Made by a program: the position numbers and the translations under genes. A stretch of 64,000 bases of DNA from Curtobacterium sp. L6-1 (GTDB lineage Bacteria; Actinomycetota; Actinomycetes; Actinomycetales; Microbacteriaceae), in the NCBI RefSeq assembly GCF_018885305.1, contig NZ_CP076544.1, forward strand, positions 3,038,001 to 3,102,000. Direction: 5' to 3'. The stretch's first letter is position 1; each line of letters starts with the position of its first letter. A model generated the notes under the pieces. That model had not been told where the DNA came from. It made no database searches and worked only from the letters and a program-made list of their open reading frames with translations. Below, piece by piece: positions 1-64,000 of the stretch.

Positions 1-2
1 AC

Positions 3-200
3 CTGATGCGCCACCTCGGGCAGGTGCTGTCCAAGCGCGACGTCATCGCGAACGTCTGGGACGACGACTTCGCGGGGGACCCGAACATCGTCGAGGTGTA
101 CGTCGGGCACCTCCGACGGACGGTCGACCGACCGTTCGGCCGGAACGCCATCGAGACCGTCCGCGGGGCCGGCTACCGCCTCGCCGCCGACGGTGGCTGA
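3..200 (+). CDS. OmpR/PhoB-family response regulator, C-terminal part (5' truncated by window)
   Basis: Only the last 66 or so residues are present. They match the winged-helix DNA-binding domain of OmpR/PhoB response regulators: the segment LSKRDVIANVWDDD is the turn and helix before the recognition helix, VEVYVGHLRRTVD lies in the recognition-helix region, and IETVRGAGYRL is the C-terminal beta-hairpin wing. The receiver domain lies upstream of the window. The stop codon overlaps the GTG start of the histidine kinase by 8 bases, so the two are co-translated as a two-component system. A direct-repeat site of the type bound by this family sits about 1.36 kb downstream, before the PepSY lipoprotein gene. 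Confidence 0.9.
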   Translation: MMRHLGQVLSKRDVIANVWDDDFAGDPNIVEVYVGHLRRTVDRPFGRNAIETVRGAGYRLAADGG

Positions 201-1530
201 CCGGTCGCGTCCGTCCCGCCGCCCCCGGTCCATCCGGGCGCGCGCGACGGGAGGCGCGGCACTCGTCGTCTTCGTCGCCCTCGTCCTCGGGGCGGTCGCG
301 TTCGTCGGGGTCCTCCGGACCTCGCTCGTCGACGGCGTGCGGTCGACCGCCGAGCAGGGCCTGGACAGCCTGACCGCCCGGGTCGAGGCGGACGGGACGG
401 CGGCCGTGCGCGCCGAGGACGACGACGTGCTCGCGCAGCTGCAGGACGGGGACGGCCGCGTGCTGGCCCGCGCGGAGGACAGCCCGGACCGGCCGCTCGC
501 CGCCGCCGAGGAGTCCCGGTACCGGCACGACGGCGAGCGGTGGCTGCTCGTCGCCGACGACGTGTCGCTCCCCGGCGGCGGGGACGGCGTGCTCGTCGTC
601 GGTGCGTCGCTCGAGGACGCCGACACCGCCACCCGGACGGTCACCGTGCTCGTGGCCGCCGCGGTCCCGGTCGTCGTGGCACTCATGTCGCTCGTGACCT
701 GGATCGTCGTCGGCCGCGCCCTCCGACCGGTCGACCGGATGCGCCGCGAGGTCGACGAGGTCGAGGGCACGAACCTGCACGCCCGCGTCGACGAACCGGG
801 CTCCGGGGACGAGGTCGACCGGCTCGCCGTGACCATGAACCGGATGCTCGGACGGCTCGAGGCGTCCCAGCAGGCACAGCGGCAGTTCGTGTCCGACGCC
901 TCACACGAGCTCCGGTCCCCGCTCGCCACGATCCGGCAGCACGCCGAGGTCGCCCGCGCGCACCCGGAGGTCACCGACACCCGGGAGCTGGCCGACGTGG
1001 TGCTCGACGAGGGAGCCCGACTGCAGGAGCTCGTCGAGTCGCTGCTCCTGCTCACGCGGGTGGACGAGCGCGGGCGCGAGCGGGACCGTGCGGTCGACCT
1101 CGACGACCTGGTCTTCGCGGAGGCGTCCCGGCCGCGGTCCGCGATGGCCGTCCCCATCGACGTGTCCGGCGTCGCTCCGGCCCGGGTGCGCGGCGACGAC
1201 CGGCTGCTCGGGCGGGTGGTGCGGAACCTCGTGGACAACGCGGTCCGGCACGCGGACCACGCGGTGGTCGTCACGCTCGCCGCCGACGGTGGGGCAGCTG
1301 TCCTGACCGTGGACGACGACGGGCGCGGTGTCCCTGAGGCCGACCGCGCCCGCGTCTTCGAGCGCTTCGTCCGGCTCGACGAGGGGCGGGCGCGTGATGC
1401 GGGCGGGTCCGGGCTGGGGCTCGCGATCGTCGACGCCGTCGTCCGCGGGCACGGCGGCAGCGTTGCGGTGTCCACGGCGCCCGGTGGCGGCGCCCGTTTC
1501 ACGGTGCGGCTGCCGGCCGAGCAGGACTGA
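193..1530 (+). CDS. Membrane sensor histidine kinase
   Basis: Sensor partner of the preceding response regulator. The 445-residue protein has an N-terminal membrane helix (about 21-42), an extracytoplasmic sensor region (about 43-148), a second membrane helix (about 149-173), and a HAMP linker. The phosphoacceptor box is SDASHELRSP, with the histidine near residue 238. The ATPase domain follows with N-box VRNLVDNAVRHA, G1 box VDDDGRGV and G2 box GSGLGLAIV. The start is GTG at 193, inside the end of the regulator gene, which means translational coupling. Architecture is the EnvZ/MprB-like class common in actinobacteria. The signal sensed is unknown; the downstream PepSY lipoprotein may be a target or accessory. 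Confidence 0.92.
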   Translation: MADRSRPSRRPRSIRARATGGAALVVFVALVLGAVAFVGVLRTSLVDGVRSTAEQGLDSLTARVEADGTAAVRAEDDDVLAQLQDGDGRVLARAEDSPDRPLAAAEESRYRHDGERWLLVADDVSLPGGGDGVLVVGASLEDADTATRTVTVLVAAAVPVVVALMSLVTWIVVGRALRPVDRMRREVDEVEGTNLHARVDEPGSGDEVDRLAVTMNRMLGRLEASQQAQRQFVSDASHELRSPLATIRQHAEVARAHPEVTDTRELADVVLDEGARLQELVESLLLLTRVDERGRERDRAVDLDDLVFAEASRPRSAMAVPIDVSGVAPARVRGDDRLLGRVVRNLVDNAVRHADHAVVVTLAADGGAAVLTVDDDGRGVPEADRARVFERFVRLDEGRARDAGGSGLGLAIVDAVVRGHGGSVAVSTAPGGGARFTVRLPAEQD

Positions 1531-1559
1531 CCGGGCACACCGGGGCCGGTCCCAGGGCG

Positions 1560-1576
1560 CTTCAGGTCTGCTTCAG
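1560..1576 (+). promoter_or_regulatory. Candidate response-regulator operator: two CTTCAG repeats 11 bp apart
   Basis: CTTCAG occurs at 1560-1565 and again at 1571-1576, an 11-bp period. One-turn-spaced direct repeats are the normal binding mode of OmpR/PhoB regulators (established for the family). The site is 24 bp before the ATG of the PepSY lipoprotein and 30 bp after the kinase gene, so the upstream two-component system may control the lipoprotein. Confidence 0.6.
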
Positions 1577-1599
1577 TGCCCGCGACCCAGGGTGGTCAC

Positions 1600-2238
1600 A
1601 TGCAGACCACGACGAAGACCACCGCCCGCCGCGTCGCCCTCCTCACCGCACTCCCCCTCGTCGGGGCCCTGGTGCTCGCCGGGTGCGCGACGGACGACGA
1701 CGACCGCGACGACATGGCCGCCCCCGCCGTCTCCGCCCCGGCTGCGTCCGCCCCGTCCGTCTCCGCGACCGAGGGCACCGGTACCGGTACGACCGCCGCC
1801 GACGGGAAGTCCCTCGCCGCCGCAGCCGCGACCGCACGCACGGCCGTCGGCTCGGGCACCGTCACCTCGATCGAGCAGGAGGCCGGCGGCACCTCGTGGG
1901 AGGTCGTCGTCGTCACCGCCGACGGCAACGAGCAGGAGGTGCACGTCGCCGCGGACGGGAAGCGCACCACCGCTGGTCCGACGAAGGAGACCTCGGACGC
2001 CGACGACGTCGCGGAGAACGAGCGGTTCGTCGAAGCCGCAGACCTCACGGTGTCCCAGGCCGCCTCACGTCTGACGGGGACGGTCGCGGGCACGGTCACC
2101 GAGCTCGGTCTCGACGACCACGCGGGCACCGTCGTCTGGGAGGGCGACGTCCTCGACGGCTCCGGCGCGACGCACAGCATCCGCATCGACGCCGGCAGCG
2201 GCAAGGTGCTCGCGAACAGCGTCGACACCGACGACTGA
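1600..2238 (+). CDS. PepSY-domain lipoprotein
   Basis: The likely start is ATG at 1600; an in-frame GTG at 1576 would put extra residues before the signal peptide. The N-terminus is a lipoprotein signal (basic start, hydrophobic run, lipobox LAGC with the cysteine near residue 28), followed by an Ala/Ser/Thr-rich linker. Two PepSY-like repeats can be seen: one around GTVTSIEQEAGGTSWEVVVV and one around GTVTELGLDDHAGTVVWEG, each with the usual helix plus beta-strand pattern and a trailing VHVAADGK or IRIDAGSGK. PepSY proteins are exported and often sit beside two-component systems, as here. The molecular role is not established; envelope stress or protease inhibition are possibilities. Confidence 0.85.
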   Translation: MQTTTKTTARRVALLTALPLVGALVLAGCATDDDDRDDMAAPAVSAPAASAPSVSATEGTGTGTTAADGKSLAAAAATARTAVGSGTVTSIEQEAGGTSWEVVVVTADGNEQEVHVAADGKRTTAGPTKETSDADDVAENERFVEAADLTVSQAASRLTGTVAGTVTELGLDDHAGTVVWEGDVLDGSGATHSIRIDAGSGKVLANSVDTDD

Positions 2239-2252
2239 CGCCCCCGACTGCG

Positions 2253-2334
2253 CGAGACGCCCCCGAGGACCCGGGCAGCCGACTCCGGCGGCGTCTCGTC
2301 GGTTCCGAGGCGTCCCGCAGACGCCGGCGTCTCG
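2253..2334. repeat. Cluster of GAGACGCC/GGCGTCTC intergenic repeats
   Basis: The 9-mer CGAGACGCC is at 2253-2261, and its complement GGCGTCTCG at 2290-2298 and 2326-2334. The first and second copies can pair as a loose stem. The same motif recurs on the far side of the next gene (3155-3241). It looks like a REP-type extragenic palindrome family. Confidence 0.6.
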
Positions 2335-2382
2335 CCACCCACCGCCTCCCGGCATCCGGGCAGCGGCAGTACCGTCGGCTGC

Positions 2383-3141
2383 GTGAGCACCGACACGCGC
2401 CCGAGCCCCCGCCGCCACCGAGCCCTGCGCGTCGGCGCGTGGGCCCTCGCCGTCCTGCTCGTCCTCGTGCTGGTGTTCCTCGTCTGGGCGCACGTCGTCA
2501 TGCAGGGAACCCGCTCGGCGGCACTCACCGTGTGGCGCGACGACCGGGTGTCCGTGCGGGACGCCGGCGACGCCGTGGTGATGACCCCGACCGGGACCGC
2601 GGACGGCGTCGGGATCGTGTTCGTGCCCGGCGCGAAGGTCGACCCGTACGCCTACATGGCGACCTTCCGGCAGGTGGTCGGTGACGGCACGACGGTCGTC
2701 ATCACGAAGCCGACGCTCAACCTCGCGTTCTTCGACACCCGACCGCTCTCCCGCTTCGAGGCGCACGCCCCCGGCGTCCGGACGTGGACGGTCGGGGGGC
2801 ACTCGCTCGGCGGGGTGCGGGCCTGCCAGCTCGCGGCGGGGCCCGACGTCGCGGGGCTGCTCCTCCTCGGCAGCTACTGCGCGAACGACCTCGCCGACAC
2901 CGACCTCGACGTGCTCAGCGTCTCGGGCTCGCGGGACGGCCTGTCGACGCCCGCGAAGGTCGCCGCGGCCCGCGACGAACTCCCTGCCTCCGCGACGTCG
3001 GTCGAGGTGCCGGGAGCGAACCACGCCGCCTTCGGTGCCTACGGCGCGCAGCCCGGCGACCAGCCGGCGACGGTCTCCCGGCGCGAGTCCGGGCAGGCGA
3101 TCACCGCCGCCGTCGAGCGCTGGGTCCGCGACCTCCGCTGA
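2383..3141 (+). CDS. Membrane-anchored alpha/beta hydrolase
   Basis: The 252-residue protein has a single N-terminal membrane helix (about residues 18-38), then an alpha/beta hydrolase fold of the dienelactone-hydrolase-like type. The nucleophile elbow is GGHSLGG; a later Asp sits near SGSRDGLSTP and the catalytic His in PGANHAAFG, giving a complete triad. The GTG start at 2383 lies 7 bases after TACCGT (2370-2375), a -10 hexamer, so the mRNA is probably leaderless. The substrate is not predictable. The gene is flanked on both sides by clusters of the same short palindromic repeat. Confidence 0.85.
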   Translation: MSTDTRPSPRRHRALRVGAWALAVLLVLVLVFLVWAHVVMQGTRSAALTVWRDDRVSVRDAGDAVVMTPTGTADGVGIVFVPGAKVDPYAYMATFRQVVGDGTTVVITKPTLNLAFFDTRPLSRFEAHAPGVRTWTVGGHSLGGVRACQLAAGPDVAGLLLLGSYCANDLADTDLDVLSVSGSRDGLSTPAKVAAARDELPASATSVEVPGANHAAFGAYGAQPGDQPATVSRRESGQAITAAVERWVRDLR

Positions 3142-3154
3142 GGGGGACACTCCG

Positions 3155-3241
3155 CGAGACGCCCCCGTCTGCAGACGGCGCCGCTGAGAACTCGAGACGC
3201 CGCCGGATTCGGCGGCGTCTCGGCCGTTCGGTGGCGTCTCG
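3155..3241. terminator. GAGACGCC repeat cluster with a 12-bp perfect hairpin
   Basis: CGAGACGCC is at 3155-3163 and 3193-3201; GGCGTCTCG is at 3214-3222 and 3233-3241. Positions 3193-3204 and 3211-3222 form a perfect 12-bp stem with a 6-base loop. It lies between two convergent genes, so it may be a bidirectional terminator built from the repeat family also present at 2253-2334. Confidence 0.65.
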
Positions 3242-3314
3242 GGCGGACGCGCGGTGCGTGGCGGACGCGGGGCGGGCCTCCAGGCCGGCAGCCGGGAGGC
3301 GCGACCCGCCTCCG

Positions 3315-4667
3315 TCAGTCGGCCTGCGTCCCTGCGGCGTCGCCCCCGCGACCCCGCGTCGCACGGGCGACGAAGTACAGCACGACGCCGACCGCCAGCA
3401 GGACCGCCGCGTACAGCCAGACCTGCCCGCTCTGCTGCGTCAGCAGCAGGATGCACGAGGCGACGCCGAGAACGGGCACGAACGTCCACACCCGGAAGTG
3501 CTCGTGCTCCACCTTGTCCCTGCGGAGCACGAGGACTGCGACGTTCGTGCTGATGAACACGAAGAGCAGCAGGAGCACGACCGTCTCGGCGAGCGTGCCG
3601 ACGTCGCCGACCAGGGTCAGTGCCATCGCGACGATCGTGGTTGCGACGATGGCGACCCACGGGGTCTTCCGCTTCGGCAGGACCTTCCCGAGCAGGCTCG
3701 GCAGCAGGCGCTGCTCGGCCATGCCGTAGGTCACCCGGCTCGCCATGATCATCGTGAGCAGGGCGCCGTTCGCGACGGCGACCAGGGCGATGATGCTGAA
3801 GACCCAGTCCGGGATCGGGACACCGGTCGCCCCGACGACGGCGAGCAGCGGACCGCTCGAGTCGGAGAGCTCCGACGCGGGCAGGGCGATCGAGCTGGCG
3901 AGGGCGACGAGCACGTAGACGACGCCCGCGGTGGCGAGGGACCCGAACAGCGCGCGGGGGTAGACCTTGGCGGGTTCGCGGACCTCCTCGGCGACGTTGG
4001 CCGAGGTCTCGAAGCCGACGAACGAGTAGTAGGCGACGATCGCGGCGCTGAGGGTGGCGAGGCCCGGGTTCGCCCCGGTCGGGAACGCACCCACGCGCGA
4101 GACGTCACCCCCGCCGCCGCCCATCATGACGGCGACCGCGACGATGACGATGACCAGACCGGACAGCTCGATGACCGTCATCACGACGTTGCTGCGGAGC
4201 GAGTCCGAGATGCCGCGGGCGTTCAGGCAGGCGACGAGCGCCAGGAACACGATCGCGGCCGGCACCGGCGGGACGTCGATGAACGTGCCGAGGTAGTCGC
4301 CGGCGAAGGCGAGGGACAGCCCGGCGGCGCTGGTCACACCGGCGGCGAGCATCGAGAAGCCGACCAGGAACGACACGAGCGGCACCTTGTAGGCGCGTTC
4401 GGCGAAGACCGCGGCACCACCGGCCTTCGGGTACTTCGTGACGAGTTCGGCGTAGGAGCCGGCGGTCAGCAGGGCGAGGAGCAGGGCGAGGACGAGCGGG
4501 GCCCAGAGCGCGCCGCCGACGTCCTTCGACAGCGTCCCCATCAGGGCGTAGATGCCCGCCCCGAGCACGTCGCCGAGGATGAAGAGGAACAGCAGCGGGC
4601 CGGTGATCGCCTGCTTCAGCTTGGAGCCGGTCCCGTCCTGCGGCGGAGCGGTGGTGTCGGTGGTCAT
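3315..4667 (-). CDS. APC-family amino acid permease
   Basis: The predicted 450-residue integral membrane protein has about 12 hydrophobic helices and fits the amino acid-polyamine-organocation superfamily. The first helix carries the typical GDVLGAGIYALMG glycine-rich unwound segment, and the conserved YSFVGFETSANVAEEVREP stretch (helix 6 and following loop) is a hallmark of this superfamily. Length is normal. The ATG at 4667 is preceded on its strand by GATGCT at 4675-4680, 7 bases upstream, suggesting a leaderless mRNA; an in-frame ATG four codons earlier is possible but lies in that hexamer. The substrate is unknown. It is divergent from the GH65 operon, with about 160 bp between the starts. 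Confidence 0.88.
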   Translation of the reverse strand: MTTDTTAPPQDGTGSKLKQAITGPLLFLFILGDVLGAGIYALMGTLSKDVGGALWAPLVLALLLALLTAGSYAELVTKYPKAGGAAVFAERAYKVPLVSFLVGFSMLAAGVTSAAGLSLAFAGDYLGTFIDVPPVPAAIVFLALVACLNARGISDSLRSNVVMTVIELSGLVIVIVAVAVMMGGGGGDVSRVGAFPTGANPGLATLSAAIVAYYSFVGFETSANVAEEVREPAKVYPRALFGSLATAGVVYVLVALASSIALPASELSDSSGPLLAVVGATGVPIPDWVFSIIALVAVANGALLTMIMASRVTYGMAEQRLLPSLLGKVLPKRKTPWVAIVATTIVAMALTLVGDVGTLAETVVLLLLFVFISTNVAVLVLRRDKVEHEHFRVWTFVPVLGVASCILLLTQQSGQVWLYAAVLLAVGVVLYFVARATRGRGGDAAGTQAD

Positions 4668-4748
4668 GAGCGCGAGCATCCCTGCTCGGGGCTGGGGAGG
4701 CGTCCAGATCCGCGTTCGACGGACCGCGTACGACCCTCCCGCCCGAGC

Positions 4749-4777
4749 GGGACAGCCGCCCGCCCCGGTCCTAGAGT
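4749..4777 (+). promoter_or_regulatory. Promoter of the beta-phosphoglucomutase/GH65 operon
   Basis: -35 GGGACA (4749-4754), 17-bp spacer, -10 TAGAGT (4772-4777). Transcription would start near 4784 and give a leader of about 44 bases containing the ribosome site GGAAGG (4814-4819). Confidence 0.55.
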
Positions 4778-4827
4778 GGGACGCGCAGCAACCCTGTTCG
4801 ACACCGCCACCCTGGAAGGCCCTCCCC

Positions 4828-5634
4828 ATGACGTCGTCGGATCGGCGAACCCCTGCACGTCTCGCTGACCAGCGCGCGCTCCTCTTCGACCTGGACGGTG
4901 TCCTCACGCCGACGGCCGAGGTGCACATGCGCGCCTGGAGCCGTCTGTTCACCCCGTACCTCGCCGCGCACGGTGCCGCTCCGTACACCGAGCAGGACTA
5001 CTTCGCGTACGTCGACGGCAAGCCCCGCTACGACGGTGTCCGCTCGCTGCTGCACGCCCGCGGCATCGACCTGCCCGAGGGCACCCCGGCGGACGACCCC
5101 GCCCTGGACACCGTCTGCGGGCTCGGCAACCGGAAGAACGCCGAGTTCACCGCCGAGCTCGAGGAGCACGGCGTGGCGCCGTACCCGGGCTCGCTGCGCT
5201 TCCTCACCGCGGCGATCGACGCCGGGTACGAGGTCGCCGTCGTGTCGAGCTCCGCGAACGCCCGGTCGGTCCTCGAGACCGCCGGCATCCTCGACCGCTT
5301 CGACGTCGTCGTCGACGGCGCGGTCGCCCGCCAGGACGGCCTCGCCGGCAAGCCCGCGCCCGACACCTACCTCGACGCCGCGACCCGCTTCGGCCTCACC
5401 GCCGCGCAGTGCGTCGTCGTCGAGGACGCCACGAGCGGGGTCGAGGCCGGCCGCAACGGCGCCTTCGGGCTCGTCGTCGGGGTCGACCGCGGCGCCGGGG
5501 CCGACGCCCTCCGCGCGCACGGGGCCGACCTCGTCGTGTCCGACCTCGCCGACCTGCTGCCCGACCTCGCCACCACGGTCGCCGGTGCGTCCGGCGCCGA
5601 CCAGCCTCCCGTCAACCCCCGGAAGACCGCATGA
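4828..5634 (+). CDS. Beta-phosphoglucomutase-like HAD hydrolase
   Basis: HAD-superfamily protein of 268 residues. Motif I is DLDGVLTPTAEVH (nucleophile D21, acid/base D23), which matches the beta-phosphoglucomutase class where the Thr-Ala-x-x-His stretch follows. Motif II is in VAVVSSSAN, motif III is the lysine of GKPAPDTY, and motif IV is VVEDATSGVEAG. It is followed, with ATGA start-stop overlap, by a GH65 phosphorylase. In such pairs the phosphorylase makes beta-glucose 1-phosphate and this enzyme converts it to glucose 6-phosphate. The start is ATG 4828, supported by GGAAGG upstream; longer readings of the frame enter the promoter region. Confidence 0.88.
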   Translation: MTSSDRRTPARLADQRALLFDLDGVLTPTAEVHMRAWSRLFTPYLAAHGAAPYTEQDYFAYVDGKPRYDGVRSLLHARGIDLPEGTPADDPALDTVCGLGNRKNAEFTAELEEHGVAPYPGSLRFLTAAIDAGYEVAVVSSSANARSVLETAGILDRFDVVVDGAVARQDGLAGKPAPDTYLDAATRFGLTAAQCVVVEDATSGVEAGRNGAFGLVVGVDRGAGADALRAHGADLVVSDLADLLPDLATTVAGASGADQPPVNPRKTA

Positions 5635-8138
5635 ACCCCATCACCGCAGACCCCCTCGACCGTGTCCGGTACCCGGTCGACGAGTGGGCCCTGATCGAGA
5701 CCGAGTACGCGGACGAGCAGGGCGTCGACGAGACGAACTTCGCCGTCGGCAACGGCTACCTCGGCCTGCGCGGCAACTTCGACGAGGGCCGTGGTGGCGT
5801 GCAGTACGGCACGTACGTCAACGGCTTCCACGAGACGTGGCCGATCCGGCACGCCGAGACCGCGTTCGGCTTCGCGAAGACCGGGCAGACGATCATCAAC
5901 GTCCCCGACGCCAAGGTCATCCGCCTGTACGTCGACGACGAGCCGCTCGTCCTGTCCGAGGCGGACATCCTGCGACACACCCGGCGGCTCGACTTCCGCG
6001 GCGGGTACCTGCTGCGCGAGACCGAGTGGTCGACGCCCTCCGGCAAGCGGGTCCTCATCCGCTCGCGACGCCTGGTGTCCTTCGTCGAGCGGCACCTCGC
6101 CGTCATCGACTACGAGGTCACGATGCTCGACCACGACGCCTCGGTGCTGCTGTCGAGCCAGGTGCTCAACCGCCAGGACGTCGCCGACGAGTACCACGCC
6201 GGCATGAAGGCCGCCGCCGCCGCGTTCGACCCGCGCAAGGCCGAGTCCTTCACGGACCGCGTGCTCCAGCCGCGACTGAAGCGGAACGCCGGGTCGCGCT
6301 CGCTGCTCGGGTACCAGGCGACGAGCTCCGGCATGACGATCTGCGTCGGCGTCGAGCACCGGATCGAGACCGAGAACAACTGGGACGAGACCTCGAGCAT
6401 CGAGGACGACCTCGCCAAGCACGTGTACCGCGTGCAGGCCAAGGCCGGCCAGCCGATCCGCCTCGTGAAGAGCATCGTCTACCACACCTCCCGTGGCGTC
6501 CCGGCCCGCGAACTGGCCGACCGCTGCGACCGCACGCTCGACCGGGCGAAGTACGAGACCGTCGAGGAGGTCTTCGGCCAGCAGCGCGCCTGGCTCGACG
6601 ACTACTGGGCGCGGTCCGACGTCGAGGTCGCCGGGCAGCCCGAGGTGCAGCAGGCCGTCCGGTGGAACCTGTTCCAGCTCGCGCAGGCCACCGCGCGGAC
6701 GGACGGCCACGGCATCGCGGCGAAGGGCGTCACTGGCTCCGGCTACGGCGGCCACTACTTCTGGGACATGGAGATCTACGTCCTGCCGTTCCTGTCGTAC
6801 ACGGCGCCGATCGTCGCCCGGAACGCGCTCCGCTTCCGCTACAACATGCTCGACGCCGCCCGGTCGCGCGCGCGTGAGCTGAACCAGCGCGGCGCCCTGT
6901 TCCCCTGGCGGACCATCAACGGCGAGGAGTCCAGCGCCTACTACGCGGCCGGCACCGCGCAGTACCACATCGACGCGGACATCGCGCATGCCCTCATGCA
7001 GTACGTGCGGGCCTCCGGCGACACCGACTTCCTCAAGCGCGGCGCGATCGACGTCCTCGTCGAGACGGCGCGGCTGTGGGAGGACCTGGGCTTCTGGCGG
7101 TCGAACGGCGACCAGAAGTTCCACATCGACGGCGTCACCGGGCCGGACGAGTACACGACGGTCGTCGACGACAACATGTACACGAACGTGATGGCGCGGG
7201 CGAACCTCTGGTCCGCCGTCAACGCGTGCCGCCAGCTCGCGGTCGACGACGCCGACGAGTACGCCCGCATGGTCCGACGCACGGGTCTCGACCACGAGGA
7301 GGTCGAGAACTGGGAGCGCGCGGCCGAGTCGATGGAGATCCCCTTCGACCCGCACCGCGGCATCCACCCGCAGGACGCGCAGTTCCTCGACAAGGAACTG
7401 TGGGACCTCGAGCGGACGCCGGAGTCGAAACGCCCGCTGCTCCTGCACTACCACCCGCTCGTCATCTACCGCTTCCAAGTGCTCAAGCAGGCCGACGTCG
7501 TGCTCGCGCTGTTCCTGCAGGGGCACGAGTTCACGCCGGCCGAGAAGCGCCGTGACTTCGACTACTACGACGCGCTCACCACGGGTGACTCGACGCTGTC
7601 CGCCGTGGTGCAGTCGATCATGGCCGCCGAGGTCGGGTACCACGAGCTCGCCGACCAGTACTTCCAGACCGCGCTGTACGTCGACCTGGCGGACCTGCAC
7701 GGCAACACCACCGACGGCGTGCACATCGCGTCGACCGGCGGCATCTGGGGGGCGCTCGTCAACGGCTTCGGCGGCATGCGCGACCACGGTGGCCGGCTGA
7801 GCTTCAACCCGCGGCTGCCGGTGGACTGGGACCGACTGACGTACCGGATCACGGTGCACGGCTCGCGGGTCCGCGTCGACCTGGCGCAGGACTCGCTGAC
7901 CTTCACCGTCGAGACCGGTGACGGCCTCGACGCCTGGGTGCACAACCAGCCGGTCCAGGTCCGGCCCGGTGAGCCGACGGTCGTACCGTTGCCGCACCAG
8001 GGCCCACGGATGAGCGGGCACGCGCCGACCACCAGCGACATCCAGGGGACGCTCCGTGCCGACGGATCGGTGATCACCGCCTCCATCCCGACGATCTCGC
8101 TGGAGCACGACCGCGAGGACGAGGACACCACCGCCTAG
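5631..8138 (+). CDS. Glycoside hydrolase family 65 disaccharide phosphorylase
   Basis: The 835-residue protein matches the GH65 layout: an N-terminal beta-sandwich (NFAVGNGYLGLRGNFDEG near the start), a linker, an (alpha/alpha)6 barrel and a small C-terminal beta domain. The catalytic acid motif is GPDEY, with the glutamate near residue 507. Other family signatures are YYRGTLFPWRT-like sequence (here NQRGALFPWRTINGEESS) and HIASTGGIW near the end. GH65 enzymes phosphorolyse maltose, trehalose, kojibiose or related alpha-glucosides to beta-glucose 1-phosphate. The exact sugar cannot be read from sequence. It overlaps the upstream beta-phosphoglucomutase gene by 4 bases, so the two form a complete route to glucose 6-phosphate in the cytoplasm. 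Confidence 0.93.
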   Translation: MNPITADPLDRVRYPVDEWALIETEYADEQGVDETNFAVGNGYLGLRGNFDEGRGGVQYGTYVNGFHETWPIRHAETAFGFAKTGQTIINVPDAKVIRLYVDDEPLVLSEADILRHTRRLDFRGGYLLRETEWSTPSGKRVLIRSRRLVSFVERHLAVIDYEVTMLDHDASVLLSSQVLNRQDVADEYHAGMKAAAAAFDPRKAESFTDRVLQPRLKRNAGSRSLLGYQATSSGMTICVGVEHRIETENNWDETSSIEDDLAKHVYRVQAKAGQPIRLVKSIVYHTSRGVPARELADRCDRTLDRAKYETVEEVFGQQRAWLDDYWARSDVEVAGQPEVQQAVRWNLFQLAQATARTDGHGIAAKGVTGSGYGGHYFWDMEIYVLPFLSYTAPIVARNALRFRYNMLDAARSRARELNQRGALFPWRTINGEESSAYYAAGTAQYHIDADIAHALMQYVRASGDTDFLKRGAIDVLVETARLWEDLGFWRSNGDQKFHIDGVTGPDEYTTVVDDNMYTNVMARANLWSAVNACRQLAVDDADEYARMVRRTGLDHEEVENWERAAESMEIPFDPHRGIHPQDAQFLDKELWDLERTPESKRPLLLHYHPLVIYRFQVLKQADVVLALFLQGHEFTPAEKRRDFDYYDALTTGDSTLSAVVQSIMAAEVGYHELADQYFQTALYVDLADLHGNTTDGVHIASTGGIWGALVNGFGGMRDHGGRLSFNPRLPVDWDRLTYRITVHGSRVRVDLAQDSLTFTVETGDGLDAWVHNQPVQVRPGEPTVVPLPHQGPRMSGHAPTTSDIQGTLRADGSVITASIPTISLEHDREDEDTTA

Positions 8139-8140
8139 GG

Positions 8141-8235
8141 CGGGGCTCCGCCCCGACCCGGCCGGGAGGCCCGCCCTCCGTCCGCCCCGCTGCCCGCCTC
8201 CGTCTGGACCACCGTCCAGCCGCCGGCGGGCAGCG
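8141..8235 (+). terminator. Two GC-rich hairpins after the GH65 gene
   Basis: A short stem CGGGGC/GCCCCG (8141-8146 with 8150-8155) follows the stop codon directly. A larger nested structure pairs 8188-8198 with 8225-8235 (11 bp) and, inside it, CTGGAC 8204-8209 with GTCCAG 8214-8219. Probably the operon terminator; there is no U-tract, as is usual in actinobacteria. Confidence 0.5.
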
Positions 8236-8303
8236 TGGTCTCCCGTGCCCCGCGGGCCGATGACGTCTCTCCCGGGTCACGACCGACGCGAGAGGAACAC
8301 ATC

Positions 8304-9071
8304 ATGGGCAAGCGGTTCGAGGGCAAGGTCGCGATCGTCACGGGTGCCGGGTCCGGCATCGGCGAGGCCACCGCACGGGCGTTCGTCGCCGAGGGAGCCG
8401 GGGTCGTCCTGGTCGACAGCGTCGAGGAGAAGGTCCGCGACGTCGCCGACTCGCTGCCGACCGAGCAGGCGATCTGGCTGCAGGCGGACGTCGCCGACCC
8501 GGACGCGTGGGAGACCGTCGTCGCCGCGGCCGTCGACCGGTGGGACCGCGTGGACGTCCTGGTCAACAACGCCGGCACGTTCACCTCGGGGGACATCACC
8601 GAGATCACGCCCGAGGAGTGGCGCCGGGTCGTCGAGACGGACCTGTCGAGCGTGTTCTACGGGACGCGTGCCGCCCTGCCGGCGCTCCGTGCCACGAAGG
8701 GCTCCGTCGTCAACACCTCGTCGGTGTCCGGCATGGCGGCCGACTGGCGGATGAGCCCCTACAACGCGGCCAAGGGTGGCGTGACGAACTTCACGAAGGC
8801 CGCCGCACTCGACAACGGTGCGTCCGGCGTCCGGGTGAACGCCGTCGCACCGGGGCTCATCTGGACGGACCTGACGCAGTCGCAGGCGGAGGACGAGGAA
8901 CTCAAGGCGAAGTTCGCGGAGCGGATCGCCCTCGGTCGCGGAGGTCGTGCGGACGAGGTCGCCGCCGCGGTGCTCTTCCTGGCCAGTGACGAGGCGTCGT
9001 TCATCACGGGTGCGGTCCTGCCCGTCGACGGCGGGACCACCGCGAGCAACGGGCAGCCGCCGCAGGCCTGA
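8304..9071 (+). CDS. SDR-family NAD(P)-dependent oxidoreductase
   Basis: Classical short-chain dehydrogenase/reductase of 255 residues. The nucleotide-binding motif is TGAGSGIG (residues 13-20), NNAG follows in the NNAGTF segment, and the catalytic dyad is YNAAK (Y153, K157) with a serine in the TSSVSG strand. The C-terminal PVDGGTTA is standard. An aspartate at the end of beta-2 (VLVDS) suggests NAD rather than NADP preference (inference). The start is ATG 8304, preceded by AGAGGAAC (8291-8298); an upstream in-frame start would add residues with no family match. The substrate is unknown. Confidence 0.9.
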   Translation: MGKRFEGKVAIVTGAGSGIGEATARAFVAEGAGVVLVDSVEEKVRDVADSLPTEQAIWLQADVADPDAWETVVAAAVDRWDRVDVLVNNAGTFTSGDITEITPEEWRRVVETDLSSVFYGTRAALPALRATKGSVVNTSSVSGMAADWRMSPYNAAKGGVTNFTKAAALDNGASGVRVNAVAPGLIWTDLTQSQAEDEELKAKFAERIALGRGGRADEVAAAVLFLASDEASFITGAVLPVDGGTTASNGQPPQA

Positions 9072-9084
9072 CCCGCCGACCAGT

Positions 9085-9126
9085 TCCACAAGAGCCATTG
9101 CACAACATCCCTTGTGGATGTAGCGT
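9085..9126 (+). promoter_or_regulatory. Promoter and operator of the ArsR-MFS operon
   Basis: -35 TTGCAC (9098-9103), 17-bp spacer, -10 TAGCGT (9121-9126), with the GTG start only 6 bases later. An 8-bp perfect inverted repeat, TCCACAAG at 9085-9092 and CTTGTGGA at 9111-9118, surrounds the -35 element and ends just before the -10. An inner CACAA/TTGTG pairing is also present. This is the expected layout for autorepression by the ArsR-type product. Confidence 0.7.
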
Positions 9127-9132
9127 CAGGCC

Positions 9133-9777
9133 GTGGACGAGACACGACCCGGGACCAGCGGTGACGGCGGAGCGGAGCACACCGGTGCCGGCCCCGCCGC
9201 ACCGCGACGCATCGGTCGACTGGACGACCCCGCGCGGATGCGTGCACTCGCACACCCGACCCGGCTGCGGATCCTGGGACTGCTCCGGACGGCAGGTCCG
9301 CACACCGTCGCGATGCTCGGGGACCAGATCGACGAGGCGCCCGGGACGATCAGCTACCACTGCACGCGGCTGGCCCGGGTCGGGATGATCGAACCCGCGC
9401 CCGAAGCCGGCTCCGACCGGCGGGAGCGGTGGTGGCGAGCGTCCCACGAGTCGTCCTCGTGGGACCTCGGCGAGGCGCTCGACGACCCCGAGCGGATGCT
9501 CGCCGCGACCGCGTTGAACCGGACGATCGCCGCCGTCTACGCCGAGCGGTGGGAGACCTTCGTCGAGCGTGCGGCGACGTTCGACCCGGCGTGGGTCTCG
9601 TCCTCGACGAGCACCGACACCGTGCTGCGGCTGACACCGACGGAGCTCGCGTCCCTCGGGGCGGAACTGCAGGACGTCGTCGACCGGTGGCGGGCGGTCA
9701 GCACCGAGCACGGGTCGGGCGACGGCTCCGAGCAGGTGTTCGTGCTCAACCAGGCGTACCGCTGGCCGGGCGCATGA
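9133..9777 (+). CDS. ArsR-family winged-helix regulator
   Basis: The 214-residue protein has an N-terminal HTH of the ArsR/HTH_20 type: RMRALAHPTRLRILGLL is the typical first helices, PGTISYHCTRLARVGMIE covers the recognition helix and turn, and RERWWRAS is the wing. The C-terminal part (about 100 residues) is helical and of unknown role. No cysteine metal site is visible, so the ligand is likely a small molecule. The GTG at 9133 is 6 bases from the -10, so the mRNA should be leaderless. It overlaps the MFS gene by 4 bases (ATGA), pointing to a regulator-pump pair. Confidence 0.88.
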   Translation: MDETRPGTSGDGGAEHTGAGPAAPRRIGRLDDPARMRALAHPTRLRILGLLRTAGPHTVAMLGDQIDEAPGTISYHCTRLARVGMIEPAPEAGSDRRERWWRASHESSSWDLGEALDDPERMLAATALNRTIAAVYAERWETFVERAATFDPAWVSSSTSTDTVLRLTPTELASLGAELQDVVDRWRAVSTEHGSGDGSEQVFVLNQAYRWPGA

Positions 9778-11048
9778 GCGCGGCCGCCCGACTCCGGGCG
9801 TTGCTGGTCGTCCAGGTCCTCTCCCGTGTCGGGAACGTGGTGACGACGGTGGCCGTGCCGTTCCTGGTGCTCGCGCGTGGCGGGTCGGCCACCGACGTCG
9901 GCATCGCCGCGTTCGTCGCGACGGTGCCGATCGTGCTCGGCGGCCCCTTCGGCGGCGTCCTGGTCGAGCGCATCGGCTTCGTCCGCTCGAGCGTGACGTC
10001 GGACGTCGTGAGCGGTGCGACCCTGCTCGCGATCCCGGTGCTCGCCTGGACCGTCGGGCTGCCGACGTGGGTGCTCCTCGCGCTCGTCTTCGCCGGTGGG
10101 CTGTTCGACGCTCCGGGAGAGTCCGCGCGACGGGTGCTGCTGCCGGGGCTCGCGGAGGCGGCGGGCATCCCGATCGAACGCGCCGTCGGGCACTTCGAGG
10201 CGTCCGCACGACTCTCGGTGCTCCTCGGCGCCCCGCTCGGTGGCCTGCTCGTGGCGGCCGTCGGGCCGCTGCCGGCCCTCGCGTGCACGGCGGGCGCGTT
10301 CGGCGTGGCCGCCGTCGTCGCCGGCACGACGCTGCGCGGCGTCGGGGTCACGAGCACGCGGGCCGACGAAGCGGGCACGGCTCCGAGCGGGTACTGGCGG
10401 GACATCGTCGAGGGGTTCCGGTTCTGCGTCCGGGATCCCCTGTTCCGCCTCGTGGTGTCGCTCGTCCTCGTGACGAACCTGCTCGACGCCGCACGCTCGA
10501 CCCTCGTCCCGCTCTACGCAGCGGAGCGCCTCGGCGGTGCGCAGTCGCTCGGCTTCGTGACGGGTGCCTTCGGTGGGGCTGCCTTCCTGGGGTCGGTCTT
10601 GTTCGGCTACGTCGCGCACCGGCTCCCGCGTCGGATCCCCTTCGTCGTCTGCTTCGTCGTCACCGGCGGGCCGTCCCTCGTCGTGCCGGCACTGGGACTC
10701 GGTCTGCCCTGGGTGCTCGCGGCGTCGGTGGTGTCCGGGTTCGCCGCGGGGGCACTCAACCCGATCCTCGGTGCCGTCGAACTCGAGCGGATCCCGGAGC
10801 ACATGCGTGCCCGGGTCTTCGGACTCCTCGGGGCGGGAGCGTGGGCGGGCATCCCCGTCGGTGGTCTGCTCGCCGGCGTCGCCGCGGACGGGGTGGGGAT
10901 CGCGCCGACCTTCGCCGTGGTGGCGGCCTGCTACACCGTGGTCACCCTGGCTCCGCTGGCCGGAGGCTCGTGGCGGCTGATGGAGCGCCGATCCGGCGGC
11001 GCTCCACCCTCCGGTCCGGAGCGGAGCGTCCCCGACGCCGCGGCCTGA
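9774..11048 (+). CDS. MFS transporter, probable efflux pump
   Basis: The 424-residue protein has about 12 membrane helices with major facilitator features: GGPFGGVLVERIG-like loop after helix 2, PLYAAERLGGA in the second half, and the related GYVAHRLPRR loop. It resembles the MFS_3/enterobactin-exporter-like group often encoded with ArsR-type regulators. The start is ATG 9774, overlapping the regulator stop codon. Predicted to export a toxic compound or antibiotic under control of the upstream repressor; the substrate cannot be told. Confidence 0.87.
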   Translation: MSAAARLRALLVVQVLSRVGNVVTTVAVPFLVLARGGSATDVGIAAFVATVPIVLGGPFGGVLVERIGFVRSSVTSDVVSGATLLAIPVLAWTVGLPTWVLLALVFAGGLFDAPGESARRVLLPGLAEAAGIPIERAVGHFEASARLSVLLGAPLGGLLVAAVGPLPALACTAGAFGVAAVVAGTTLRGVGVTSTRADEAGTAPSGYWRDIVEGFRFCVRDPLFRLVVSLVLVTNLLDAARSTLVPLYAAERLGGAQSLGFVTGAFGGAAFLGSVLFGYVAHRLPRRIPFVVCFVVTGGPSLVVPALGLGLPWVLAASVVSGFAAGALNPILGAVELERIPEHMRARVFGLLGAGAWAGIPVGGLLAGVAADGVGIAPTFAVVAACYTVVTLAPLAGGSWRLMERRSGGAPPSGPERSVPDAAA

Positions 11049-11104
11049 GCGCAGCCGAGCAGGGTGGTCGACACGCGCTGCGGGACGAGGCCCGACCGCG
11101 GCGG

Positions 11105-11632
11105 TCAGAGGAGCTTGCGGAGCGTGTTCGTGTTCCGCGTCGTGGTGGTCTGCCGGAACCGGGCTGCTCCGGCACGCTTCGCGACGATCGTCGAGGTGCT
11201 CGACCCCTTCGGGCACGACCAGTAGACGACGCCGTCGCCGCGGGCCACCTGTTCGACGGCCGGGTCGGGCTCGAGACCGTCGAGCAGGTCGTCGAGGGCG
11301 GCGTCGGTCGAGGCGAACACCACGTAGTCGTGCCGGTCCGCCGCCGACGCGAACGGGAACCCGGCCAGCACGGCGGCCAGGGAGTCGTGCGGCACCAACA
11401 CGATCCAGGCGTCGTACCCGAACCGGTCGCGGAGTGCCCGTTCGACCGCGGCACGGAGGGCGTCGTCGTCGGGGTCGCGGTCGTCGTCCGCGGTGAAGAC
11501 GACGTTGCCCGAGGCCAGGACGGTCCGGACGTCGGTGCACCCGAGGCCGCGGAAGAGCTCGGCCAGGTCGGCACTGCGGATGGTGATGCCGTTCACGTTG
11601 ACCCCGCGCAGCAGTGCGATCCACCTCGTCAT
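11105..11632 (-). CDS. DUF1697 domain protein
   Basis: The 175-residue protein matches DUF1697: it opens with the family signature WIALLRGVNVNG, has LASGNVVF in the middle, and ends with TIVAKRAG and RNTNTLRKL. The family is widespread and has no settled function. The ATG at 11632 has TACCGT at 11639-11644 on the same strand, 6 bases upstream, so it is probably leaderless. It is convergent with the MFS gene; the 56-bp gap shows no convincing hairpin. Confidence 0.87.
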   Translation of the reverse strand: MTRWIALLRGVNVNGITIRSADLAELFRGLGCTDVRTVLASGNVVFTADDDRDPDDDALRAAVERALRDRFGYDAWIVLVPHDSLAAVLAGFPFASAADRHDYVVFASTDAALDDLLDGLEPDPAVEQVARGDGVVYWSCPKGSSTSTIVAKRAGAARFRQTTTTRNTNTLRKLL

Positions 11633-11673
11633 GGCGTGACGGTAGCGCGGTGCGGCGGCCGGGTCCACGCCGG

Positions 11674-11937
11674 TCACGTCCAGGTGCGGGCGACGCTCCA
11701 CCCGCCGCCGTCCGGCACGATGTCCAGCACCAGCGTCTCGCCGTCCTCGGCGGTGGCCTGGAAGCGCCACCCGGCCGTCCGCTCCGGGGCGTGGGTGATC
11801 GCGGTGGGCAGGTCGGAGGGCGTGGTGGTCAGCCGTGTCGGGACGTCGCTGACGCGCCAGCGGCGGCCGAGCCAGACGAGCCGGACGGGTGTGCCGCCGG
11901 TCCACCACACCGTCGCAGCGGTGTCGACGATCATCAT
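11674..11937 (-). CDS. DUF6504-like small protein under SOS control
   Basis: The 87-residue protein begins MMIVDTAATVWWTGGTPVRL and continues with a pattern (VWLGRRWRVSDVPTRL) that I recognise as DUF6504, a small family usually found beside imuB and dnaE2 in actinobacteria (from memory, not searched). Here neither mutasome gene is adjacent. A strong ribosome site AAGGAGG precedes two ATG codons; the first (11937) is taken. A perfect LexA box lies directly upstream. Expected to be cytosolic and DNA-damage induced, with a proposed role in translesion synthesis. Confidence 0.75.
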   Translation of the reverse strand: MMIVDTAATVWWTGGTPVRLVWLGRRWRVSDVPTRLTTTPSDLPTAITHAPERTAGWRFQATAEDGETLVLDIVPDGGGWSVARTWT

Positions 11938-11952
11938 CAGGGAGCCTCCTTG

Positions 11953-11998
11953 TTCGAACGTGTGTTCGAATGCTAGGTCGGCCCTCCGACACCTGCAA
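11953..11998 (-). promoter_or_regulatory. LexA (SOS) box over a promoter
   Basis: TTCGAACGTGTGTTCGAA at 11953-11970 is a perfect 18-bp palindrome and fits the actinobacterial/Gram-positive LexA consensus CGAAC-N4-GTTCG. On the minus strand, -35 TTGCAG (11998-11993), a 17-bp spacer and -10 TAGCAT (11975-11970) place the box over the -10 edge and the start of transcription, where bound LexA would block RNA polymerase. Confidence 0.88.
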
Positions 11999-12073
11999 GC
12001 GCCCCGGCGCGGCGCGTTCGTCCTCCGGAGGACACCGAGGACGGGCCGGGGTCCGGTCGTGTAGACGAGCATC

Positions 12074-12529
12074 ATGACGAACGACGACGGCCAGGGTCCC
12101 GACTCCGCTCACCAGGTCCCCGAGGGGGTGTCCGAGGCGACCGTCGAGGCCCTCGGCAGCCTCTCCGCGGCGATCGAGGTCATCGAGCACGCCCGCGGGC
12201 TGCTCTACGGCTTCCACCGGTTGACCGGCACGGCGGACCTCAACATCGGCGAGGCGGTCGAGCAGCTGCGGAAGGCCGGGCACACCGAACTCGCCGAACG
12301 GATCGACACCGAGCTCGTGGGACGGAACGTGATCGCGGGGCGGTGGACGTTCCAGATCATGGAGGACTACGACGACGGCTACTACGCCACCGCGAAGGAA
12401 CTCGAGCGGACGGCCCGCGAGCAGCTCGTCGGTGGCCGGCGCCACCTGTACGAGGCGGGCATGAAGGAGGACCGGCGGACGCCGGCCCGGGCGCACCACG
12501 AGGCCACGCCGGCCGACCTGCCGGACTGA
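12074..12529 (+). CDS. Conserved hypothetical protein, helical
   Basis: Cytosolic protein of 151 residues with no signal peptide or membrane helix. The central part (SAAIEVIEHARGLLYGFHRLTGTADLN, then VEQLRKAGHTELAERIDTELVGRN) is predicted helical, and VIAGRWTFQIMEDYDDGYY is strikingly conserved-looking. I have seen this type of protein in other actinobacteria annotated as hypothetical, with no function. The ATG at 12074 is 6 bases after TAGACG, a weak -10, so leaderless expression is possible. It is divergent from the LexA-controlled gene but the LexA box is over 100 bp away, so SOS control of this gene is uncertain. Confidence 0.75.
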   Translation: MTNDDGQGPDSAHQVPEGVSEATVEALGSLSAAIEVIEHARGLLYGFHRLTGTADLNIGEAVEQLRKAGHTELAERIDTELVGRNVIAGRWTFQIMEDYDDGYYATAKELERTAREQLVGGRRHLYEAGMKEDRRTPARAHHEATPADLPD

Positions 12530-12561
12530 CCCGGGCCTCCCGGCCGACCCCGGGGAGAACG

Positions 12562-12614
12562 GGACGTGGGCGGCTGCCGCAGCGGGACACCACTGCGGGC
12601 AGCCGCCCACGTCC
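12562..12614. terminator. Bidirectional terminator hairpin, 17-bp perfect stem
   Basis: Positions 12562-12578 pair perfectly with 12598-12614, and GCAG/CTGC (12579-12582 with 12593-12596) extends the stem across one bulged base. It lies midway between the convergent hypothetical gene and purine permease gene. Confidence 0.8.
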
Positions 12615-12662
12615 GGTCGTGCGGTCGACACCGTGCCGGGAGGCGCGGGCCGGCCGGCGGGG

Positions 12663-14132
12663 TCAGCCGACGCCGAGCAGCGTCTCCAGCGGACCGCGGG
12701 CGAAGTAGAGCAGGAAGCCCGCGGCGACGACGTAGAGCAGCCACGACACCTGCCGACCCTTGCCGGACAGGGCCTTGATGAGGACCCAGCTGATGAAGCC
12801 GGCGCCGATGCCGTTCGCGATCGAGTACGTCAGCGGCATGACGACGATCGTCAGGAACGCCGGCAGGGCCGACCCGAAGTCCGACCAGTCGATGTCCGCG
12901 ACCTGCGCGACCATGAGCGCGCCGACCACGACGAGCCCTGCGGCGGCGACCTCGAGCGGGACGACCTGCGTCAGCGGCGTGAGGAACATCGACGCCAGGA
13001 AGAGCAGACCGGTCACGACCGAGGCGAACCCGGTGCGGGCGCCCTCGCCGATGCCCGAGGCCGAGTCGATGAACACCGTGTTCGACGACACCGAGGCGCC
13101 ACCGCCGGCGATCGCACCCGCACCCTCGACGACGAGCGCGGCGCGGAGGCGCGGGAACGTGCCGTCCTTCTCGGCGACCCCGGCGGCCTTCGCCAGTCCG
13201 GTCATCGTGCCCATCGCGTCGAAGAAGTTCGTGAAGACCAGCGTGAAGACGAGCATCGACGCTGCGAGCGGCCCGATGCGGGCGAAGGCGCCGAAGTCGA
13301 ACTGGCCGACGAGCGACAGGTCCGGCAGGGCGAAGAGCGCGCTGGGCAGCCCCGGGGCGTTGAGGTTCCAGCCGGTCTTCGAGTCGACCGAGGTCGGCAC
13401 CTGGAACACGGCCTGCAGGACCACCGCGATGACCGTCGTGGCGACGATGCCGATGAGCAGCGCACCCTTGACGCGGCGGGCCATGAGCGTGCCGATGATG
13501 ACCAGGCCGATGAGGAACACGATGGTCGGCAGGGCCCCGACGGAGCCGTCCTCGCCGAGCTGCAGCGGCGGGGACGCGAGCCCTGAGGACCGGACGAACC
13601 CGGAGTCGACGAGGCCGATGAACGCGATGAACAGGCCGATGCCCACGGTGATCGCGGCCTTGAGCTGCGCCGGCACCGCGGTGAAGATCATCGTCCGGAT
13701 GCCGGTCAGCGCGAGCAGCACGATGATGATGCCGTTGATGACGACGAGGCCCATCGCCTCGGCCCAGGTCACCTGCTGCACGACGCTGACGGCCAGGAAC
13801 GAGTTGATCCCGAGCCCCGCGGCGATGCCGAACGGCAGGTTCGCGACGACGCCCATCGCGATCGTCATGAGCCCGGCGACGAGCCCGGTGGCGGCGGCCA
13901 CCTGAGCGTTCTCGAGCCATCCGCCGCTGACGTCCTTGGCGGCCTGGTCGGCACTGAACCCGCCGAGGATGAGCGGGTTGAGGATGACGATGTAGGCCAT
14001 CGTCACGAAGGAGACGAGACCACCACGGATCTCGCGGGGGATCGTCGATCCGCGCTTGCTGATGGAGAAGAAGCGGTCGAGGCCGGATGCGACGCTGTTC
14101 CGGGGCGGGCTGGATGTCTGCGGGGCGCTCAC
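12663..14132 (-). CDS. NCS2-family purine permease, AzgA type
   Basis: The 489-residue protein has about 13-14 membrane segments. The N-terminus (RFFSISKRGSTIPREIRGGL followed by SFVTMAYIVILNP) is characteristic of AzgA-like hypoxanthine/adenine/guanine transporters rather than UraA or XanQ. Further family features are GLGINSFLAVSVV, GLFIAFIGLVDSGFV, and VFTNFFDAMGTMTGLA in helix 8. The likely role is proton-coupled uptake of purine bases. The GTG start at 14132 has TAAACT (14139-14144 on the same strand) 6 bases upstream, so the message is probably leaderless; that leaves no room for a purine riboswitch. Confidence 0.9.
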   Translation of the reverse strand: MSAPQTSSPPRNSVASGLDRFFSISKRGSTIPREIRGGLVSFVTMAYIVILNPLILGGFSADQAAKDVSGGWLENAQVAAATGLVAGLMTIAMGVVANLPFGIAAGLGINSFLAVSVVQQVTWAEAMGLVVINGIIIVLLALTGIRTMIFTAVPAQLKAAITVGIGLFIAFIGLVDSGFVRSSGLASPPLQLGEDGSVGALPTIVFLIGLVIIGTLMARRVKGALLIGIVATTVIAVVLQAVFQVPTSVDSKTGWNLNAPGLPSALFALPDLSLVGQFDFGAFARIGPLAASMLVFTLVFTNFFDAMGTMTGLAKAAGVAEKDGTFPRLRAALVVEGAGAIAGGGASVSSNTVFIDSASGIGEGARTGFASVVTGLLFLASMFLTPLTQVVPLEVAAAGLVVVGALMVAQVADIDWSDFGSALPAFLTIVVMPLTYSIANGIGAGFISWVLIKALSGKGRQVSWLLYVVAAGFLLYFARGPLETLLGVG

Positions 14133-14276
14133 CGGTGGAGTTTAGAGGAAGCGCGCCGCCACCGGCACGCCGGGGCGGCAGGGTAGTCGGCCCGGGAGGC
14201 GCGTTCCTGGTGGTCGGGGTACGGCACCGCGCTCTCCGGTCAGGACCGCACCGCGTGGGCGGTGTTGGATGAGCGG

Positions 14277-14951
14277 GTGACGCAGCGCATGGACCGTGCC
14301 CGCGTCGAGGCCGCCGTGCGTGAGTTGCTGGCGGGCATCGGCGAGGACCCCGACCGACCCGGACTCGAACGCACCCCGCAGCGGGTCGCGGACGCGTACA
14401 CCGAGTTCTTCCACGGACTCGACCTCGACGCGACGCGGATCGCCCGGGAGGGCACCGTGCCCGCCGGCGACGGGGAGCGGGGGGACCTGGTCGTCGTCCG
14501 CGACATCCTCTTCCGGTCGGTGTGCGAGCACCACCTGCTGCCGTTCCTCGGTACCGCGCACCTGGCCTACGCGCCGGGGGAGCGGCTCATCGGTCTCGGG
14601 ACCCTCGCCCGCGTGGTCGAGGCGCTCGCCTCCCGCCCGCAGCTGCAGGAGCGGCTCGGCGAGCAGGTCGTCGCCGCGGTGCAGGACGGCCTCGAAGCGC
14701 GCGGGGTGCTCGTCGTGCTCGACGCCCAGCACCAGTGCGTGACCACCCGCGGCGAGCGACAGACCAGCTCCACCACCGTCACGGTCGCGGCGAGCGGCGT
14801 CCTCGCCGAGGCCGCCGGTCGAGCCGAGGCGATCACCCTCATCGGCGCGGGCGCGAGCACCGGTGCAGTCGCGGGAGCGGACACCACGAGCGCGGCCGGG
14901 GGCTCGGACGCCACGGTCCTCGGCGGTCGCGACCACGGGACGGACGTCTGA
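14277..14951 (+). CDS. folE: GTP cyclohydrolase I with C-terminal tail
   Basis: Converts GTP to dihydroneopterin triphosphate, the first step of folate synthesis. The zinc site is complete: C83 and H86 in SVCEHHLLP and C154 in QHQCVTTRG. Conserved GIGEDPDRPGLERTP and TPQRV motifs are near the N-terminus. A GTG at 14277 lies 6 bases after TTGGAT (14265-14270), so this start fits a leaderless message; GTG 14262 is the alternative. The enzyme usually ends near residue 185-190; here about 35 Ala/Gly/Thr/Ser-rich residues follow. The stop overlaps the next start by one base (TGATG). Confidence 0.92.
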   Translation: MTQRMDRARVEAAVRELLAGIGEDPDRPGLERTPQRVADAYTEFFHGLDLDATRIAREGTVPAGDGERGDLVVVRDILFRSVCEHHLLPFLGTAHLAYAPGERLIGLGTLARVVEALASRPQLQERLGEQVVAAVQDGLEARGVLVVLDAQHQCVTTRGERQTSSTTVTVAASGVLAEAAGRAEAITLIGAGASTGAVAGADTTSAAGGSDATVLGGRDHGTDV

Positions 14952-15877
14952 TGCGGGGCGGGGCCGGGTCGGGCCTCCCCGCCGGTGGACCCGGCTGGGT
15001 CGTCCCGGACCTGCGGCACCCGGTCCGCACCATCGGCCGCCGCACCCTCGACCTCGACCACCGCATCGCGGTGATGGCGATCGTGAACCGCACGCCGGAC
15101 TCGTTCCACGACGTGGGGCGGACGTTCGCCCTGGACCGCGCGGTCGAGGCCGCCGTGACGGCCGCCGAGCAGGGTGCCGACTGGGTCGACATCGGCGGGG
15201 TGAAGTTCGCGCCCGGGCCGGAGCTGTCCGCCGCCGACGAGATCGAGCGCGTCCTCCCCGTCGTCGAGCAGGTCGCCCAGCAGTCCGACGTGACGATCAG
15301 CGTCGACACCTTCCGGCCGGAGGTGGCCGCGGCCGCGATCGCCGCCGGAGCCAGCGTCGTCAACGACACCACCGGGTTGACGGACCCACGGATGGCCGAG
15401 GTCGTAGCGGACTCCGACGCGACCATCGTCATCACCCACTCGCTCGCCGCACCCCGGCAGGAGTACCCGCGGCCGCAGTACGCCGACGTCGCCGGCGAGG
15501 TGGCCGCGTTCCTCCGGCTCCGGGTCGACCGGGCGCTCGCCGCGGGCATCCCGGAGGAGCGGATCGTCGTCGACCCCGGGCACGACCTCAACAAGACGAC
15601 GGTGCACACGCTCGAGCTCACCCGTCGGCTGCCGGAGATCGTGGCCCTCGGGTACCCGGTGCTGGCCGCGGTGTCGAACAAGGACTTCGTGGGCGAGAGC
15701 CTGGGCCGACCCCGTGGCGAACGGCTGTCCGGGACCCTGGCCGCCGCGACGGTGAGCGCGATGCTCGGGGCGCGGATCGTCCGGATGCACGACGTCGCCG
15801 AGGCCGTCGACGCGATGCGCATGGTCGAGGCGGTCCTCGGCTGGCGGGAACCCCTGGAAGCGAGGCACAACACGTGA
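14951..15877 (+). CDS. Dihydropteroate synthase homologue, FolP2 type
   Basis: TIM-barrel pterin-binding protein of 308 residues. It has MAIVNRTPDSF (42-52) and the metal/pterin residues of the N-terminal part, but it carries the motifs of mycobacterial FolP2, not of FolP1: DIGGVKFAPG instead of DVGGES(T/S)RPG, DPGHDLNKTT, and SNKDFVGESLG where canonical enzymes have S-R-K. The C-terminal RMHDV is kept. Mycobacterial FolP2 has not shown dihydropteroate synthase activity (established, as I recall), so the reaction here is uncertain. It is coupled to folE by TGATG and to the next gene by GTGA. The gene could still be the organism's working folP if no FolP1 exists elsewhere. Confidence 0.85.
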   Translation: MRGGAGSGLPAGGPGWVVPDLRHPVRTIGRRTLDLDHRIAVMAIVNRTPDSFHDVGRTFALDRAVEAAVTAAEQGADWVDIGGVKFAPGPELSAADEIERVLPVVEQVAQQSDVTISVDTFRPEVAAAAIAAGASVVNDTTGLTDPRMAEVVADSDATIVITHSLAAPRQEYPRPQYADVAGEVAAFLRLRVDRALAAGIPEERIVVDPGHDLNKTTVHTLELTRRLPEIVALGYPVLAAVSNKDFVGESLGRPRGERLSGTLAAATVSAMLGARIVRMHDVAEAVDAMRMVEAVLGWREPLEARHNT

Positions 15878-16620
15878 CGCACCTGCCCGACCCGATCGCG
15901 GACCTGTCCGACGACGACCTGCTCGCCGCCTACACCGAGGGTGCGGACGGCACGGCCGACGGCGCCTGGTTGCGCGTGAACTTCGTCAGCTCGCTCGACG
16001 GCTCCGCCACCGCCGCCGGGAAGTCCGGTTCCCTGGGCGGCGACGACGACCTGCGCGTGTTCGACCTGCTCCGCCGCGTCGCCGACGTCGTGCTGGTGGC
16101 CGCCGGCACCGTCCGGGACGAGGGGTACGGGCCGATGGTCCTGCACGACGCCGACGTGGCCTGGCGTCGGGCGCACGGCACGGCCGACCACCCGGTGTTC
16201 GCGATCGTGACGGGGTCCCTCGACCTCGATCCGGCGTCGCGGGTGTTCACCGAGGCCCCGGTCCGTCCGGTCGTGCTCACCTCGGCCGCCGCGGACCCCG
16301 GGCGCCGTCGTGCCCTCGAGGCCGTCGCCGACGTCGTGACCTGCGGCGAGGACACCGTCGACCCGGAGCGCGTCCGTGCCGCCCTGGTCGAGCGCGGCCT
16401 CGGGCGGATCCACTGCGAGGGCGGTCCGTCGTTCCTCGGGGCCCTGGTGGCCGCGGACCTGGTCGACGAGCTCTGCCTGTCGATCGACCCGTCGCTCGAG
16501 GGCGGCGACGGCGGCCGCATCGTGCACGGGTCCTCGCCCGAGCTGCGGCGGATGCGCCTGGCGCACGTGCTGCACGGCGACGGCGACGTCCTGCTCACCC
16601 GGTACGTCCGCGCCCGCTGA
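15874..16620 (+). CDS. RibD C-terminal-type reductase, Rv2671-like
   Basis: The 248-residue protein has the dihydrofolate-reductase-like fold of the RibD C-terminal family. Visible features are WLRVNFVSSLDGSAT at the first strand, DVVLVAAGTVRDEGYG, and CEGGPSFLGALVAADLVDEL, with NADPH-site glycines in the last. Order and wording closely follow M. tuberculosis Rv2671, a RibD homologue reported to have dihydrofolate reductase activity (from memory). There is no deaminase domain and no riboflavin gene nearby; instead it is coupled by GTGA overlap to the folP2-like gene. A role in pterin reduction is a reasonable inference. Confidence 0.83.
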   Translation: MTHLPDPIADLSDDDLLAAYTEGADGTADGAWLRVNFVSSLDGSATAAGKSGSLGGDDDLRVFDLLRRVADVVLVAAGTVRDEGYGPMVLHDADVAWRRAHGTADHPVFAIVTGSLDLDPASRVFTEAPVRPVVLTSAAADPGRRRALEAVADVVTCGEDTVDPERVRAALVERGLGRIHCEGGPSFLGALVAADLVDELCLSIDPSLEGGDGGRIVHGSSPELRRMRLAHVLHGDGDVLLTRYVRAR

Positions 16621-16666
16621 CGACGGGCCTCCCTGCCGTCCGCCCGCGGCCGGTAGGGTCGGGCGC

Positions 16667-17320
16667 GTGATCGACGTCGTGGTGTCCGGGGTCCTGTTCG
16701 ACATGGACGGGACGCTCGTCGACTCGGCCGCGATCGTCGAGGGGGCGTGGGGACGCTTCGGCGCCGACCACGACCTCGACCCGCGGACGATCCTCGGCTT
16801 CTCGCACGGCCGGCAGACGATCGACACGATCCGGCACTTCCTGCCCGACCTCGCCCCGGACGAGCAGCGCCGCGTCGCGCTCGAGCTCGTCACCGACGAG
16901 GTCGAGAACACCGACGGCATCGTCGAGGTCCCCGGTGCGGGGGCGTTCGTCCGCCGCCTGCAGGCCGCGGGCGTCCCGGTCGCGCTCGTCACGAGTGCGC
17001 CCCGCGACCTCGCCGTCAACCGGATGCGGGCCGCCGACGTGCCCGTCCCGGACGCGGTGGTCGCCGCCGACGACGTCGAGCACGGCAAGCCCCACCCGGA
17101 CGGCTACCTGCGCGGCGCAGCCCTGCTCGGGGTCGCCGCCGCCGACTGCCTCGCGTTCGAGGACGCCCCAGCCGGACTGGAGGCGGCGGTCGCCTCCGGT
17201 GCGACGACGGTCGCCGTCGGGGCGCTCGCCACCGACGTGCCCGCCGGTCTCGCGCGGGTGTCGGGGTACGACGGGATCACCGTCACGGCCGAGGGCGACG
17301 GGTTCCGCATCCGCGGGTGA
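16667..17320 (+). CDS. HAD-superfamily phosphatase, subfamily IA
   Basis: The 217-residue protein carries all four HAD motifs: FDMDGTLVDS (motif I), VALVTSAPR (II), the lysine in HGKPHPDGYLRG (III) and CLAFEDAPAGLEAA (IV). The pattern resembles DOG1/beta-phosphoglucomutase-like sugar phosphatases. GTG 16667 is 7 bases after TAGGGT (16654-16659), a -10 hexamer, so leaderless translation is likely and this start is favoured over GTG 16682. The substrate is unknown, probably a small sugar or polyol phosphate. Confidence 0.86.
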   Translation: MIDVVVSGVLFDMDGTLVDSAAIVEGAWGRFGADHDLDPRTILGFSHGRQTIDTIRHFLPDLAPDEQRRVALELVTDEVENTDGIVEVPGAGAFVRRLQAAGVPVALVTSAPRDLAVNRMRAADVPVPDAVVAADDVEHGKPHPDGYLRGAALLGVAAADCLAFEDAPAGLEAAVASGATTVAVGALATDVPAGLARVSGYDGITVTAEGDGFRIRG

Positions 17321-17441
17321 GCCACCAGTCCGTTGTGCGCACCGCCCGCTGGACGTGCGCTGCGGACTGCGAGCACGCCCAGCGTCGCGCGACGACCGTG
17401 GTGTCCGCAGCCGGAGACCCCGGCCAGCGGAAGGAGTGACC

Positions 17442-17990
17442 ATGGCAGCCCTCGACGGCAAGAAGATCCTCGTCATCGCGACGAACTACGGCGTGGAACA
17501 GGACGAGATCGTCGTCCCCACCGACCAGCTCCGTGAGCGCGGCGCCACCGTGACCGTCGCCGCGAAGGAGTCCGGCCCGATCGAGACCCTCGTCGGCGAC
17601 AAGGACCCGGGCAAGAGCGTCGACTCGGACACCACCCTCGACGGTGTCACGGCCGGCGACTACGACGCCCTGGTCGTCCCCGGCGGCACGATCAACGCCG
17701 ACACCATCCGCCAGGAGTCCGTCGCGATCGACCTCGTGAAGGCGTTCGTCGAGGCCGGCAAGCCCGTCGCGGCGATCTGCCACGGCCCGTGGACCCTCAT
17801 CGAGGCCGGTGTCCTGACCGGGCGCACGATCACCTCGTTCCCGTCGCTGCAGACCGACGTCCGCAACGCCGGCGCCGAGTGGGTCGACCAGGAGGTCCGC
17901 GTCGACGAGACCGGCAGCACGATCATCACCTCGCGCAACCCGGACGACCTGCCCGCCTTCGTCGACGCGATCCAGGCGTCGCTCGTCTGA
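17442..17990 (+). CDS. DJ-1/PfpI-family type 1 glutamine amidotransferase-like protein
   Basis: The 182-residue protein has the PfpI fold signature: KKILVIATNYGVEQDE, then DALVVPGGTINAD, and the nucleophile elbow AAICHGPW with the reactive cysteine, followed by LTGRTITSFPSLQTDVRNAGAEWVD split over two strands. The family includes protein and methylglyoxal deglycases and stress-related chaperones; bacterial YhbO/PfpI proteins are closest. The ATG at 17442 has AAGGAG (17431-17436) upstream. Likely cytosolic and stress-protective; the specific reaction is not settled for the family. Confidence 0.9.
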   Translation: MAALDGKKILVIATNYGVEQDEIVVPTDQLRERGATVTVAAKESGPIETLVGDKDPGKSVDSDTTLDGVTAGDYDALVVPGGTINADTIRQESVAIDLVKAFVEAGKPVAAICHGPWTLIEAGVLTGRTITSFPSLQTDVRNAGAEWVDQEVRVDETGSTIITSRNPDDLPAFVDAIQASLV

Positions 17991-18006
17991 CCCGCCAGGC
18001 GACACC

Positions 18007-18060
18007 CACCGTGGGCGGCCACGCGGGACGGACCCCCGTCGCGCGTCGCCGCCCACGGTG
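18007..18060. terminator. Bidirectional terminator, nested 13-bp hairpin
   Basis: CACCGTGGGCGGC (18007-18019) pairs perfectly with 18048-18060. Inside, ACGCG/CGCGT (18021-18025 with 18042-18046) and GACGG/CCGTC extend the stem. Located between the convergent PfpI and MOSC genes. Confidence 0.78.
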
Positions 18061-18078
18061 CGTCGTCCGGGGCGGACC

Positions 18079-18639
18079 TCAGTCGGAGGGGACCGGGTGG
18101 GCGGTGCGCAGCACGGCACGGCCGAGCGCGAGGACGCCGTCGGACTCCGGGTCGCAGCGCACACCGCCCCGACCGCGCATCGCCCGGAACGCACCCGGGG
18201 CGACCTCGGTTTCCATCCACGCGCACGGGTTCGCCGGCCGGTACCCGCGGAACAGCACGGGACCGTCGCCGGTGTCGAGCGAGAACGGCTCCCCGCGCAG
18301 CGCCTCGACGTCGACGCCGCGCAGGTACACGTTGCGGCGGGTCGCCACCGGGTCGACCGGCACCCCGAGCCGTCGGGCGACCTCGTCGAGCCCCGCGAGC
18401 CCGATCACCGTCACCGAGGCGTGCACGTGCGCCCGGGCGGCGAAGTACCGGTCGCCGACGATCCCGAGCCCGGCCCGCAGCTCGACGCGGTCGCGCAGCT
18501 CCTCCTCGTCGGCGGGGGTGGCGCCGTCCGCGGGGCGCCCCTCGTAGCGGTGGCGGCGGGAGACGAGGAGCATCGCCACCTCGACCTCGCGGGCGTACGG
18601 CAGCGGGACCGGGGTGACCGCGTCCGGAGCGGGGGCCAT
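18079..18639 (-). CDS. MOSC-domain protein
   Basis: The 186-residue protein resembles the MOSC (molybdenum cofactor sulfurase C-terminal) domain: GIVGDRYFA early, VDPVATRRNVYLRGVDVEALRG in the middle and the cysteine of RPANPCAWME, which in the family is the proposed sulfur-carrying residue. The protein is standalone, as in YiiM-like enzymes for N-hydroxylated base or amine detoxification, but no molybdenum genes are near. The start MAPAPDA at 18639 is 7 bases after TACCGT (18647-18652 on this strand), so the mRNA should be leaderless. It is divergent from the alkylation-repair operon. Confidence 0.82.
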   Translation of the reverse strand: MAPAPDAVTPVPLPYAREVEVAMLLVSRRHRYEGRPADGATPADEEELRDRVELRAGLGIVGDRYFAARAHVHASVTVIGLAGLDEVARRLGVPVDPVATRRNVYLRGVDVEALRGEPFSLDTGDGPVLFRGYRPANPCAWMETEVAPGAFRAMRGRGGVRCDPESDGVLALGRAVLRTAHPVPSD

Positions 18640-18746
18640 GCGGACGACGGTAGTCGCGCCTCCCGGCCGTCGTCGCCACCGCATGCCGGACTGCCGTGTC
18701 CGATTCCCGCCAGTCCGGTGTCGTGGGCCCGTGTCAGGCTGACCGC

Positions 18747-20353
<1,607 letters not shown>

Positions 20354-20357
<4 letters not shown>

Positions 20358-20866
20358 CCGACGCCGTCCTGACCACCCTGACCACCCCCGACGGGCCCTT
20401 CACCGTGCTCGAGGACGACCGGGGCCGGGTCCTCGCCTCGGGCTGGACCGCCGACACCGACCGCATCCTCGCGCGGATCGCCGAGCGGCACCGACCCACG
20501 CGGGTGCGCACCGGCCAGGTCGCCGCCGCGGCCGCGGTCGACGCCTACTACGCGGGTGAACCCGACCACGTCGCGCAGGTGCCGGTCCACCAGGTCGGCA
20601 CCGAGCTCTTCGTCGAGGGGTGGCGGCGACTGCGGGACGTCCCGGCCGGCTCGACCCTGACGTACACCGCGTTCGCGAGCGCCATGGGCCGCCCCGACGC
20701 GGTCCGGGCCGCCGCGAGCGTGTGCGCACGGAACGCGCCCGCGCTCTTCGTGCCGTGCCACCGCGTGCTCCGGTCCGACGGCTCGCTCGGCGGCTTCGCC
20801 TGGGGACTCGACGTCAAGCGGGCACTGCTCGAACGCGAGTCCGTCGGCGTGGACGCCCTCGTCTGA
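20354..20866 (+). CDS. ogt: Methylated-DNA-[protein]-cysteine S-methyltransferase
   Basis: Direct reversal of O6-methylguanine. The active site is PCHRV with acceptor C135, preceded by the helix-turn-helix YTAFASAMGRPDAVRAAASV (DNA-binding, arginine finger) and ending with GGFAWGLDVKRALLERE. The length of 170 residues is normal. It starts at ATG 20354 inside the end of the AdaA-AlkA gene, so the two form an alkylation-repair operon. With AdaA-AlkA it covers phosphotriesters, N3/N7 adducts and O6 adducts. Confidence 0.95.
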
Positions 20867-21085
20867 ACGGACGCTCGGGCGGGGCGCTCGTTCACAGCAG
20901 GCGCAGAGGGCTCCCCCAGGACGCGGGTGGTGACGCGGGCCCCTCCGCCTGTCAGACTCGCCATCGACGACGTGGCCCACGATCACCGTGAGCCGAGATC
21001 AGCGTCGCCCGAGATGCGTGTGGCACACACCGGTGCCGCACGACCGGGGACGACCCGCACGCCGTCAGGACTGGACGAGGACCCC

Positions 21086-21910
21086 ATGACGACCACCGCC
21101 GAGCGATCGGTGCTGTCCGCGGACGGCACGCGCATCGCGGTCTCGTCGAGCGGGGACGGCCCCGCGCTCGTCCTCGTCGGTGGCGCCTTCGACCACCGCG
21201 GCACCCCGTACGTCGACGGCATCGTCGCGGCGTTCTCGGACCGCTACCGCATCGTCACCTACGACCGTCGTGGGCGCGGCGAGAGCGGGGACACCCGACC
21301 CTGGTCCGTCGAGCGCGAGGTCGAGGACCTCGCGGCGGTCGTCGCCGACGTCGACGCCCCGGTCGACATGCTCGGCCTCTGCGTCGGCGCGGGCGTCGTC
21401 CTGCACGCCGTGGCCGCGGGCGTCCCCGTGGGCCGGGCCGTCCTCTACGAACCGCCGTACCGAGCGAGCGTCGACGCCCGCGCCGACGACGTCCTGTTCG
21501 CCGACCGGCTCGACGAGATGATCGCGGGCGGTCGTCGTGCCGCCGCGGTCCGCGCCTACCTCACCCGCGTGCTCGGGGTGCCGATGCTGCAGGTGTCCGC
21601 CGTGCCGCTCAAGCCGAAGCTCTGGAAGGCGCTGCTCGCCGACGCCGGGGTCCTCGCACGCGACGTCCGGGTCCTCGGCGGCCTGGTCGTCCCGGAGCGG
21701 GTGCTCGCAGCGGTCGGCGTCCCGGTGCTCGTCGCCGCGGGCACCACCGGCGCCGTCTGGGCCCGCGGGGCCGCCGACGCCGTGGTCGAGACGGTGCCCG
21801 GGTCGACCGCCGTCGTGCTCGAGGGCCAGGGGCACGTGCCGGACCCGGGTGTCCTGCGCGGTGCCGTCGACACCTTCCTGCTCGGGGAACGCAGTCCCGA
21901 CCCGCGCTGA
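21086..21910 (+). CDS. Alpha/beta hydrolase with cysteine at the nucleophile position
   Basis: The 274-residue protein has an alpha/beta hydrolase fold: LVLVGGAFDHRG oxyanion-loop region, VTYDRRGRGES, then the nucleophile elbow LGLCVGAGVV. The usual G-x-S-x-G serine is cysteine here, as in dienelactone hydrolases. The acid is probably in the VPVLVAAGTTGAVW region and the histidine is in GQGHVPDPG. The ATG at 21086 is preceded by GGACGAGG. The 219 bp upstream hold no obvious gene. The substrate is unknown. Confidence 0.82.
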   Translation: MTTTAERSVLSADGTRIAVSSSGDGPALVLVGGAFDHRGTPYVDGIVAAFSDRYRIVTYDRRGRGESGDTRPWSVEREVEDLAAVVADVDAPVDMLGLCVGAGVVLHAVAAGVPVGRAVLYEPPYRASVDARADDVLFADRLDEMIAGGRRAAAVRAYLTRVLGVPMLQVSAVPLKPKLWKALLADAGVLARDVRVLGGLVVPERVLAAVGVPVLVAAGTTGAVWARGAADAVVETVPGSTAVVLEGQGHVPDPGVLRGAVDTFLLGERSPDPR

Positions 21911-21929
21911 CGTGGGCCAGGATGGACGG

Positions 21930-22808
21930 GTGAACGCACCCCGCCTCGGACTCCTGCTCGACGTCGACGGCCCGATCGCCAGTCCCCTCTCGCGCACCAT
22001 CGCGATCCCGAGCATCGTCGAGGACCTCGTCGCGCTCGCCGCCGAGGGCATCCCGGTCGTGTTCAACACCGGCCGCAGCGACGCCTTCATCCGCGAACAG
22101 GTCGTCGGACCACTGCTCGACGGTGGACTCGCCGCCGGCGGCCGGGTGCACGCGGTCTGCGAGAAGGGCGCGGTCTGGTGCTCGATCGGCCCGCAGTTCC
22201 CGGGCGGCACGGGGGAGCTCACCGTCGCCGAGGACCTCGCGCTGCCGCGGGACTTCGCCGACGAGATGCGGGAGCTCGTGCGCGACGAGTACGCCGACCT
22301 GGTCTTCTTCGACGAGACGAAGCACGCGATGGTCTCCATCGAACAGCTCGTCACGGTCGACAACGCCGACTACCTGGCGCGGCAGCCCGCGTTCGACGCG
22401 CAGGCGATGGCCGCCCTCGAGCGACGCGGGCTCGGCGTCCGCCGCCTCGACGACGTCCGGCCCGACGGACAGGGTGCGGTCGCGTGGCGCGTCGACCCGA
22501 CCATCATCTCGACGGACGTCGAGTCCGACCGCAGCGGCAAGGACCTCGGCGCGGAGCGGGCGCTCGGACTGCTCGCCCAGGACGGTGCCCTGCCCGTCGC
22601 CTGGCGCACCGTCGGCGACTCCCGGAGCGACTACGCGATGGCGGACTGGCTGCACGCGAACGGCCACGAGGTCGCCCACGTCGACGTGCGTCCGGCCGAA
22701 GGGGTGCCCGAGACGCCGTACCCGGTCCTCACCGCGCCGGACGGGATCATCCACGACGAGGCCGGCGCGCGCTTCCTCCGCGCCTGGCGTGCGGGCCGCG
22801 AGGGCTGA
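21930..22808 (+). CDS. HAD-superfamily hydrolase (Cof/IIB-like)
   Basis: The 292-residue protein opens with LLLDVDGPIASP (HAD motif I; D11 and D13), has VVFNTGRSDAFI as motif II and VGDSRSDYAMADWL as motif IV. The long cap (about 80-200) and position of the conserved GKDLGAERALGLL lysine fit subfamily IIB, the Cof/sucrose-phosphatase group. GTG 21930 follows CAGGAT by 6 bases, consistent with a leaderless message. Likely a sugar-phosphate or nucleotide phosphatase; the substrate cannot be assigned. Confidence 0.82.
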   Translation: MNAPRLGLLLDVDGPIASPLSRTIAIPSIVEDLVALAAEGIPVVFNTGRSDAFIREQVVGPLLDGGLAAGGRVHAVCEKGAVWCSIGPQFPGGTGELTVAEDLALPRDFADEMRELVRDEYADLVFFDETKHAMVSIEQLVTVDNADYLARQPAFDAQAMAALERRGLGVRRLDDVRPDGQGAVAWRVDPTIISTDVESDRSGKDLGAERALGLLAQDGALPVAWRTVGDSRSDYAMADWLHANGHEVAHVDVRPAEGVPETPYPVLTAPDGIIHDEAGARFLRAWRAGREG

Positions 22809-22815
22809 CTCCCAT

Positions 22816-22845
22816 TTGCGGGAGCGTGCGGTATACCACTACCCT
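22816..22845 (+). promoter_or_regulatory. Promoter of the APC permease with GGTATACC palindrome
   Basis: -35 TTGCGG (22816-22821), 18-bp spacer, -10 TACCCT (22840-22845). The perfect palindrome GGTATACC (22831-22838) sits in the spacer next to the -10 and could be a repressor operator. The transcript would start about 30 bases before the ATG. Confidence 0.5.
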
Positions 22846-22881
22846 TCCCGGGTCCGCCTGCTCCGATGACGGGAACGTCCC

Positions 22882-24354
22882 ATGGCCCTCCGCACCAAGT
22901 CCATCGAGGCGTCGCTCGCCGACGCCGACGAGAAGGGGCGCTCGCTCAAGCGCTCCCTGAAGACGTTCGACATCGCCGCGATGGGGATCGCGGTCGCGGT
23001 CGGCGCCGGCATCTTCTCGGTCGGGGCGAACGCCGCCGCGAACTTCGCCGGCCCGGGCGTCATCGTGTCGTTCATCCTCGCCGCCGTCACCTGCGGTCTC
23101 GCGATCATGTGCTACGCCGAGTTCGCCTCGACGATCCCGGTCGCCGGCTCGGCCTACACGTTCACGTACGCCACCATGGGCGAGCTGCTCGCGTGGATCG
23201 TCGGGTGGGACCTCATCCTCGAGACCCTGACCGCCAGCGCCGTGATCGCGAAGTACTGGGGCATCTACCTCAGCACCGCGTTCGACGTGTTCGGGGTCAC
23301 GCTGCCGGACACCATCGCGCTCGGCCCGGTCGGGTTCGCCTGGGGCCCGGTGCTCATCGTCGCGGTGTTCACCGCGCTGCTGGCGTTCGGCACCCGGCTG
23401 TCCAGCCGCGTCTCGGCCGTCATCACGATCATCAAGGTCGCGATCGTCCTGTTCGTCATCGTGGTCGGTGCCTTCTTCGTCAAGGCCGCGAACTTCACGC
23501 CCTTCATCCCCGCAGCCGAGCCGACCAAGGGCGCCGAGGGCAGCTTCCTCACCCAGTCCCTGGTGTCCTTCGCCACCGGTTCGGCGCCCGCGCAGTACGG
23601 CGTCTTCGGCCTGCTCGCCGCCGCGTCCCTGGTGTTCTTCGCGTTCATCGGCTTCGACGTCGTCGCGACCAGTGCCGAGGAGACCGAGAACCCGCAGAAG
23701 ACGCTCCCGCGCGGCATCTTCATCGGCCTCGGCATCGTCACGCTGCTCTACGTCGGCGTCAGCATCGTGATCACCGGGATGGTGTCGTACCAGCGGCTCG
23801 CGCAGGAGGACACCCCGTCCCTCGCCTCGGCGTTCGACATCGTCGGCCTGCCCTGGGCCGCCGGCATCATCGCGATCGGGTCGCTCATCGGCCTGACCAC
23901 GGTCGTCATGGTGCTGCTCCTCGGCCTGTCCCGCATCGTCTTCTCGATGAGCCGGGACGGCCTGCTGCCCCGCTGGTTCTCGGTGACGAACCCGAAGACG
24001 CAGACCCCGGTCCGTGTCCAGGTCATCGCCGGCATCGTCGTGGCGGTCCTCGCCGGGTTCACGCCGGTCGAGAAGCTCGAGGGCCTCATCAACATCGGCA
24101 CGCTGTCGGCCTTCGTGCTCGTGTCGATCGGCATCATCGTGCTCCGGAAGTCCCGCCCCGACGCACCGCGCTCCTTCCGGGTGCCGTGGTCGCCCGTCAT
24201 CCCGATCCTGTCCGCGGTGCTCTGCTTCTGGCTGATGCTCAACCTCGAGGTCGAGACCTGGCTGCGCTTCGTCGTGTGGCTCGCCATCGGCTTCGCGATC
24301 TACTTCGGCTACAGCCGCCGCCACAGCCGCGTCGGCAGGTCGATGCGCGAGTAG
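22882..24354 (+). CDS. APC-family amino acid permease, cationic amino acid transporter type
   Basis: The 490-residue protein has about 12 membrane helices. LKRSLKTFDIAAMGIAVAVGAGIFSVG at the N-terminus covers the conserved helix 1 break, and FFAFIGFDVVATSAEETENPQ is the helix 6 signature typical of CAT-type (cationic amino acid) transporters such as YfnA. It probably takes up amino acids by proton symport. It runs toward the lysE-like exporter gene with a 27-bp gap, so uptake and export genes for basic amino acids may be neighbours (inference). Confidence 0.9.
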   Translation: MALRTKSIEASLADADEKGRSLKRSLKTFDIAAMGIAVAVGAGIFSVGANAAANFAGPGVIVSFILAAVTCGLAIMCYAEFASTIPVAGSAYTFTYATMGELLAWIVGWDLILETLTASAVIAKYWGIYLSTAFDVFGVTLPDTIALGPVGFAWGPVLIVAVFTALLAFGTRLSSRVSAVITIIKVAIVLFVIVVGAFFVKAANFTPFIPAAEPTKGAEGSFLTQSLVSFATGSAPAQYGVFGLLAAASLVFFAFIGFDVVATSAEETENPQKTLPRGIFIGLGIVTLLYVGVSIVITGMVSYQRLAQEDTPSLASAFDIVGLPWAAGIIAIGSLIGLTTVVMVLLLGLSRIVFSMSRDGLLPRWFSVTNPKTQTPVRVQVIAGIVVAVLAGFTPVEKLEGLINIGTLSAFVLVSIGIIVLRKSRPDAPRSFRVPWSPVIPILSAVLCFWLMLNLEVETWLRFVVWLAIGFAIYFGYSRRHSRVGRSMRE

Positions 24355-24381
24355 CGGTCCCGCGTCGGCCGGCGCCGGCTG

Positions 24382-25248
24382 TCAGGCACCGACGAGCAGG
24401 ATCACCCCGAAGGCGAGCATCACGACGGCCACGAGGGCGTCGAACACCCGCCAGGTCACCGGCCTCGCGAACAGCGGCCGGAGCAGTCGCCCGCCGAAGC
24501 CGAGCGCCCCGAACCACAGGCAGCTCGCCGCGACCGCGCCGACCGTCCACCACCAGCGCTCGTCGACGCCCTGCTGGTTCGCGACGGAGCCGAGGAACAC
24601 CAGCGTGTCGAGGTACACGTGCGGGTTCGCCCACGTGAAGACGAGCATCGTCAGGACCGCGGCCCGCATGGTCGGTGCCGCCGTGGTGCCGGGACCGACC
24701 CGGCCGGGAGGCGCGGTGCGGCTCGTCGACGCGGGTCGCGCCTCCAGGGCGGCCGGTCCGGACGCCGGGCCCGCCGTGCCGGGGCTGACGTCGGACGCCG
24801 GGCCCGCCGTGCCGGAGCCGACGTCGGCCGCCGGTCCGGCCGCCGCATCCGCCGCCGTCGTCGCGAGCGCCGTCGTCGCGTCCATCGTCGTCGGGGCGGC
24901 GACGGGCACCCCGTCCTCCGCGGCCCGGTCGTCGAGGCGCACGGCATCGCCGGACGGACGCAGGGCACGCCGGGCCGCGAGCACCCCGTAGGTGAGCAGG
25001 AAGGCGGCGCCGACGAAGCGGACGACCAGCAGCGCGGCGGGCACCCGCTCGACGACCGCCCCCACCCCGAGGACCCCCGCGACGATGAGCGCCGCGTCCG
25101 ACAGCGCGCAGACCGCCACCGCGACCGCGACGACGGCCAGCCGGGCGCTGACGGCGAGGCGCAGCAGGTACGTGTTCTGCACCCCGATGGCGACGATCAG
25201 GGCCAGGCCGGTCCCGAGGCCGGAGAGGAGGGGCAGGAGCGCGGTCAC
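24382..25248 (-). CDS. LysE/ArgO-family amino acid exporter with an extra low-complexity loop
   Basis: The 288-residue protein has the LysE fold: GLALIVAIGVQNTYLLR in helix 1, FLLTYGVLAARRALR, then FTWANPHVYLDTLVFLG in the second half. The family is normally about 200-210 residues; here about 80 Ala/Thr/Gly/Pro-rich residues (roughly 112-195) are inserted in the loop between the two halves and contain imperfect repeats of GTAGPAS. GTG 25248 follows TACCGT (25255-25260 on this strand) by 6 bases: leaderless. It is divergent from the LysR gene, as in lysE-lysG of Corynebacterium. Likely exports arginine or lysine. Confidence 0.88.
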   Translation of the reverse strand: MTALLPLLSGLGTGLALIVAIGVQNTYLLRLAVSARLAVVAVAVAVCALSDAALIVAGVLGVGAVVERVPAALLVVRFVGAAFLLTYGVLAARRALRPSGDAVRLDDRAAEDGVPVAAPTTMDATTALATTAADAAAGPAADVGSGTAGPASDVSPGTAGPASGPAALEARPASTSRTAPPGRVGPGTTAAPTMRAAVLTMLVFTWANPHVYLDTLVFLGSVANQQGVDERWWWTVGAVAASCLWFGALGFGGRLLRPLFARPVTWRVFDALVAVVMLAFGVILLVGA

Positions 25249-25316
25249 ACCCGAACGGTACGGCCCGCGCTGTCCACAGGCCAGCTCATGTTCCTGTCGC
25301 ACCGTAAGCTGCGCTG

Positions 25317-26237
25317 ATGGTGCAGTTCCAGCGTGACCACCTCGAGACCCTGCTCGCCGCCGTCGACACGGGCACCTTCGACGCCGCCGCCCGCGAGCTG
25401 GCGATCACACCGTCGGCCGTCTCGCAGCGGGTCAAGGCGATGGAGCAGCTCGTCGGTCGGGTGCTCCTCCAGCGGACCACCCCGATCCGACCGACGCCCG
25501 ACGGCGAGGTCGTCCTCCGGCACGCGCGGCAGGTGCGGCTGCTCGACGCCGAGACCTCGCGGGCACTCGCGGTGTCGGACGCGGACGGCCCGGGCCGGAC
25601 GCCCTCGATCGCCCTGGCCGTCAACGCGGACTCCCTCGCCACGTGGTTCCTCGACGCGCTCGACCTCGTCCGCCGCGACACCGACGTGGTGTTCGACCTG
25701 CACCGCGCGGACCAGGACCGCACCGCCGAGCTGCTCCGGGCCGGCACCGTCACGGCGGCGGTGACGGCCGAGGCCGAGCCGGTGCAGGGGTGCTCGTCCG
25801 TCCCGCTCGGGGTGGACCGCTACCGGGCCGTCGCGGCGCCGTCGTTCGTCCGGCGGTACCTCGAGGGCGCGGACACCGAACGCCGCATGACGACCCGCCT
25901 CGACCGGGTGCCGCTCGTCGACTACGACCGCGACGACGACCTGCAGCAGGGCTTCCTGCGCCGGGTCCTCGGGCACGCACCCCGAGGACCGCGGCACTTC
26001 GTCCCGACCTCGGCGGACTTCGCCCGGGCGGTCGAGCTCGGCTTCGGCTGGGGGATGTTGCCCGAGGCGCAGTGCCTCGGGGCGCTCGAGCGGGGAGCCC
26101 TCGTCGAGCTGACGCCGGGGCGACGAGCGGACGTGGTGCTGTGGTGGCAGCGCTGGACCACGTCGTCACCGCTGCTCGACCGCGTGACGGACGCGGTCCG
26201 GTCGGTCGCGGGGGCGCGCCTGCACCAGCCCGGCTGA
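25317..26237 (+). CDS. LysR-type regulator, ArgP/LysG group
   Basis: The 306-residue protein begins with the LysR winged helix: LETLLAAVDTGTFDAAARELAITPSAVSQRVKAME holds the HTH, spread over two helices. The effector domain follows (SIALAVNADSLATWFL is typical of ArgP/LysG/IciA). In Corynebacterium the orthologue LysG activates the divergent lysE when basic amino acids accumulate (established). The arrangement is the same here, with 68 bp between the starts. ATG 25317 follows TAAGCT (25305-25310) by 6 bases, so it too appears leaderless. Confidence 0.9.
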   Translation: MVQFQRDHLETLLAAVDTGTFDAAARELAITPSAVSQRVKAMEQLVGRVLLQRTTPIRPTPDGEVVLRHARQVRLLDAETSRALAVSDADGPGRTPSIALAVNADSLATWFLDALDLVRRDTDVVFDLHRADQDRTAELLRAGTVTAAVTAEAEPVQGCSSVPLGVDRYRAVAAPSFVRRYLEGADTERRMTTRLDRVPLVDYDRDDDLQQGFLRRVLGHAPRGPRHFVPTSADFARAVELGFGWGMLPEAQCLGALERGALVELTPGRRADVVLWWQRWTTSSPLLDRVTDAVRSVAGARLHQPG

Positions 26238-26625
26238 CACGCCCGACGCCGTCCGCTCCGCCCGGTTGTCCGCGGAACGCGCGTCCGGCGTCGGATCGCG
26301 CGGACGACCACCGATCAGGGGCCTGTTCACACGATCGTCACGAACCGGCGGCGCACCGTGTCGTACGATCGGCACCACCGACGGCGCGGGCCGTCGTGAG
26401 CACCACCCGAACACACCGAACCCGATCCGCCTCCCGAGGGCGGATCCTCCGGTGCCTGCCGCACCCACGGCGTGCACCGTGCCACGGACGAGGAACCCTA
26501 GCCTCCGTCCGCGCCGGACCCTCCCTGGTCCGGGACCTGTCGCCATCGTCGCCGACACCCGTCATCCGTCGTGCCCCCGCGGGCAGGACGGACCGACATC
26601 TCCGACACCCGACAGGAGAACGCGC
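26238..26625 (+). promoter_or_regulatory. Long 5' region of the GT2-HlyD-GH81 operon
   Basis: No gene is supported in these 388 bp. A possible -10 TACGAT (26364-26369) lies between two copies of ACGATCG (26331-26337 and 26365-26371), the first within the palindrome ACGATCGT; the -35 region is weak. That would give a leader of about 250 bases, long enough for post-transcriptional control. The ribosome site ACAGGAGA (26612-26619) is near the end. Confidence 0.35.
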
Positions 26626-28605
26626 ATGTCCGCACCCACGGACGTCCGGCGACCCCGGACGACCTCCGCACCCCTGACCGAACCCGACGACCGCGCCGTG
26701 GTCGAGGTCCCGGCCGACGAGCAGCCCCGCCGCCGCTCCGGTCGTCGAGCCTCCACCGGCAGCCCCGCCGGAGGCCCCGCCGGCACCCCGGCCGGTGACC
26801 GCGCCGGCACGGCGACCGCACCGCAGGCCGAGGTCACCGGCCGCCGCACGGGCATGCTCCCGTCCGGTCGTGGACGAGCCGACACCCGGGCACACAGCCC
26901 GGTCATGGTGCTCATCGTCCTGCTGGCGACGCTCGGTGTCGTCACGTACGCGGTGTTCCTGCTCAACCCGGCGAACCGCGGCGACTTCCTGCCGTACGGC
27001 CTCGTCATCGTCGCCGAGAGCGTCCTCGTCGGACAGTCCCTGCTGTCGATGTGGACCATCCTGTCCGGCGGCACCGACCCGCGTGACTTCGCGTTCCACA
27101 ACACGCAGGACACGCTGTTCGACCTCGACGAGATCGACCGTCGCGACCTCACCGGGCGCAGCCACCTCTGGCCGATGCGCATGCGCGGCCAGCGGGTCAC
27201 GGTCGACGTGTTCATCACCGTCTACGGCGAGGAGCTGACCAAGATCGCGGCCACCGTCGCCGCGGCCGTCGCGATGCGCGGCGAGCACCGCACGTGGATC
27301 CTCGACGACGGTCGGAGCGACGACGTGCGCGCCCTCGCCGACCGGCTCGGGGCCCGCTACGTCCGCCGCCTGTCGTCGAACGGGGCGAAGGCGGGCAACA
27401 TCAACCACGCCCTGACCCTGGCGAAGGGCGACTACTTCGCGGTCTTCGACGCGGACTTCGTGCCGTCGCGGGACTTCCTGTTCGAGACGGTGCCGTTCTT
27501 CGCGGACGGGTCGATCGCCTTCGTGCAGACCCCGCAGACGTACGGCAACCTGCACAACCTCGTCTCCCGCGGCGCCGGCTACATGCAGACGGTGTTCTAC
27601 CGCTTCATCCAGCCCGGTCGGAACCGCTTCAACGCGGCCTTCTGCGTCGGGACGAACGTCATCTTCCGCCGTGCCGCGATCGACGACATCGGTGGCATCC
27701 ACACCGACTCGAAGTCCGAGGACGTCTGGACGAGCCTGCACCTGCACGAGCGCGGCTGGAAGTCGGTCTTCATCCCGATGACCCTCGCCGTCGGTGACGC
27801 CCCCGAGACCATCGAGGCGTACAGCAAGCAGCAGCTCCGCTGGGCGACCGGCGGGTTCGAGATCCTGCTGACCCACTTCCCGTTCAACCCGAAGCGCAAG
27901 CTGACGATGGACCAGCGCCTGCAGTACTTCGTGACCGCGAGCTTCTACCTCACCGGCATCGTGCCCGGGCTGCTGCTCCTCGTGCCGCCGCTGGAGATCT
28001 TCTTCGACCTCCGCCCGATGAACATGTCGATCGGCGTCGGCGAGTGGGTGCTCTTCTACCTCGGCTTCTACCTCATGCAGGTCGTCCTGGCGTTCTACGC
28101 CCTCGGGTCGTTCCGGTACGAGACGCTGCTGCTCGCCGCGGTGTCGTTCCCGATCTACGCCCGTGCGCTCTGGAACGTGCTGTGCGGGAAGGAGCAGGCC
28201 TGGCACGTCACCGGAGCCGGCCGGGGACGGGCACCGTCGCCGTTCAACTTCATCGTGCCCCAGGTGCTCGTCTTCGTGTTCCTGACCCTGACGAGCGTCG
28301 TCGCGATCTGGCGTGACGTGTCGAACGGGCAGCTGACCCTGGCGACGGCGTGGAACATCACGAACTCGATCATCTTCGGCGCGTTCATCGTCACCGCGCT
28401 CCGCGAGCAGTCGGCGAACCGCCGCGCCGCACGGCAGGAGCGCGACGCCGACACCGCCCCGGTGCTCGTGCTCACCGCCGGTCTCGAACCGGCTCCCGCA
28501 CTCCGGACCCAGGTGGTCCACCCCGACTCGCTGCAGCCCGCGCGTGACGTCATCGCCGCCAGTGCCGCATCCGGAACCCCGACCCCCGTGGAGGTCGCAT
28601 CATGA
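26626..28605 (+). CDS. Processive GT2 glycosyltransferase, cellulose/curdlan synthase-like
   Basis: The 659-residue membrane protein has a disordered Pro/Ala/Gly-rich start (1-90), two membrane helices (about 93-113 and 122-146), a GT-A domain and 4-5 further helices. Processive GT2 motifs are complete: ILDDGR (D227/D228), DAD (275-277), SED in place of TED (D366) and KQQLRWATG with the QxxRW core (403-406). This is the BcsA/CrdS/Alg8 pattern, so it should extend and extrude a beta-glycan. No PilZ domain is present, so c-di-GMP control would need another protein. The start is ATG 26626 with ACAGGAGA. The next gene overlaps by 4 bases. Confidence 0.9.
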   Translation: MSAPTDVRRPRTTSAPLTEPDDRAVVEVPADEQPRRRSGRRASTGSPAGGPAGTPAGDRAGTATAPQAEVTGRRTGMLPSGRGRADTRAHSPVMVLIVLLATLGVVTYAVFLLNPANRGDFLPYGLVIVAESVLVGQSLLSMWTILSGGTDPRDFAFHNTQDTLFDLDEIDRRDLTGRSHLWPMRMRGQRVTVDVFITVYGEELTKIAATVAAAVAMRGEHRTWILDDGRSDDVRALADRLGARYVRRLSSNGAKAGNINHALTLAKGDYFAVFDADFVPSRDFLFETVPFFADGSIAFVQTPQTYGNLHNLVSRGAGYMQTVFYRFIQPGRNRFNAAFCVGTNVIFRRAAIDDIGGIHTDSKSEDVWTSLHLHERGWKSVFIPMTLAVGDAPETIEAYSKQQLRWATGGFEILLTHFPFNPKRKLTMDQRLQYFVTASFYLTGIVPGLLLLVPPLEIFFDLRPMNMSIGVGEWVLFYLGFYLMQVVLAFYALGSFRYETLLLAAVSFPIYARALWNVLCGKEQAWHVTGAGRGRAPSPFNFIVPQVLVFVFLTLTSVVAIWRDVSNGQLTLATAWNITNSIIFGAFIVTALREQSANRRAARQERDADTAPVLVLTAGLEPAPALRTQVVHPDSLQPARDVIAASAASGTPTPVEVAS

Positions 28606-29342
28606 CCTGGACCAACCGACTCCGCCTGTACGGCGGCATCCTGGTCGTGCTCGTCGTCGTCGCGGCCTGCACGCTCGTCTTCAACCAGCGCCGGAGCGCC
28701 GTGACGAGTGCCTCCGCCGCGATCAGCGCGCAGGAGTACGCCGTCGGCACCGACTACGGCGGAACGGTCACCGAGGAGTACGTGGAGGAGGGCGACACCG
28801 TCCGCGAGGGCCAGGAGCTCATGCAGGTCCAGAGCCTCCAGCTCGCCCAGGACATCCGGAAGGGCGTCGTCGGGTCGGATACCACCACGAGCGCGTACGA
28901 GATCGAGCGCGACGGCCTCATCACCTTCAAGGCCGAGGTCTCCGGCACCGTCGCGAAGCTCGACGTGAAGGCCGGCGGCTACGTGCAGGCCGGCTCCGAA
29001 CTCGGCACGATCCACAAGGCGAAGAGCCTGTTCGTGACGAGCGAGTTCCTCGTCAGCCCGCGCGACTACGGCCGGATCTCCGACGGCGCGACCGTCGACC
29101 TGCTCCTGCCCAACGACCGCTCCATCCAGGGCACCGTGAAGAACGTCAGCGTCGTCACCGACGCCGACGGTCAGGCGAAGACGACCGTCGCGGTCGAGAG
29201 CCCCGAGCTCTCATCCTCGCCGTCGTCGGGCGTCACGAGCCCCGGCACCCCGGTGGACGCGACGCTGCACCTGCGGGACGACGGCCGCCTGGCCGGCGTC
29301 GCCGACGGGTTCCGCGACTTCCTCCGTCAGATCGGACTGTGA
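28602..29342 (+). CDS. HlyD/membrane-fusion-like single-pass protein
   Basis: The 246-residue protein has one N-terminal membrane helix (about 10-28) and an extracytoplasmic region with two half-lipoyl motifs: VGTDYGGTVTEEYVEEGDTV and VSGTVAKLDVKAGGYVQAGS, then a beta-barrel (LFVTSEFLVSPRDYGRI onward). That is the core of membrane-fusion proteins, without the long coiled coil. In a Gram-positive cell no outer membrane exists to reach. The closest functional parallel is the fusion-protein half of Alg44, encoded beside the GT2 Alg8 in alginate operons. Overlaps on both sides (ATGA, GTGA) bind it to the synthase and hydrolase genes. Confidence 0.82.
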   Translation: MTWTNRLRLYGGILVVLVVVAACTLVFNQRRSAVTSASAAISAQEYAVGTDYGGTVTEEYVEEGDTVREGQELMQVQSLQLAQDIRKGVVGSDTTTSAYEIERDGLITFKAEVSGTVAKLDVKAGGYVQAGSELGTIHKAKSLFVTSEFLVSPRDYGRISDGATVDLLLPNDRSIQGTVKNVSVVTDADGQAKTTVAVESPELSSSPSSGVTSPGTPVDATLHLRDDGRLAGVADGFRDFLRQIGL

Positions 29343-31411
29343 GCGTGCGGCTCCGTGCCGGCGCCGTCGCCCTCGTGGCCGCGTCCGCACTCGTGCTCAC
29401 CGCCTGCACCGGCACCGCCCCCGAGACCCGGACGGGAGGCGCGGACCGGACCACCGGGAGCGCCTCGCCCTCGGTGGACGGTGCAGCCCAGCAGCGCGGC
29501 GTCGCCGCGCTCGGTGCGGTGACGAAGACCACCGCGGGCAGCATGCGGCTCGCCGACGGACTGGTCCCGCCGACGAACCGGTGGTTCTCCGGCCTCGTCT
29601 ACGGCGCCGCCCCGCAGCCGGTCTTCCCGACGCCGATCTCGTGGCAGGTGACCGACGACGGGTTCGCCGCCGGGCTCCCGGTCGTGAGCGCGACCGAGAA
29701 GACGATCGCCGGCGGAGCGGTGCAGCAGGTCGGTCTCGACCTCGGTGCCGACCGCACACTGGTCTCCGCGTACGACCAGGTCTCGGTGACGGTCGAGCAC
29801 CGGAAGGGGTCGACCGTGCTCGGGCACACGGTCCTCGCGCAGGGTTCGCCGCTCGTGTCGTACACGGCCGAGCGTGCGCAGACCACCACCGCCACCGGGC
29901 CGGTCACCGCGACCGGCGACGGTCCCGACGGCACGACGACGGGCACCGTCGCCGCCGACGGCCGGACGTGGGGCGTCGTCACGAGCGGCGACCTCGACGG
30001 CAGCAGGATCGCCCTCCCGCGTGGCGGCACCGTCGTGCTGTTCCCCGTGCCCGACGACGCGACCTCTCAGCAGGTGCGGGCGCTGTCCGCCGCGGCGGCG
30101 TCCCCGCTGCAGCGGGTCACGCTCGCCCGGTCGTCGACCGGGTCCGCGACCGACGGCGAGCAGCGCACCGCGCTCGGCTACCGCACCGCGGCCCGTGGCG
30201 ACACGGTCGTCGTGCCGCAGCCCGGCCAGGGCGCGACCGGCCTGGACTGCACCGGTCTGCACTACGCGACCATCACCGGGGCGGCGCCCGTCTGCACCGG
30301 TGACGTGCTTCGGTTCGCGGCCCCGAGCCTCCAGGCCGACGACCGGTTGGACCTGTCCGACCTGTCGTCGACCGAGCGGGAGCGCCTGACCGCCCAGGTG
30401 CGCGCCGACGCCGGAGACGTCTCCGAGGCGTCCTTCGGCGCCGACAGCTACGGCGGCGGGAAGGACCTGTACCGCGTCGCGAACCTGTACCGGCTCGCCA
30501 CCCAGCTCGACCTGGACGACGTCGCCACGGGGCTGCGCGGGCAGCTCGTGGCGCAGATCGACCAGTGGACCGACCCGGACGGGTGCGGTGTCAGCGGCAC
30601 GCGGTGCTTCCGGTACGACGACACCGTGAAGGGCCTGGTCGGCCAGGCGCCCTCGTACGGGTCGGACGAGTTCAACGACCACCACTTCCACTACGGCTAC
30701 CTGCTGTCGGCGGCGGCGATCGTGGCCGACGGCTCGGACGAGCTGGTGGCGAAGTGGCGGCCCGTGCTCGACCTGGTCGCCGCGGACATCGCGTCGCCCG
30801 AGGCCACCGCGGTGTTCCCGGAGCTCCGCGTGTACGACCCGTACGCGCAGCACTCGTGGGCGTCGGGGTACTCGCCGTTCGCCGACGGGAACAACCAGGA
30901 GTCCTCGTCGGAGGCCGTGTCGGCCTGGAACGGACTCGCCCGATGGGGCGCCGTCTCCGGGTCGCGTGCCACCGAGCAGCTCGGCGACTGGCTGCTCGCG
31001 AACGAGGCCGTGTCCGCCCAGCGTGACGTCCTCGACCCCGACCTCCGGGCGTTCCCCGGGTTCGAGCACACGATCGTGTCGCTGAACTGGGGCGGCAAGC
31101 GGGACCACGCCACGTGGTTCAGCGCGGACCCGGCGGCACCGGCGGGCATCGAGCTCATCCCGATGCCGGCGGTCGCGACCGGCTACGTCGCCGCGGGCGG
31201 GAAGCGGCAGATCGCCCGGGTCCTGGCCGAGGCGGTGCCGGAGGGCGACTACGCGGTGCAGTTCGGCGACTACCTGCTCATGTACCGGGCGCTCGCGTCG
31301 GGTGCCGAGGCGAAGGCGGCCCTGGCGGCGGCCGAGGAGCTGCCGGCCGAGCACATCGACACCGGCAACACCCGCTCGTACCTCCTCGCGTGGATCATGT
31401 CCCGCGGGTAG
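29339..31411 (+). CDS. GH81 endo-beta-1,3-glucanase lipoprotein
   Basis: The 690-residue protein starts with a lipoprotein signal, lipobox LTAC (C23). The N-terminal part begins LVPPTNRWFSGLVYG as in GH81. The catalytic half carries DHHFHYGY (from D447) and NNQESSSEAVSAWNG with the two family glutamates at about 521 and 525; these are hallmark GH81 motifs. GH81 enzymes cut beta-1,3-glucan. Gene order (synthase, fusion protein, hydrolase, all overlapping) mirrors cellulose operons, where an endoglucanase trims the product. Expected to be lipid-anchored outside the membrane. The alternative role is digestion of fungal or plant glucan, but operon coupling argues for partnership with the synthase. 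Confidence 0.88.
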   Translation: MSVRLRAGAVALVAASALVLTACTGTAPETRTGGADRTTGSASPSVDGAAQQRGVAALGAVTKTTAGSMRLADGLVPPTNRWFSGLVYGAAPQPVFPTPISWQVTDDGFAAGLPVVSATEKTIAGGAVQQVGLDLGADRTLVSAYDQVSVTVEHRKGSTVLGHTVLAQGSPLVSYTAERAQTTTATGPVTATGDGPDGTTTGTVAADGRTWGVVTSGDLDGSRIALPRGGTVVLFPVPDDATSQQVRALSAAAASPLQRVTLARSSTGSATDGEQRTALGYRTAARGDTVVVPQPGQGATGLDCTGLHYATITGAAPVCTGDVLRFAAPSLQADDRLDLSDLSSTERERLTAQVRADAGDVSEASFGADSYGGGKDLYRVANLYRLATQLDLDDVATGLRGQLVAQIDQWTDPDGCGVSGTRCFRYDDTVKGLVGQAPSYGSDEFNDHHFHYGYLLSAAAIVADGSDELVAKWRPVLDLVAADIASPEATAVFPELRVYDPYAQHSWASGYSPFADGNNQESSSEAVSAWNGLARWGAVSGSRATEQLGDWLLANEAVSAQRDVLDPDLRAFPGFEHTIVSLNWGGKRDHATWFSADPAAPAGIELIPMPAVATGYVAAGGKRQIARVLAEAVPEGDYAVQFGDYLLMYRALASGAEAKAALAAAEELPAEHIDTGNTRSYLLAWIMSRG

Positions 31412-31506
31412 TCCGGGCCGGGAACGGCGGACCGGGGCCTGGGAGCGCGGATCGGGGGACGCGCTCCTGGGCTCCGGCACACCTCCGGCGGCCTACCGTC
31501 CACAGC

Positions 31507-32028
31507 ATGACCTTGCGCGCGAAGACCACCGCCACCCTCGTCGGCCTCGCCACCGTCGGCCTGCTGCTCGGCGGTTGCTCGAACGCCGGCGCCCAGAACG
31601 GCAACCCGGTCGGGAAGGTGCCCGGCTCCGAGGAGTCCGCCACCCGCTCCGACCCCGGTCAGCGCAACGCCGCTCCGTGCGGGGTCGCCTCGAGCGCCGC
31701 GGTCGACGTCATCGACGAGGCCGTCGGCCCGCACGACGACACCGACGTGGTGAGCGTCACGAAGAGCGACGAGGGCTGGTACCTCGGCGTCTCGGTGGCA
31801 CCGAACACGAGCGACGACCCGAACGACGACGAGGTCGGCATCTGGGGCACCGAGGAGGACCCGACCGCCGAGGACTTCGACGGCATGGTCTTCCCCGTCA
31901 ACAAGGTCGCCGAGGACGTTGTCGGCGACGAGCAGGGATCCGCGACGGCGGCGCCGTCCGCGTTCTCCGAGACCTCGGAGGCCGCGAAGCAGGTCCAGAG
32001 CTGCATCGTCGAGGCCGTCGACCACTGA
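31507..32028 (+). CDS. Small lipoprotein of unknown function
   Basis: The 173-residue protein has a lipoprotein signal with lipobox LGGC (about residue 24). The mature part is acidic (SDDPNDDEVGIWGTEEDP and similar) with two cysteines, one in APCGVAS and one near the end in QSCIVEAVDH, that could form a disulfide outside the cell. I do not recognise a family. ATG 31507 follows TACCGT (31494-31499) by 7 bases, so it has its own leaderless promoter and is separate from the glycan operon. Confidence 0.75.
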   Translation: MTLRAKTTATLVGLATVGLLLGGCSNAGAQNGNPVGKVPGSEESATRSDPGQRNAAPCGVASSAAVDVIDEAVGPHDDTDVVSVTKSDEGWYLGVSVAPNTSDDPNDDEVGIWGTEEDPTAEDFDGMVFPVNKVAEDVVGDEQGSATAAPSAFSETSEAAKQVQSCIVEAVDH

Positions 32029-32045
32029 GCCGCCCACAGCGTGGC

Positions 32046-32066
32046 GGCGCGGGCCGCACCCGCGCC
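32046..32066. terminator. Bidirectional terminator hairpin
   Basis: GGCGCGGG (32046-32053), 5-base loop, CCCGCGCC (32059-32066): an 8-bp perfect stem between the convergent lipoprotein and nei genes. Confidence 0.6.
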
Positions 32067-32074
32067 GACCGCCG

Positions 32075-32854
32075 TCAGGTCTGGCAGCGCGGGCACCAGT
32101 AGGTGTCCCGCAGCGTGAGCTCGGACTCGCCGAGGTCCCCGGACCGCACGCGGGTGCCGCAGCGCAGGCACGGCTTGCCGGCCCGGTTGTAGACCCAGAA
32201 GCGCTGCCCCGGGCGGTCGACCCCCGTGGTCACGCGGTTGCTCCGGTCGCGGTTCGCGACGATGAGCCGGGAGGCCATGGTCACCATCCGAGCGGGATCG
32301 CGCACCTCGGCGACGGGGCGCGTCGGCAGGACACCCCGCAGGAAGCAGAGCTCGTTGCGGTAGACGTTCCCGAGCCCCGCCATCACCCGCTGGTCGAGGA
32401 GGGCGAGCCCCACCGGTCGCGCCGGGTCCGCGGTGAGGTTCGCGAGTGCCAGGTCGGCGTCCCAGTCCGAGCCGAGCAGGTCCGGGCCGAGGTGCCCGAC
32501 GACGGTGGACTCCTGGTCGCGGGGCACGACCTCGAGCACCCCGAGCGTGAAGCCCACGGTCGAGACGTCCTCGGCGTCGAGCACGGCCCGGGCCTGGAAC
32601 GCCGGACGGCGCCAGCGCTCACCCGGGCGGTAGACGTCCCACCGGCCCTCCATCTTGAGGTGCGAGTGCACCGTGAGGTCGCCGATCCGGTGCAGCAGGT
32701 GCTTGCCGCGCGGCACGACCTCGTCGACGGTGCGGCCGACCAGGTCGAGCGTCGCGAACGCGGGCACCCGGAAGTCGCTGCGCGTCAGGACCTTCCCCGC
32801 CAGCGCGGCGTGCAGGCGCGCGGCGGCGCGGAAGACGGTGTCGCCCTCAGGCAC
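32075..32854 (-). CDS. nei: Endonuclease VIII-type DNA glycosylase
   Basis: The 259-residue protein belongs to the Fpg/Nei family: after Met removal, P2 and E3 of PEGDTV form the catalytic end. GKHLLHRIGDLTVHSHLKMEG follows, split over two strands, then the helix-two-turn-helix LLDQRVMAGLGNVYRNE and a C-terminal zinc finger with CLRCG and CPRC. The PEGDTV start is the Nei2 (endonuclease VIII) type rather than Fpg (PELPEVE). It removes oxidised pyrimidines. It begins 8 bases inside the end of lhr, the same order known for lhr and nei2 in mycobacteria. Confidence 0.92.
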   Translation of the reverse strand: MPEGDTVFRAAARLHAALAGKVLTRSDFRVPAFATLDLVGRTVDEVVPRGKHLLHRIGDLTVHSHLKMEGRWDVYRPGERWRRPAFQARAVLDAEDVSTVGFTLGVLEVVPRDQESTVVGHLGPDLLGSDWDADLALANLTADPARPVGLALLDQRVMAGLGNVYRNELCFLRGVLPTRPVAEVRDPARMVTMASRLIVANRDRSNRVTTGVDRPGQRFWVYNRAGKPCLRCGTRVRSGDLGESELTLRDTYWCPRCQT

Positions 32855-35800
32855 GGAGACGCAGTCCCTGCGGGGTGGCGGTGAAGCCGGCGGTGCGCAG
32901 GGCCGCGCCGAGTGCCGACTCGAGGACGAACACCCCGTTCACCCGTTCGACCGACAGCTTGCCGAGGCCGGAGCGCACGGTCGCGGCGATCGACGTCGCG
33001 GCCGCGGCCAGGTCGGCGGGGTCCTCGGTGAAGGTCAGCACGCTCTTGCCGCCGCGTTCGACGTAGACGGCGAGCTGCCCGTCCACCAGGACGACGAGCG
33101 CGCCGGCCTTCCGCCCGGGACGGTGACCGCGTCCGGACTTCGCCGTGGTGGTGGTCGACGTGGCCGGTGCGGCGGCGGCGTCCGGGGCGTCCGCACCCTC
33201 GGCGTCGCCGGCGTCGCCGGCGTCGTGCGGCCAGGGCAGCGCGGCGCCGTACGGGTTCGCGGGGTCGGTGGCCGCCAGCGTCAGCGCTTCGCACACGCGC
33301 TCCGGGTCGGCGCGTTCCTCGTCGTCGAGGTCCTTCGCGTAGGTGCGCAGCCGGTCGACCGTCGGGCCGGTGGCGAACTGCGCCGCACCCAGTCCCTCCA
33401 CGAAGTACCCGCGTCGAGCGCGACCGGACTCCTCGAACTTCGCGAGGACCCGGTACACACCGGCGAACCCACCGCGCACACCCTCGACCTGCACGGCACC
33501 GCGGGTGACGACGCCGTACCGCTCGAGCAGGAGCTCGGCGGTCGCCGCAGCACGGACGGTGGCGTCCGGTTCGGCGAGCGGCAGGAGCGACCAGCGGCCG
33601 CCGACGTTCGGCGGTCCGGACTGGGTCGGCAGCGTCGGGCGACGACGGCCGCGGTACGCACGGGTCCGCGGCGCACTCGTCGTCCGGGCCGCGCCGCCGA
33701 GCATCGCCCGGAGCGGCGCGAAGGTGTCGTTCGTGATCTGGCCGGCCCAGACGAGGTCCCAGAGGGCGGTCGTCAGCGCCTTGTCGTCGGTGCTCCCGAC
33801 GGCCTGGCCGAGCTGCCGGAAGAAGTAGGCACCGCCACCGGCCAGGGCACCGAGCACGTCGCGCTGCAGCTCGGTCGTCTCGTCGCCGGCGGCCTCGGCC
33901 AGGGTCGTGGCCGCGGTGTCCGCCAGGTGCAGCCGCACCCAGCCGTCGTTGCCCGGCAGGGTGCCGCCGCCGGACCAGAGGACCTCGCCCGTCGCGGTCA
34001 GTTCGTCGAGCATGCTCGGCGCGTAGTCGGACACGCGTGCCGGCAGGACGAGGGACTCCCACGAGCTCGCGGGCAGGGCGACCCCGGAGAGCTGGTCGAC
34101 GACCTGCAGCACGCCGTCGATCCCGCGCAGACCACCGCGGGTGCCGGGGACGCGGACGTGCTGCCACGCCGGCATGAACCGGGCCAGGGTGTCCGGGGAG
34201 ACCGGTTCGACCTCGTGTCGGAGCGCGGCGAGCGACTTCGTGCGGATGCGCCGGAGCACCTCGGAGTCGCACCACTCGGCGCCCTGCCGGTCCGGGCGGA
34301 ACTCGCCCTCCACCAGACGGCGGTCGGCCGCGAGGCGTCGGAGCGTGTCCTGCACGACGGCGACGCCGAGGCCCAGCCGTGCCGCGGCCTCCTGCGTGCT
34401 GAACGGACCGTGACTGCGGGCGTACCGGCCGACCAGGTCCCCGAGCGGATCGGCGACCGGCTCGACGAAGGCGGTGGGCACGCCGATCGGCAGCGGCACG
34501 CCGAGCGCGTCGCGCAGCCGGGAGGCGTCCTCGATGACCGCCCAGCGGGTGGCCCCCGCGTGCGAGAAGGCGAGCACCCGGCGGTCGCGCTCGAGTCCTT
34601 CGAGGGCCGTGCGCATGGTCGCGCCGGCCTCGGTCCGGTCGGTCGCCTCGGCGAGCCAGCTGCGGTCGAGCAGTTCATCGAGGTCGAGTGCGCCGACGAG
34701 TCGGAGGACGTCGACCGTGCCCTCGACGTCGCGCGCGCGGCGGTCCGGGGACAGGCGCTGCAGGTCGCGCTCGACGCCGTCGATGACCGCGGGGTCGAGC
34801 AGCTCGCGCAGTTCCGCCCGGCCGAGGAGTTCGCCGAGCAGCGTCGAGTCGAGGGACAGCGCCGCGGCACGGCGTTCGGCCAGCGGGGAGTCGCCCTCGT
34901 ACATGAAGGCGGCGACGTAGCCGAACAGCAGCGTGCGGGCGAACGGCGACGGCTGCTCGGTCTCGCTCTCGACCAGGCGGATGCGACGCCGGGCGATTTC
35001 GTCGGCGATGCCGAGCAGGGCGGGGACGTCGTACACGTCCTGCAGCACCTCGCGCACCGTCTCGAGCAGGATCGGGAAGGTCGGGTACTTCTGCGCGACC
35101 TCGAGCAGCTGGGAGGCCCGCTGCCGCTGCTGCCAGAGCGGGGAACGGCGGCCCGGGTCACGGCGGGGGAGCAGGAGCGCGCGGGCCGCGCACTCCCGGA
35201 ACCGCGCCGCGAACAGGGCGGAGCCACCGACCTCGTCGGTCACGATCGCCTCGAGGTCGTCGCGTTCGAAGACGAACAGGTCGGCGCCGGGAGGCTCGGC
35301 GTCGGTCTCGGGGATCCGCACCACGATCCCGTCGTCGGCCGCCATCGCACCGCCGTCGATGCCGTGCCGCTCGCGCAGGCGGGCGGCGACGGCGAGGGCC
35401 CAGGGTGCGTGCACGGTCATGCCGTACGGGGAGTGCAGGATGAGGCGCCAGTCGCCGAGCTCGTCGCGGAAGCGCTCGACGACGAGCGTCGTGTCGTTCG
35501 GGACGTGCCCGGTGGCCGCGCGCTGGTCGCGGAGGAATGTGACGAGGTTCGTGACCGCGCGCTCGTCGAGCCCGCCGGCCGCCACCCGGGCGCGGGCGTC
35601 CTCGTCGGACGCGGACTCGACCTCCCGGATGAAGGCGCCGGTCGCCCGGCCGAGCTCGGCGGGTCGTCCCAGCCCGTCGCCCTTCCAGAACGGCACCCGA
35701 CCGGGTTGCCCGAACGCCGGACTGACCAGGACCCGGTCGTGCGTGATCTCCTCGATCCGCCAGCTGGTGGCACCGAGGGCGAAGACGTCGCCGACGCGGG

Positions 35801-37580
35801 ACTCGTAGACCATCTCCTCGTCGAGCTCACCGACGCGCGAGGCCCGTTCGCCGACCATGAAGACGCCGAACATGCCGCGGTCCGGGATGGTCCCGCCGCT
35901 CGTGACGGCCAGGCGCTGCGCACCGGGTCGCCCGGTCAGGGTGCCGTGCACGCGGTCCCAGACCAGGCGCGGCCGGAGCTCGGCGAACTCGTCGCTCGGG
36001 TAGCGCCCGGTGACGAGGTCGAGCGTCGCCTCGAACGCGGAGCGCGGCAACCCGCTGAACGGGGCACTGCGGCGGACCAGTTCGAACCAGTGCTCGACGT
36101 CCACGGTGTCGATGGCCCCGGCGGCGACGGTGTGCTGGGCGAGGACGTCGAGCGGGTTGGCGGGCACCGAGATCGACTCGATCTGGCCGGAGACCATGCG
36201 CTCGACCGTCACCGCGCTGTTGACCAGGTCCGCACGGTGCTTGGGGAACAGCACGCCGCGGGAGATCTCGCCGACCTGGTGTCCGGCGCGACCGACGCGC
36301 TGCAGGCCGCTCGCGACGGACGGCGGTGCCTCGACCTGGATGACAAGGTCGACCTCGCCCATGTCGATGCCGAGCTCGAGCGAGCTGGTGGCCACGACGC
36401 AGCGGAGCCGGCCGGACTTCAGGTCGTCCTCGATGATCGCGCGCTGGTCCTTCGATACCGAGCCGTGGTGTGCGCGGGCGAGCGCCGGGATGCTCCGCTC
36501 CGACCCGCCGCCCTCGGTCTGCCCCGAGGCGCCGACGAGCTGCGCCGGCGGACGGGTCGGCTGGGCCACCGGCGCGTGCGCGGAGGCGCGCCCCGGTGAC
36601 TGGGTGACCGCTGCCGCGCCGACGGCGACCGGCTCGGCGACCTCCGCCGTCGCGAGCATCCGCTCCTCGTGGATCTCGTTGAGGCGGGCGGTCAGGCGTT
36701 CGGCCAGCCGTCGGGAGTTCGCGAAGACGATCGTCGACCGGTGCTGCTCGACGAGGTCCACCACGGACTCCTCGACGTGCGGCCAGATCGACCCGTTCGT
36801 GGGTGCCGAGGTCGCGTCCGCGCCGACCGGCGGGGCTCCGAGCTCGGTCATGTCGTCGACCGGCACGACGACCCGCAGGTCGAACGTCTTCTGCGCGGGC
36901 GGGGCGATGATCTGGACCGGTGCCCGACCGCCGAGGAACCGCGCGACCTCCTCCGCCGGACGGACCGTCGCGGACAGACCGATGCGCTGCACGGGCCGCT
37001 CGAGCAGGTCGTCGAGGCGTTCCAGCGACACGGCCAGGTGGGCGCCGCGCTTGGACGACGCGACGGCGTGCACCTCGTCCACGATGACGGTGTCGACGTT
37101 GACCAGCGTCTCGCGGGCCTTCGACGTCAGCATGAGGTAGAGCGACTCGGGCGTCGTGATGAGGATGTCCGGCGGCAGCCGCAGGAGCCGCTGCCGGTCG
37201 GACGAGGGGGTGTCACCGCTCCGGACCCCCACGGTGACGTCCGGCGGCTCGAGTCCCAGGCGCTTGGCCGTCTGCGTGATGCCGACGAGCGGGCTGCGCA
37301 GGTTGCGCTCGACGTCGACACCCAGGGCCTTGAGCGGGGAGACGTAGAGGACCCGGGTGCGCTGCTTCGCCGGCGGGGTGTCCGTCGCCGAGATGAGGCG
37401 GTCGATCGACCAGAGGAACGACGCGAGGGTCTTGCCGGAACCGGTCGGGGCGATGACGAGTGCGTGCTGCCCGGTCGAGATCGCGTCCCACGCGCCGGCC
37501 TGTGCGGCGGTCGGTTCGCGGAAGGCACCCCGGAACCACTCGGCGGTGGCGGGGGAGAAGCGCTCGAAGACGTCCGTCAT
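32847..37580 (-). CDS. lhr: Large ATP-dependent helicase Lhr
   Basis: The 1577-residue superfamily 2 helicase, the usual size for bacterial full-length Lhr. Motif I is APTGSGKT (44-51), motif II is DEVH (168-171), followed by a winged helix and the Lhr-specific C-terminal extension. A Gly/Ala/Pro-rich insertion is present near residue 340. Lhr is a 3'-5' DNA helicase linked to DNA repair and is induced by damage in mycobacteria (established). Coupling to nei suggests a shared role in excising or unwinding damaged DNA. Start at ATG 37580; a second ATG four codons upstream is possible. Confidence 0.94.
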   Translation of the reverse strand: MTDVFERFSPATAEWFRGAFREPTAAQAGAWDAISTGQHALVIAPTGSGKTLASFLWSIDRLISATDTPPAKQRTRVLYVSPLKALGVDVERNLRSPLVGITQTAKRLGLEPPDVTVGVRSGDTPSSDRQRLLRLPPDILITTPESLYLMLTSKARETLVNVDTVIVDEVHAVASSKRGAHLAVSLERLDDLLERPVQRIGLSATVRPAEEVARFLGGRAPVQIIAPPAQKTFDLRVVVPVDDMTELGAPPVGADATSAPTNGSIWPHVEESVVDLVEQHRSTIVFANSRRLAERLTARLNEIHEERMLATAEVAEPVAVGAAAVTQSPGRASAHAPVAQPTRPPAQLVGASGQTEGGGSERSIPALARAHHGSVSKDQRAIIEDDLKSGRLRCVVATSSLELGIDMGEVDLVIQVEAPPSVASGLQRVGRAGHQVGEISRGVLFPKHRADLVNSAVTVERMVSGQIESISVPANPLDVLAQHTVAAGAIDTVDVEHWFELVRRSAPFSGLPRSAFEATLDLVTGRYPSDEFAELRPRLVWDRVHGTLTGRPGAQRLAVTSGGTIPDRGMFGVFMVGERASRVGELDEEMVYESRVGDVFALGATSWRIEEITHDRVLVSPAFGQPGRVPFWKGDGLGRPAELGRATGAFIREVESASDEDARARVAAGGLDERAVTNLVTFLRDQRAATGHVPNDTTLVVERFRDELGDWRLILHSPYGMTVHAPWALAVAARLRERHGIDGGAMAADDGIVVRIPETDAEPPGADLFVFERDDLEAIVTDEVGGSALFAARFRECAARALLLPRRDPGRRSPLWQQRQRASQLLEVAQKYPTFPILLETVREVLQDVYDVPALLGIADEIARRRIRLVESETEQPSPFARTLLFGYVAAFMYEGDSPLAERRAAALSLDSTLLGELLGRAELRELLDPAVIDGVERDLQRLSPDRRARDVEGTVDVLRLVGALDLDELLDRSWLAEATDRTEAGATMRTALEGLERDRRVLAFSHAGATRWAVIEDASRLRDALGVPLPIGVPTAFVEPVADPLGDLVGRYARSHGPFSTQEAAARLGLGVAVVQDTLRRLAADRRLVEGEFRPDRQGAEWCDSEVLRRIRTKSLAALRHEVEPVSPDTLARFMPAWQHVRVPGTRGGLRGIDGVLQVVDQLSGVALPASSWESLVLPARVSDYAPSMLDELTATGEVLWSGGGTLPGNDGWVRLHLADTAATTLAEAAGDETTELQRDVLGALAGGGAYFFRQLGQAVGSTDDKALTTALWDLVWAGQITNDTFAPLRAMLGGAARTTSAPRTRAYRGRRRPTLPTQSGPPNVGGRWSLLPLAEPDATVRAAATAELLLERYGVVTRGAVQVEGVRGGFAGVYRVLAKFEESGRARRGYFVEGLGAAQFATGPTVDRLRTYAKDLDDEERADPERVCEALTLAATDPANPYGAALPWPHDAGDAGDAEGADAPDAAAAPATSTTTTAKSGRGHRPGRKAGALVVLVDGQLAVYVERGGKSVLTFTEDPADLAAAATSIAATVRSGLGKLSVERVNGVFVLESALGAALRTAGFTATPQGLRLRA

Positions 37581-37634
37581 GGTCCCGCCCATCCTGCTCT
37601 CCACCACCGACAGCGTCCTGATCTCCGGCACTGC

Positions 37635-37668
37635 TTGACAACGAGACCAGTACCGATCTATCGTTACT
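37635..37668 (+). promoter_or_regulatory. padR promoter with overlapping 20-bp palindrome
   Basis: -35 TTGACA (37635-37640), 18-bp spacer, -10 TATCGT (37659-37664). AGTACCGATCTATCGTTACT (37649-37668) is an inverted repeat with 8 of 10 pairs matching, covering the -10. This is a strong candidate for autorepression by the PadR protein. Confidence 0.72.
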
Positions 37669-37723
37669 GCATCGCGAATGGCACACGAGCAGTCGCGAAC
37701 CGTCTTCCACGAAAGGAGTCGTC

Positions 37724-38419
37724 ATGTACTCCACGGACGACCAGCACGGTTCCACTCCTCGCCGCGACCCCTTCGGTCGCGGTCCCCGCGGGCCCCGCTT
37801 CGGCGGCGCCCGCCAGCACCACGGCGCCGGGTTCCCCGGTCGCCAGCACGGCGACCACGGGCGCGGCGGCCGCGGACGCGGGACCGGTGGTCCCGGCTTC
37901 GGCGGCGGCTTCGGCGGGCCCGGGTTCGGTCCAGACTTCGGCGGCGGCTTCGGCGGCGGGGGTTTCGGCACCGGTCGCGAGCGCCGCCGTCGCGGTGACG
38001 TCCGCCTCGCGGTCCTCGGCCTCCTCGCCGAGGGGCCGCAGAACGGGTACGCCGTCATCAAGACCATCGCCGAGCGCACCGGTGGCGCCTGGAAGCCGAG
38101 CCCAGGATCGGTCTACCCGACGCTCCAGCAGCTCGTCGACGAGGACCTCGTCGTCTCGACCGGTGACGGCCGCAAGACGCTCTTCGAGCTGACCGACGCG
38201 GGGCGCGCCGAGGTCGACGCCAAGGCGGACGAGATCGCCGCGGCGTGGGAGTCCACCCCCGGCGTGCCCGACTCGCAGCGCGAGTTCGTCGAGTCCCTCC
38301 GGAAGGCGATGGGCGTGCTGCACATGTACCGGACCACCGCCACGGAGGCGCAACTCACCGCCGCCACCGCGAAGGTCGACCAACTGCGCCGGGACCTCCT
38401 GCAGATCCTCGCGGACTGA
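37724..38419 (+). CDS. PadR-family regulator with glycine-rich N-terminal extension
   Basis: The 231-residue protein has a PadR winged helix from about residue 88: DVRLAVLGLLAEGPQNGYAVI, then WKPSPGSVYPTLQQLVDEDLV and the wing KTLFELTDAGR. A C-terminal helical dimerisation part follows. The first 85 residues are unusual for PadR: Gly/Arg/His/Phe-rich, with repeated GFGGG- and PGFG-like units, probably disordered and possibly nucleic-acid or metal binding. ATG 37724 has a good ribosome site AAAGGAG. No drug pump is adjacent; lhr is divergent. Confidence 0.88.
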   Translation: MYSTDDQHGSTPRRDPFGRGPRGPRFGGARQHHGAGFPGRQHGDHGRGGRGRGTGGPGFGGGFGGPGFGPDFGGGFGGGGFGTGRERRRRGDVRLAVLGLLAEGPQNGYAVIKTIAERTGGAWKPSPGSVYPTLQQLVDEDLVVSTGDGRKTLFELTDAGRAEVDAKADEIAAAWESTPGVPDSQREFVESLRKAMGVLHMYRTTATEAQLTAATAKVDQLRRDLLQILAD

Positions 38420-38434
38420 CCGTCCGTCCCCGGT

Positions 38435-39052
38435 TCAGTCGCCGATGAACGCCGCGACGTCCGCGAGCTCCGCCGCGGAGACCGCGTGCGGCAGGCCTGG
38501 GTAGCTCCGGTCGGTCACCCGGGTGTGCGCGGCCGCCCACGCGCTGGTCCTGGCGGTGGCCTCGGCGGGGATGACCGTGTCGGCGTCCCCGTGTCCGAGG
38601 AACACCCGCGGTCGGACGGAGGCCAGCCGGTCGTCTCGACCGTCGTCGACGCCGGGGACCACGAACCCGGAGAGCGAGACACCGAACGCGAAGGCCTCCG
38701 GTCGGGCGCGGAGGAGCTGCAGGGCCATCGACCCGCCCTGCGAGAACCCGAGCAGACCGATCCGCGGGTGGTCGGCTGCGACGGCGTCGATCCAGCCGAG
38801 CACGGCAGCCGCGGACGCGTCGACGGCGGCGGGGTCCGGCGACCCGGGCACCGCGAGCGGGTACCAGCTGAAGCCGGGACCCCACGGGTCCGGCGCCCGG
38901 AGCGCTGCGACGGTCCACGTCGCGGGCAGCGCCGGCGCCAGCCCGAGCAGGTCGTGCTCGTGCGACCCGACGCCGTGCAGGGCGACGAGGAGCGGGGTCC
39001 CGACGCGGTCCGCTGCCGACCGGGTCCACTGCACGACGTCCGTATCCACCAT
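38435..39052 (-). CDS. Phospholipase/carboxylesterase-like serine hydrolase
   Basis: The 205-residue protein belongs to the alpha/beta hydrolase carboxylesterase group (Abhydrolase_2): LLVALHGVGSHEHDLL is the oxyanion region, GLLGFSQGG the nucleophile elbow, GHGDADTVIP holds the aspartate and YPGLPHAVS the histidine. Cytosolic, no signal. ATG 39052 follows TACCGT (39060-39065 on this strand) by 7 bases: leaderless. The substrate is unknown; the family hydrolyses lysophospholipids or small esters. Confidence 0.87.
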   Translation of the reverse strand: MVDTDVVQWTRSAADRVGTPLLVALHGVGSHEHDLLGLAPALPATWTVAALRAPDPWGPGFSWYPLAVPGSPDPAAVDASAAAVLGWIDAVAADHPRIGLLGFSQGGSMALQLLRARPEAFAFGVSLSGFVVPGVDDGRDDRLASVRPRVFLGHGDADTVIPAEATARTSAWAAAHTRVTDRSYPGLPHAVSAAELADVAAFIGD

Positions 39053-39126
39053 GTGGACAACGGTATCCGTCCACCGCCGTGCTCCTCCGGCACCGGATTC
39101 GCCGCCGGGCCTGGTAGGAACGGTGC

Positions 39127-39681
39127 ATGGCTTCGCTCCGCACCCCCGACCCCGACCCCGACTCCGGCTCCGGCTGGCTGTCGGACGAGGAACTCGCGAC
39201 CGTCCGCCGTCGCATGCCCATCGCCTACGTCGAGGCGGTCCCGGTGCGCACCGACGGCCTCGGGGTCGTCACCGAGGTGGGGGTCCTGCTGCGGGTCTCA
39301 CCGAGCGGGTCGATCGCGCGCACGCTCGTCTCCGGCCGCGTGATGTACGGCGAGTCGATCCGCACCGCACTGTTCCGCCACCTCGAGAAGGACCTCGGGC
39401 CGATGGCGTTCCCGCAGCTCCCGCCGAGCCCGAACCCGTTCACGGTCGCGGAGTACTTCCCGCTGCCTGGCGCCTCGGTGTTCACCGACGAACGGCAGCA
39501 CGCGATCTCGCTCGCCTACGTCGTCCCCGTCACCGGCACGTGCGAGCCGCGGCAGGACGCCCTCGAGCTCACGTGGATGAGCCCGATGGAGGCCGCCTCG
39601 GACGCCGTCGCCGACGAGATGGAGGGCGGCCGCGGAGCCCTCCTCCGCGCTGGACTCGCATCGGTCGGCGCCTTGCACTGA
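39127..39681 (+). CDS. DUF4916 protein, NUDIX-like
   Basis: The 184-residue protein resembles the actinobacterial DUF4916 family, a NUDIX relative: MPIAYVEAVPVRT, VLLRVSPSGSIARTLVSGRV, then YGESIRTALFRHLEKDLGP in the position of the NUDIX helix. The canonical GX5EX7REUXEEXGU box is degenerate, so hydrolase activity is doubtful. The ATG at 39127 is 6 bases after TAGGAA, a weaker -10 match, and may be leaderless. Confidence 0.8.
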   Translation: MASLRTPDPDPDSGSGWLSDEELATVRRRMPIAYVEAVPVRTDGLGVVTEVGVLLRVSPSGSIARTLVSGRVMYGESIRTALFRHLEKDLGPMAFPQLPPSPNPFTVAEYFPLPGASVFTDERQHAISLAYVVPVTGTCEPRQDALELTWMSPMEAASDAVADEMEGGRGALLRAGLASVGALH

Positions 39682-39699
39682 GGCCACCACCGCCCACGA

Positions 39700-39735
39700 C
39701 GAAGCCCCCGGATCCGATCGGATCCGGGGGCTTCG
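39700..39735. terminator. Perfect 36-base palindrome, bidirectional terminator
   Basis: The 18 bases 39700-39717 are the exact reverse complement of 39718-39735, with GGATCCGATCGGATCC at the centre. It lies between the convergent DUF4916 and csbD genes. Confidence 0.85.
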
Positions 39736-39759
39736 CAGCGCGGTACGAGACCGGCTTGG

Positions 39760-39960
39760 TTACTTGTCGTTCTTGAAGGAGTCGGCGACGCCGTGTGCAG
39801 CGTCCTTCACGTCGGTGACGCCCTGCTTGGCCGAGGCCTTGCCCTGGTCGGTCTGACCTTCGGCCTTCAGGCGGTCGTTGTCGGTGGCGTTGCCGAAGCC
39901 TTCCTTGGCCTTGCCGGCCGCCTTCTCAGCGGCGTTCTTGATGTCTTCGATCCCAGCCAT
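39760..39960 (-). CDS. CsbD-family stress protein
   Basis: A 66-residue hydrophilic protein of the CsbD group: MAGIEDIKNAAEKAAGKAKE followed by the N-A-T-D-N-D-R-L-K-A-E-G segment typical of the family. These small helical proteins are usually induced by general stress; their function is unknown. The start at 39960 is supported by GGAAGGAG 5-6 bases upstream; a longer reading of the frame lacks family similarity. Confidence 0.9.
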   Translation of the reverse strand: MAGIEDIKNAAEKAAGKAKEGFGNATDNDRLKAEGQTDQGKASAKQGVTDVKDAAHGVADSFKNDK

Positions 39961-40071
39961 ACGTGCTCCTTCCGACGACGGACGATTCCCCGGTGGACGC
40001 TCGCGCATCCGCCGGTGACCAGTACCGTACGCCGCGGCACCGAGCCACTCGGAGGTGACGTTGAGGTTGGC

Positions 40072-40112
40072 GGACCGGGTCCGTCAGGACCGGGTCCGTC
40101 AGGACCGGGTCA
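40072..40112. repeat. 15-bp tandem repeat, 2.7 units
   Basis: GGACCGGGTCCGTCA repeats at 40072-40086 and 40087-40101, with a partial third unit to 40112 that includes the stop codon of the RNA helicase gene. Each unit holds a near-palindrome GGACCGGGTCC. It might be a transcription terminator or a slippage product. Confidence 0.7.
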
Positions 40113-41762
40113 GCGGCCGCTGCCGGCCGGACGGGAGGCACGGCGCGACCCACCACGACGGGCTGCGGGCGCAGCGTCGTCACGCGGGGCGCGACCAGCG
40201 GCGTAGCCGCCGTCCGACGACCACACCGACGCGGAACCGCCACGGGTGGTGTCGGAACCGGCACGGCGGGGCGCACCACGGCGCTGCCCGGAAGCGGCAC
40301 CACCGGCGGAGGCACCGCGGCGGTCGTCGCGACCGGCGGCGTCGGACCGGCCGCCACGGCGTGCGCCCGAACCAGCCGAGTCGGTGCCCGCGGTGGAGCG
40401 CCCGACGGAGGCCGAGCCTCCCGAGCGACCACCGGTGCCACCGGCGGGGGCGCCACGACCACGCGAGCGGCCGCGGCCCTGGCCGCCGGCGTCACCGGAC
40501 GACTGTCGGCGCGGCTGCTGCTGCTGGACCACCGGGGTGGTGTCCTCGCGGTAGGGGGCGATCTCGCCCACGAGCTCGGTGACGGCCGGCGAGGTCGCGG
40601 TGACCTGCTGCGGCGTGACCTTGATCGCGGCGGCGCGCATCATCTGCGCGACGTCGCGACGCTCGGCGGGCATCGTCACGGTGACGACGTCGCCCGACGA
40701 ACCGGCGCGCGCGGTGCGGCCCGAACGGTGCAGGTACGCCTTGTGCTCGGTCGGCGGGTCGACGTGCACGACGAGCTCGACCGCGTCGACGTGCACACCA
40801 CGGGCGGCGACGTCGGTGGCGACGAGCACCAGGGCGTCCCCGGAGGAGAAGCGGGCGAGGTTGCGCTCACGGGCGCCCTGCGACAGGTTGCCCTGCAGGT
40901 CGACGGCCGGGATGCCCTGGCTCGACAGCTGCTTGGCGAGACGCTTCGCGTGGTGCTTCGTGCGCATGAAGAGGATGCGGCGACCGGTGCCCGAGGCGAG
41001 GGTCTTGACCAGGTCCTTCTTCGCGTCGGCGTCGGCGACCTCGAACAGGTGGTGCGTCATCGCCTCGACCGGGCTGGTCTCGTCGTCGACCGAGTGCATC
41101 ACCGGGTCGTGCAGGAACTTCTTGACGAGCTTGTCCACGCCGTTGTCGAGCGTGGCCGAGAACAGCAGACGCTGGCCCTTGACCGGCGTCGCCTGCATGA
41201 TCTTCGTCACGCCGGGCAGGAAGCCCATGTCGGCCATGTGGTCGGCCTCGTCGAGGACGGTGACCTCGATGCCGTCGAGGTGCACGTGGCCCTGCTGCAT
41301 GAGGTCGGCGAGACGACCGGGGCACGCCACGACGACGTCGACGCCGCGGTTCAGCGCCTCGACCTGCCGGCCCTGGCCGACACCGCCGAAGATCGTCGTC
41401 GTGTTGAGGCCCATCGCCTTGGCGAGGGGAGCGAGCGTCGCGTCGATCTGCGTCGCGAGCTCACGGGTCGGGGCGAGCACGAGCGCACGAGGGCGCCCGG
41501 CGCGACGGGACCGGGGGGAGGCGGCCAGGCGGGCGGCGAGCGGGATCGCGAAGGCGATCGTCTTGCCGGAGCCGGTGCGACCGCGGCCGAGCACGTCCTT
41601 GCCCTGCAGGGAGTCGGGGAGCGTGTCGACCTGGATCGGGAACGCGTTCTCCTTGCCCTGGGCGACGAGGACGTCGACCATCGGGGCGGGGACGCCGAGG
41701 TCGGCGAACCGGACCTCGGTTGAGTTCGGGACCTGCGTGGTGCTGGGGATCTGGGTGGTCAT
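40110..41762 (-). CDS. DEAD-box ATP-dependent RNA helicase
   Basis: The 550-residue DEAD-box protein has a full motif set: Q-motif FPIQVDTLP, motif I GRTGSGKT, Ia PTRELATQ, II DEAD (in VTVLDEADHMADMG), III SAT, and VI HRSGRTARAG. The last 120 residues are Arg/Gly/Ser-rich (RGRSRGRGAP and RRGGSRRAS units), an RNA-binding tail as in cold-shock helicases RhlE/CsdA/DeaD. Likely remodels structured RNA. ATG 41762 is preceded by about 375 bp without a gene, so a long leader, common for cold-inducible helicases, is possible. Confidence 0.92.
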   Translation of the reverse strand: MTTQIPSTTQVPNSTEVRFADLGVPAPMVDVLVAQGKENAFPIQVDTLPDSLQGKDVLGRGRTGSGKTIAFAIPLAARLAASPRSRRAGRPRALVLAPTRELATQIDATLAPLAKAMGLNTTTIFGGVGQGRQVEALNRGVDVVVACPGRLADLMQQGHVHLDGIEVTVLDEADHMADMGFLPGVTKIMQATPVKGQRLLFSATLDNGVDKLVKKFLHDPVMHSVDDETSPVEAMTHHLFEVADADAKKDLVKTLASGTGRRILFMRTKHHAKRLAKQLSSQGIPAVDLQGNLSQGARERNLARFSSGDALVLVATDVAARGVHVDAVELVVHVDPPTEHKAYLHRSGRTARAGSSGDVVTVTMPAERRDVAQMMRAAAIKVTPQQVTATSPAVTELVGEIAPYREDTTPVVQQQQPRRQSSGDAGGQGRGRSRGRGAPAGGTGGRSGGSASVGRSTAGTDSAGSGARRGGRSDAAGRDDRRGASAGGAASGQRRGAPRRAGSDTTRGGSASVWSSDGGYAAGRAPRDDAAPAARRGGSRRASRPAGSGR

Positions 41763-42136
41763 GGTGATCTCTCGGGCCGTTGCCGGCCGGAAGGCGCGCG
41801 GTCGAGGCCGGCGCGGGCGGGAGCGCATCCGTGGGCGTCCGTGTCCCGGAGGAGACGGCGCTGGTGAACGGGTGCTGTCGCCGCAGCAGAGAGCCTGGCA
41901 CCGGGATCGCCTGCCCGGACGGGTTCCGGGAGGCGGGTGGTGCGCGATACACATCGATGTCGGTTCCGCGTGTGAGCCGATGGGCTCGGCGCGGGACACC
42001 GGGAGGTTTCGGGGGCGTCCGTACGACGCACGAGGCGATCGGCGCCTCGAGTGGTCCCAGCATAGCGGGCTCGGGGCCGGGAGCGGGAGGGGGTCCCCGG
42101 GATCCGACCCGACACCCTGGCATGCGAGGATGCCTC
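41763..42136. promoter_or_regulatory. Divergent intergenic region, possible long helicase leader
   Basis: About 374 bp without a supported gene between the divergent helicase and GH114 genes. On the minus strand TATGCT (42064-42059) could be a -10 and would give the helicase a leader of about 290 bases. Several short inverted repeats are visible but I cannot fold the region reliably. A GGGAGGCGGG copy of the dispersed repeat is near 41935. Confidence 0.3.
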
Positions 42137-43042
42137 GTGCGCTCCCGTCGGTCCTCCACAGTCGTCGTCCTGGCATCCGTCGCCCTCCTCGCCGTGTCCG
42201 GCTGTTCGACGGCCCCCGCGACGATCGGCTCCGCCACCGGCGGCACCTCGCGGAGCACGGCCGTCGGCGACGCCGGCACCGGAGGCGCGACCGCCGGCAC
42301 CCGGGTCGCCCACCGGGCGCTGCCGACCGGCGGCATCCCCGACTACCAGCTCGGCGGCGCGTACACCCCGCCCGCGGGCGTCACCGTCGTCGAGCGCGAC
42401 AGCACCGAGCGGCCCGCCGCCCGCACGTACGGCATCTGCTACGTCAACGGCTTCCAGACGCAGCCCGACGAGCGCGCCGCGTGGTTGTCCGACCACCCTC
42501 GGGCCGTCCTGCGCACCGCGTCCGGGAAGCCGGTCAGCGACCCGGGGTGGCCGGACGAGGTGCTCCTCGACACGAGGTCCGCCTCGGCACGGGCCACGAT
42601 CACCGGCGTGCTGTCCCGTTCGATCGCCCGGTGCGCCGACCGCGGGTTCGACGCCGTCGAGTTCGACAACCTCGACTCGTGGACGCGGTCCGGCGGACGC
42701 CTGACGCGGTCGGGCAACCTCGCGCTCGCGGCCTCGCTCGTGCGGGTCGCCCACCAGCACGGCCTCGCCGCCGCCCAGAAGAACACGCCGCAGCTCGGGG
42801 CGCAGGGCAAGCAGCGGACCGGGTTCGACTTCGCCGTCGCCGAGGAGTGCGTGCAGTACGACGAGTGCGCCGCCTACACGGACGTGTACGGCGCCCGCGT
42901 GCTGGACGTCGAGTACGCGGACACGCTCGAGCAGCGGTGGTCGGACGTGTGCGCGATGACCGACCGGCCGCGCATGACGATCCTCCGCGACCGGGACCTC
43001 GTGCCGGCCGGTGCGAAGGGGCACGTCTTCCGGCGCTGCTGA
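42137..43042 (+). CDS. GH114-like lipoprotein (endo-alpha-1,4-polygalactosaminidase family)
   Basis: The 301-residue protein has a lipoprotein signal, lipobox VSGC (about residue 19), a Thr/Gly/Ala linker and a TIM-barrel region with GH114/TM1410 features: YQLGGAYTPP, YGICYVNGFQTQPDE, and GFDAVEFDNLDSW with a possible catalytic acid, then QKNTPQLG and VAEECVQYDECAAY. Family members cut alpha-1,4-polygalactosamine or related amino-sugar polymers. GTG 42137 fits GAGGA at 42126-42130; ATG 42122 is the alternative. The protein would act outside the membrane. Confidence 0.82.
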   Translation: MRSRRSSTVVVLASVALLAVSGCSTAPATIGSATGGTSRSTAVGDAGTGGATAGTRVAHRALPTGGIPDYQLGGAYTPPAGVTVVERDSTERPAARTYGICYVNGFQTQPDERAAWLSDHPRAVLRTASGKPVSDPGWPDEVLLDTRSASARATITGVLSRSIARCADRGFDAVEFDNLDSWTRSGGRLTRSGNLALAASLVRVAHQHGLAAAQKNTPQLGAQGKQRTGFDFAVAEECVQYDECAAYTDVYGARVLDVEYADTLEQRWSDVCAMTDRPRMTILRDRDLVPAGAKGHVFRRC

Positions 43043-43090
43043 CGCGCGGCGCGACCGCGCCACGCGGCCGCGCGGCGCGGCGCGGCACGG

Positions 43091-43160
43091 CGAGACGCGC
43101 GATCAGCGACACGTCGCGGGCCTCCGGCCGCGAGCCGTGTCGCCCAGCGCGAGTCTCGCG
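43091..43160. terminator. Long imperfect hairpin, about 30 paired bases
   Basis: The left arm 43091-43127 (CGAGACGCGCG, then AGCGACACG, then GCGGG) pairs with the right arm up to 43160, with a few mismatches and one bulge, around a loop near 43131. It lies between convergent genes. The outer CGAGAC/GTCTCG bases resemble the GAGACGCC repeat family. A GGCGGCGC low-complexity run follows at 43161-43192. Confidence 0.65.
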
Positions 43161-43196
43161 CGCGGCGGCGCGGCGGCGCGGCGGCGCGGCAGCGCC

Positions 43197-43556
43197 CTAC
43201 GCGGGCCAGGCGTCCCGGAGTGCCGCAGCCGTCTGGTCGGCGGACAGGCCCGCCTCCCGTGCCGCGGCGACGAGCACCGACGCCGCCTGCGTCACCGACT
43301 CCGGCACCTCGGCCGGCCGGACCACCCGGGTGCCGGCGCCCCGCGCGGTGTGCACGAGCCCGGCCTCCTCGAGCAGCTGGTAGGCCTTCGCGACGGTCCC
43401 CGCGGCCAGGCCGAGCTCGGCGGCGAGTCCGCGGACGCTCGGCAGCCGCTCCCCGTCGACCAGGTACCCGGCGGCGATCTGCGCGGCGAGCTGCGAGCGG
43501 ACCTGTTCGAAGGGCGGCACGCGGCCACCGGCGTCGATGGCGACGAATCCCGACAT
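43197..43556 (-). CDS. GntR-family regulator, YtrA subfamily
   Basis: The 119-residue protein has an N-terminal GntR winged helix (PFEQVRSQLAAQIAAGYLVDG, LPSVRGLAAELGLAAGTVAKAYQLLEEAGLV split over helices) and a short C-terminal helical part, the small YtrA form, which usually controls transporters. No ABC transporter is adjacent. ATG 43556 follows TAGGCT (43564-43569 on this strand) by 7 bases: leaderless. Its ligand and targets are unknown. Confidence 0.88.
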   Translation of the reverse strand: MSGFVAIDAGGRVPPFEQVRSQLAAQIAAGYLVDGERLPSVRGLAAELGLAAGTVAKAYQLLEEAGLVHTARGAGTRVVRPAEVPESVTQAASVLVAAAREAGLSADQTAAALRDAWPA

Positions 43557-43566
43557 GCGGTCCAGC

Positions 43567-44199
43567 CTAGGAGCCGTACTGCTCGCCGACGGGGATCGCC
43601 ACGGGCACGGTGTTGCCCGGGGGAGCCAGCGGGCACGCCCACGCCGGGTCGTACGCGCACGAGGGGTTGTACGCGAAGTTGAAGTCGAGCACGATGCCGT
43701 CGTCGTCCGCGCCCAGGTCGGAGCCCTTGATCGTGTCGAGGAGGTAGCGGCCGCCGCCGTAGGTCCCTCCGGCTCGGCCGGCGCTGGCGTCCTTCACGGG
43801 GACGAACAGCCCGCCCGCGTAGCCGCCGTGCGCCCACACGTCGAGGCTGCCCACACCGGGGACCTGCACCACGCCGAGGCGGTCGAAGTGCACGACGCCG
43901 TCGGTGCCGGTCTCGACGTCGAGGACCGTCGGCTCCGCCTCCTCGATCGGCAGGTGGAAGCGCCACGCCGGGTCGTACGCGGGCACCGGCAGTCCGGTGA
44001 AGCCGGCGGCGTCCTCGGGCAGGAGGGCGCTGGCGGGGTGGTCGGTGAACATCGCGTCACGGGTCTCACGCCAGAGCGCGTGTGCCGTCGCGGGGTCGGG
44101 GGTGGCCCGCACCCGCCGGTACAGGTCGAACGTCCGCCGACGCCAGTCGACGGTGGCGAGGGTCGTGCGGACGCGGTCGGCGGTCTCCGTCTGGGTCAC
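43567..44199 (-). CDS. DUF1684 protein
   Basis: The 210-residue protein matches DUF1684: WRRRTFDLYRRVR near the start, a central beta-rich region, and the strongly conserved C-terminal stretch DFNFAYNPSCAYDPAWACPL with two cysteines. The family is common in actinobacteria and flavobacteria and has no known role; the conserved Cys and Asp residues suggest metal binding or an enzyme (inference). GTG 44199 follows TACGCT (44207-44212 on this strand) by 7 bases: leaderless. Confidence 0.85.
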   Translation of the reverse strand: MTQTETADRVRTTLATVDWRRRTFDLYRRVRATPDPATAHALWRETRDAMFTDHPASALLPEDAAGFTGLPVPAYDPAWRFHLPIEEAEPTVLDVETGTDGVVHFDRLGVVQVPGVGSLDVWAHGGYAGGLFVPVKDASAGRAGGTYGGGRYLLDTIKGSDLGADDDGIVLDFNFAYNPSCAYDPAWACPLAPPGNTVPVAIPVGEQYGS

Positions 44200-44272
44200 G
44201 CCGCCGAGCGTACGCCCGGCCCGCGACACCCCGTCAGTCGGCCGGGAGGCTCGTCCTCCTCCGACGTCCGGC

Positions 44273-44745
44273 TCACGCCCGCCAGGTGGGCGCGAGGGCG
44301 CGCATCCGGAACGCCCGCCACTGCCAGATGACCCACATGCCCGGCCAGAGCAGGACGCCGAGGAGGGCCGGGCGCGTCCGGTAGGTCAGCCGGTCGCGGA
44401 AGAGCGTCCGTCCGTCGGGCAGCGCGGACACCGCCATCCGGTGCCGCATGTCCATCCGGGCGAACAGTCCGCTCGTGCCGCCGCCGCGGTCGACCTGGAC
44501 GGGGACGCCGTCGACCTGGTGCAGGTCGATGTCGACGTGGCTCGACCCGCTCGGGACCAGCCCGAAGGCCGACGCGCTGATCGGGTGCGGGTCGTGGGGC
44601 GTCCAGTGCTCGGGAACCCCTCGGGGTCGAGCGAGCGGTAGACCAGGAACGGCTTCGTGACGGCGACCATGACGGACGGCCGGAGGAGGGCGTCCCGGAC
44701 GGCGTCGACGGGGGCGTCGAGTTCGATGCGGAGTCCGACGTGCAT
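44273..44745 (-). pseudogene. SRPBCC-like protein gene broken by a frameshift
   Basis: The frame starting at ATG 44745 reads MHVGLRIELDAPVDAVRDAL and a SRPBCC-like opening to about 44625, then turns into Ser/Thr/Arg-rich sequence. From there another frame continues sensibly as PEHWTPHDPHPISASAFGL, through VDIDLHQVDGVP and MDMRHRMAVSALPDG, to a stop at 44273. One missing base in the AACCCC/GGGGTT run at 44614-44622 explains this. Joined, the protein would be about 157 residues with a late hydrophobic segment. It may be a real pseudogene or a sequencing error. The -10 TAGCGT lies 7 bases before the start. Confidence 0.8.
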
Positions 44746-44790
44746 GCCGCGGACGCTACCCGCGGGCCCTGGGCGAGCGGGCCGGCGCGG

Positions 44791-45423
44791 TCAGGCGTGC
44801 CGGGCCGACCGGCGGCGCGACCCTTCCGCCCGGTCGTGGCTGCGCAGACGTTCAGCGAGCGAGAGCCGGACCGTGGACCACTCGGACTGCACGACCGAGA
44901 AGACCACCGTGTCGCGGAGGCTGCCGTCGCGCCCGATCGCGTGGTTCCGGAGCACCCCGTCCTGCTTCGCGCCGAGGCCGGCGATGGCCGCACGGGACCG
45001 GGTGTTGTGCCAGTGGGTGCGGAACTCCACCGCGATGCACTGCCAGGTGTCGAAGGCGTGCGAGAGCAGGAGCAGCTTCGACTCGGTGTTGATACCGGTG
45101 CGCTGCGCGGAGGCCCCGAGGAACGTGCCCCCGACCTCGACCCGACGGTTGTCGTGGTCCAGGTTGAGGAAGGTGGTGGCGCCCACGACGCGGCCGGTGG
45201 GGCGGTCCCGCACGGCGAACGGCACCAGCCGACCCGCGGCCTGCTCGTCGAGCCGACGGGCGATCTCGGCGTCGACCTGCGCCGGGGCGGGGACGGAGGT
45301 GTACCAGGCACGCCAGAGGTCCCCGTCCGCCACGGCTGCCCGCAGGTCGTCCGCGTGCTCGGCCGACAGGGGCTCGAGCGTGACGCGGTCGCCGGTGAGG
45401 GTGGGCGCGGGGTCGGTCTCCAT
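44791..45423 (-). CDS. GNAT-family N-acetyltransferase, RimJ/RimL type
   Basis: The 210-residue protein fits the RimJ/RimL-like GNAT group: LTGDRVTLEPLSAEHADDL at the start, GRVVGATTFLNLDHDNRRVEVGG, then LLLLSHAFDTWQCIAVEFRTHWHNTRSRAAI (acetyl-CoA region and following helix, split), and GLGAKQDGVLRNH. Such enzymes acetylate N-termini of ribosomal proteins or amino-sugar antibiotics; the target is unknown. ATG 45423 follows TACGAT (45432-45437 on this strand) by 8 bases: leaderless. Confidence 0.87.
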   Translation of the reverse strand: METDPAPTLTGDRVTLEPLSAEHADDLRAAVADGDLWRAWYTSVPAPAQVDAEIARRLDEQAAGRLVPFAVRDRPTGRVVGATTFLNLDHDNRRVEVGGTFLGASAQRTGINTESKLLLLSHAFDTWQCIAVEFRTHWHNTRSRAAIAGLGAKQDGVLRNHAIGRDGSLRDTVVFSVVQSEWSTVRLSLAERLRSHDRAEGSRRRSARHA

Positions 45424-45541
45424 GGCACCGGATCGTACCGGCCGCCGAGGACACGGCACCTGCACGGACCCCGCCGCGGACGGGTCCGGCCGGGCCGTGG
45501 ACGACACAGCTCCCGCGGGAGCTCGCGACTACCCTGTCGGG

Positions 45542-46135
45542 GTGCAGGAACGAGGGCAGCAGCGGTACCAGGTGCGGTTCGGGTGGGGAGCGTCGGGCGC
45601 GGCGCGGGTCGCCGTCGGGGCGCACCTGCTCGTGTGGGTCGACGTGCTGCCCGCGGCGCACGACGACGGCCGCGGGGTGCCGACCGTTCCGCTGGGACTG
45701 CTGCCCGACGGGCCGGAGGTCGTGCTCGGCCACCTCGGCAACGCGGGGGCGGTCGCGGGACGGGTGGCGCGCCTCCAGGCCGACCGGGGCGACCGCTGCG
45801 TCGTCGCCGTGGTCGCGGCCGGCCACGTCGCGGACCCGTCCGGCGCTGACGCCGCCGACCGGCCGGAGGGGACGCCGTCGCCGGTGCCGGAGTTCACCGT
45901 CGAGGACCTGCTCGCCGCCGGTGCGGTCGTCGACGCCCTCGTGACGAGCGGGATCGACCACACCTCGCCCGAGGCGGCGGCGGCCTGCGCGGCGTGGACG
46001 GGCCTCCGTCGGGCGGCGCGGCACCTCGTGACCGCGTCCGAGTCGGCGGCCGTGCTCGGGGCGGAGCGGGTGCACGCGGCGCTCGCCGTGGGCCCGGAGC
46101 TCGTCACGCTGCGCCCGTCCACCGAGCGGGCGTAA
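45542..46135 (+). CDS. Diverged ComB-like (2-phosphosulfolactate phosphatase family) protein
   Basis: The 197-residue protein opens with QQRYQVRFGWGASGAARVA then VWVDVLP, which resembles the start of ComB (V-R-F-x-W-G ... V-x-V-D-V-L). EFTVEDLLAAGAVVDALV and TSPEAAAACAAW in the second half also fit. The middle is shortened, and the conserved N-G-S/T motif of ComB is not obvious, so catalytic activity is uncertain. GTG 45542 follows TACCCT (45530-45535) by 6 bases: leaderless. No coenzyme M or sulfolactate genes are near. Confidence 0.6.
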   Translation: MQERGQQRYQVRFGWGASGAARVAVGAHLLVWVDVLPAAHDDGRGVPTVPLGLLPDGPEVVLGHLGNAGAVAGRVARLQADRGDRCVVAVVAAGHVADPSGADAADRPEGTPSPVPEFTVEDLLAAGAVVDALVTSGIDHTSPEAAAACAAWTGLRRAARHLVTASESAAVLGAERVHAALAVGPELVTLRPSTERA

Positions 46136-46184
46136 CGTCCCCGTCGACCGCCGTCCGACCGACGGCCAGAACGAGGAGTGAGTC

Positions 46185-46484
46185 ATGCAGGCAGTGATCG
46201 GCGACACCGTCATCGCGGAGGCCCCGGAGACGGACCTCATCCAGATCGAGGGCAACTGGTACTTCCCGCCGGCGAGCGTGAGGACCGAGCTGTTCAGCGA
46301 GAGCCCGACCCAGTACCACTGCCCGTGGAAGGGCGACACGCAGTACTGGACCGTGACCGTCGACGGCCAGGAGCACGTGGACAACGCCTGGTCCTACCCG
46401 GAGCCGATCCCGACGTCGTTCGAGCGCGTGGGCAAGGACTACAGCGGGTACGTCGCCTTCTGGAAGGACGTGCGCGTCTCGTAG
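46185..46484 (+). CDS. DUF427 protein
   Basis: The 99-residue protein matches DUF427: GDTVIAEAPETDLIQIEGNWYF, FSESPTQYHCPWKGDTQYW and WSYPEPIP, each a strand of the small beta-barrel. The single conserved cysteine in HCPWKG is typical. The family is widespread and uncharacterised. ATG 46185 has a purine-rich site (GAGGAG) 5-10 bases upstream. Confidence 0.9.
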   Translation: MQAVIGDTVIAEAPETDLIQIEGNWYFPPASVRTELFSESPTQYHCPWKGDTQYWTVTVDGQEHVDNAWSYPEPIPTSFERVGKDYSGYVAFWKDVRVS

Positions 46485-46496
46485 GCGGGACGCGGC

Positions 46497-47747
46497 TCAG
46501 CCGCCGACGGTGAGCACGATGAGCGCCACGTTGAGGGCGACGATCACCGCGGCGATGAGCCAGGCGACGACACGGGTGCCGACGGCGTTGACGTCGGCAC
46601 CCATCACGCTGCGGCGGGACGTGTAGGTGACGAGCGGGACGATCGCGAAGGCGATGCCGAAGCTCAGCACGACCTGGCTGATGACGAGCAGCTGCGTCGC
46701 GTCGGCCTCGAGCGCGAGCAGCACGACCGCCGGCACCAGGGTGACCAGGCGGCGCACGACGAGCGGCACGCGCACCCGCAGCAGCCCGTGCATGATCTCG
46801 GCGCCGGCCATGCAGCCGACCGAGGTCGAGGCGAGGCCGGACGCCAGCAGCCCGATCGCGAAGAGCACCCCGACGACCGGTCCGACGTTCTCGGCGATGG
46901 CGCGCTGCGCTCCCGGGATCGAGTCGGTGCCGTCGACGCCCTGCAGGGTCGCTGCCGCCAGCACGAGCATGCTGATGTTCACGCCGCCGGCCACGACGAG
47001 CGCCAGCCCGACGTCCCACCGGGTGGCGGCGAGCACCCGGCGTCGCTCCGCGCCGGCCGGGACGTCGCCGTGCCGGTCGCGGGCGAGTGCCGAGTGCAGG
47101 TAGACGGCGTGCGGCATGACCGTCGCGCCGAGCATCGACGCGGCGAGCAGCACCGACCCGGAGTCGGCGAACCGCGGCGCGATGCCGGCCACGAGCGCCC
47201 CGGGCGACACCTGCGCGAACAGCAGCCCGGCGCAGAACCCGACGGTCAGGACGGCGAGCATCGCGGTCACGACCGCCTCGAACGTGCGGGCGCCGCGCCG
47301 GTTCTGCAGCAGCAGGATGCCCATCGACACCGCGCCCGTGATGAGTCCGCCGGCGACGAGCGGGACCCCGAACAGCAGGTGCAGGGCCAGGGCACCGCCG
47401 ATGACCTCGGCCACGTCGGTCGCGGCGGCCACCACCTCGGCCTGCGCCCAGAACAGCAGGCGGGGCGCCCGACGCATCCGCAGGCCGAGCAGCTCCGGCA
47501 GCGACCTGCCGGTCACGATGCCGAGCTTGGCGGAGAGGTACTGCACGACGACCGCGCTCGCGTTGGCGGCGACGAGCACCCACAGCAGCAGGTACCCGTA
47601 GCGGGCGCCCGCGGTGAGGTTGGCGGCGACGTTGCCCGGGTCCACGTAGGCGATCGCGGCGACGAAGGCGGGTCCGAGCAGCCCGAGCCCGGCGGCACGG
47701 CGACCGGTCGGGCGCTGGCCCACGGGCGGGGCGGCGGTGTCCGTCAT
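46497..47747 (-). CDS. mntH: Nramp-family manganese/divalent metal transporter
   Basis: The 416-residue protein has about 11 membrane helices. Nramp hallmarks are DPGN in helix 1 (36-39) and MPHAVYLHSAL in helix 6, the two half-helices that bind Mn2+ or Fe2+; GVNISMLVLAAA follows. Expected to import Mn2+ with protons. ATG 47747 follows CATGCT by 6 bases, so the mRNA should be leaderless, and a TTCGG-N4-CCGAA palindrome lies in the promoter spacer. No mntR gene is in the window. Confidence 0.92.
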   Translation of the reverse strand: MTDTAAPPVGQRPTGRRAAGLGLLGPAFVAAIAYVDPGNVAANLTAGARYGYLLLWVLVAANASAVVVQYLSAKLGIVTGRSLPELLGLRMRRAPRLLFWAQAEVVAAATDVAEVIGGALALHLLFGVPLVAGGLITGAVSMGILLLQNRRGARTFEAVVTAMLAVLTVGFCAGLLFAQVSPGALVAGIAPRFADSGSVLLAASMLGATVMPHAVYLHSALARDRHGDVPAGAERRRVLAATRWDVGLALVVAGGVNISMLVLAAATLQGVDGTDSIPGAQRAIAENVGPVVGVLFAIGLLASGLASTSVGCMAGAEIMHGLLRVRVPLVVRRLVTLVPAVVLLALEADATQLLVISQVVLSFGIAFAIVPLVTYTSRRSVMGADVNAVGTRVVAWLIAAVIVALNVALIVLTVGG

Positions 47748-47753
47748 GGAGCC

Positions 47754-47783
47754 AGCATGCCAGGGGTTTCGGCGCACCGAATC
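47754..47783 (-). promoter_or_regulatory. mntH promoter with TTCGG-N4-CCGAA operator
   Basis: On the minus strand, -10 CATGCT (47759-47754) is 6 bases before the start codon and a weak -35 lies near 47783-47777. Between them TTCGG (47768-47772) and CCGAA (47777-47781) form a palindrome with a 4-base centre. The position fits repression, probably by an MntR/DtxR-type regulator (inference). Confidence 0.55.
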
Positions 47784-47844
47784 CAGGGATTCGCCATGTC
47801 GTCCGATCTGCGCGGACGACGGGGTGCGGAGTGCGGCGCCCGGG

Positions 47845-48540
47845 TCAGACCGCGGCGCGGCGGGCGCGGTGCGCCCGGACCTTGGCCCGGTTCCCGCACC
47901 GCTGCATCGAGCACCAGCGGCGCGTGCCGCCGCGCGACGAGTCGTAGAAGACGAGGCCGCAGTCCGGTGCCGAGCAGCGGCTGAGACGAGCCGACCGGCC
48001 GTCCGCCTCGACGTCGTCGAAGCCGACCTCGGTGAGCAGGGCGACGGCGTCGCGGGCGACGCTCGAGAGCGCCTGTGCCAGGCGCACGCGGTTCGCCCCG
48101 GCCCGACGGCGGCCACCCGGGAGGCTCGGGGGCACGTCCGGCAGGGCGGCGAACAGGTTCACGGTGTCGATGTCGTCCGGCAGGGGCCGGGTCCGGCCCG
48201 TCCCGGCGCGGAGACCGGCGGCGACGGCCGTCCGCTCCGCGGCGGAGTCGGCGGGTGCCGGGGCCGCGGCGACGGCGAGCCGGGCGATCGCGGCCCGGAG
48301 CGCGCGGGCGTCCTGCAGTTCGCGGGCCGTCGCCCCGACGTCGATCGGTTCGGTGTGCAGGCCGAGCCACTCGTCGAGGTCGGCCGGGGTGGCGAGCAGC
48401 TCGCCGAGGTGCCCGCGTGGCCGGCGCCGGTCCGGGTCGTCGGCGAAGCCACCGGTGTGGGTGAAGTCCAGGGCGATCCGTCCCGCGTCGAAGAACCACG
48501 AGGACCCGGCGTCCGTCCGGATGTCCTGCCCTGTTCGCAT
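47845..48540 (-). CDS. CGNR zinc-finger / ABATE-domain regulator-like protein
   Basis: The 231-residue protein has an N-terminal ABATE-type domain (WFFDAGRIALDFTHTGG, then DLDEWLGLH) and a C-terminal CGNR zinc finger: CSAPDCGLVFYDSS, then RRWCSMQRCGNRAKVRAHR, giving four cysteines. Such proteins are common in actinobacteria and are thought to bind DNA or a small ligand. ATG 48540 follows TAGCCT (48547-48552 on this strand) by 6 bases: leaderless. It lies between mntH and a SprT-like gene, all on the same strand; a link to metal control is only speculative. Confidence 0.85.
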   Translation of the reverse strand: MRTGQDIRTDAGSSWFFDAGRIALDFTHTGGFADDPDRRRPRGHLGELLATPADLDEWLGLHTEPIDVGATARELQDARALRAAIARLAVAAAPAPADSAAERTAVAAGLRAGTGRTRPLPDDIDTVNLFAALPDVPPSLPGGRRRAGANRVRLAQALSSVARDAVALLTEVGFDDVEADGRSARLSRCSAPDCGLVFYDSSRGGTRRWCSMQRCGNRAKVRAHRARRAAV

Positions 48541-48549
48541 CCGCCCAGG

Positions 48550-49068
48550 CTAACGGGTGAGCGGCGCGCCTCCGACACGATCTGCCACTGCTGGGCTAGT
48601 CGACCCGCCCGCGGTCGTGGAGCGGCGGACCCAGGCGATGACGTTGCGCTCGTCGAAGCGGCGGGAGCACCGGGCGCACGCGAGCGGGCGCGTGGGCGTG
48701 CGGTAGCGGAAGTGCTCGTGTCCCGCGGGGCAGTGACCGACCCACGGTGCGAGTTCGCTCGCGATCGGTCCGTCGTGCAACCGCGAGCCGGTGTACCCGA
48801 GCGACCGGGCCGTGCGGCGCCAGGCGGGGCCGTGTCCGGCGCGGGGGCCGCTGAGGGCGTGCGCGATCTCGTGCAGGAGCACCTGGTCGACGTCCTCGGG
48901 CGTGAACCGTGCCGCGAGGTGTCGGCTCACCGTGATCCGGCGTCGGGCGAAGTCGCACTGCCCCGCGCGGGTCTTCGCGTTGTCGAACCCGAACGCCCAC
49001 GACCCGTCGGGCAGGTGGCGGTCCAGCAACTCCGCCGCGCGCACGCGGACGTCGTCGAGGACGGTCAC
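48550..49068 (-). CDS. SprT-like metallopeptidase-type protein
   Basis: The 172-residue protein has the SprT zinc-peptidase signature HEIAH in VLLHEIAHALSG with GHGPAWRR downstream, and a C-terminal zinc ribbon (GHCPAGHEHFRY ... CARCSRRF). The family includes Spartan/Wss1-like proteases acting on DNA-protein crosslinks, but the bacterial members are largely untested. The GTG start overlaps the stop of the preceding (upstream) gene by 4 bases, so it is translated with the TPR-like protein. Confidence 0.87.
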   Translation of the reverse strand: MTVLDDVRVRAAELLDRHLPDGSWAFGFDNAKTRAGQCDFARRRITVSRHLAARFTPEDVDQVLLHEIAHALSGPRAGHGPAWRRTARSLGYTGSRLHDGPIASELAPWVGHCPAGHEHFRYRTPTRPLACARCSRRFDERNVIAWVRRSTTAGGSTSPAVADRVGGAPLTR

Positions 49069-49913
49069 TGCTCCCCGCGCGGACCCTGGTCCCCGTCGGT
49101 GCGGGCACGGTCGGACCGGTCCCCGCGGGCGGACAGCCGGCTCCAGAGCGAGTCGCCCTCGGTCCGCGCGGCGTCCGGTGCGCCGAGCACGCGACGGCGG
49201 ATCGGCGGGACCTGCTTCTGCGGCTCGGCCACCCGGGTCTGCGGTTCAGACTCGGTGCGCACGGCGACCTCGCGGGCGGTGCGGGGACGCTCGGCCGCGG
49301 GCTCCGCCGCTGGCTGCGTCATGGAGGCCCGGAGTGCGGCCTCGACGGCCGTCCGGAGCGCTTCGGTGCGCTCCGACGGCGCACCGGCGGCGCGGAAGGC
49401 GTCGTACGCCCGGCTGAGGACGGCGCGGGCCTCCTCGAAGCGGGAGAGCTCGTACAGCGACCAGCCCTCGAGCTCGGCGGCGGCGCCCTCGAGCTCCGGC
49501 CACTCCTCGGTCGCGGCGGTGTCCCGCGCCATCGAGGACTCGGTCGCGGCACGTTCGTAGCGCCCCAGGTCGTGCAGGATGTGCGCGCGGCGGATCCGCG
49601 CGGCGACCTTGTCCTGGCGTTCGCCCGTGAACATCGTCAGCCGGAAGACCTCCTCCGCGACGGTGAGGGCCTCGTCCAGGCGGCCGAGCAGGCGCAGGAG
49701 CTCGGCGCGCTCGGCGAGGGCGTCGGTGCTGCGGCTCTGCCCGAGGTCGCGCAGGCGGTCCTGCACGACCTGGACGTCGACGGCCGGGCGGAGGCTGATC
49801 GGCGCGAAGGTGCTGCCCGGACTGACGCCGGCGGTCACGGGGGCGGCATGACGCGCCTCCCGGGCCTGGTCGGTCCGGTCGGGGTCTCGGCGTTCGTCGG
49901 GCGGGAGGGACAT
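49065..49913 (-). CDS. TPR-like hypothetical protein
   Basis: The 282-residue protein is mostly helical. DALAERAELLRLLGRLDEAL, IRRAHILHDLGRYERAA and LEGWSLYELSRFEEARAVLS have TPR-like spacing (three or four repeats, about residues 65-190). The C-terminal third is charged and probably disordered. I do not recognise a family; similar proteins lie next to SprT-like genes in other actinobacteria (from memory, weak). ATG 49913 is the most likely start because upstream codons are basic and low in conservation. Confidence 0.72.
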   Translation of the reverse strand: MSLPPDERRDPDRTDQAREARHAAPVTAGVSPGSTFAPISLRPAVDVQVVQDRLRDLGQSRSTDALAERAELLRLLGRLDEALTVAEEVFRLTMFTGERQDKVAARIRRAHILHDLGRYERAATESSMARDTAATEEWPELEGAAAELEGWSLYELSRFEEARAVLSRAYDAFRAAGAPSERTEALRTAVEAALRASMTQPAAEPAAERPRTAREVAVRTESEPQTRVAEPQKQVPPIRRRVLGAPDAARTEGDSLWSRLSARGDRSDRARTDGDQGPRGEQ

Positions 49914-50097
49914 CAGGGTCGAGGGTATCCGCGTGATCCCTGGAGGTCTCCGTGCCACGCGCACGGATCGTGCTCCGGTGGACACCGGCTCGGTCGGCAC
50001 CCGGTCCGCTGCGGAGCTCCCCTGCCCGGGGCGACCTCCCGGGACGCGGACGGCCCGCCCCGGGAACCGGGACGGGCCGTGACGGCGTGCGGCAGGG

Positions 50098-50847
50098 TCA
50101 CATGCCGCTGACGGAACTCGCCGCGACGGCGATGTAGGCGATCCCGGCGACGAACGCCGCCACCACGGCGAGGATGATCGCCAGGACGCCCCAGAGTCGT
50201 CCGCGCTTCGTGACGATCGCGACGATGCCCTGCACGATGGCCCAGAGGCCGAACACGGACCCCACCACCAGCAGGACCGACCCGGTGCCGAGCGCGCTCA
50301 TCGCCGCCGGGTCGTCCATCAGCTGGCGCTGGAGCTCCTGCGTGTCGGTCGTGCCCGAACCACCGTTCTGCGCGAAGTCCTGCAGAAGTTGGCTGCTCGC
50401 GAGGGCGTTGCCGAGCATCACCCCGCCGACCACGCCGATGACCAGGGCGACGACGGCCGCGAGGAACGCGATCACACCGACGGTCTTCGCACGCTTCTTC
50501 GGCTCGTCGTACGACTGCCAGGCGGGGGCGCCACCGTGCTGCTGCCCGCCGTACTGCTGCGGCTGCCCGTACTGCTGCTGCCCGTACTGGTCACCGTGCT
50601 GCTGCTGCCCGTACTGGTCACCGTGCTGCTGGTGCTGCTGCCCGTACTGGTCGCCGTACGGCTGCTGGCCGTGCTGGTCGCCGTGCTGCTGTCCCCACTG
50701 CGGAGCCGCCTGCTGCCCGTACTGCTGCGTCGGCTGGTCCTCGTACCGCGGAGCCGACCCGTGCTCGGGCGTGATGCGCTCGCCGTACCGCGGCTGGTCG
50801 TGCTCGCCGCCGCGCGGCTGGTCGTGGTTGCGATCGTCGTTGGGCAT
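50098..50847 (-). CDS. Membrane protein with Gln/Gly/Tyr-rich N-terminal domain
   Basis: The 249-residue protein has residues 1-110 rich in Gln, Gly, His, Tyr and Asp with repeats of the type QHGDQYGQQ. Then come a basic KKRAK motif, a membrane helix (VGVIAFLAAVVALVIGVVGG), an extracellular loop and two more helices near the C-terminus. The C-terminal part looks like DUF4190-type small membrane proteins of actinobacteria. The start at 50847 is set by the strong site GAGGAGG. The Q/Y-rich part is prion-like in composition and probably cytoplasmic. Confidence 0.8.
   Translation of the reverse strand: MPNDDRNHDQPRGGEHDQPRYGERITPEHGSAPRYEDQPTQQYGQQAAPQWGQQHGDQHGQQPYGDQYGQQHQQHGDQYGQQQHGDQYGQQQYGQPQQYGGQQHGGAPAWQSYDEPKKRAKTVGVIAFLAAVVALVIGVVGGVMLGNALASSQLLQDFAQNGGSGTTDTQELQRQLMDDPAAMSALGTGSVLLVVGSVFGLWAIVQGIVAIVTKRGRLWGVLAIILAVVAAFVAGIAYIAVAASSVSGM
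50530..50700. repeat. In-frame Gln/Tyr/Gly codon repeats
   Basis: Units encoding Q-x-GDQYGQQ recur (on the plus strand, variations of CCGTACTGGTCACCGTGCTG at about 50584-50606, 50610-50630 and 50640-50660). They lie inside the membrane protein gene, not in an intergenic array, and spacing is uneven. Confidence 0.7.
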
Positions 50848-50952
50848 CGGCGGCCTCCTCGTGGTGTGCGGTCGCGCGCTGGTGCGGCGTGACCCCATCC
50901 TGGCAGCGTCCCCTGCGCGGGGGACGCCTGGTCGGGCATCCGCAGCCGGTGC

Positions 50953-51795
50953 TCAGGCGCCGAAGACGGACCGGTTCGGCTCGGGCGACCCGACCGCGGT
51001 GGTGTCGGTGACGATCGGTGCGCCGGCGATGAACGACCGGAGCTCGTCGCCGTGCACGACCTTGCTCGGCAGCGGGTCGGAGGAGTACCGCCGCGGCATG
51101 TCGGCGATCGGCAGGGCACCGGGGGACCCGAGCAGCACGATGTTCCCGAACCGTCGGCCCTTCAGCATCCCGGTGTCGGCCACCGCGGCGACCGAGGGCA
51201 GTACCGACTGCAGCGTCGCCGCCTGGCCCCGGGCGAACGCGAGCCCGGCCCCGTCGGCGACGTTCACCGCGACCATGCCCTGCGGTGACAGGAGCGAGGC
51301 GACGGAGCGGTAGAACTCGACGCTCGTCACGTGGGCGGGCGTCCGCGAGCCGCTGAACACGTCGACGACGGCCAGGTCGACGGTGCCGCGGAGGCCGGCG
51401 GGCAGCTTCTCGAGCACCTCGCGGGCGTCGCCGTACCGCACGCGGATCGAGGCGCCGCGGGGGAAGGGCAGGGCGTCCCGCACGTGGTCCACCAGGTCGC
51501 GCTCGAGCTCGACGACCTGCTGGCGGGAGCCCGGTCGGGTCGCGGCGACGTAGCGGGGGAGGGTGAGCGCCCCGGCGCCGAGGTGCAGCGCCGTGAGGGG
51601 GCCGTCGGGCAGCAGGTCGATGGCGTGCCCGATGCGCCGGATGTACTCGAACGCCAGGTGCGTCGGGTCCTCGAGGTCGACGTGCGACTGCGGCGTCCCG
51701 TCGACCACGAGCGTGAACGACCCCGGCCGGTGCTTGTCCGGCTCGACGACCGCGTACCCAGCACCCACCCGGAACCCGTCGAACGCATCAGCCAT
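50953..51795 (-). CDS. Spermidine synthase-like methyltransferase-fold protein
   Basis: The 280-residue protein has the spermidine synthase fold: PLTALHLGAGALTLPRYVA is the nucleotide-binding loop, VVELERDLVDHVRDAL the acidic strand, and LAVVDVFSGSRTP, then HVTSVEFYRSVASLL. The canonical GGGxG is replaced by GAGAL, and the catalytic DxxD/E pattern is not complete, so aminopropyl transfer is uncertain; many actinobacterial homologues are called fused MFS/spermidine synthase-like without evidence. Start ATG 51795; there is no obvious ribosome site. Confidence 0.75.
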   Translation of the reverse strand: MADAFDGFRVGAGYAVVEPDKHRPGSFTLVVDGTPQSHVDLEDPTHLAFEYIRRIGHAIDLLPDGPLTALHLGAGALTLPRYVAATRPGSRQQVVELERDLVDHVRDALPFPRGASIRVRYGDAREVLEKLPAGLRGTVDLAVVDVFSGSRTPAHVTSVEFYRSVASLLSPQGMVAVNVADGAGLAFARGQAATLQSVLPSVAAVADTGMLKGRRFGNIVLLGSPGALPIADMPRRYSSDPLPSKVVHGDELRSFIAGAPIVTDTTAVGSPEPNRSVFGA

Positions 51796-52179
51796 GCGTC
51801 CATGGAACACCACCCGGACCCTCGCCCGGTCCCACCCGCGTCCGACGACGGACGCCGTGCCCACCGCAGGTCCATGCTCGCGCATGGACAGCCAGGAGAC
51901 GCCAAGGGACGCGACGTACCGTCGACGTGTCCTCGCGACGACGTGCGCCGCGACCGCTCCCTCCCCGGGCGGTCGTGCCCGTCGTCCCGGTCCCGCCCGG
52001 ACCACGTCGACCACTGCCCCGGCCACCGCCGCAGTGGTCACGCGGTGTCCGGCTCGGCGATCGACCCGGACGCCGCCCGACGACGAGCCCCGCTCCCGTC
52101 GCGGGTCTCCTCGGCGTGCTCGCGTCCGCCCCGCACCGTCGCACCACGTCCGGGCCCGCCCGCCCGAAGGAGCACCACC
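51796..52179. promoter_or_regulatory. Divergent intergenic region with an 8-bp inverted repeat
   Basis: No gene is supported in these 384 bp. GTCCATGC (51870-51877) and GCATGGAC (51882-51889) form a perfect inverted repeat with a 4-base loop, and TCCATGGA (51799-51806) near the minus-strand start shares the TCCATG core; both could be operator sites. A possible plus-strand -10 TACCGT is at 51917-51922. Confidence 0.4.
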
Positions 52180-52767
52180 ATGACCGCCGACACGCTGTCC
52201 GTCCCCGTCCCCGTCCGCCCGACCCGCTCGGGGTGGTCCACGACGCACCCACGGGACCGGGTGCGCGGCGGGGCGGGGGCGGGGCGCGCCTCCCGGCCGC
52301 TCGTCGAGGACCGCGAGACCGCGCCGGTCTGGATGCGCGTGGTCGGGGTGGTCGTCCTCGTCGCCGGGGCCGCCCTCACCACGGCGGTCCTGGCGTGGCC
52401 GGGGGACGCACCCGAGACGGCGCTCCTGGTGCCCGGGCTCACCGGCGTGGTGGTCGGCGTCCTGCTGCTCGTCGCCCGTGCCGGGTTCACCGTGACCGAG
52501 GACGCCGTGGTCCTGCACTTCCGGCCGCTCCCGCCGCGGCGCATCGCCCGCCGGCGCATCGCGGCCGTCCGCGTGACCGAGGCGGACGCCGGCACCTACG
52601 GCGGCGTGGGCCTGCGGATCGGACGCCGTCGGCGGGCACTCGTGCTGACGCCCGGGCCGGGCCTCGAGATCACCGACGACGCGGGGCGGACGACCTTCGT
52701 GCGGAGCGACCGACCGGTCGACGCGGTCCGCGTCCTGGAGGCGGAGCGCAGCGACCGCGGGGAATGA
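52180..52767 (+). CDS. Two-helix membrane protein, PH-like C-terminal domain
   Basis: The 195-residue protein has a Pro/Arg-rich N-terminus, two membrane helices (about 52-71 and 79-97) and a C-terminal region of alternating strands (FTVTEDAVVLHFRPLPP, RIAAVRVTEADAG, VGLRIGRRRRALVL, LEITDDAGRTTFVRS) with the look of a bacterial PH domain. No family is assigned. ATG 52180 has GAAGGAG 7-13 bases upstream. A GCGCGCCTCCCGG copy of the dispersed repeat is inside the coding part near 52287, encoding the low-conservation linker. Confidence 0.72.
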   Translation: MTADTLSVPVPVRPTRSGWSTTHPRDRVRGGAGAGRASRPLVEDRETAPVWMRVVGVVVLVAGAALTTAVLAWPGDAPETALLVPGLTGVVVGVLLLVARAGFTVTEDAVVLHFRPLPPRRIARRRIAAVRVTEADAGTYGGVGLRIGRRRRALVLTPGPGLEITDDAGRTTFVRSDRPVDAVRVLEAERSDRGE

Positions 52768-52821
52768 GACCGGTCGTCCGGGGCTTATACACGCCGAACT
52801 CGATCTCGGTCAAGCCAGGAC

Positions 52822-52851
52822 TGGACAGCGCCCGCGCAACCGACCTATGAT
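52822..52851 (+). promoter_or_regulatory. rpoBC promoter
   Basis: -35 TGGACA (52822-52827), 18-bp spacer, -10 TATGAT (52846-52851), a near-consensus vegetative promoter. Transcription from near 52858 gives a leader of about 270 bases before rpoB. The leader (52858-53127) contains no gene I can support. Confidence 0.7.
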
Positions 52852-53127
52852 GACAGTTCGCGCTCCCTGGCATCCGTGTCGTCATATTGCGGTCGACCGA
52901 GTTCCTCGAAGACGCCTCTCAGCAGGTGCTTCGCAGAACACGCCCTGGTGATGCCGGTCCCGTATATGGCGGCGGGGCCCGCTCACCGATCATCCCACAG
53001 GCGGCTCCGGACCCGGAGCCTCACCGTACTCGTGTCGTGATCATCGGGTTGCGCCGAGCGATCAATCCACTCACCTACACACTGCTCGTCAGTGTCGGCC
53101 CGACGGGGCCTACCGGAGGTCAAACCC

Positions 53128-56100
53128 TTGGCTGCTGCGCCCAACGCATCCACCAACCCCAAGAACGGTCGCAACCACTCGCGACTCTCGTTCGCCAAGA
53201 TCACGGACACCCTCACGGTTCCTGATCTGCTCGCCCTCCAGACGGAGAGCTTCGACTGGCTCGTCGGCAACGACGCATGGAAGGCCCGCCTCGCCGAGGG
53301 GCAGGAGCAGGGTCGTACCGACCTCGCGCTGCACTCCGGCCTCGAGGAGATCTTCGAGGAGATCTCCCCGATCGAGGACCTCGGCGAGACCATGCAGCTC
53401 TCGTTCACGTCCCCGGAGCTCGAGGACCCGAAGTACTCGATCGACGACTGCAAGGAGCGCGGCAAGACCTACGCCGCTCCGCTGTACGTCAACGCCGAGT
53501 TCATGAACCACATGACGGGTGAGATCAAGACGCAGACGGTCTTCATGGGCGACTTCCCGCTCATGACCGAGCGCGGCACGTTCATCATCAACGGCACCGA
53601 GCGTGTCGTCGTCTCGCAGCTCGTCCGCTCGCCGGGCGTGTACTTCGAGCGTGCGCAGGAGAAGACGTCCGACAAGGACATCTACTCCGCTCGCATCATC
53701 CCGTCCCGCGGTGCGTGGCTCGAGTTCGAGATCGACAAGCGCGACCAGGTGGGCGTGCGCATCGACCGCAAGCGCAAGCAGTCCGTGACCGTCTTCCTCA
53801 AGGCCCTCGGCCTCACGAGCGAAGAGATCATGGAGGAGTTCCAGGGCTTCGCGTCCATGGAGTCGACCCTCGAGAAGGACGCCGTCCTTACGAAGGAAGA
53901 GGCGCTCAAGGACATCTACCGCAAGCTCCGTCCGGGCGAGCAGGTCGCTGCCGAGGCCGCGCGTGCGCTCCTCGACAACTTCTACTTCAACTCCAAGCGG
54001 TACGACCTGGCCAAGGTCGGTCGCTACAAGCTCGACCGCAAGCTCGGCATCGACGCCCCGCTGTCCGACTCGGTGCTCACCGTCAAGGACATCGTCGCGA
54101 CGATCAAGTACCTCGTGTCGCTGCACGCCGAGCGCACCACCATGGACGGAGTCCGTGACGGTGAGCCGGTCCAGCTCCGCCTCGACGTGGACGACATCGA
54201 CCACTTCGGCAACCGTCGCATCCGCGCGGTCGGCGAGCTCATCCAGAACCAGGTCCGCACCGGTCTGTCCCGCATGGAGCGCGTCGTCCGCGAGCGCATG
54301 ACCACGCAGGACATCGAGGCGATCACCCCGCAGACCCTGATCAACGTGCGCCCCGTCGTCGCCGCGATCAAGGAGTTCTTCGGCACCTCGCAGCTGTCGC
54401 AGTTCATGGACCAGAACAACCCGCTCGCGGGCCTGACGCACAAGCGGCGTCTGTCGGCCCTCGGCCCGGGTGGTCTGTCCCGTGAGCGTGCCGGCGTCGA
54501 GGTCCGTGACGTCCACCCGTCGCACTACGGCCGCATGTGCCCGATCGAGACCCCGGAAGGCCCGAACATCGGTCTGATCGGTTCGCTCGCGTCGTTCGGT
54601 CGGATCAACTCCTTCGGCTTCATCGAGACCCCGTACCGTCGCGTCGTCAACGGCGAGGTCACGAAGACGATCGACTACCTGACCGCCTCGGAAGAGGACG
54701 AGTTCGTCGTCGCGCAGGCCAACGCCCCGCTGACCGACACGTTCCACTTCGCGGACGACAAGGTGCTGGTCCGGAAGAAGGGCGGGGAGGTCGAGCTCGT
54801 CGGCAAGGACGAGGTCGACTACATGGACGTCTCGCCGCGCCAGATGGTGTCGGTCGCGACCTCGCTCATCCCGTTCCTCGAGCACGACGACGCGAACCGC
54901 GCCCTCATGGGTGCGAACATGCAGCGCCAGGCCGTGCCGCTCCTCCGCTCCGAGTCGCCGCTCGTCGGCACCGGCATGGAGGGCTACACCGCCATCGACG
55001 CCGGCGACGTCATCACCGCCGACAAGGCCGGTGTCGTCTCCGAGGTCTCCGCCGACGCCGTGACCCTGCAGCTCGACGAGGGCGGCACGCAGACCTTCTA
55101 CCTGCGCAAGTTCGACCGCTCGAACCAGGGCACCAGCTACAACCACCGCGTGATCGTCAGCGCCGGTGAGCGTGTGGAGCAGGGCGAGGTCATCGCCGAC
55201 GGCCCCGCGACGGAGAACGGCGAGCTCGCGCTCGGCAAGAACCTCCTCGTCGCGTTCATGCCGTGGGAGGGCTACAACTACGAGGACGCGATGATCCTGT
55301 CGCAGAACCTCGTGAAGGACGACACGCTCTCCTCGATCCACATCGAGGAGTACGAGGTCGACGCCCGCGACACCAAGCTCGGCAAGGAGGAGATCACCCG
55401 CGACCTCCCGAACGTCAGCCCGGACCTCCTGGCCGACCTCGACGAGCGCGGCATCATCCGGATCGGTGCCGAGGTCCGCCCCGGCGACATCCTCGTCGGC
55501 AAGGTCACGCCGAAGGGCGAGACCGAGCTCAGCGCCGAGGAGCGTCTGCTCCGGGCCATCTTCAACGAGAAGTCGCGCGAAGTCCGCGACACCTCGCTCA
55601 AGGTGCCCCACGGTGAAGAGGGCACGATCATCGGCGTCAAGGTGTTCGACGCGCAGGACGGCGACGACGAGCTCGGCTCCGGCGTCAACCAGCGCGTGGT
55701 CGTCTACATCGCCCAGAAGCGCAAGATCACCGCGGGTGACAAGCTCGCCGGTCGTCACGGCAACAAGGGCGTCATCTCGACGATCCTGCCCGTCGAGGAC
55801 ATGCCGTTCCTCGCGGACGGCACCCCGGTCGACATCGTCCTCAACCCGCTCGGCGTCCCCGGCCGCATGAACTTCGGCCAGGTGCTCGAGATCCACCTCG
55901 GGTGGCTCGCCAAGCAGGGCTGGAACGTCGAGGGCATCCAGGAGTGGGCCTCGGCCCTGCCGGAAGCCGCGCACAGCGCAGCCCCCGGCACGAAGGTCGC
56001 CACCCCGGTGTTCGACGGTGCGTACGAGCGCGAGATCGAGGGCCTCCTCGACTCCACGCTCCCGAACCGTGACGGCGAGCGCCTGATCGGTTCCTCGGGC

Positions 56101-56616
56101 AAGGCACAGCTCTTCGACGGCCGCTCCGGCGAGCCGTTCCCGGAGCCCGTGTCGGTCGGCTACATGTACATCCTGAAGCTGCACCACCTGGTCGACGACA
56201 AGATCCACGCCCGTTCGACCGGCCCGTACTCGATGATCACGCAGCAGCCGCTGGGTGGTAAGGCGCAGTTCGGTGGACAGCGCTTCGGTGAGATGGAGGT
56301 GTGGGCACTCGAGGCATACGGTGCCGCCTACGCCCTCCAGGAGCTCCTGACGATCAAGTCCGACGACATCCTCGGCCGCGTGAAGGTCTACGAGGCGATC
56401 GTCAAGGGCGAGAACATCCAGGAGCCCGGCATCCCGGAGTCGTTCAAGGTCCTCATGAAGGAGATGCAGTCGCTCTGCCTGAACGTCGAGGTCCTCTCGG
56501 CCGACGGCCAGGCGGTCAGCCTCCGCGACACGGACGACGAGGTCTTCCGTGCCGCTGAAGAGCTCGGCATCAACATCTCCTCGCGGTTCGAGTCGTCGTC
56601 CGTCGACGACATCTGA
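53128..56616 (+). CDS. rpoB: RNA polymerase beta subunit
   Basis: The 1162-residue catalytic subunit of RNA polymerase. TTG 53128 is chosen as the start because GGAGG (53115-53119) lies 8 bases upstream and the product then begins MAAAPNAST as in related actinobacteria; upstream ATG or GTG codons lack a site. The rifampicin region reads [18 protein letters not shown], with the residues equivalent to E. coli D516, H526 and S531 of the sensitive type; the position of E. coli S522 is alanine (residue 434), seen in several actinobacteria. The C-terminal [14 protein letters not shown] and clamp motifs are intact. Confidence 0.97.
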
Positions 56617-56662
56617 TCCCGCCCGTCCGAACACGTTTCGAACTCAGCAAGAGAGAAGAACA

Positions 56663-60544
<3,882 letters not shown>

Positions 60545-60563
60545 GCCGAGTGATCAACTGAGG

Positions 60564-60595
60564 AGGGCCCCGCATCCACCAGGATGCGGGGCCCT
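60564..60595 (+). terminator. rpoC terminator, 14-bp perfect hairpin
   Basis: AGGGCCCCGCATCC (60564-60577), loop ACCA, then its exact complement (60582-60595) followed by TCCCA. It sits 20 bp after the rpoC stop. Confidence 0.85.
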
Positions 60596-60658
60596 TCCCA
60601 TGTCGGGGGCGGTCGTTCCGTCGTCGGAGGCGCGCTCGCGCCGGATGGGCGGACGAGT

Positions 60659-60702
60659 CGGACGGGAGGCGCGTGGCGGGGCCGCCACGCGCCTCCCGTC
60701 CG
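60659..60702. terminator. Second hairpin after rpoC, built from two GGGAGGCGCG copies
   Basis: A 19-bp perfect stem (60659-60677 with 60684-60702) around loop GGGGCC. Each arm holds one copy of the dispersed GGGAGGCGCG motif. It lies just before the stop codon of the convergent VOC gene, so it likely terminates that gene or shields rpoC. Confidence 0.8.
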
Positions 60703-60706
60703 GTGG

Positions 60707-61105
60707 CTAGAACGAGCGACCGGCGTCGCTGTCGCGACCGCCGGAACCGCGGCCGCTCTCGTCGGCGAGCGAGTAGAGGCTGAGGACGTTGCCGTCCGGG
60801 TCACGGACGTCGAACCAGTCCACGGCACCGTCGACACGTTCGATCGGACCGACGTCGATCCCGAGGGCGGCGATCCGGGAGTGCTGCGCGGCGACGTCGT
60901 CCACGCCGAACCGGATCGTCACCGGGTTCTCGTCGGCGTGCGGGTCCTCGAGGAGCTGGATCCAGATGCCGCCGACCTCGTACTCCGCGACGCCCTCGTC
61001 GGGTTCGAGGTCCGGCTCGACCCGCTCGAACACCGCGCCGTACCAGAGGCACGACGCCTCGAGGTCGGTGACGGGCAACCCCACGGTCACACTCGTGATG
61101 TCCAT
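60707..61105 (-). CDS. VOC (glyoxalase/dioxygenase-fold) protein
   Basis: The 132-residue protein has paired beta-alpha-beta-beta-beta modules of the vicinal oxygen chelate fold: TSVTVGLPVTDLEASCLWY, then VAEYEVGGIWIQLLEDP, and in the second half RFGVDDVAAQHSRI and VDWFDVRDPDGNVLSLY. Metal-ligand histidines of true glyoxalase I are not complete, so it may be a binding or resistance protein. The last residues overlap the hairpin region. A weak -10 CATGAT lies 5 bases before the ATG. Confidence 0.83.
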   Translation of the reverse strand: MDITSVTVGLPVTDLEASCLWYGAVFERVEPDLEPDEGVAEYEVGGIWIQLLEDPHADENPVTIRFGVDDVAAQHSRIAALGIDVGPIERVDGAVDWFDVRDPDGNVLSLYSLADESGRGSGGRDSDAGRSF

Positions 61106-61160
61106 GACTCATCATGGTCCGCCTCTGCTGGTGCGTCGAGGGGTAGGGCATGCTGGGTCC

Positions 61161-62186
61161 ATGGCGACGCTGCGCGAACGGGTCACGGCCCCGGCCCACC
61201 TCGAGCTCCCCACCCCGGTCGGCGACCTGACCTTCCGGCCGGCGACGATGGCGGACCTCCCCGCGGTGCACGACATCGCCGTGGAGTCGGCCGCGGTCGA
61301 CGAGCCGCACGCCCATCCCTCCACAGAGGACTTCGCGCACCGTCTGTCCACAGAGGGCCTCGATCCAGCCCGGGACACCGCGGTGGGCGTCGATGCTGAC
61401 GAACGTGTCCACGCCTACGCCGTCGTCATCGCCGTCCCGTCCCGGGACACCGCCGCCCGTGTGCTCGTCGCGGGCTCCGTCCGGCCCGGCCACCGCGGAC
61501 GCGGGATCGGCCGACGTCTGCTCGCGTGGCAGACCGCACGTGCCCGGCAGCACCTGGCCGCGGTGGACGAAGACCTGCCGGGCGCGATCGACCTCACGGC
61601 GCCGCAGGGGTCGTCTGCGCTCGCACTCGGTGCCCGCGCCGGTCTGCGCCCTGTGCGGTACTGGGTCGACATGCAGGTCGTGTTCGACGACGCCTCGGAG
61701 CGGCAGCCGCTGCCGGCGTTGCCCGACGGTCTGGTCCTGCGCGCGGCGACGGCGGACGACGTTGAGGGCATGCGCCAGGCCAAGAACGACGCCTTCCGTG
61801 ACCACTGGGGATCCCAGCCGATGCTCGCGGCGGACTGGCACGGGTACCTCACGGCCGAGAAGAGCCGGCTCGACCTGTCCCGTGTGGTGGTCGACGAGCA
61901 GGGGGACGTCCTCGCCTTCACCGTGGTGGAGTCGGACCCCGGCGCGTTCTCCGCGCGTGGCCGGTCCTTCGCGTACCTGCACTGGGTGGGCGTCGTCCGG
62001 CGTGCTCGTGGTCGCGGCCTGGCGCCCCTCGTGCTCGCGGCGACCCTCGACGCCGTGCGGGACGCCGGACTGTCGGCGGCGGTGCTCGACGTCGACTCGG
62101 AGAACCCGAGCTGCGCGGTCGGACTCTACGAGCGCCTCGGGTTCGTCGCCGGCACGGTCAGCGTCACCGCGTCCACCGCGCTCTAG
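61161..62186 (+). CDS. Double GNAT acetyltransferase, mycothiol synthase-like layout
   Basis: The 341-residue protein has two GNAT domains. The N-terminal one has AGSVRPGHRGRGIGRRLLAW (acetyl-CoA loop); the C-terminal one has LHWVGVVRRARGRGLAPLVL and ENPSCAVGLYERLGF. Two-domain GNATs include mycothiol synthase MshD, but this protein is not obviously MshD and could acetylate another small molecule. ATG 61161 follows CATGCT (61149-61154) by 6 bases: leaderless. Confidence 0.82.
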   Translation: MATLRERVTAPAHLELPTPVGDLTFRPATMADLPAVHDIAVESAAVDEPHAHPSTEDFAHRLSTEGLDPARDTAVGVDADERVHAYAVVIAVPSRDTAARVLVAGSVRPGHRGRGIGRRLLAWQTARARQHLAAVDEDLPGAIDLTAPQGSSALALGARAGLRPVRYWVDMQVVFDDASERQPLPALPDGLVLRAATADDVEGMRQAKNDAFRDHWGSQPMLAADWHGYLTAEKSRLDLSRVVVDEQGDVLAFTVVESDPGAFSARGRSFAYLHWVGVVRRARGRGLAPLVLAATLDAVRDAGLSAAVLDVDSENPSCAVGLYERLGFVAGTVSVTASTAL

Positions 62187-62208
62187 GGACGCCTCCCGCC
62201 GGACTCGA

Positions 62209-62220
62209 TACCCGCGGGTA
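62209..62220. promoter_or_regulatory. Palindrome TACCCGCGGGTA upstream of the pilus ATPase gene
   Basis: A perfect 12-bp palindrome located 160 bp before the pilB-like start and 23 bp after the GNAT stop. It could be an operator for pilus genes. A candidate -10 TACCGT (62294-62299) lies farther down. Confidence 0.4.
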
Positions 62221-62379
62221 CCCCTGTTCTGGGTCCAGACGAAAGCCCGCTCTCCCCTCCTTCTGGGACTGCTCGTGGGCGTCCACCCGGACGTACCGTG
62301 GTCGAGCGTCGTACCCCTGGCGACGCACACCCGAACCACGTCGCTTCGTCGCGCGCGGAAGCAAGGAGGTACAGGGCGC

Positions 62380-64000
62380 ATGGCAACCCTGTCCGAGATC
62401 CTCATCCTCAACGGTGCCCTCCCGATCGAGTACCTCGACGCGATGACCGGCCACGAGGACGTCGACGAGCAAGCGATCCGGTCCCTCGTCGAGCAGGGCG
62501 TCGTGAGCGAGGCGCAGTACATCACCGCGCGCGCCGCGTCGCACAACTCGAAGACCGTGCCGCTGACCGACTACCCGGTCGACGGCACGGCCGTGTCGGT
62601 CCTGCCCGCTCCGCTGTGCCGTCGGCACTCGGTGCTCGGCATCGGGTTCGAGGGGGAGACCCTCGTGCTGGCGATGGTGAACCCGGCCAACGTGCTCGCG
62701 ATCGACGACGCCCGTGCGGCCTCCGGTCGGCCGATCAAGCCGCTGCAGGTCGACGAGCGGGACCTGGTCGCCGCCTTCGAGCGGTACCTGCGCGCCGACG
62801 ACGAGCTGAACGACCTGACGTCGTCGCTCGAGGAGGAAGCCGCGCGCACCACCGAGCAGCAGGCCGACATCGGGGACGGGGCCCTCGACGACGTGCCGAT
62901 CGTGCGCTTCGTGAACCTGCTCGTCTCGCAGGCCATCCAGGACCACGCCTCCGACATCCACATCGAGCCCGGTGAGCACGAGGTCCGCGTCCGCTACCGC
63001 ATCGACGGTGTGCTCCACGAGATGAGCCCGGCGCCGAAGAACATCCAGAACGGCGTCATCAGCCGTCTGAAGATCATGAGCGACATCGACATCGCCGAGC
63101 GTCGGAAGCCGCAGGACGGTCGCATGTCGGTCCGCCACGGTGGCCGTCAGATCGACCTCCGCGTCGCCACGCTGCCGACCGTGTGGGGCGAGAAGGTCGT
63201 CATGCGGATCCTCGACAACACGAACACGTCGCTGACCCTCAAGGACCTCAACCTGCTCGACCGCAACGCGGCGGCGTACCAGAAGTCCTACTCGAAGCCC
63301 TACGGCATGATCCTGGTCACCGGTCCGACCGGTTCGGGCAAGTCGACGACGCTGTACACCACGCTGAACGCCGTCGCGAAGCCCGAGATCAACGTCATCA
63401 CCGTCGAGGACCCGGTCGAGTACCGGATGGCCGGCGTCAACCAGGTGCAGGTGAACCCGAAGGCCGGACTCACGTTCGCGTCAGCCCTGCGGAGCATCCT
63501 CCGGTCCGACCCCGACGTGGTGCTCCTCGGAGAGATCCGCGACCACGAGACCGCCCAGATCGCCATCGAGGCCTCGCTCACCGGGCACCTCGTGCTCTCC
63601 ACCCTGCACACGAACGACGCCCCCTCGGCCATCACCCGGCTCACCGAGATGGACATCGAGCCGTTCCTGGTCGGGTCGGCGCTCGACTGCGTCGTCGCCC
63701 AGCGTCTCGCGCGCAAGCTCTGCGACCGCTGCAAGGTGCCGGCGGTCTACGAGGCCGAGCAGCTGCACGCCCTCGGGTTCCTCGCCAGCCCCGACGCCCC
63801 GGTGCCGGCGTTCTCGGCTCCGCTCGGCTGCTCGGTCTGCTCGAACACCGGCTACCGCGGCCGCATCGCGCTGCACGAGGTCATGACCGTGACCGAGGAG
63901 ATCGAGCGGCTCGCCGTCGCCCGCGCCTCGAGCGCCGAGATCGGCCGCGTCGCCCAGGAGCAGGGCATGCTCACCCTCCGCATGGACGGGTGGGAGAAGG
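62380..64000 (+). CDS. pilB: Type IV pilus / type II secretion assembly ATPase, PilB/GspE family (3' end outside window)
   Basis: The first 540 codons are present and open to the window edge. An N-terminal MshEN/T2SSE-N domain (about 1-160) is followed by the ATPase core: Walker A GPTGSGKST (from residue 315, K321), Asp box, Walker B LLGEIRD, and His box STLHTNDAPSA. A zinc finger with CDRC and CSVC supports PilB/GspE rather than retraction ATPase PilT. It powers pilus extension from the cytoplasmic face. The ATG 62380 has the ideal ribosome site AAGGAGGT at 62363-62370. Probably the first gene of a pilus operon that continues beyond the window. Confidence 0.93.
   Translation, partial: MATLSEILILNGALPIEYLDAMTGHEDVDEQAIRSLVEQGVVSEAQYITARAASHNSKTVPLTDYPVDGTAVSVLPAPLCRRHSVLGIGFEGETLVLAMVNPANVLAIDDARAASGRPIKPLQVDERDLVAAFERYLRADDELNDLTSSLEEEAARTTEQQADIGDGALDDVPIVRFVNLLVSQAIQDHASDIHIEPGEHEVRVRYRIDGVLHEMSPAPKNIQNGVISRLKIMSDIDIAERRKPQDGRMSVRHGGRQIDLRVATLPTVWGEKVVMRILDNTNTSLTLKDLNLLDRNAAAYQKSYSKPYGMILVTGPTGSGKSTTLYTTLNAVAKPEINVITVEDPVEYRMAGVNQVQVNPKAGLTFASALRSILRSDPDVVLLGEIRDHETAQIAIEASLTGHLVLSTLHTNDAPSAITRLTEMDIEPFLVGSALDCVVAQRLARKLCDRCKVPAVYEAEQLHALGFLASPDAPVPAFSAPLGCSVCSNTGYRGRIALHEVMTVTEEIERLAVARASSAEIGRVAQEQGMLTLRMDGWEK

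What the first reader, a model, noticed from the sequence alone, without database searches (positions are those of the whole stretch)
26626..31411. GT2 synthase, HlyD-like protein and GH81 glucanase in one coupled operon: a possible beta-1,3-glucan exopolysaccharide machine
The three genes overlap by 4 bases each (ATGA and GTGA), so they are made together. The first is a processive GT2 of the BcsA/CrdS/Alg8 pattern (DD, DAD, SED, QxxRW). The second is a single-pass membrane-fusion-type protein, parallel to the fusion-protein half of Alg44. The third is a lipid-anchored GH81 endo-beta-1,3-glucanase with DHHFHYGY and paired catalytic glutamates. Cellulose operons pair a synthase with a product-specific hydrolase; by the same logic the product here may be a beta-1,3-glucan, made in a Gram-positive cell with no outer membrane. 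No PilZ domain or c-di-GMP site is visible. I know of no described system with this composition.
Basis: partly seen in the sequence, partly recalled or inferred. Interest (0 to 1): 0.82.

Follow-up and report, generated by a model that had tools for sequence, protein, structure and literature searches.

The report
Actinobacterial β-1,3-glucan synthase–hydrolase trio (candidate)
A three-gene unit found in many Actinobacteria pairs a cellulose-synthase-like enzyme and a membrane adaptor with a membrane-anchored enzyme of a family that cuts β-1,3-glucan, so it probably makes a curdlan-like slime and is a good candidate for how Gram-positive Cellulomonas makes curdlan.

Summary
GT2 (26626-28605), adaptor (28602-29342) and GH81 (29339-31411) overlap by 4 bases each. 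Of 39 near GT2 relatives fetched from 13 named actinobacterial genera, 38 have the adaptor and GH81 directly downstream; the other runs off its contig. No neighbouring gene found spreads over more than four genus-level groups. The GT2s form their own clade, outside BcsA, CrdS and BgsA. The GH81s separate from 13 other GH81s and keep the D/E/E residues; 34 of 38 have a lipobox by pattern. The second gene is a short HlyD/RND-type adaptor without a long hairpin. GT2 plus HlyD-type partner is already found in mixed-linkage (bgsBA) and crd-type operons; the GH81, the single-membrane host and the order are what is new. I found no description in the papers searched. A β-1,3-glucan product is the best reading (about 0.65). 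It rests mainly on GH81 specificity, with support from active-site letters shared with CrdS and from the unit's presence in Cellulomonas, a genus with curdlan producers. It is not proven: alignment-wide column counts do not favour CrdS over BcsA, a trio+CrdS clade is rejected (p 0.0125), and no biochemistry was done.

The parts
26613..26618 (+). AGGAGA, likely ribosome-binding site of the GT2 gene
   Evidence: sequence
26626..28605 (+). Processive GT2 synthase, 659 aa: about 88 low-confidence N-terminal residues, two TM-type helices, BcsA-type GT-A domain (D/DAD/SED/QQLRW), further TM-type helices; no PilZ domain
28602..29342 (+). HlyD/RND-type membrane-fusion (adaptor) protein, 246 aa, one N-terminal TM-type helix, no long alpha-hairpin; starts in the ATGA overlap
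29339..31411 (+). GH81 endo-beta-1,3-glucanase-type lipoprotein, 690 aa, lipobox LTAC at residues 20-23, catalytic-type residues D447, E521, E525; GTG start in the GTGA overlap

Best explanation
The trio is a self-contained exopolysaccharide machine of single-membrane Actinobacteria. (1) GT2 polymerises UDP-glucose and threads the chain out through its own TM channel (inferred from BcsA-like fold and motifs). (2) The adaptor, anchored by one helix and lacking the long hairpin that docks onto outer-membrane ducts, sits on the outer face of GT2 and guides the chain through the wall zone, comparable to BcsB in cellulose or BgsB in mixed-linkage glucan synthesis (inferred). (3) The lipid-anchored GH81 stands beside the exit and cuts beta-1,3 bonds of the emerging or deposited polymer, trimming, releasing or recycling it (family and catalytic-type residues shown by sequence; action on the cognate product inferred). 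The product is most likely a beta-1,3-glucan of the curdlan type. Shown: gene identity, fixed order, co-inheritance, catalytic-type residues. Inferred: sugar, linkage, complex formation, role of GH81.
For: Trio in 38 of 39 loci; 34 of 38 with the 4-base GT2/adaptor overlap; no neighbour gene found in more than four genus-level groups; distances of the three proteins correlate at r 0.85-0.93, permutation maxima 0.24-0.31, over 34 loci. Conversely, all 13 loci L001-L013 (GH81 hits at 41% identity or more, remnant L014 apart) also hold GT2 and adaptor. Trio GH81s (22 rows) and 13 other GH81s lie on two sides of a 100/100 branch; 0 of 8 annotated non-trio GH81 loci list a GT2 or HlyD neighbour within 5 kb (the plasmid gene tables are incomplete). 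Of 8 matched PDB sequences, two are named endo-beta-1,3-glucanase and the nearest 'Glycoside hydrolase family 81'. Active-site letters FCVGT and SED are shared with the CrdS rows but not the BcsA or BgsA rows; CVGT in 120 of 120 trio-like and 120 of 120 CrdS-like proteins of the two capped lists, which hold near copies. GT2 plus HlyD-type partner also in bgs and crd-type loci. Cellulomonas fimi, sp. JH27-2 and other named species carry this GT2; the genus includes curdlan producers (passages of PMC3544764, PMC3035266, PMC10819609).
Against: No biochemistry. Columns shared with one family only: CrdS 3, BcsA 6, BgsA 0, so the GT2 sequence alone does not decide. Trio+CrdS as one clade is rejected (p 0.0125), trio+BcsA is not (p 0.348). 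NCBIfam and PDB searches rank cellulose synthases first. GH81 could act on foreign glucan. I could not show that curdlan-rich C. flavigena itself has the trio. A C. fimi GH81 was reported in culture supernatant without a typical SEC or TAT leader (passage of PMC4780727); whether that is the trio enzyme is unknown. C. gelida is reported to make no curdlan (passage of PMC3035266); its trio status was not checked.
Confidence: 0.65

Rival explanations
1. The GT2 makes cellulose or another beta-1,4-linked polymer, and GH81 acts on a different glucan or keeps the exit site clear of foreign beta-1,3-glucan.
For: Nearest solved relatives are BcsA; sister relation to BcsA not rejected; 6 columns shared with BcsA only against 3 with CrdS only; databases name many relatives 'cellulose synthase'.
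Against: NCBIfam CelA scores 250.3 against a cut-off of 699.1; no PilZ; no further gene conserved with the trio over more than four genus-level groups; the cellulose operons seen carry GH5 (passages of PMC7710045) or GH8 (title of PMC5407803, listing), and I recall none with GH81; active-site letters differ from the BcsA rows.
Confidence: 0.13
2. The GT2 makes a mixed beta-1,3/1,4-glucan, as BgsA and RiGT2 do, and GH81 cuts its consecutive beta-1,3 stretches.
For: Same GT2 + HlyD partner logic as bgsBA; the adaptor profile matches a three-row BgsB-like profile over 73 columns, probability 93%.
Against: Trio GT2 tails after residue 603 vary from 10 to 194 aa and show almost no similarity between genera, so no shared c-di-GMP tail as in BgsA is visible; CVGT/SED instead of the CCGS/TED of the two rhizobial BgsA rows. 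The rhizobial polymer alternates 1,3 and 1,4 bonds (passage of PMC9495663), giving no consecutive beta-1,3 stretch.
Confidence: 0.14
3. A non-glucan polymer, or a scavenging operon in which GH81 feeds on fungal or plant beta-1,3-glucan and the GT2 has an unrelated role.
For: The window's genome also encodes a separate multidomain GH81, so beta-1,3-glucan use is probably part of its biology; 4 of 8 annotated plasmid GH81s lie near ABC transporters, GH3 or GH16.
Against: Trio GH81s stand apart in the tree, are compact and mostly lipoproteins, and came with GT2 and adaptor in 13 of 13 loci L001-L013; no sugar-uptake gene is conserved with the trio over more than four genus-level groups.
Confidence: 0.08

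Closest known systems
crdASC, curdlan (beta-1,3-glucan) synthase operon of Agrobacterium
   Same: GT2 with FCVGT, SED and DADF; in the crd-type locus used here (L063) a HlyD-type gene lies just upstream (HlyD_3 24.3 bits, cut-off 22.2), which I take for crdA by position
   Different: Gram-negative; the third gene has no Pfam hit, so is no GH81; CrdS is not the exclusive sister of the trio GT2; 24-25% identity over the alignment for the Agrobacterium rows, 35% over 303 local columns
bgsBA, mixed-linkage beta-glucan operon of Sinorhizobium/Rhizobium
   Same: GT2 + HlyD-type membrane protein
   Different: bgsB precedes bgsA; described as a two-gene operon, without a hydrolase; c-di-GMP-binding C-terminus (passages of PMC9495663); CCGS/TED letters
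Bcs cellulose synthase (BcsA-BcsB-BcsZ)
   Same: Processive BcsA-type fold; product-directed hydrolase logic (recalled)
   Different: No PilZ, different hydrolase family, HlyD-type instead of BcsB partner, CelA equivalog cut-off not reached
Clostridial ccsZABHI and Romboutsia RiGT2
   Same: Gram-positive GT2 beta-glucan synthases; Ccs has a cognate hydrolase
   Different: PilZ-bearing GT2s; Ccs hydrolase is GH5 and CcsB is CBM11-like; RiGT2 makes mixed-linkage glucan (abstract and passages)
Sulfitobacter GH8-HlyD-GT2 cluster (L065)
   Same: Hydrolase + HlyD + GT2 in one cluster
   Different: GH8 instead of GH81, different order, GT2 near BgsA/CrdS, Gram-negative

Membership tests
GH81 | Catalytic C-terminal domain PF17652 above cut-off | tested here: met
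   138.6 bits against 25.6
GH81 | Catalytic D and two E | tested here: met
   D in all 39 trio rows (38 loci + window), both E in 38 of 39, L029 being cut by its contig end; their catalytic role is recalled from BhGH81 work
GH81 | N-terminal domain PF03639 | tested here: inconclusive
   not found in the window protein or genome (the control genomes rang nowhere either); 24.2 bits against 25.6 in L038
GH81 | Endo-beta-1,3-glucanase activity | not testable with these tools
   needs an enzyme assay
BcsA cellulose synthase | NCBIfam CelA (TIGR03030) cut-off | tested here: not met
   250.3 against 699.1 bits
BcsA cellulose synthase | PilZ domain | tested here: not met
   absent in the window GT2 and in 10 relatives; present in the E. 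coli control
CrdS / crdASC | GT2 forms one clade with CrdS | tested here: not met
   p-AU 0.0125
CrdS / crdASC | Acceptor and base letters FCVGT / SED | tested here: met
CrdS / crdASC | CrdC-like partner | not tested
   no such gene stands in the trio; no direct search was made
BgsBA | HlyD-type partner | tested here: met
BgsBA | C-terminal c-di-GMP-binding tail of the synthase | tested here: not met
   tails of 10-194 aa without similarity between distant genera, no Pfam domain in the 10 longest-tailed and other relatives scanned; similarity to the BgsA tail itself was not searched
HlyD/RND membrane-fusion proteins | Barrel-sandwich domain and adaptor fold | tested here: met
   HlyD_3 56.9 and HlyD_D23 48.4 bits, both over cut-off; Foldseek hits ZneB, BesA, MexA, AcrA
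HlyD/RND membrane-fusion proteins | Long alpha-hairpin for duct docking (in most, not all, members; recalled) | tested here: not met
   only helix 79-86 at the expected place of the model

The most novel reading that the evidence does not exclude
This is the Gram-positive curdlan-type machine: a three-gene beta-1,3-glucan synthase of single-membrane cells with its own exit-side adaptor and a dedicated lipid-anchored endo-beta-1,3-glucanase that edits and later remobilises the polymer. It would account both for curdlan synthesis in Cellulomonas and for how it is reused, which a 2013 genome paper left unclear.
Probability: 0.5. Interest if true: 0.75.

Novelty: new variant of a known kind. Interest (0 to 1): 0.62.

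Why it matters
Curdlan-type beta-1,3-glucan has been described from Gram-positive Cellulomonas (passages of PMC10819609, PMC3035266 and PMC3544764), but in the passages I saw its genes are only guessed at among GT2s of low identity to the Agrobacterium enzyme. A conserved three-gene unit gives a concrete, testable candidate and suggests how a synthase can export a glucan without an outer membrane. It would also correct the name of many proteins now called 'cellulose synthase', and offer a small system for an industrially useful polymer together with its matching hydrolase.

Tried and rejected
Rejected: (a) chance neighbours: 38 of 39 loci keep the trio. (b) A standard cellulose operon: CelA cut-off not met, no PilZ, HlyD-type partner. 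(c) NodC or IcaA kin: trio, BcsA, CrdS and BgsA stand together against these two very long rows (87/97). (d) Proof of a beta-1,3 product from GT2 letters alone: the FCVGT/SED match to CrdS looked decisive until all columns were counted and the clade test was run. (e) A fourth conserved gene: a first ORF clustering missed the adaptor itself in 24 of 40 regions, so it was repeated without an overlap filter; the widest neighbour family then reached 5 loci in four genus-level groups (19 of 38 loci have 3 kb or more on both sides). Neighbours looked up were EamA, adenylosuccinate synthetase, ABC permease, glycine transporter, VIT1, ABC ATPase, sulfite/nitrite reductase and one without hit. (f) RNA elements: none at gathering threshold in 24300-33000. 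(g) Sigma-70-type promoter scan of 26200-31600: none found. (h) Actinoplanes sporangium-matrix genes: a different pathway (passages of PMC12691653).

Led nowhere: locus-tag searches for the Cellulomonas GT2s and their neighbours; retrieving C. flavigena itself; distribution over the phylum with the genome search.

Rows dropped before counts: L039 (contig ends) is outside the overlap, lipobox and GH81 counts; L039, L050 and L051 left out of the GT2 protein set (open frame short or broken); the GT2 tree used 16 of the 37 trio rows of that set (window plus 15 loci), two Cellulomonas proteins and 18 reference rows; L029 and L044 (GH81 cut by contig end), L050 and L051 left out of the distance correlation (34 loci used); the GH81 tree used 22 trio and 13 other rows. 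Alignment A1 used matched stretches that end before the stop codon in many loci, so tails were checked anew.
Full report
WHAT IS THERE. The window lies at G000:C1:3038001-3102000 of a 3.40 Mb single-contig genome; its nearest named relatives at this locus are Curtobacterium. Three genes read on the + strand: GT2 26626-28605, adaptor 28602-29342, GH81 29339-31411, each overlapping the next by four bases. Pfam gives the three identities; NCBIfam adds GT2 and adaptor relatives, all below their cut-offs, and nothing for GH81. The GT2 has no PilZ domain. The GH81 protein begins with a lipoprotein signal (LTAC at 20-23).

CONSERVATION. A scan of the genome collection (84,980 species) with the GT2 returned 39 loci at 52-90% identity, from 13 named genera, 9 named families and 4 named orders of Actinomycetota: Curtobacterium, Frigoribacterium, Demequina, Cellulomonas, Miniimonas, Propionicimonas, Microlunatus, Actinomyces, Propionibacterium, Acidipropionibacterium, Nocardioides, Pseudonocardia and Pseudarthrobacter. 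The scan uses short peptides of the window's GT2, so it finds near relatives only; distant kin without the partners could exist. In 38 of 39 the adaptor and the GH81 follow directly on the same strand; L039 ends before them. The GT2/adaptor overlap is exactly four bases in 34 of 38, and the adaptor/GH81 overlap in 22 of 38 with automatic start choice. Among ORFs up to 6 kb upstream and 4.5 kb downstream, the widest neighbour family covers 5 loci in four genus-level groups; half of the loci (19 of 38) have 3 kb or more on both sides. The pairwise distances of the three proteins correlate (GT2-adaptor 0.93, GT2-GH81 0.85, adaptor-GH81 0.89; permutation maxima 0.31, 0.24, 0.31; 34 loci). Seen from the GH81 side, all 13 loci L001-L013 also hold GT2 and adaptor.

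GT2. In a 36-row tree the trio GT2s form one clade (100/100) on a long stem, outside the BcsA, CrdS, BgsA, NodC and IcaA rows. Holding trio and CrdS together is rejected (p-AU 0.0125); trio and BcsA together is not (0.348); trio with CrdS+BgsA is in the best tree with weak support 64/46. The CrdS reference is L063 from an Agrobacterium plasmid; I identified it through relatives named beta 1,3 glucan synthase catalytic subunit (P0131, P0158) and its three-gene setting with a HlyD-type gene upstream. Around the acceptor site and base the trio reads FCVGT and SED, as the CrdS rows do, against FFCGS/TED in BcsA and FCCGS or FCCGT/TED in BgsA-type rows. CVGT was found in 120 of 120 listed trio-like and 120 of 120 listed CrdS-like proteins; SED in 118 and 101 of 120 by a simple pattern; both lists are capped and hold near copies. 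Over all columns the signal is not one-sided: CrdS-only 3 (Y306, V341, S364), BcsA-only 6, BgsA-only 0, CrdS+BgsA 4, BcsA+BgsA 3, CrdS+BcsA 1, shared by all 36. V341 and S364 sit in the FCVGT and SED motifs, so they may bear on linkage, but this alone cannot settle it. Tails after residue 603 vary from 10 to 194 aa, with no similarity between distant genera, and 10 relatives read to their stop show no PilZ or other extra domain over cut-off. The AlphaFold model (mean pLDDT 72) matches BcsA best (TM-scores about 0.5-0.6), then plant CesA, CslF6 and hyaluronan synthase.

ADAPTOR. One N-terminal helix (3-30), then beta domains; model pLDDT 82; Foldseek hits ZneB, BesA, AcrA, MexA, MacA. Where a long hairpin would be there is one short helix (79-86). 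This fits a cell without an outer-membrane duct. It matches a BgsB-like profile of three rows (probability 93%, 73 columns).

GH81. The catalytic-type D and two E are kept in every trio row that reaches them (roles recalled from published GH81 work). Of 38 loci, 34 show a lipobox by pattern; L057 shows a GSGC that the pattern missed, L038 and L052 look membrane-anchored, and the L045 start is unsure. In a 35-row tree the 22 trio GH81s and 13 others, large Curtobacterium GH81s among them, lie on two sides of a branch (100/100). Nine GH81s on plasmids served as controls: none of the 8 annotated ones lists a GT2 or HlyD neighbour within 5 kb; six lie near ABC transporters, GH3, GH16 or LacI/TrmB regulators (L077 has no annotation, and the plasmid gene tables are incomplete).

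NATURAL LOSS. In the same-genus genome G007 the flanks are kept (window 24901-26228 aligns at 84.6%, 30976-37859 at 87.0%), but the stretch 26229-30975 is replaced by about 3.5 kb with an ABC ATPase, leaving only the last part of GH81. In one search, 10 of 36 genomes of the genus (own included, some incomplete) have trio-type GH81, one of them split over two contigs (G022); G007 keeps the remnant. The unit is optional.

LINK TO A KNOWN PRODUCT. Passages of PMC3544764 say that curdlan is made abundantly by C. flavigena and in small amount by C. fimi and others, that each of three sequenced cellulomonads has two GT2s with 35-39% identity to curdlan synthase and that all three have GH81, and that reuse of curdlan by C. 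flavigena is unclear. Trio-type GT2s occur in C. fimi (P0243, longest contig 4,266,344 bases, which by my reading is the C. fimi genome size in that paper's table), C. uda, C. biazotea and other named species; P0243 is 33% identical to CrdS over 384 columns. The complete trio was seen in Cellulomonas sp. JH27-2 (L038), whose genome gave one strong and one weak GT2 match. I did not see the trio in C. flavigena itself. Against a simple picture: C. gelida is reported to make no curdlan (PMC3035266), native C. [quoted passage not shown] fimi supernatant (PMC4780727).

LITERATURE. Ten searches were counted. In the listings and the passages read I found no description of a GT2-HlyD-GH81 system; most subscription journals are not in this library.

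HOW IT PROBABLY WORKS, AND HOW SURE. Co-inherited unit: about 0.97. Secreted-polymer synthase: about 0.93. Beta-glucan: about 0.85. Mainly beta-1,3: about 0.65. GH81 acting on the cognate product: about 0.7. Whether GH81 trims during synthesis or recycles later is open.

Noticed in passing
L081 (G007:C1:3428000-3440000), replaced block at about 6937-10404: A natural replacement allele: GT2, adaptor and most of GH81 are swapped for a block with an ABC ATPase while both flanks stay syntenic.
   Followed up: partly
L082:1752-7424 (G000:C1:1335751-1341423): The same genome has a second, large GH81 (1890 aa) with three F5/8 type C stretches, probably for degrading external beta-1,3-glucan.
   Followed up: partly
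L050 and L051 (Actinomyces polynesiensis; Acidipropionibacterium MAG): The GT2 open frame looks interrupted in these drafts while adaptor and GH81 matches are present; sequencing error or decay not resolved.
   Followed up: no
P0311: A Cellulomonas-type GT2 is listed under a Brevundimonas MAG; probably a binning error.
   Followed up: no
relatives: Databases name many trio GT2s 'cellulose synthase (UDP-forming)'; the window GT2 and the two relatives tested (L038, L053) stay far below the CelA cut-off.
   Followed up: partly
about 31507-32028 (+): A small putative lipoprotein follows the trio (no Pfam hit); it is not among the genes shared widely between genera.
   Followed up: no
24382-26237: LysE-type exporter gene and divergent LysR regulator just upstream; the region is syntenic in several Curtobacterium loci and in G007.
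   Followed up: no
L065 (Sulfitobacter indolifex plasmid): GH8-HlyD-GT2 cluster, a Gram-negative counterpart that suggests other hydrolase-matched versions exist.
   Followed up: partly
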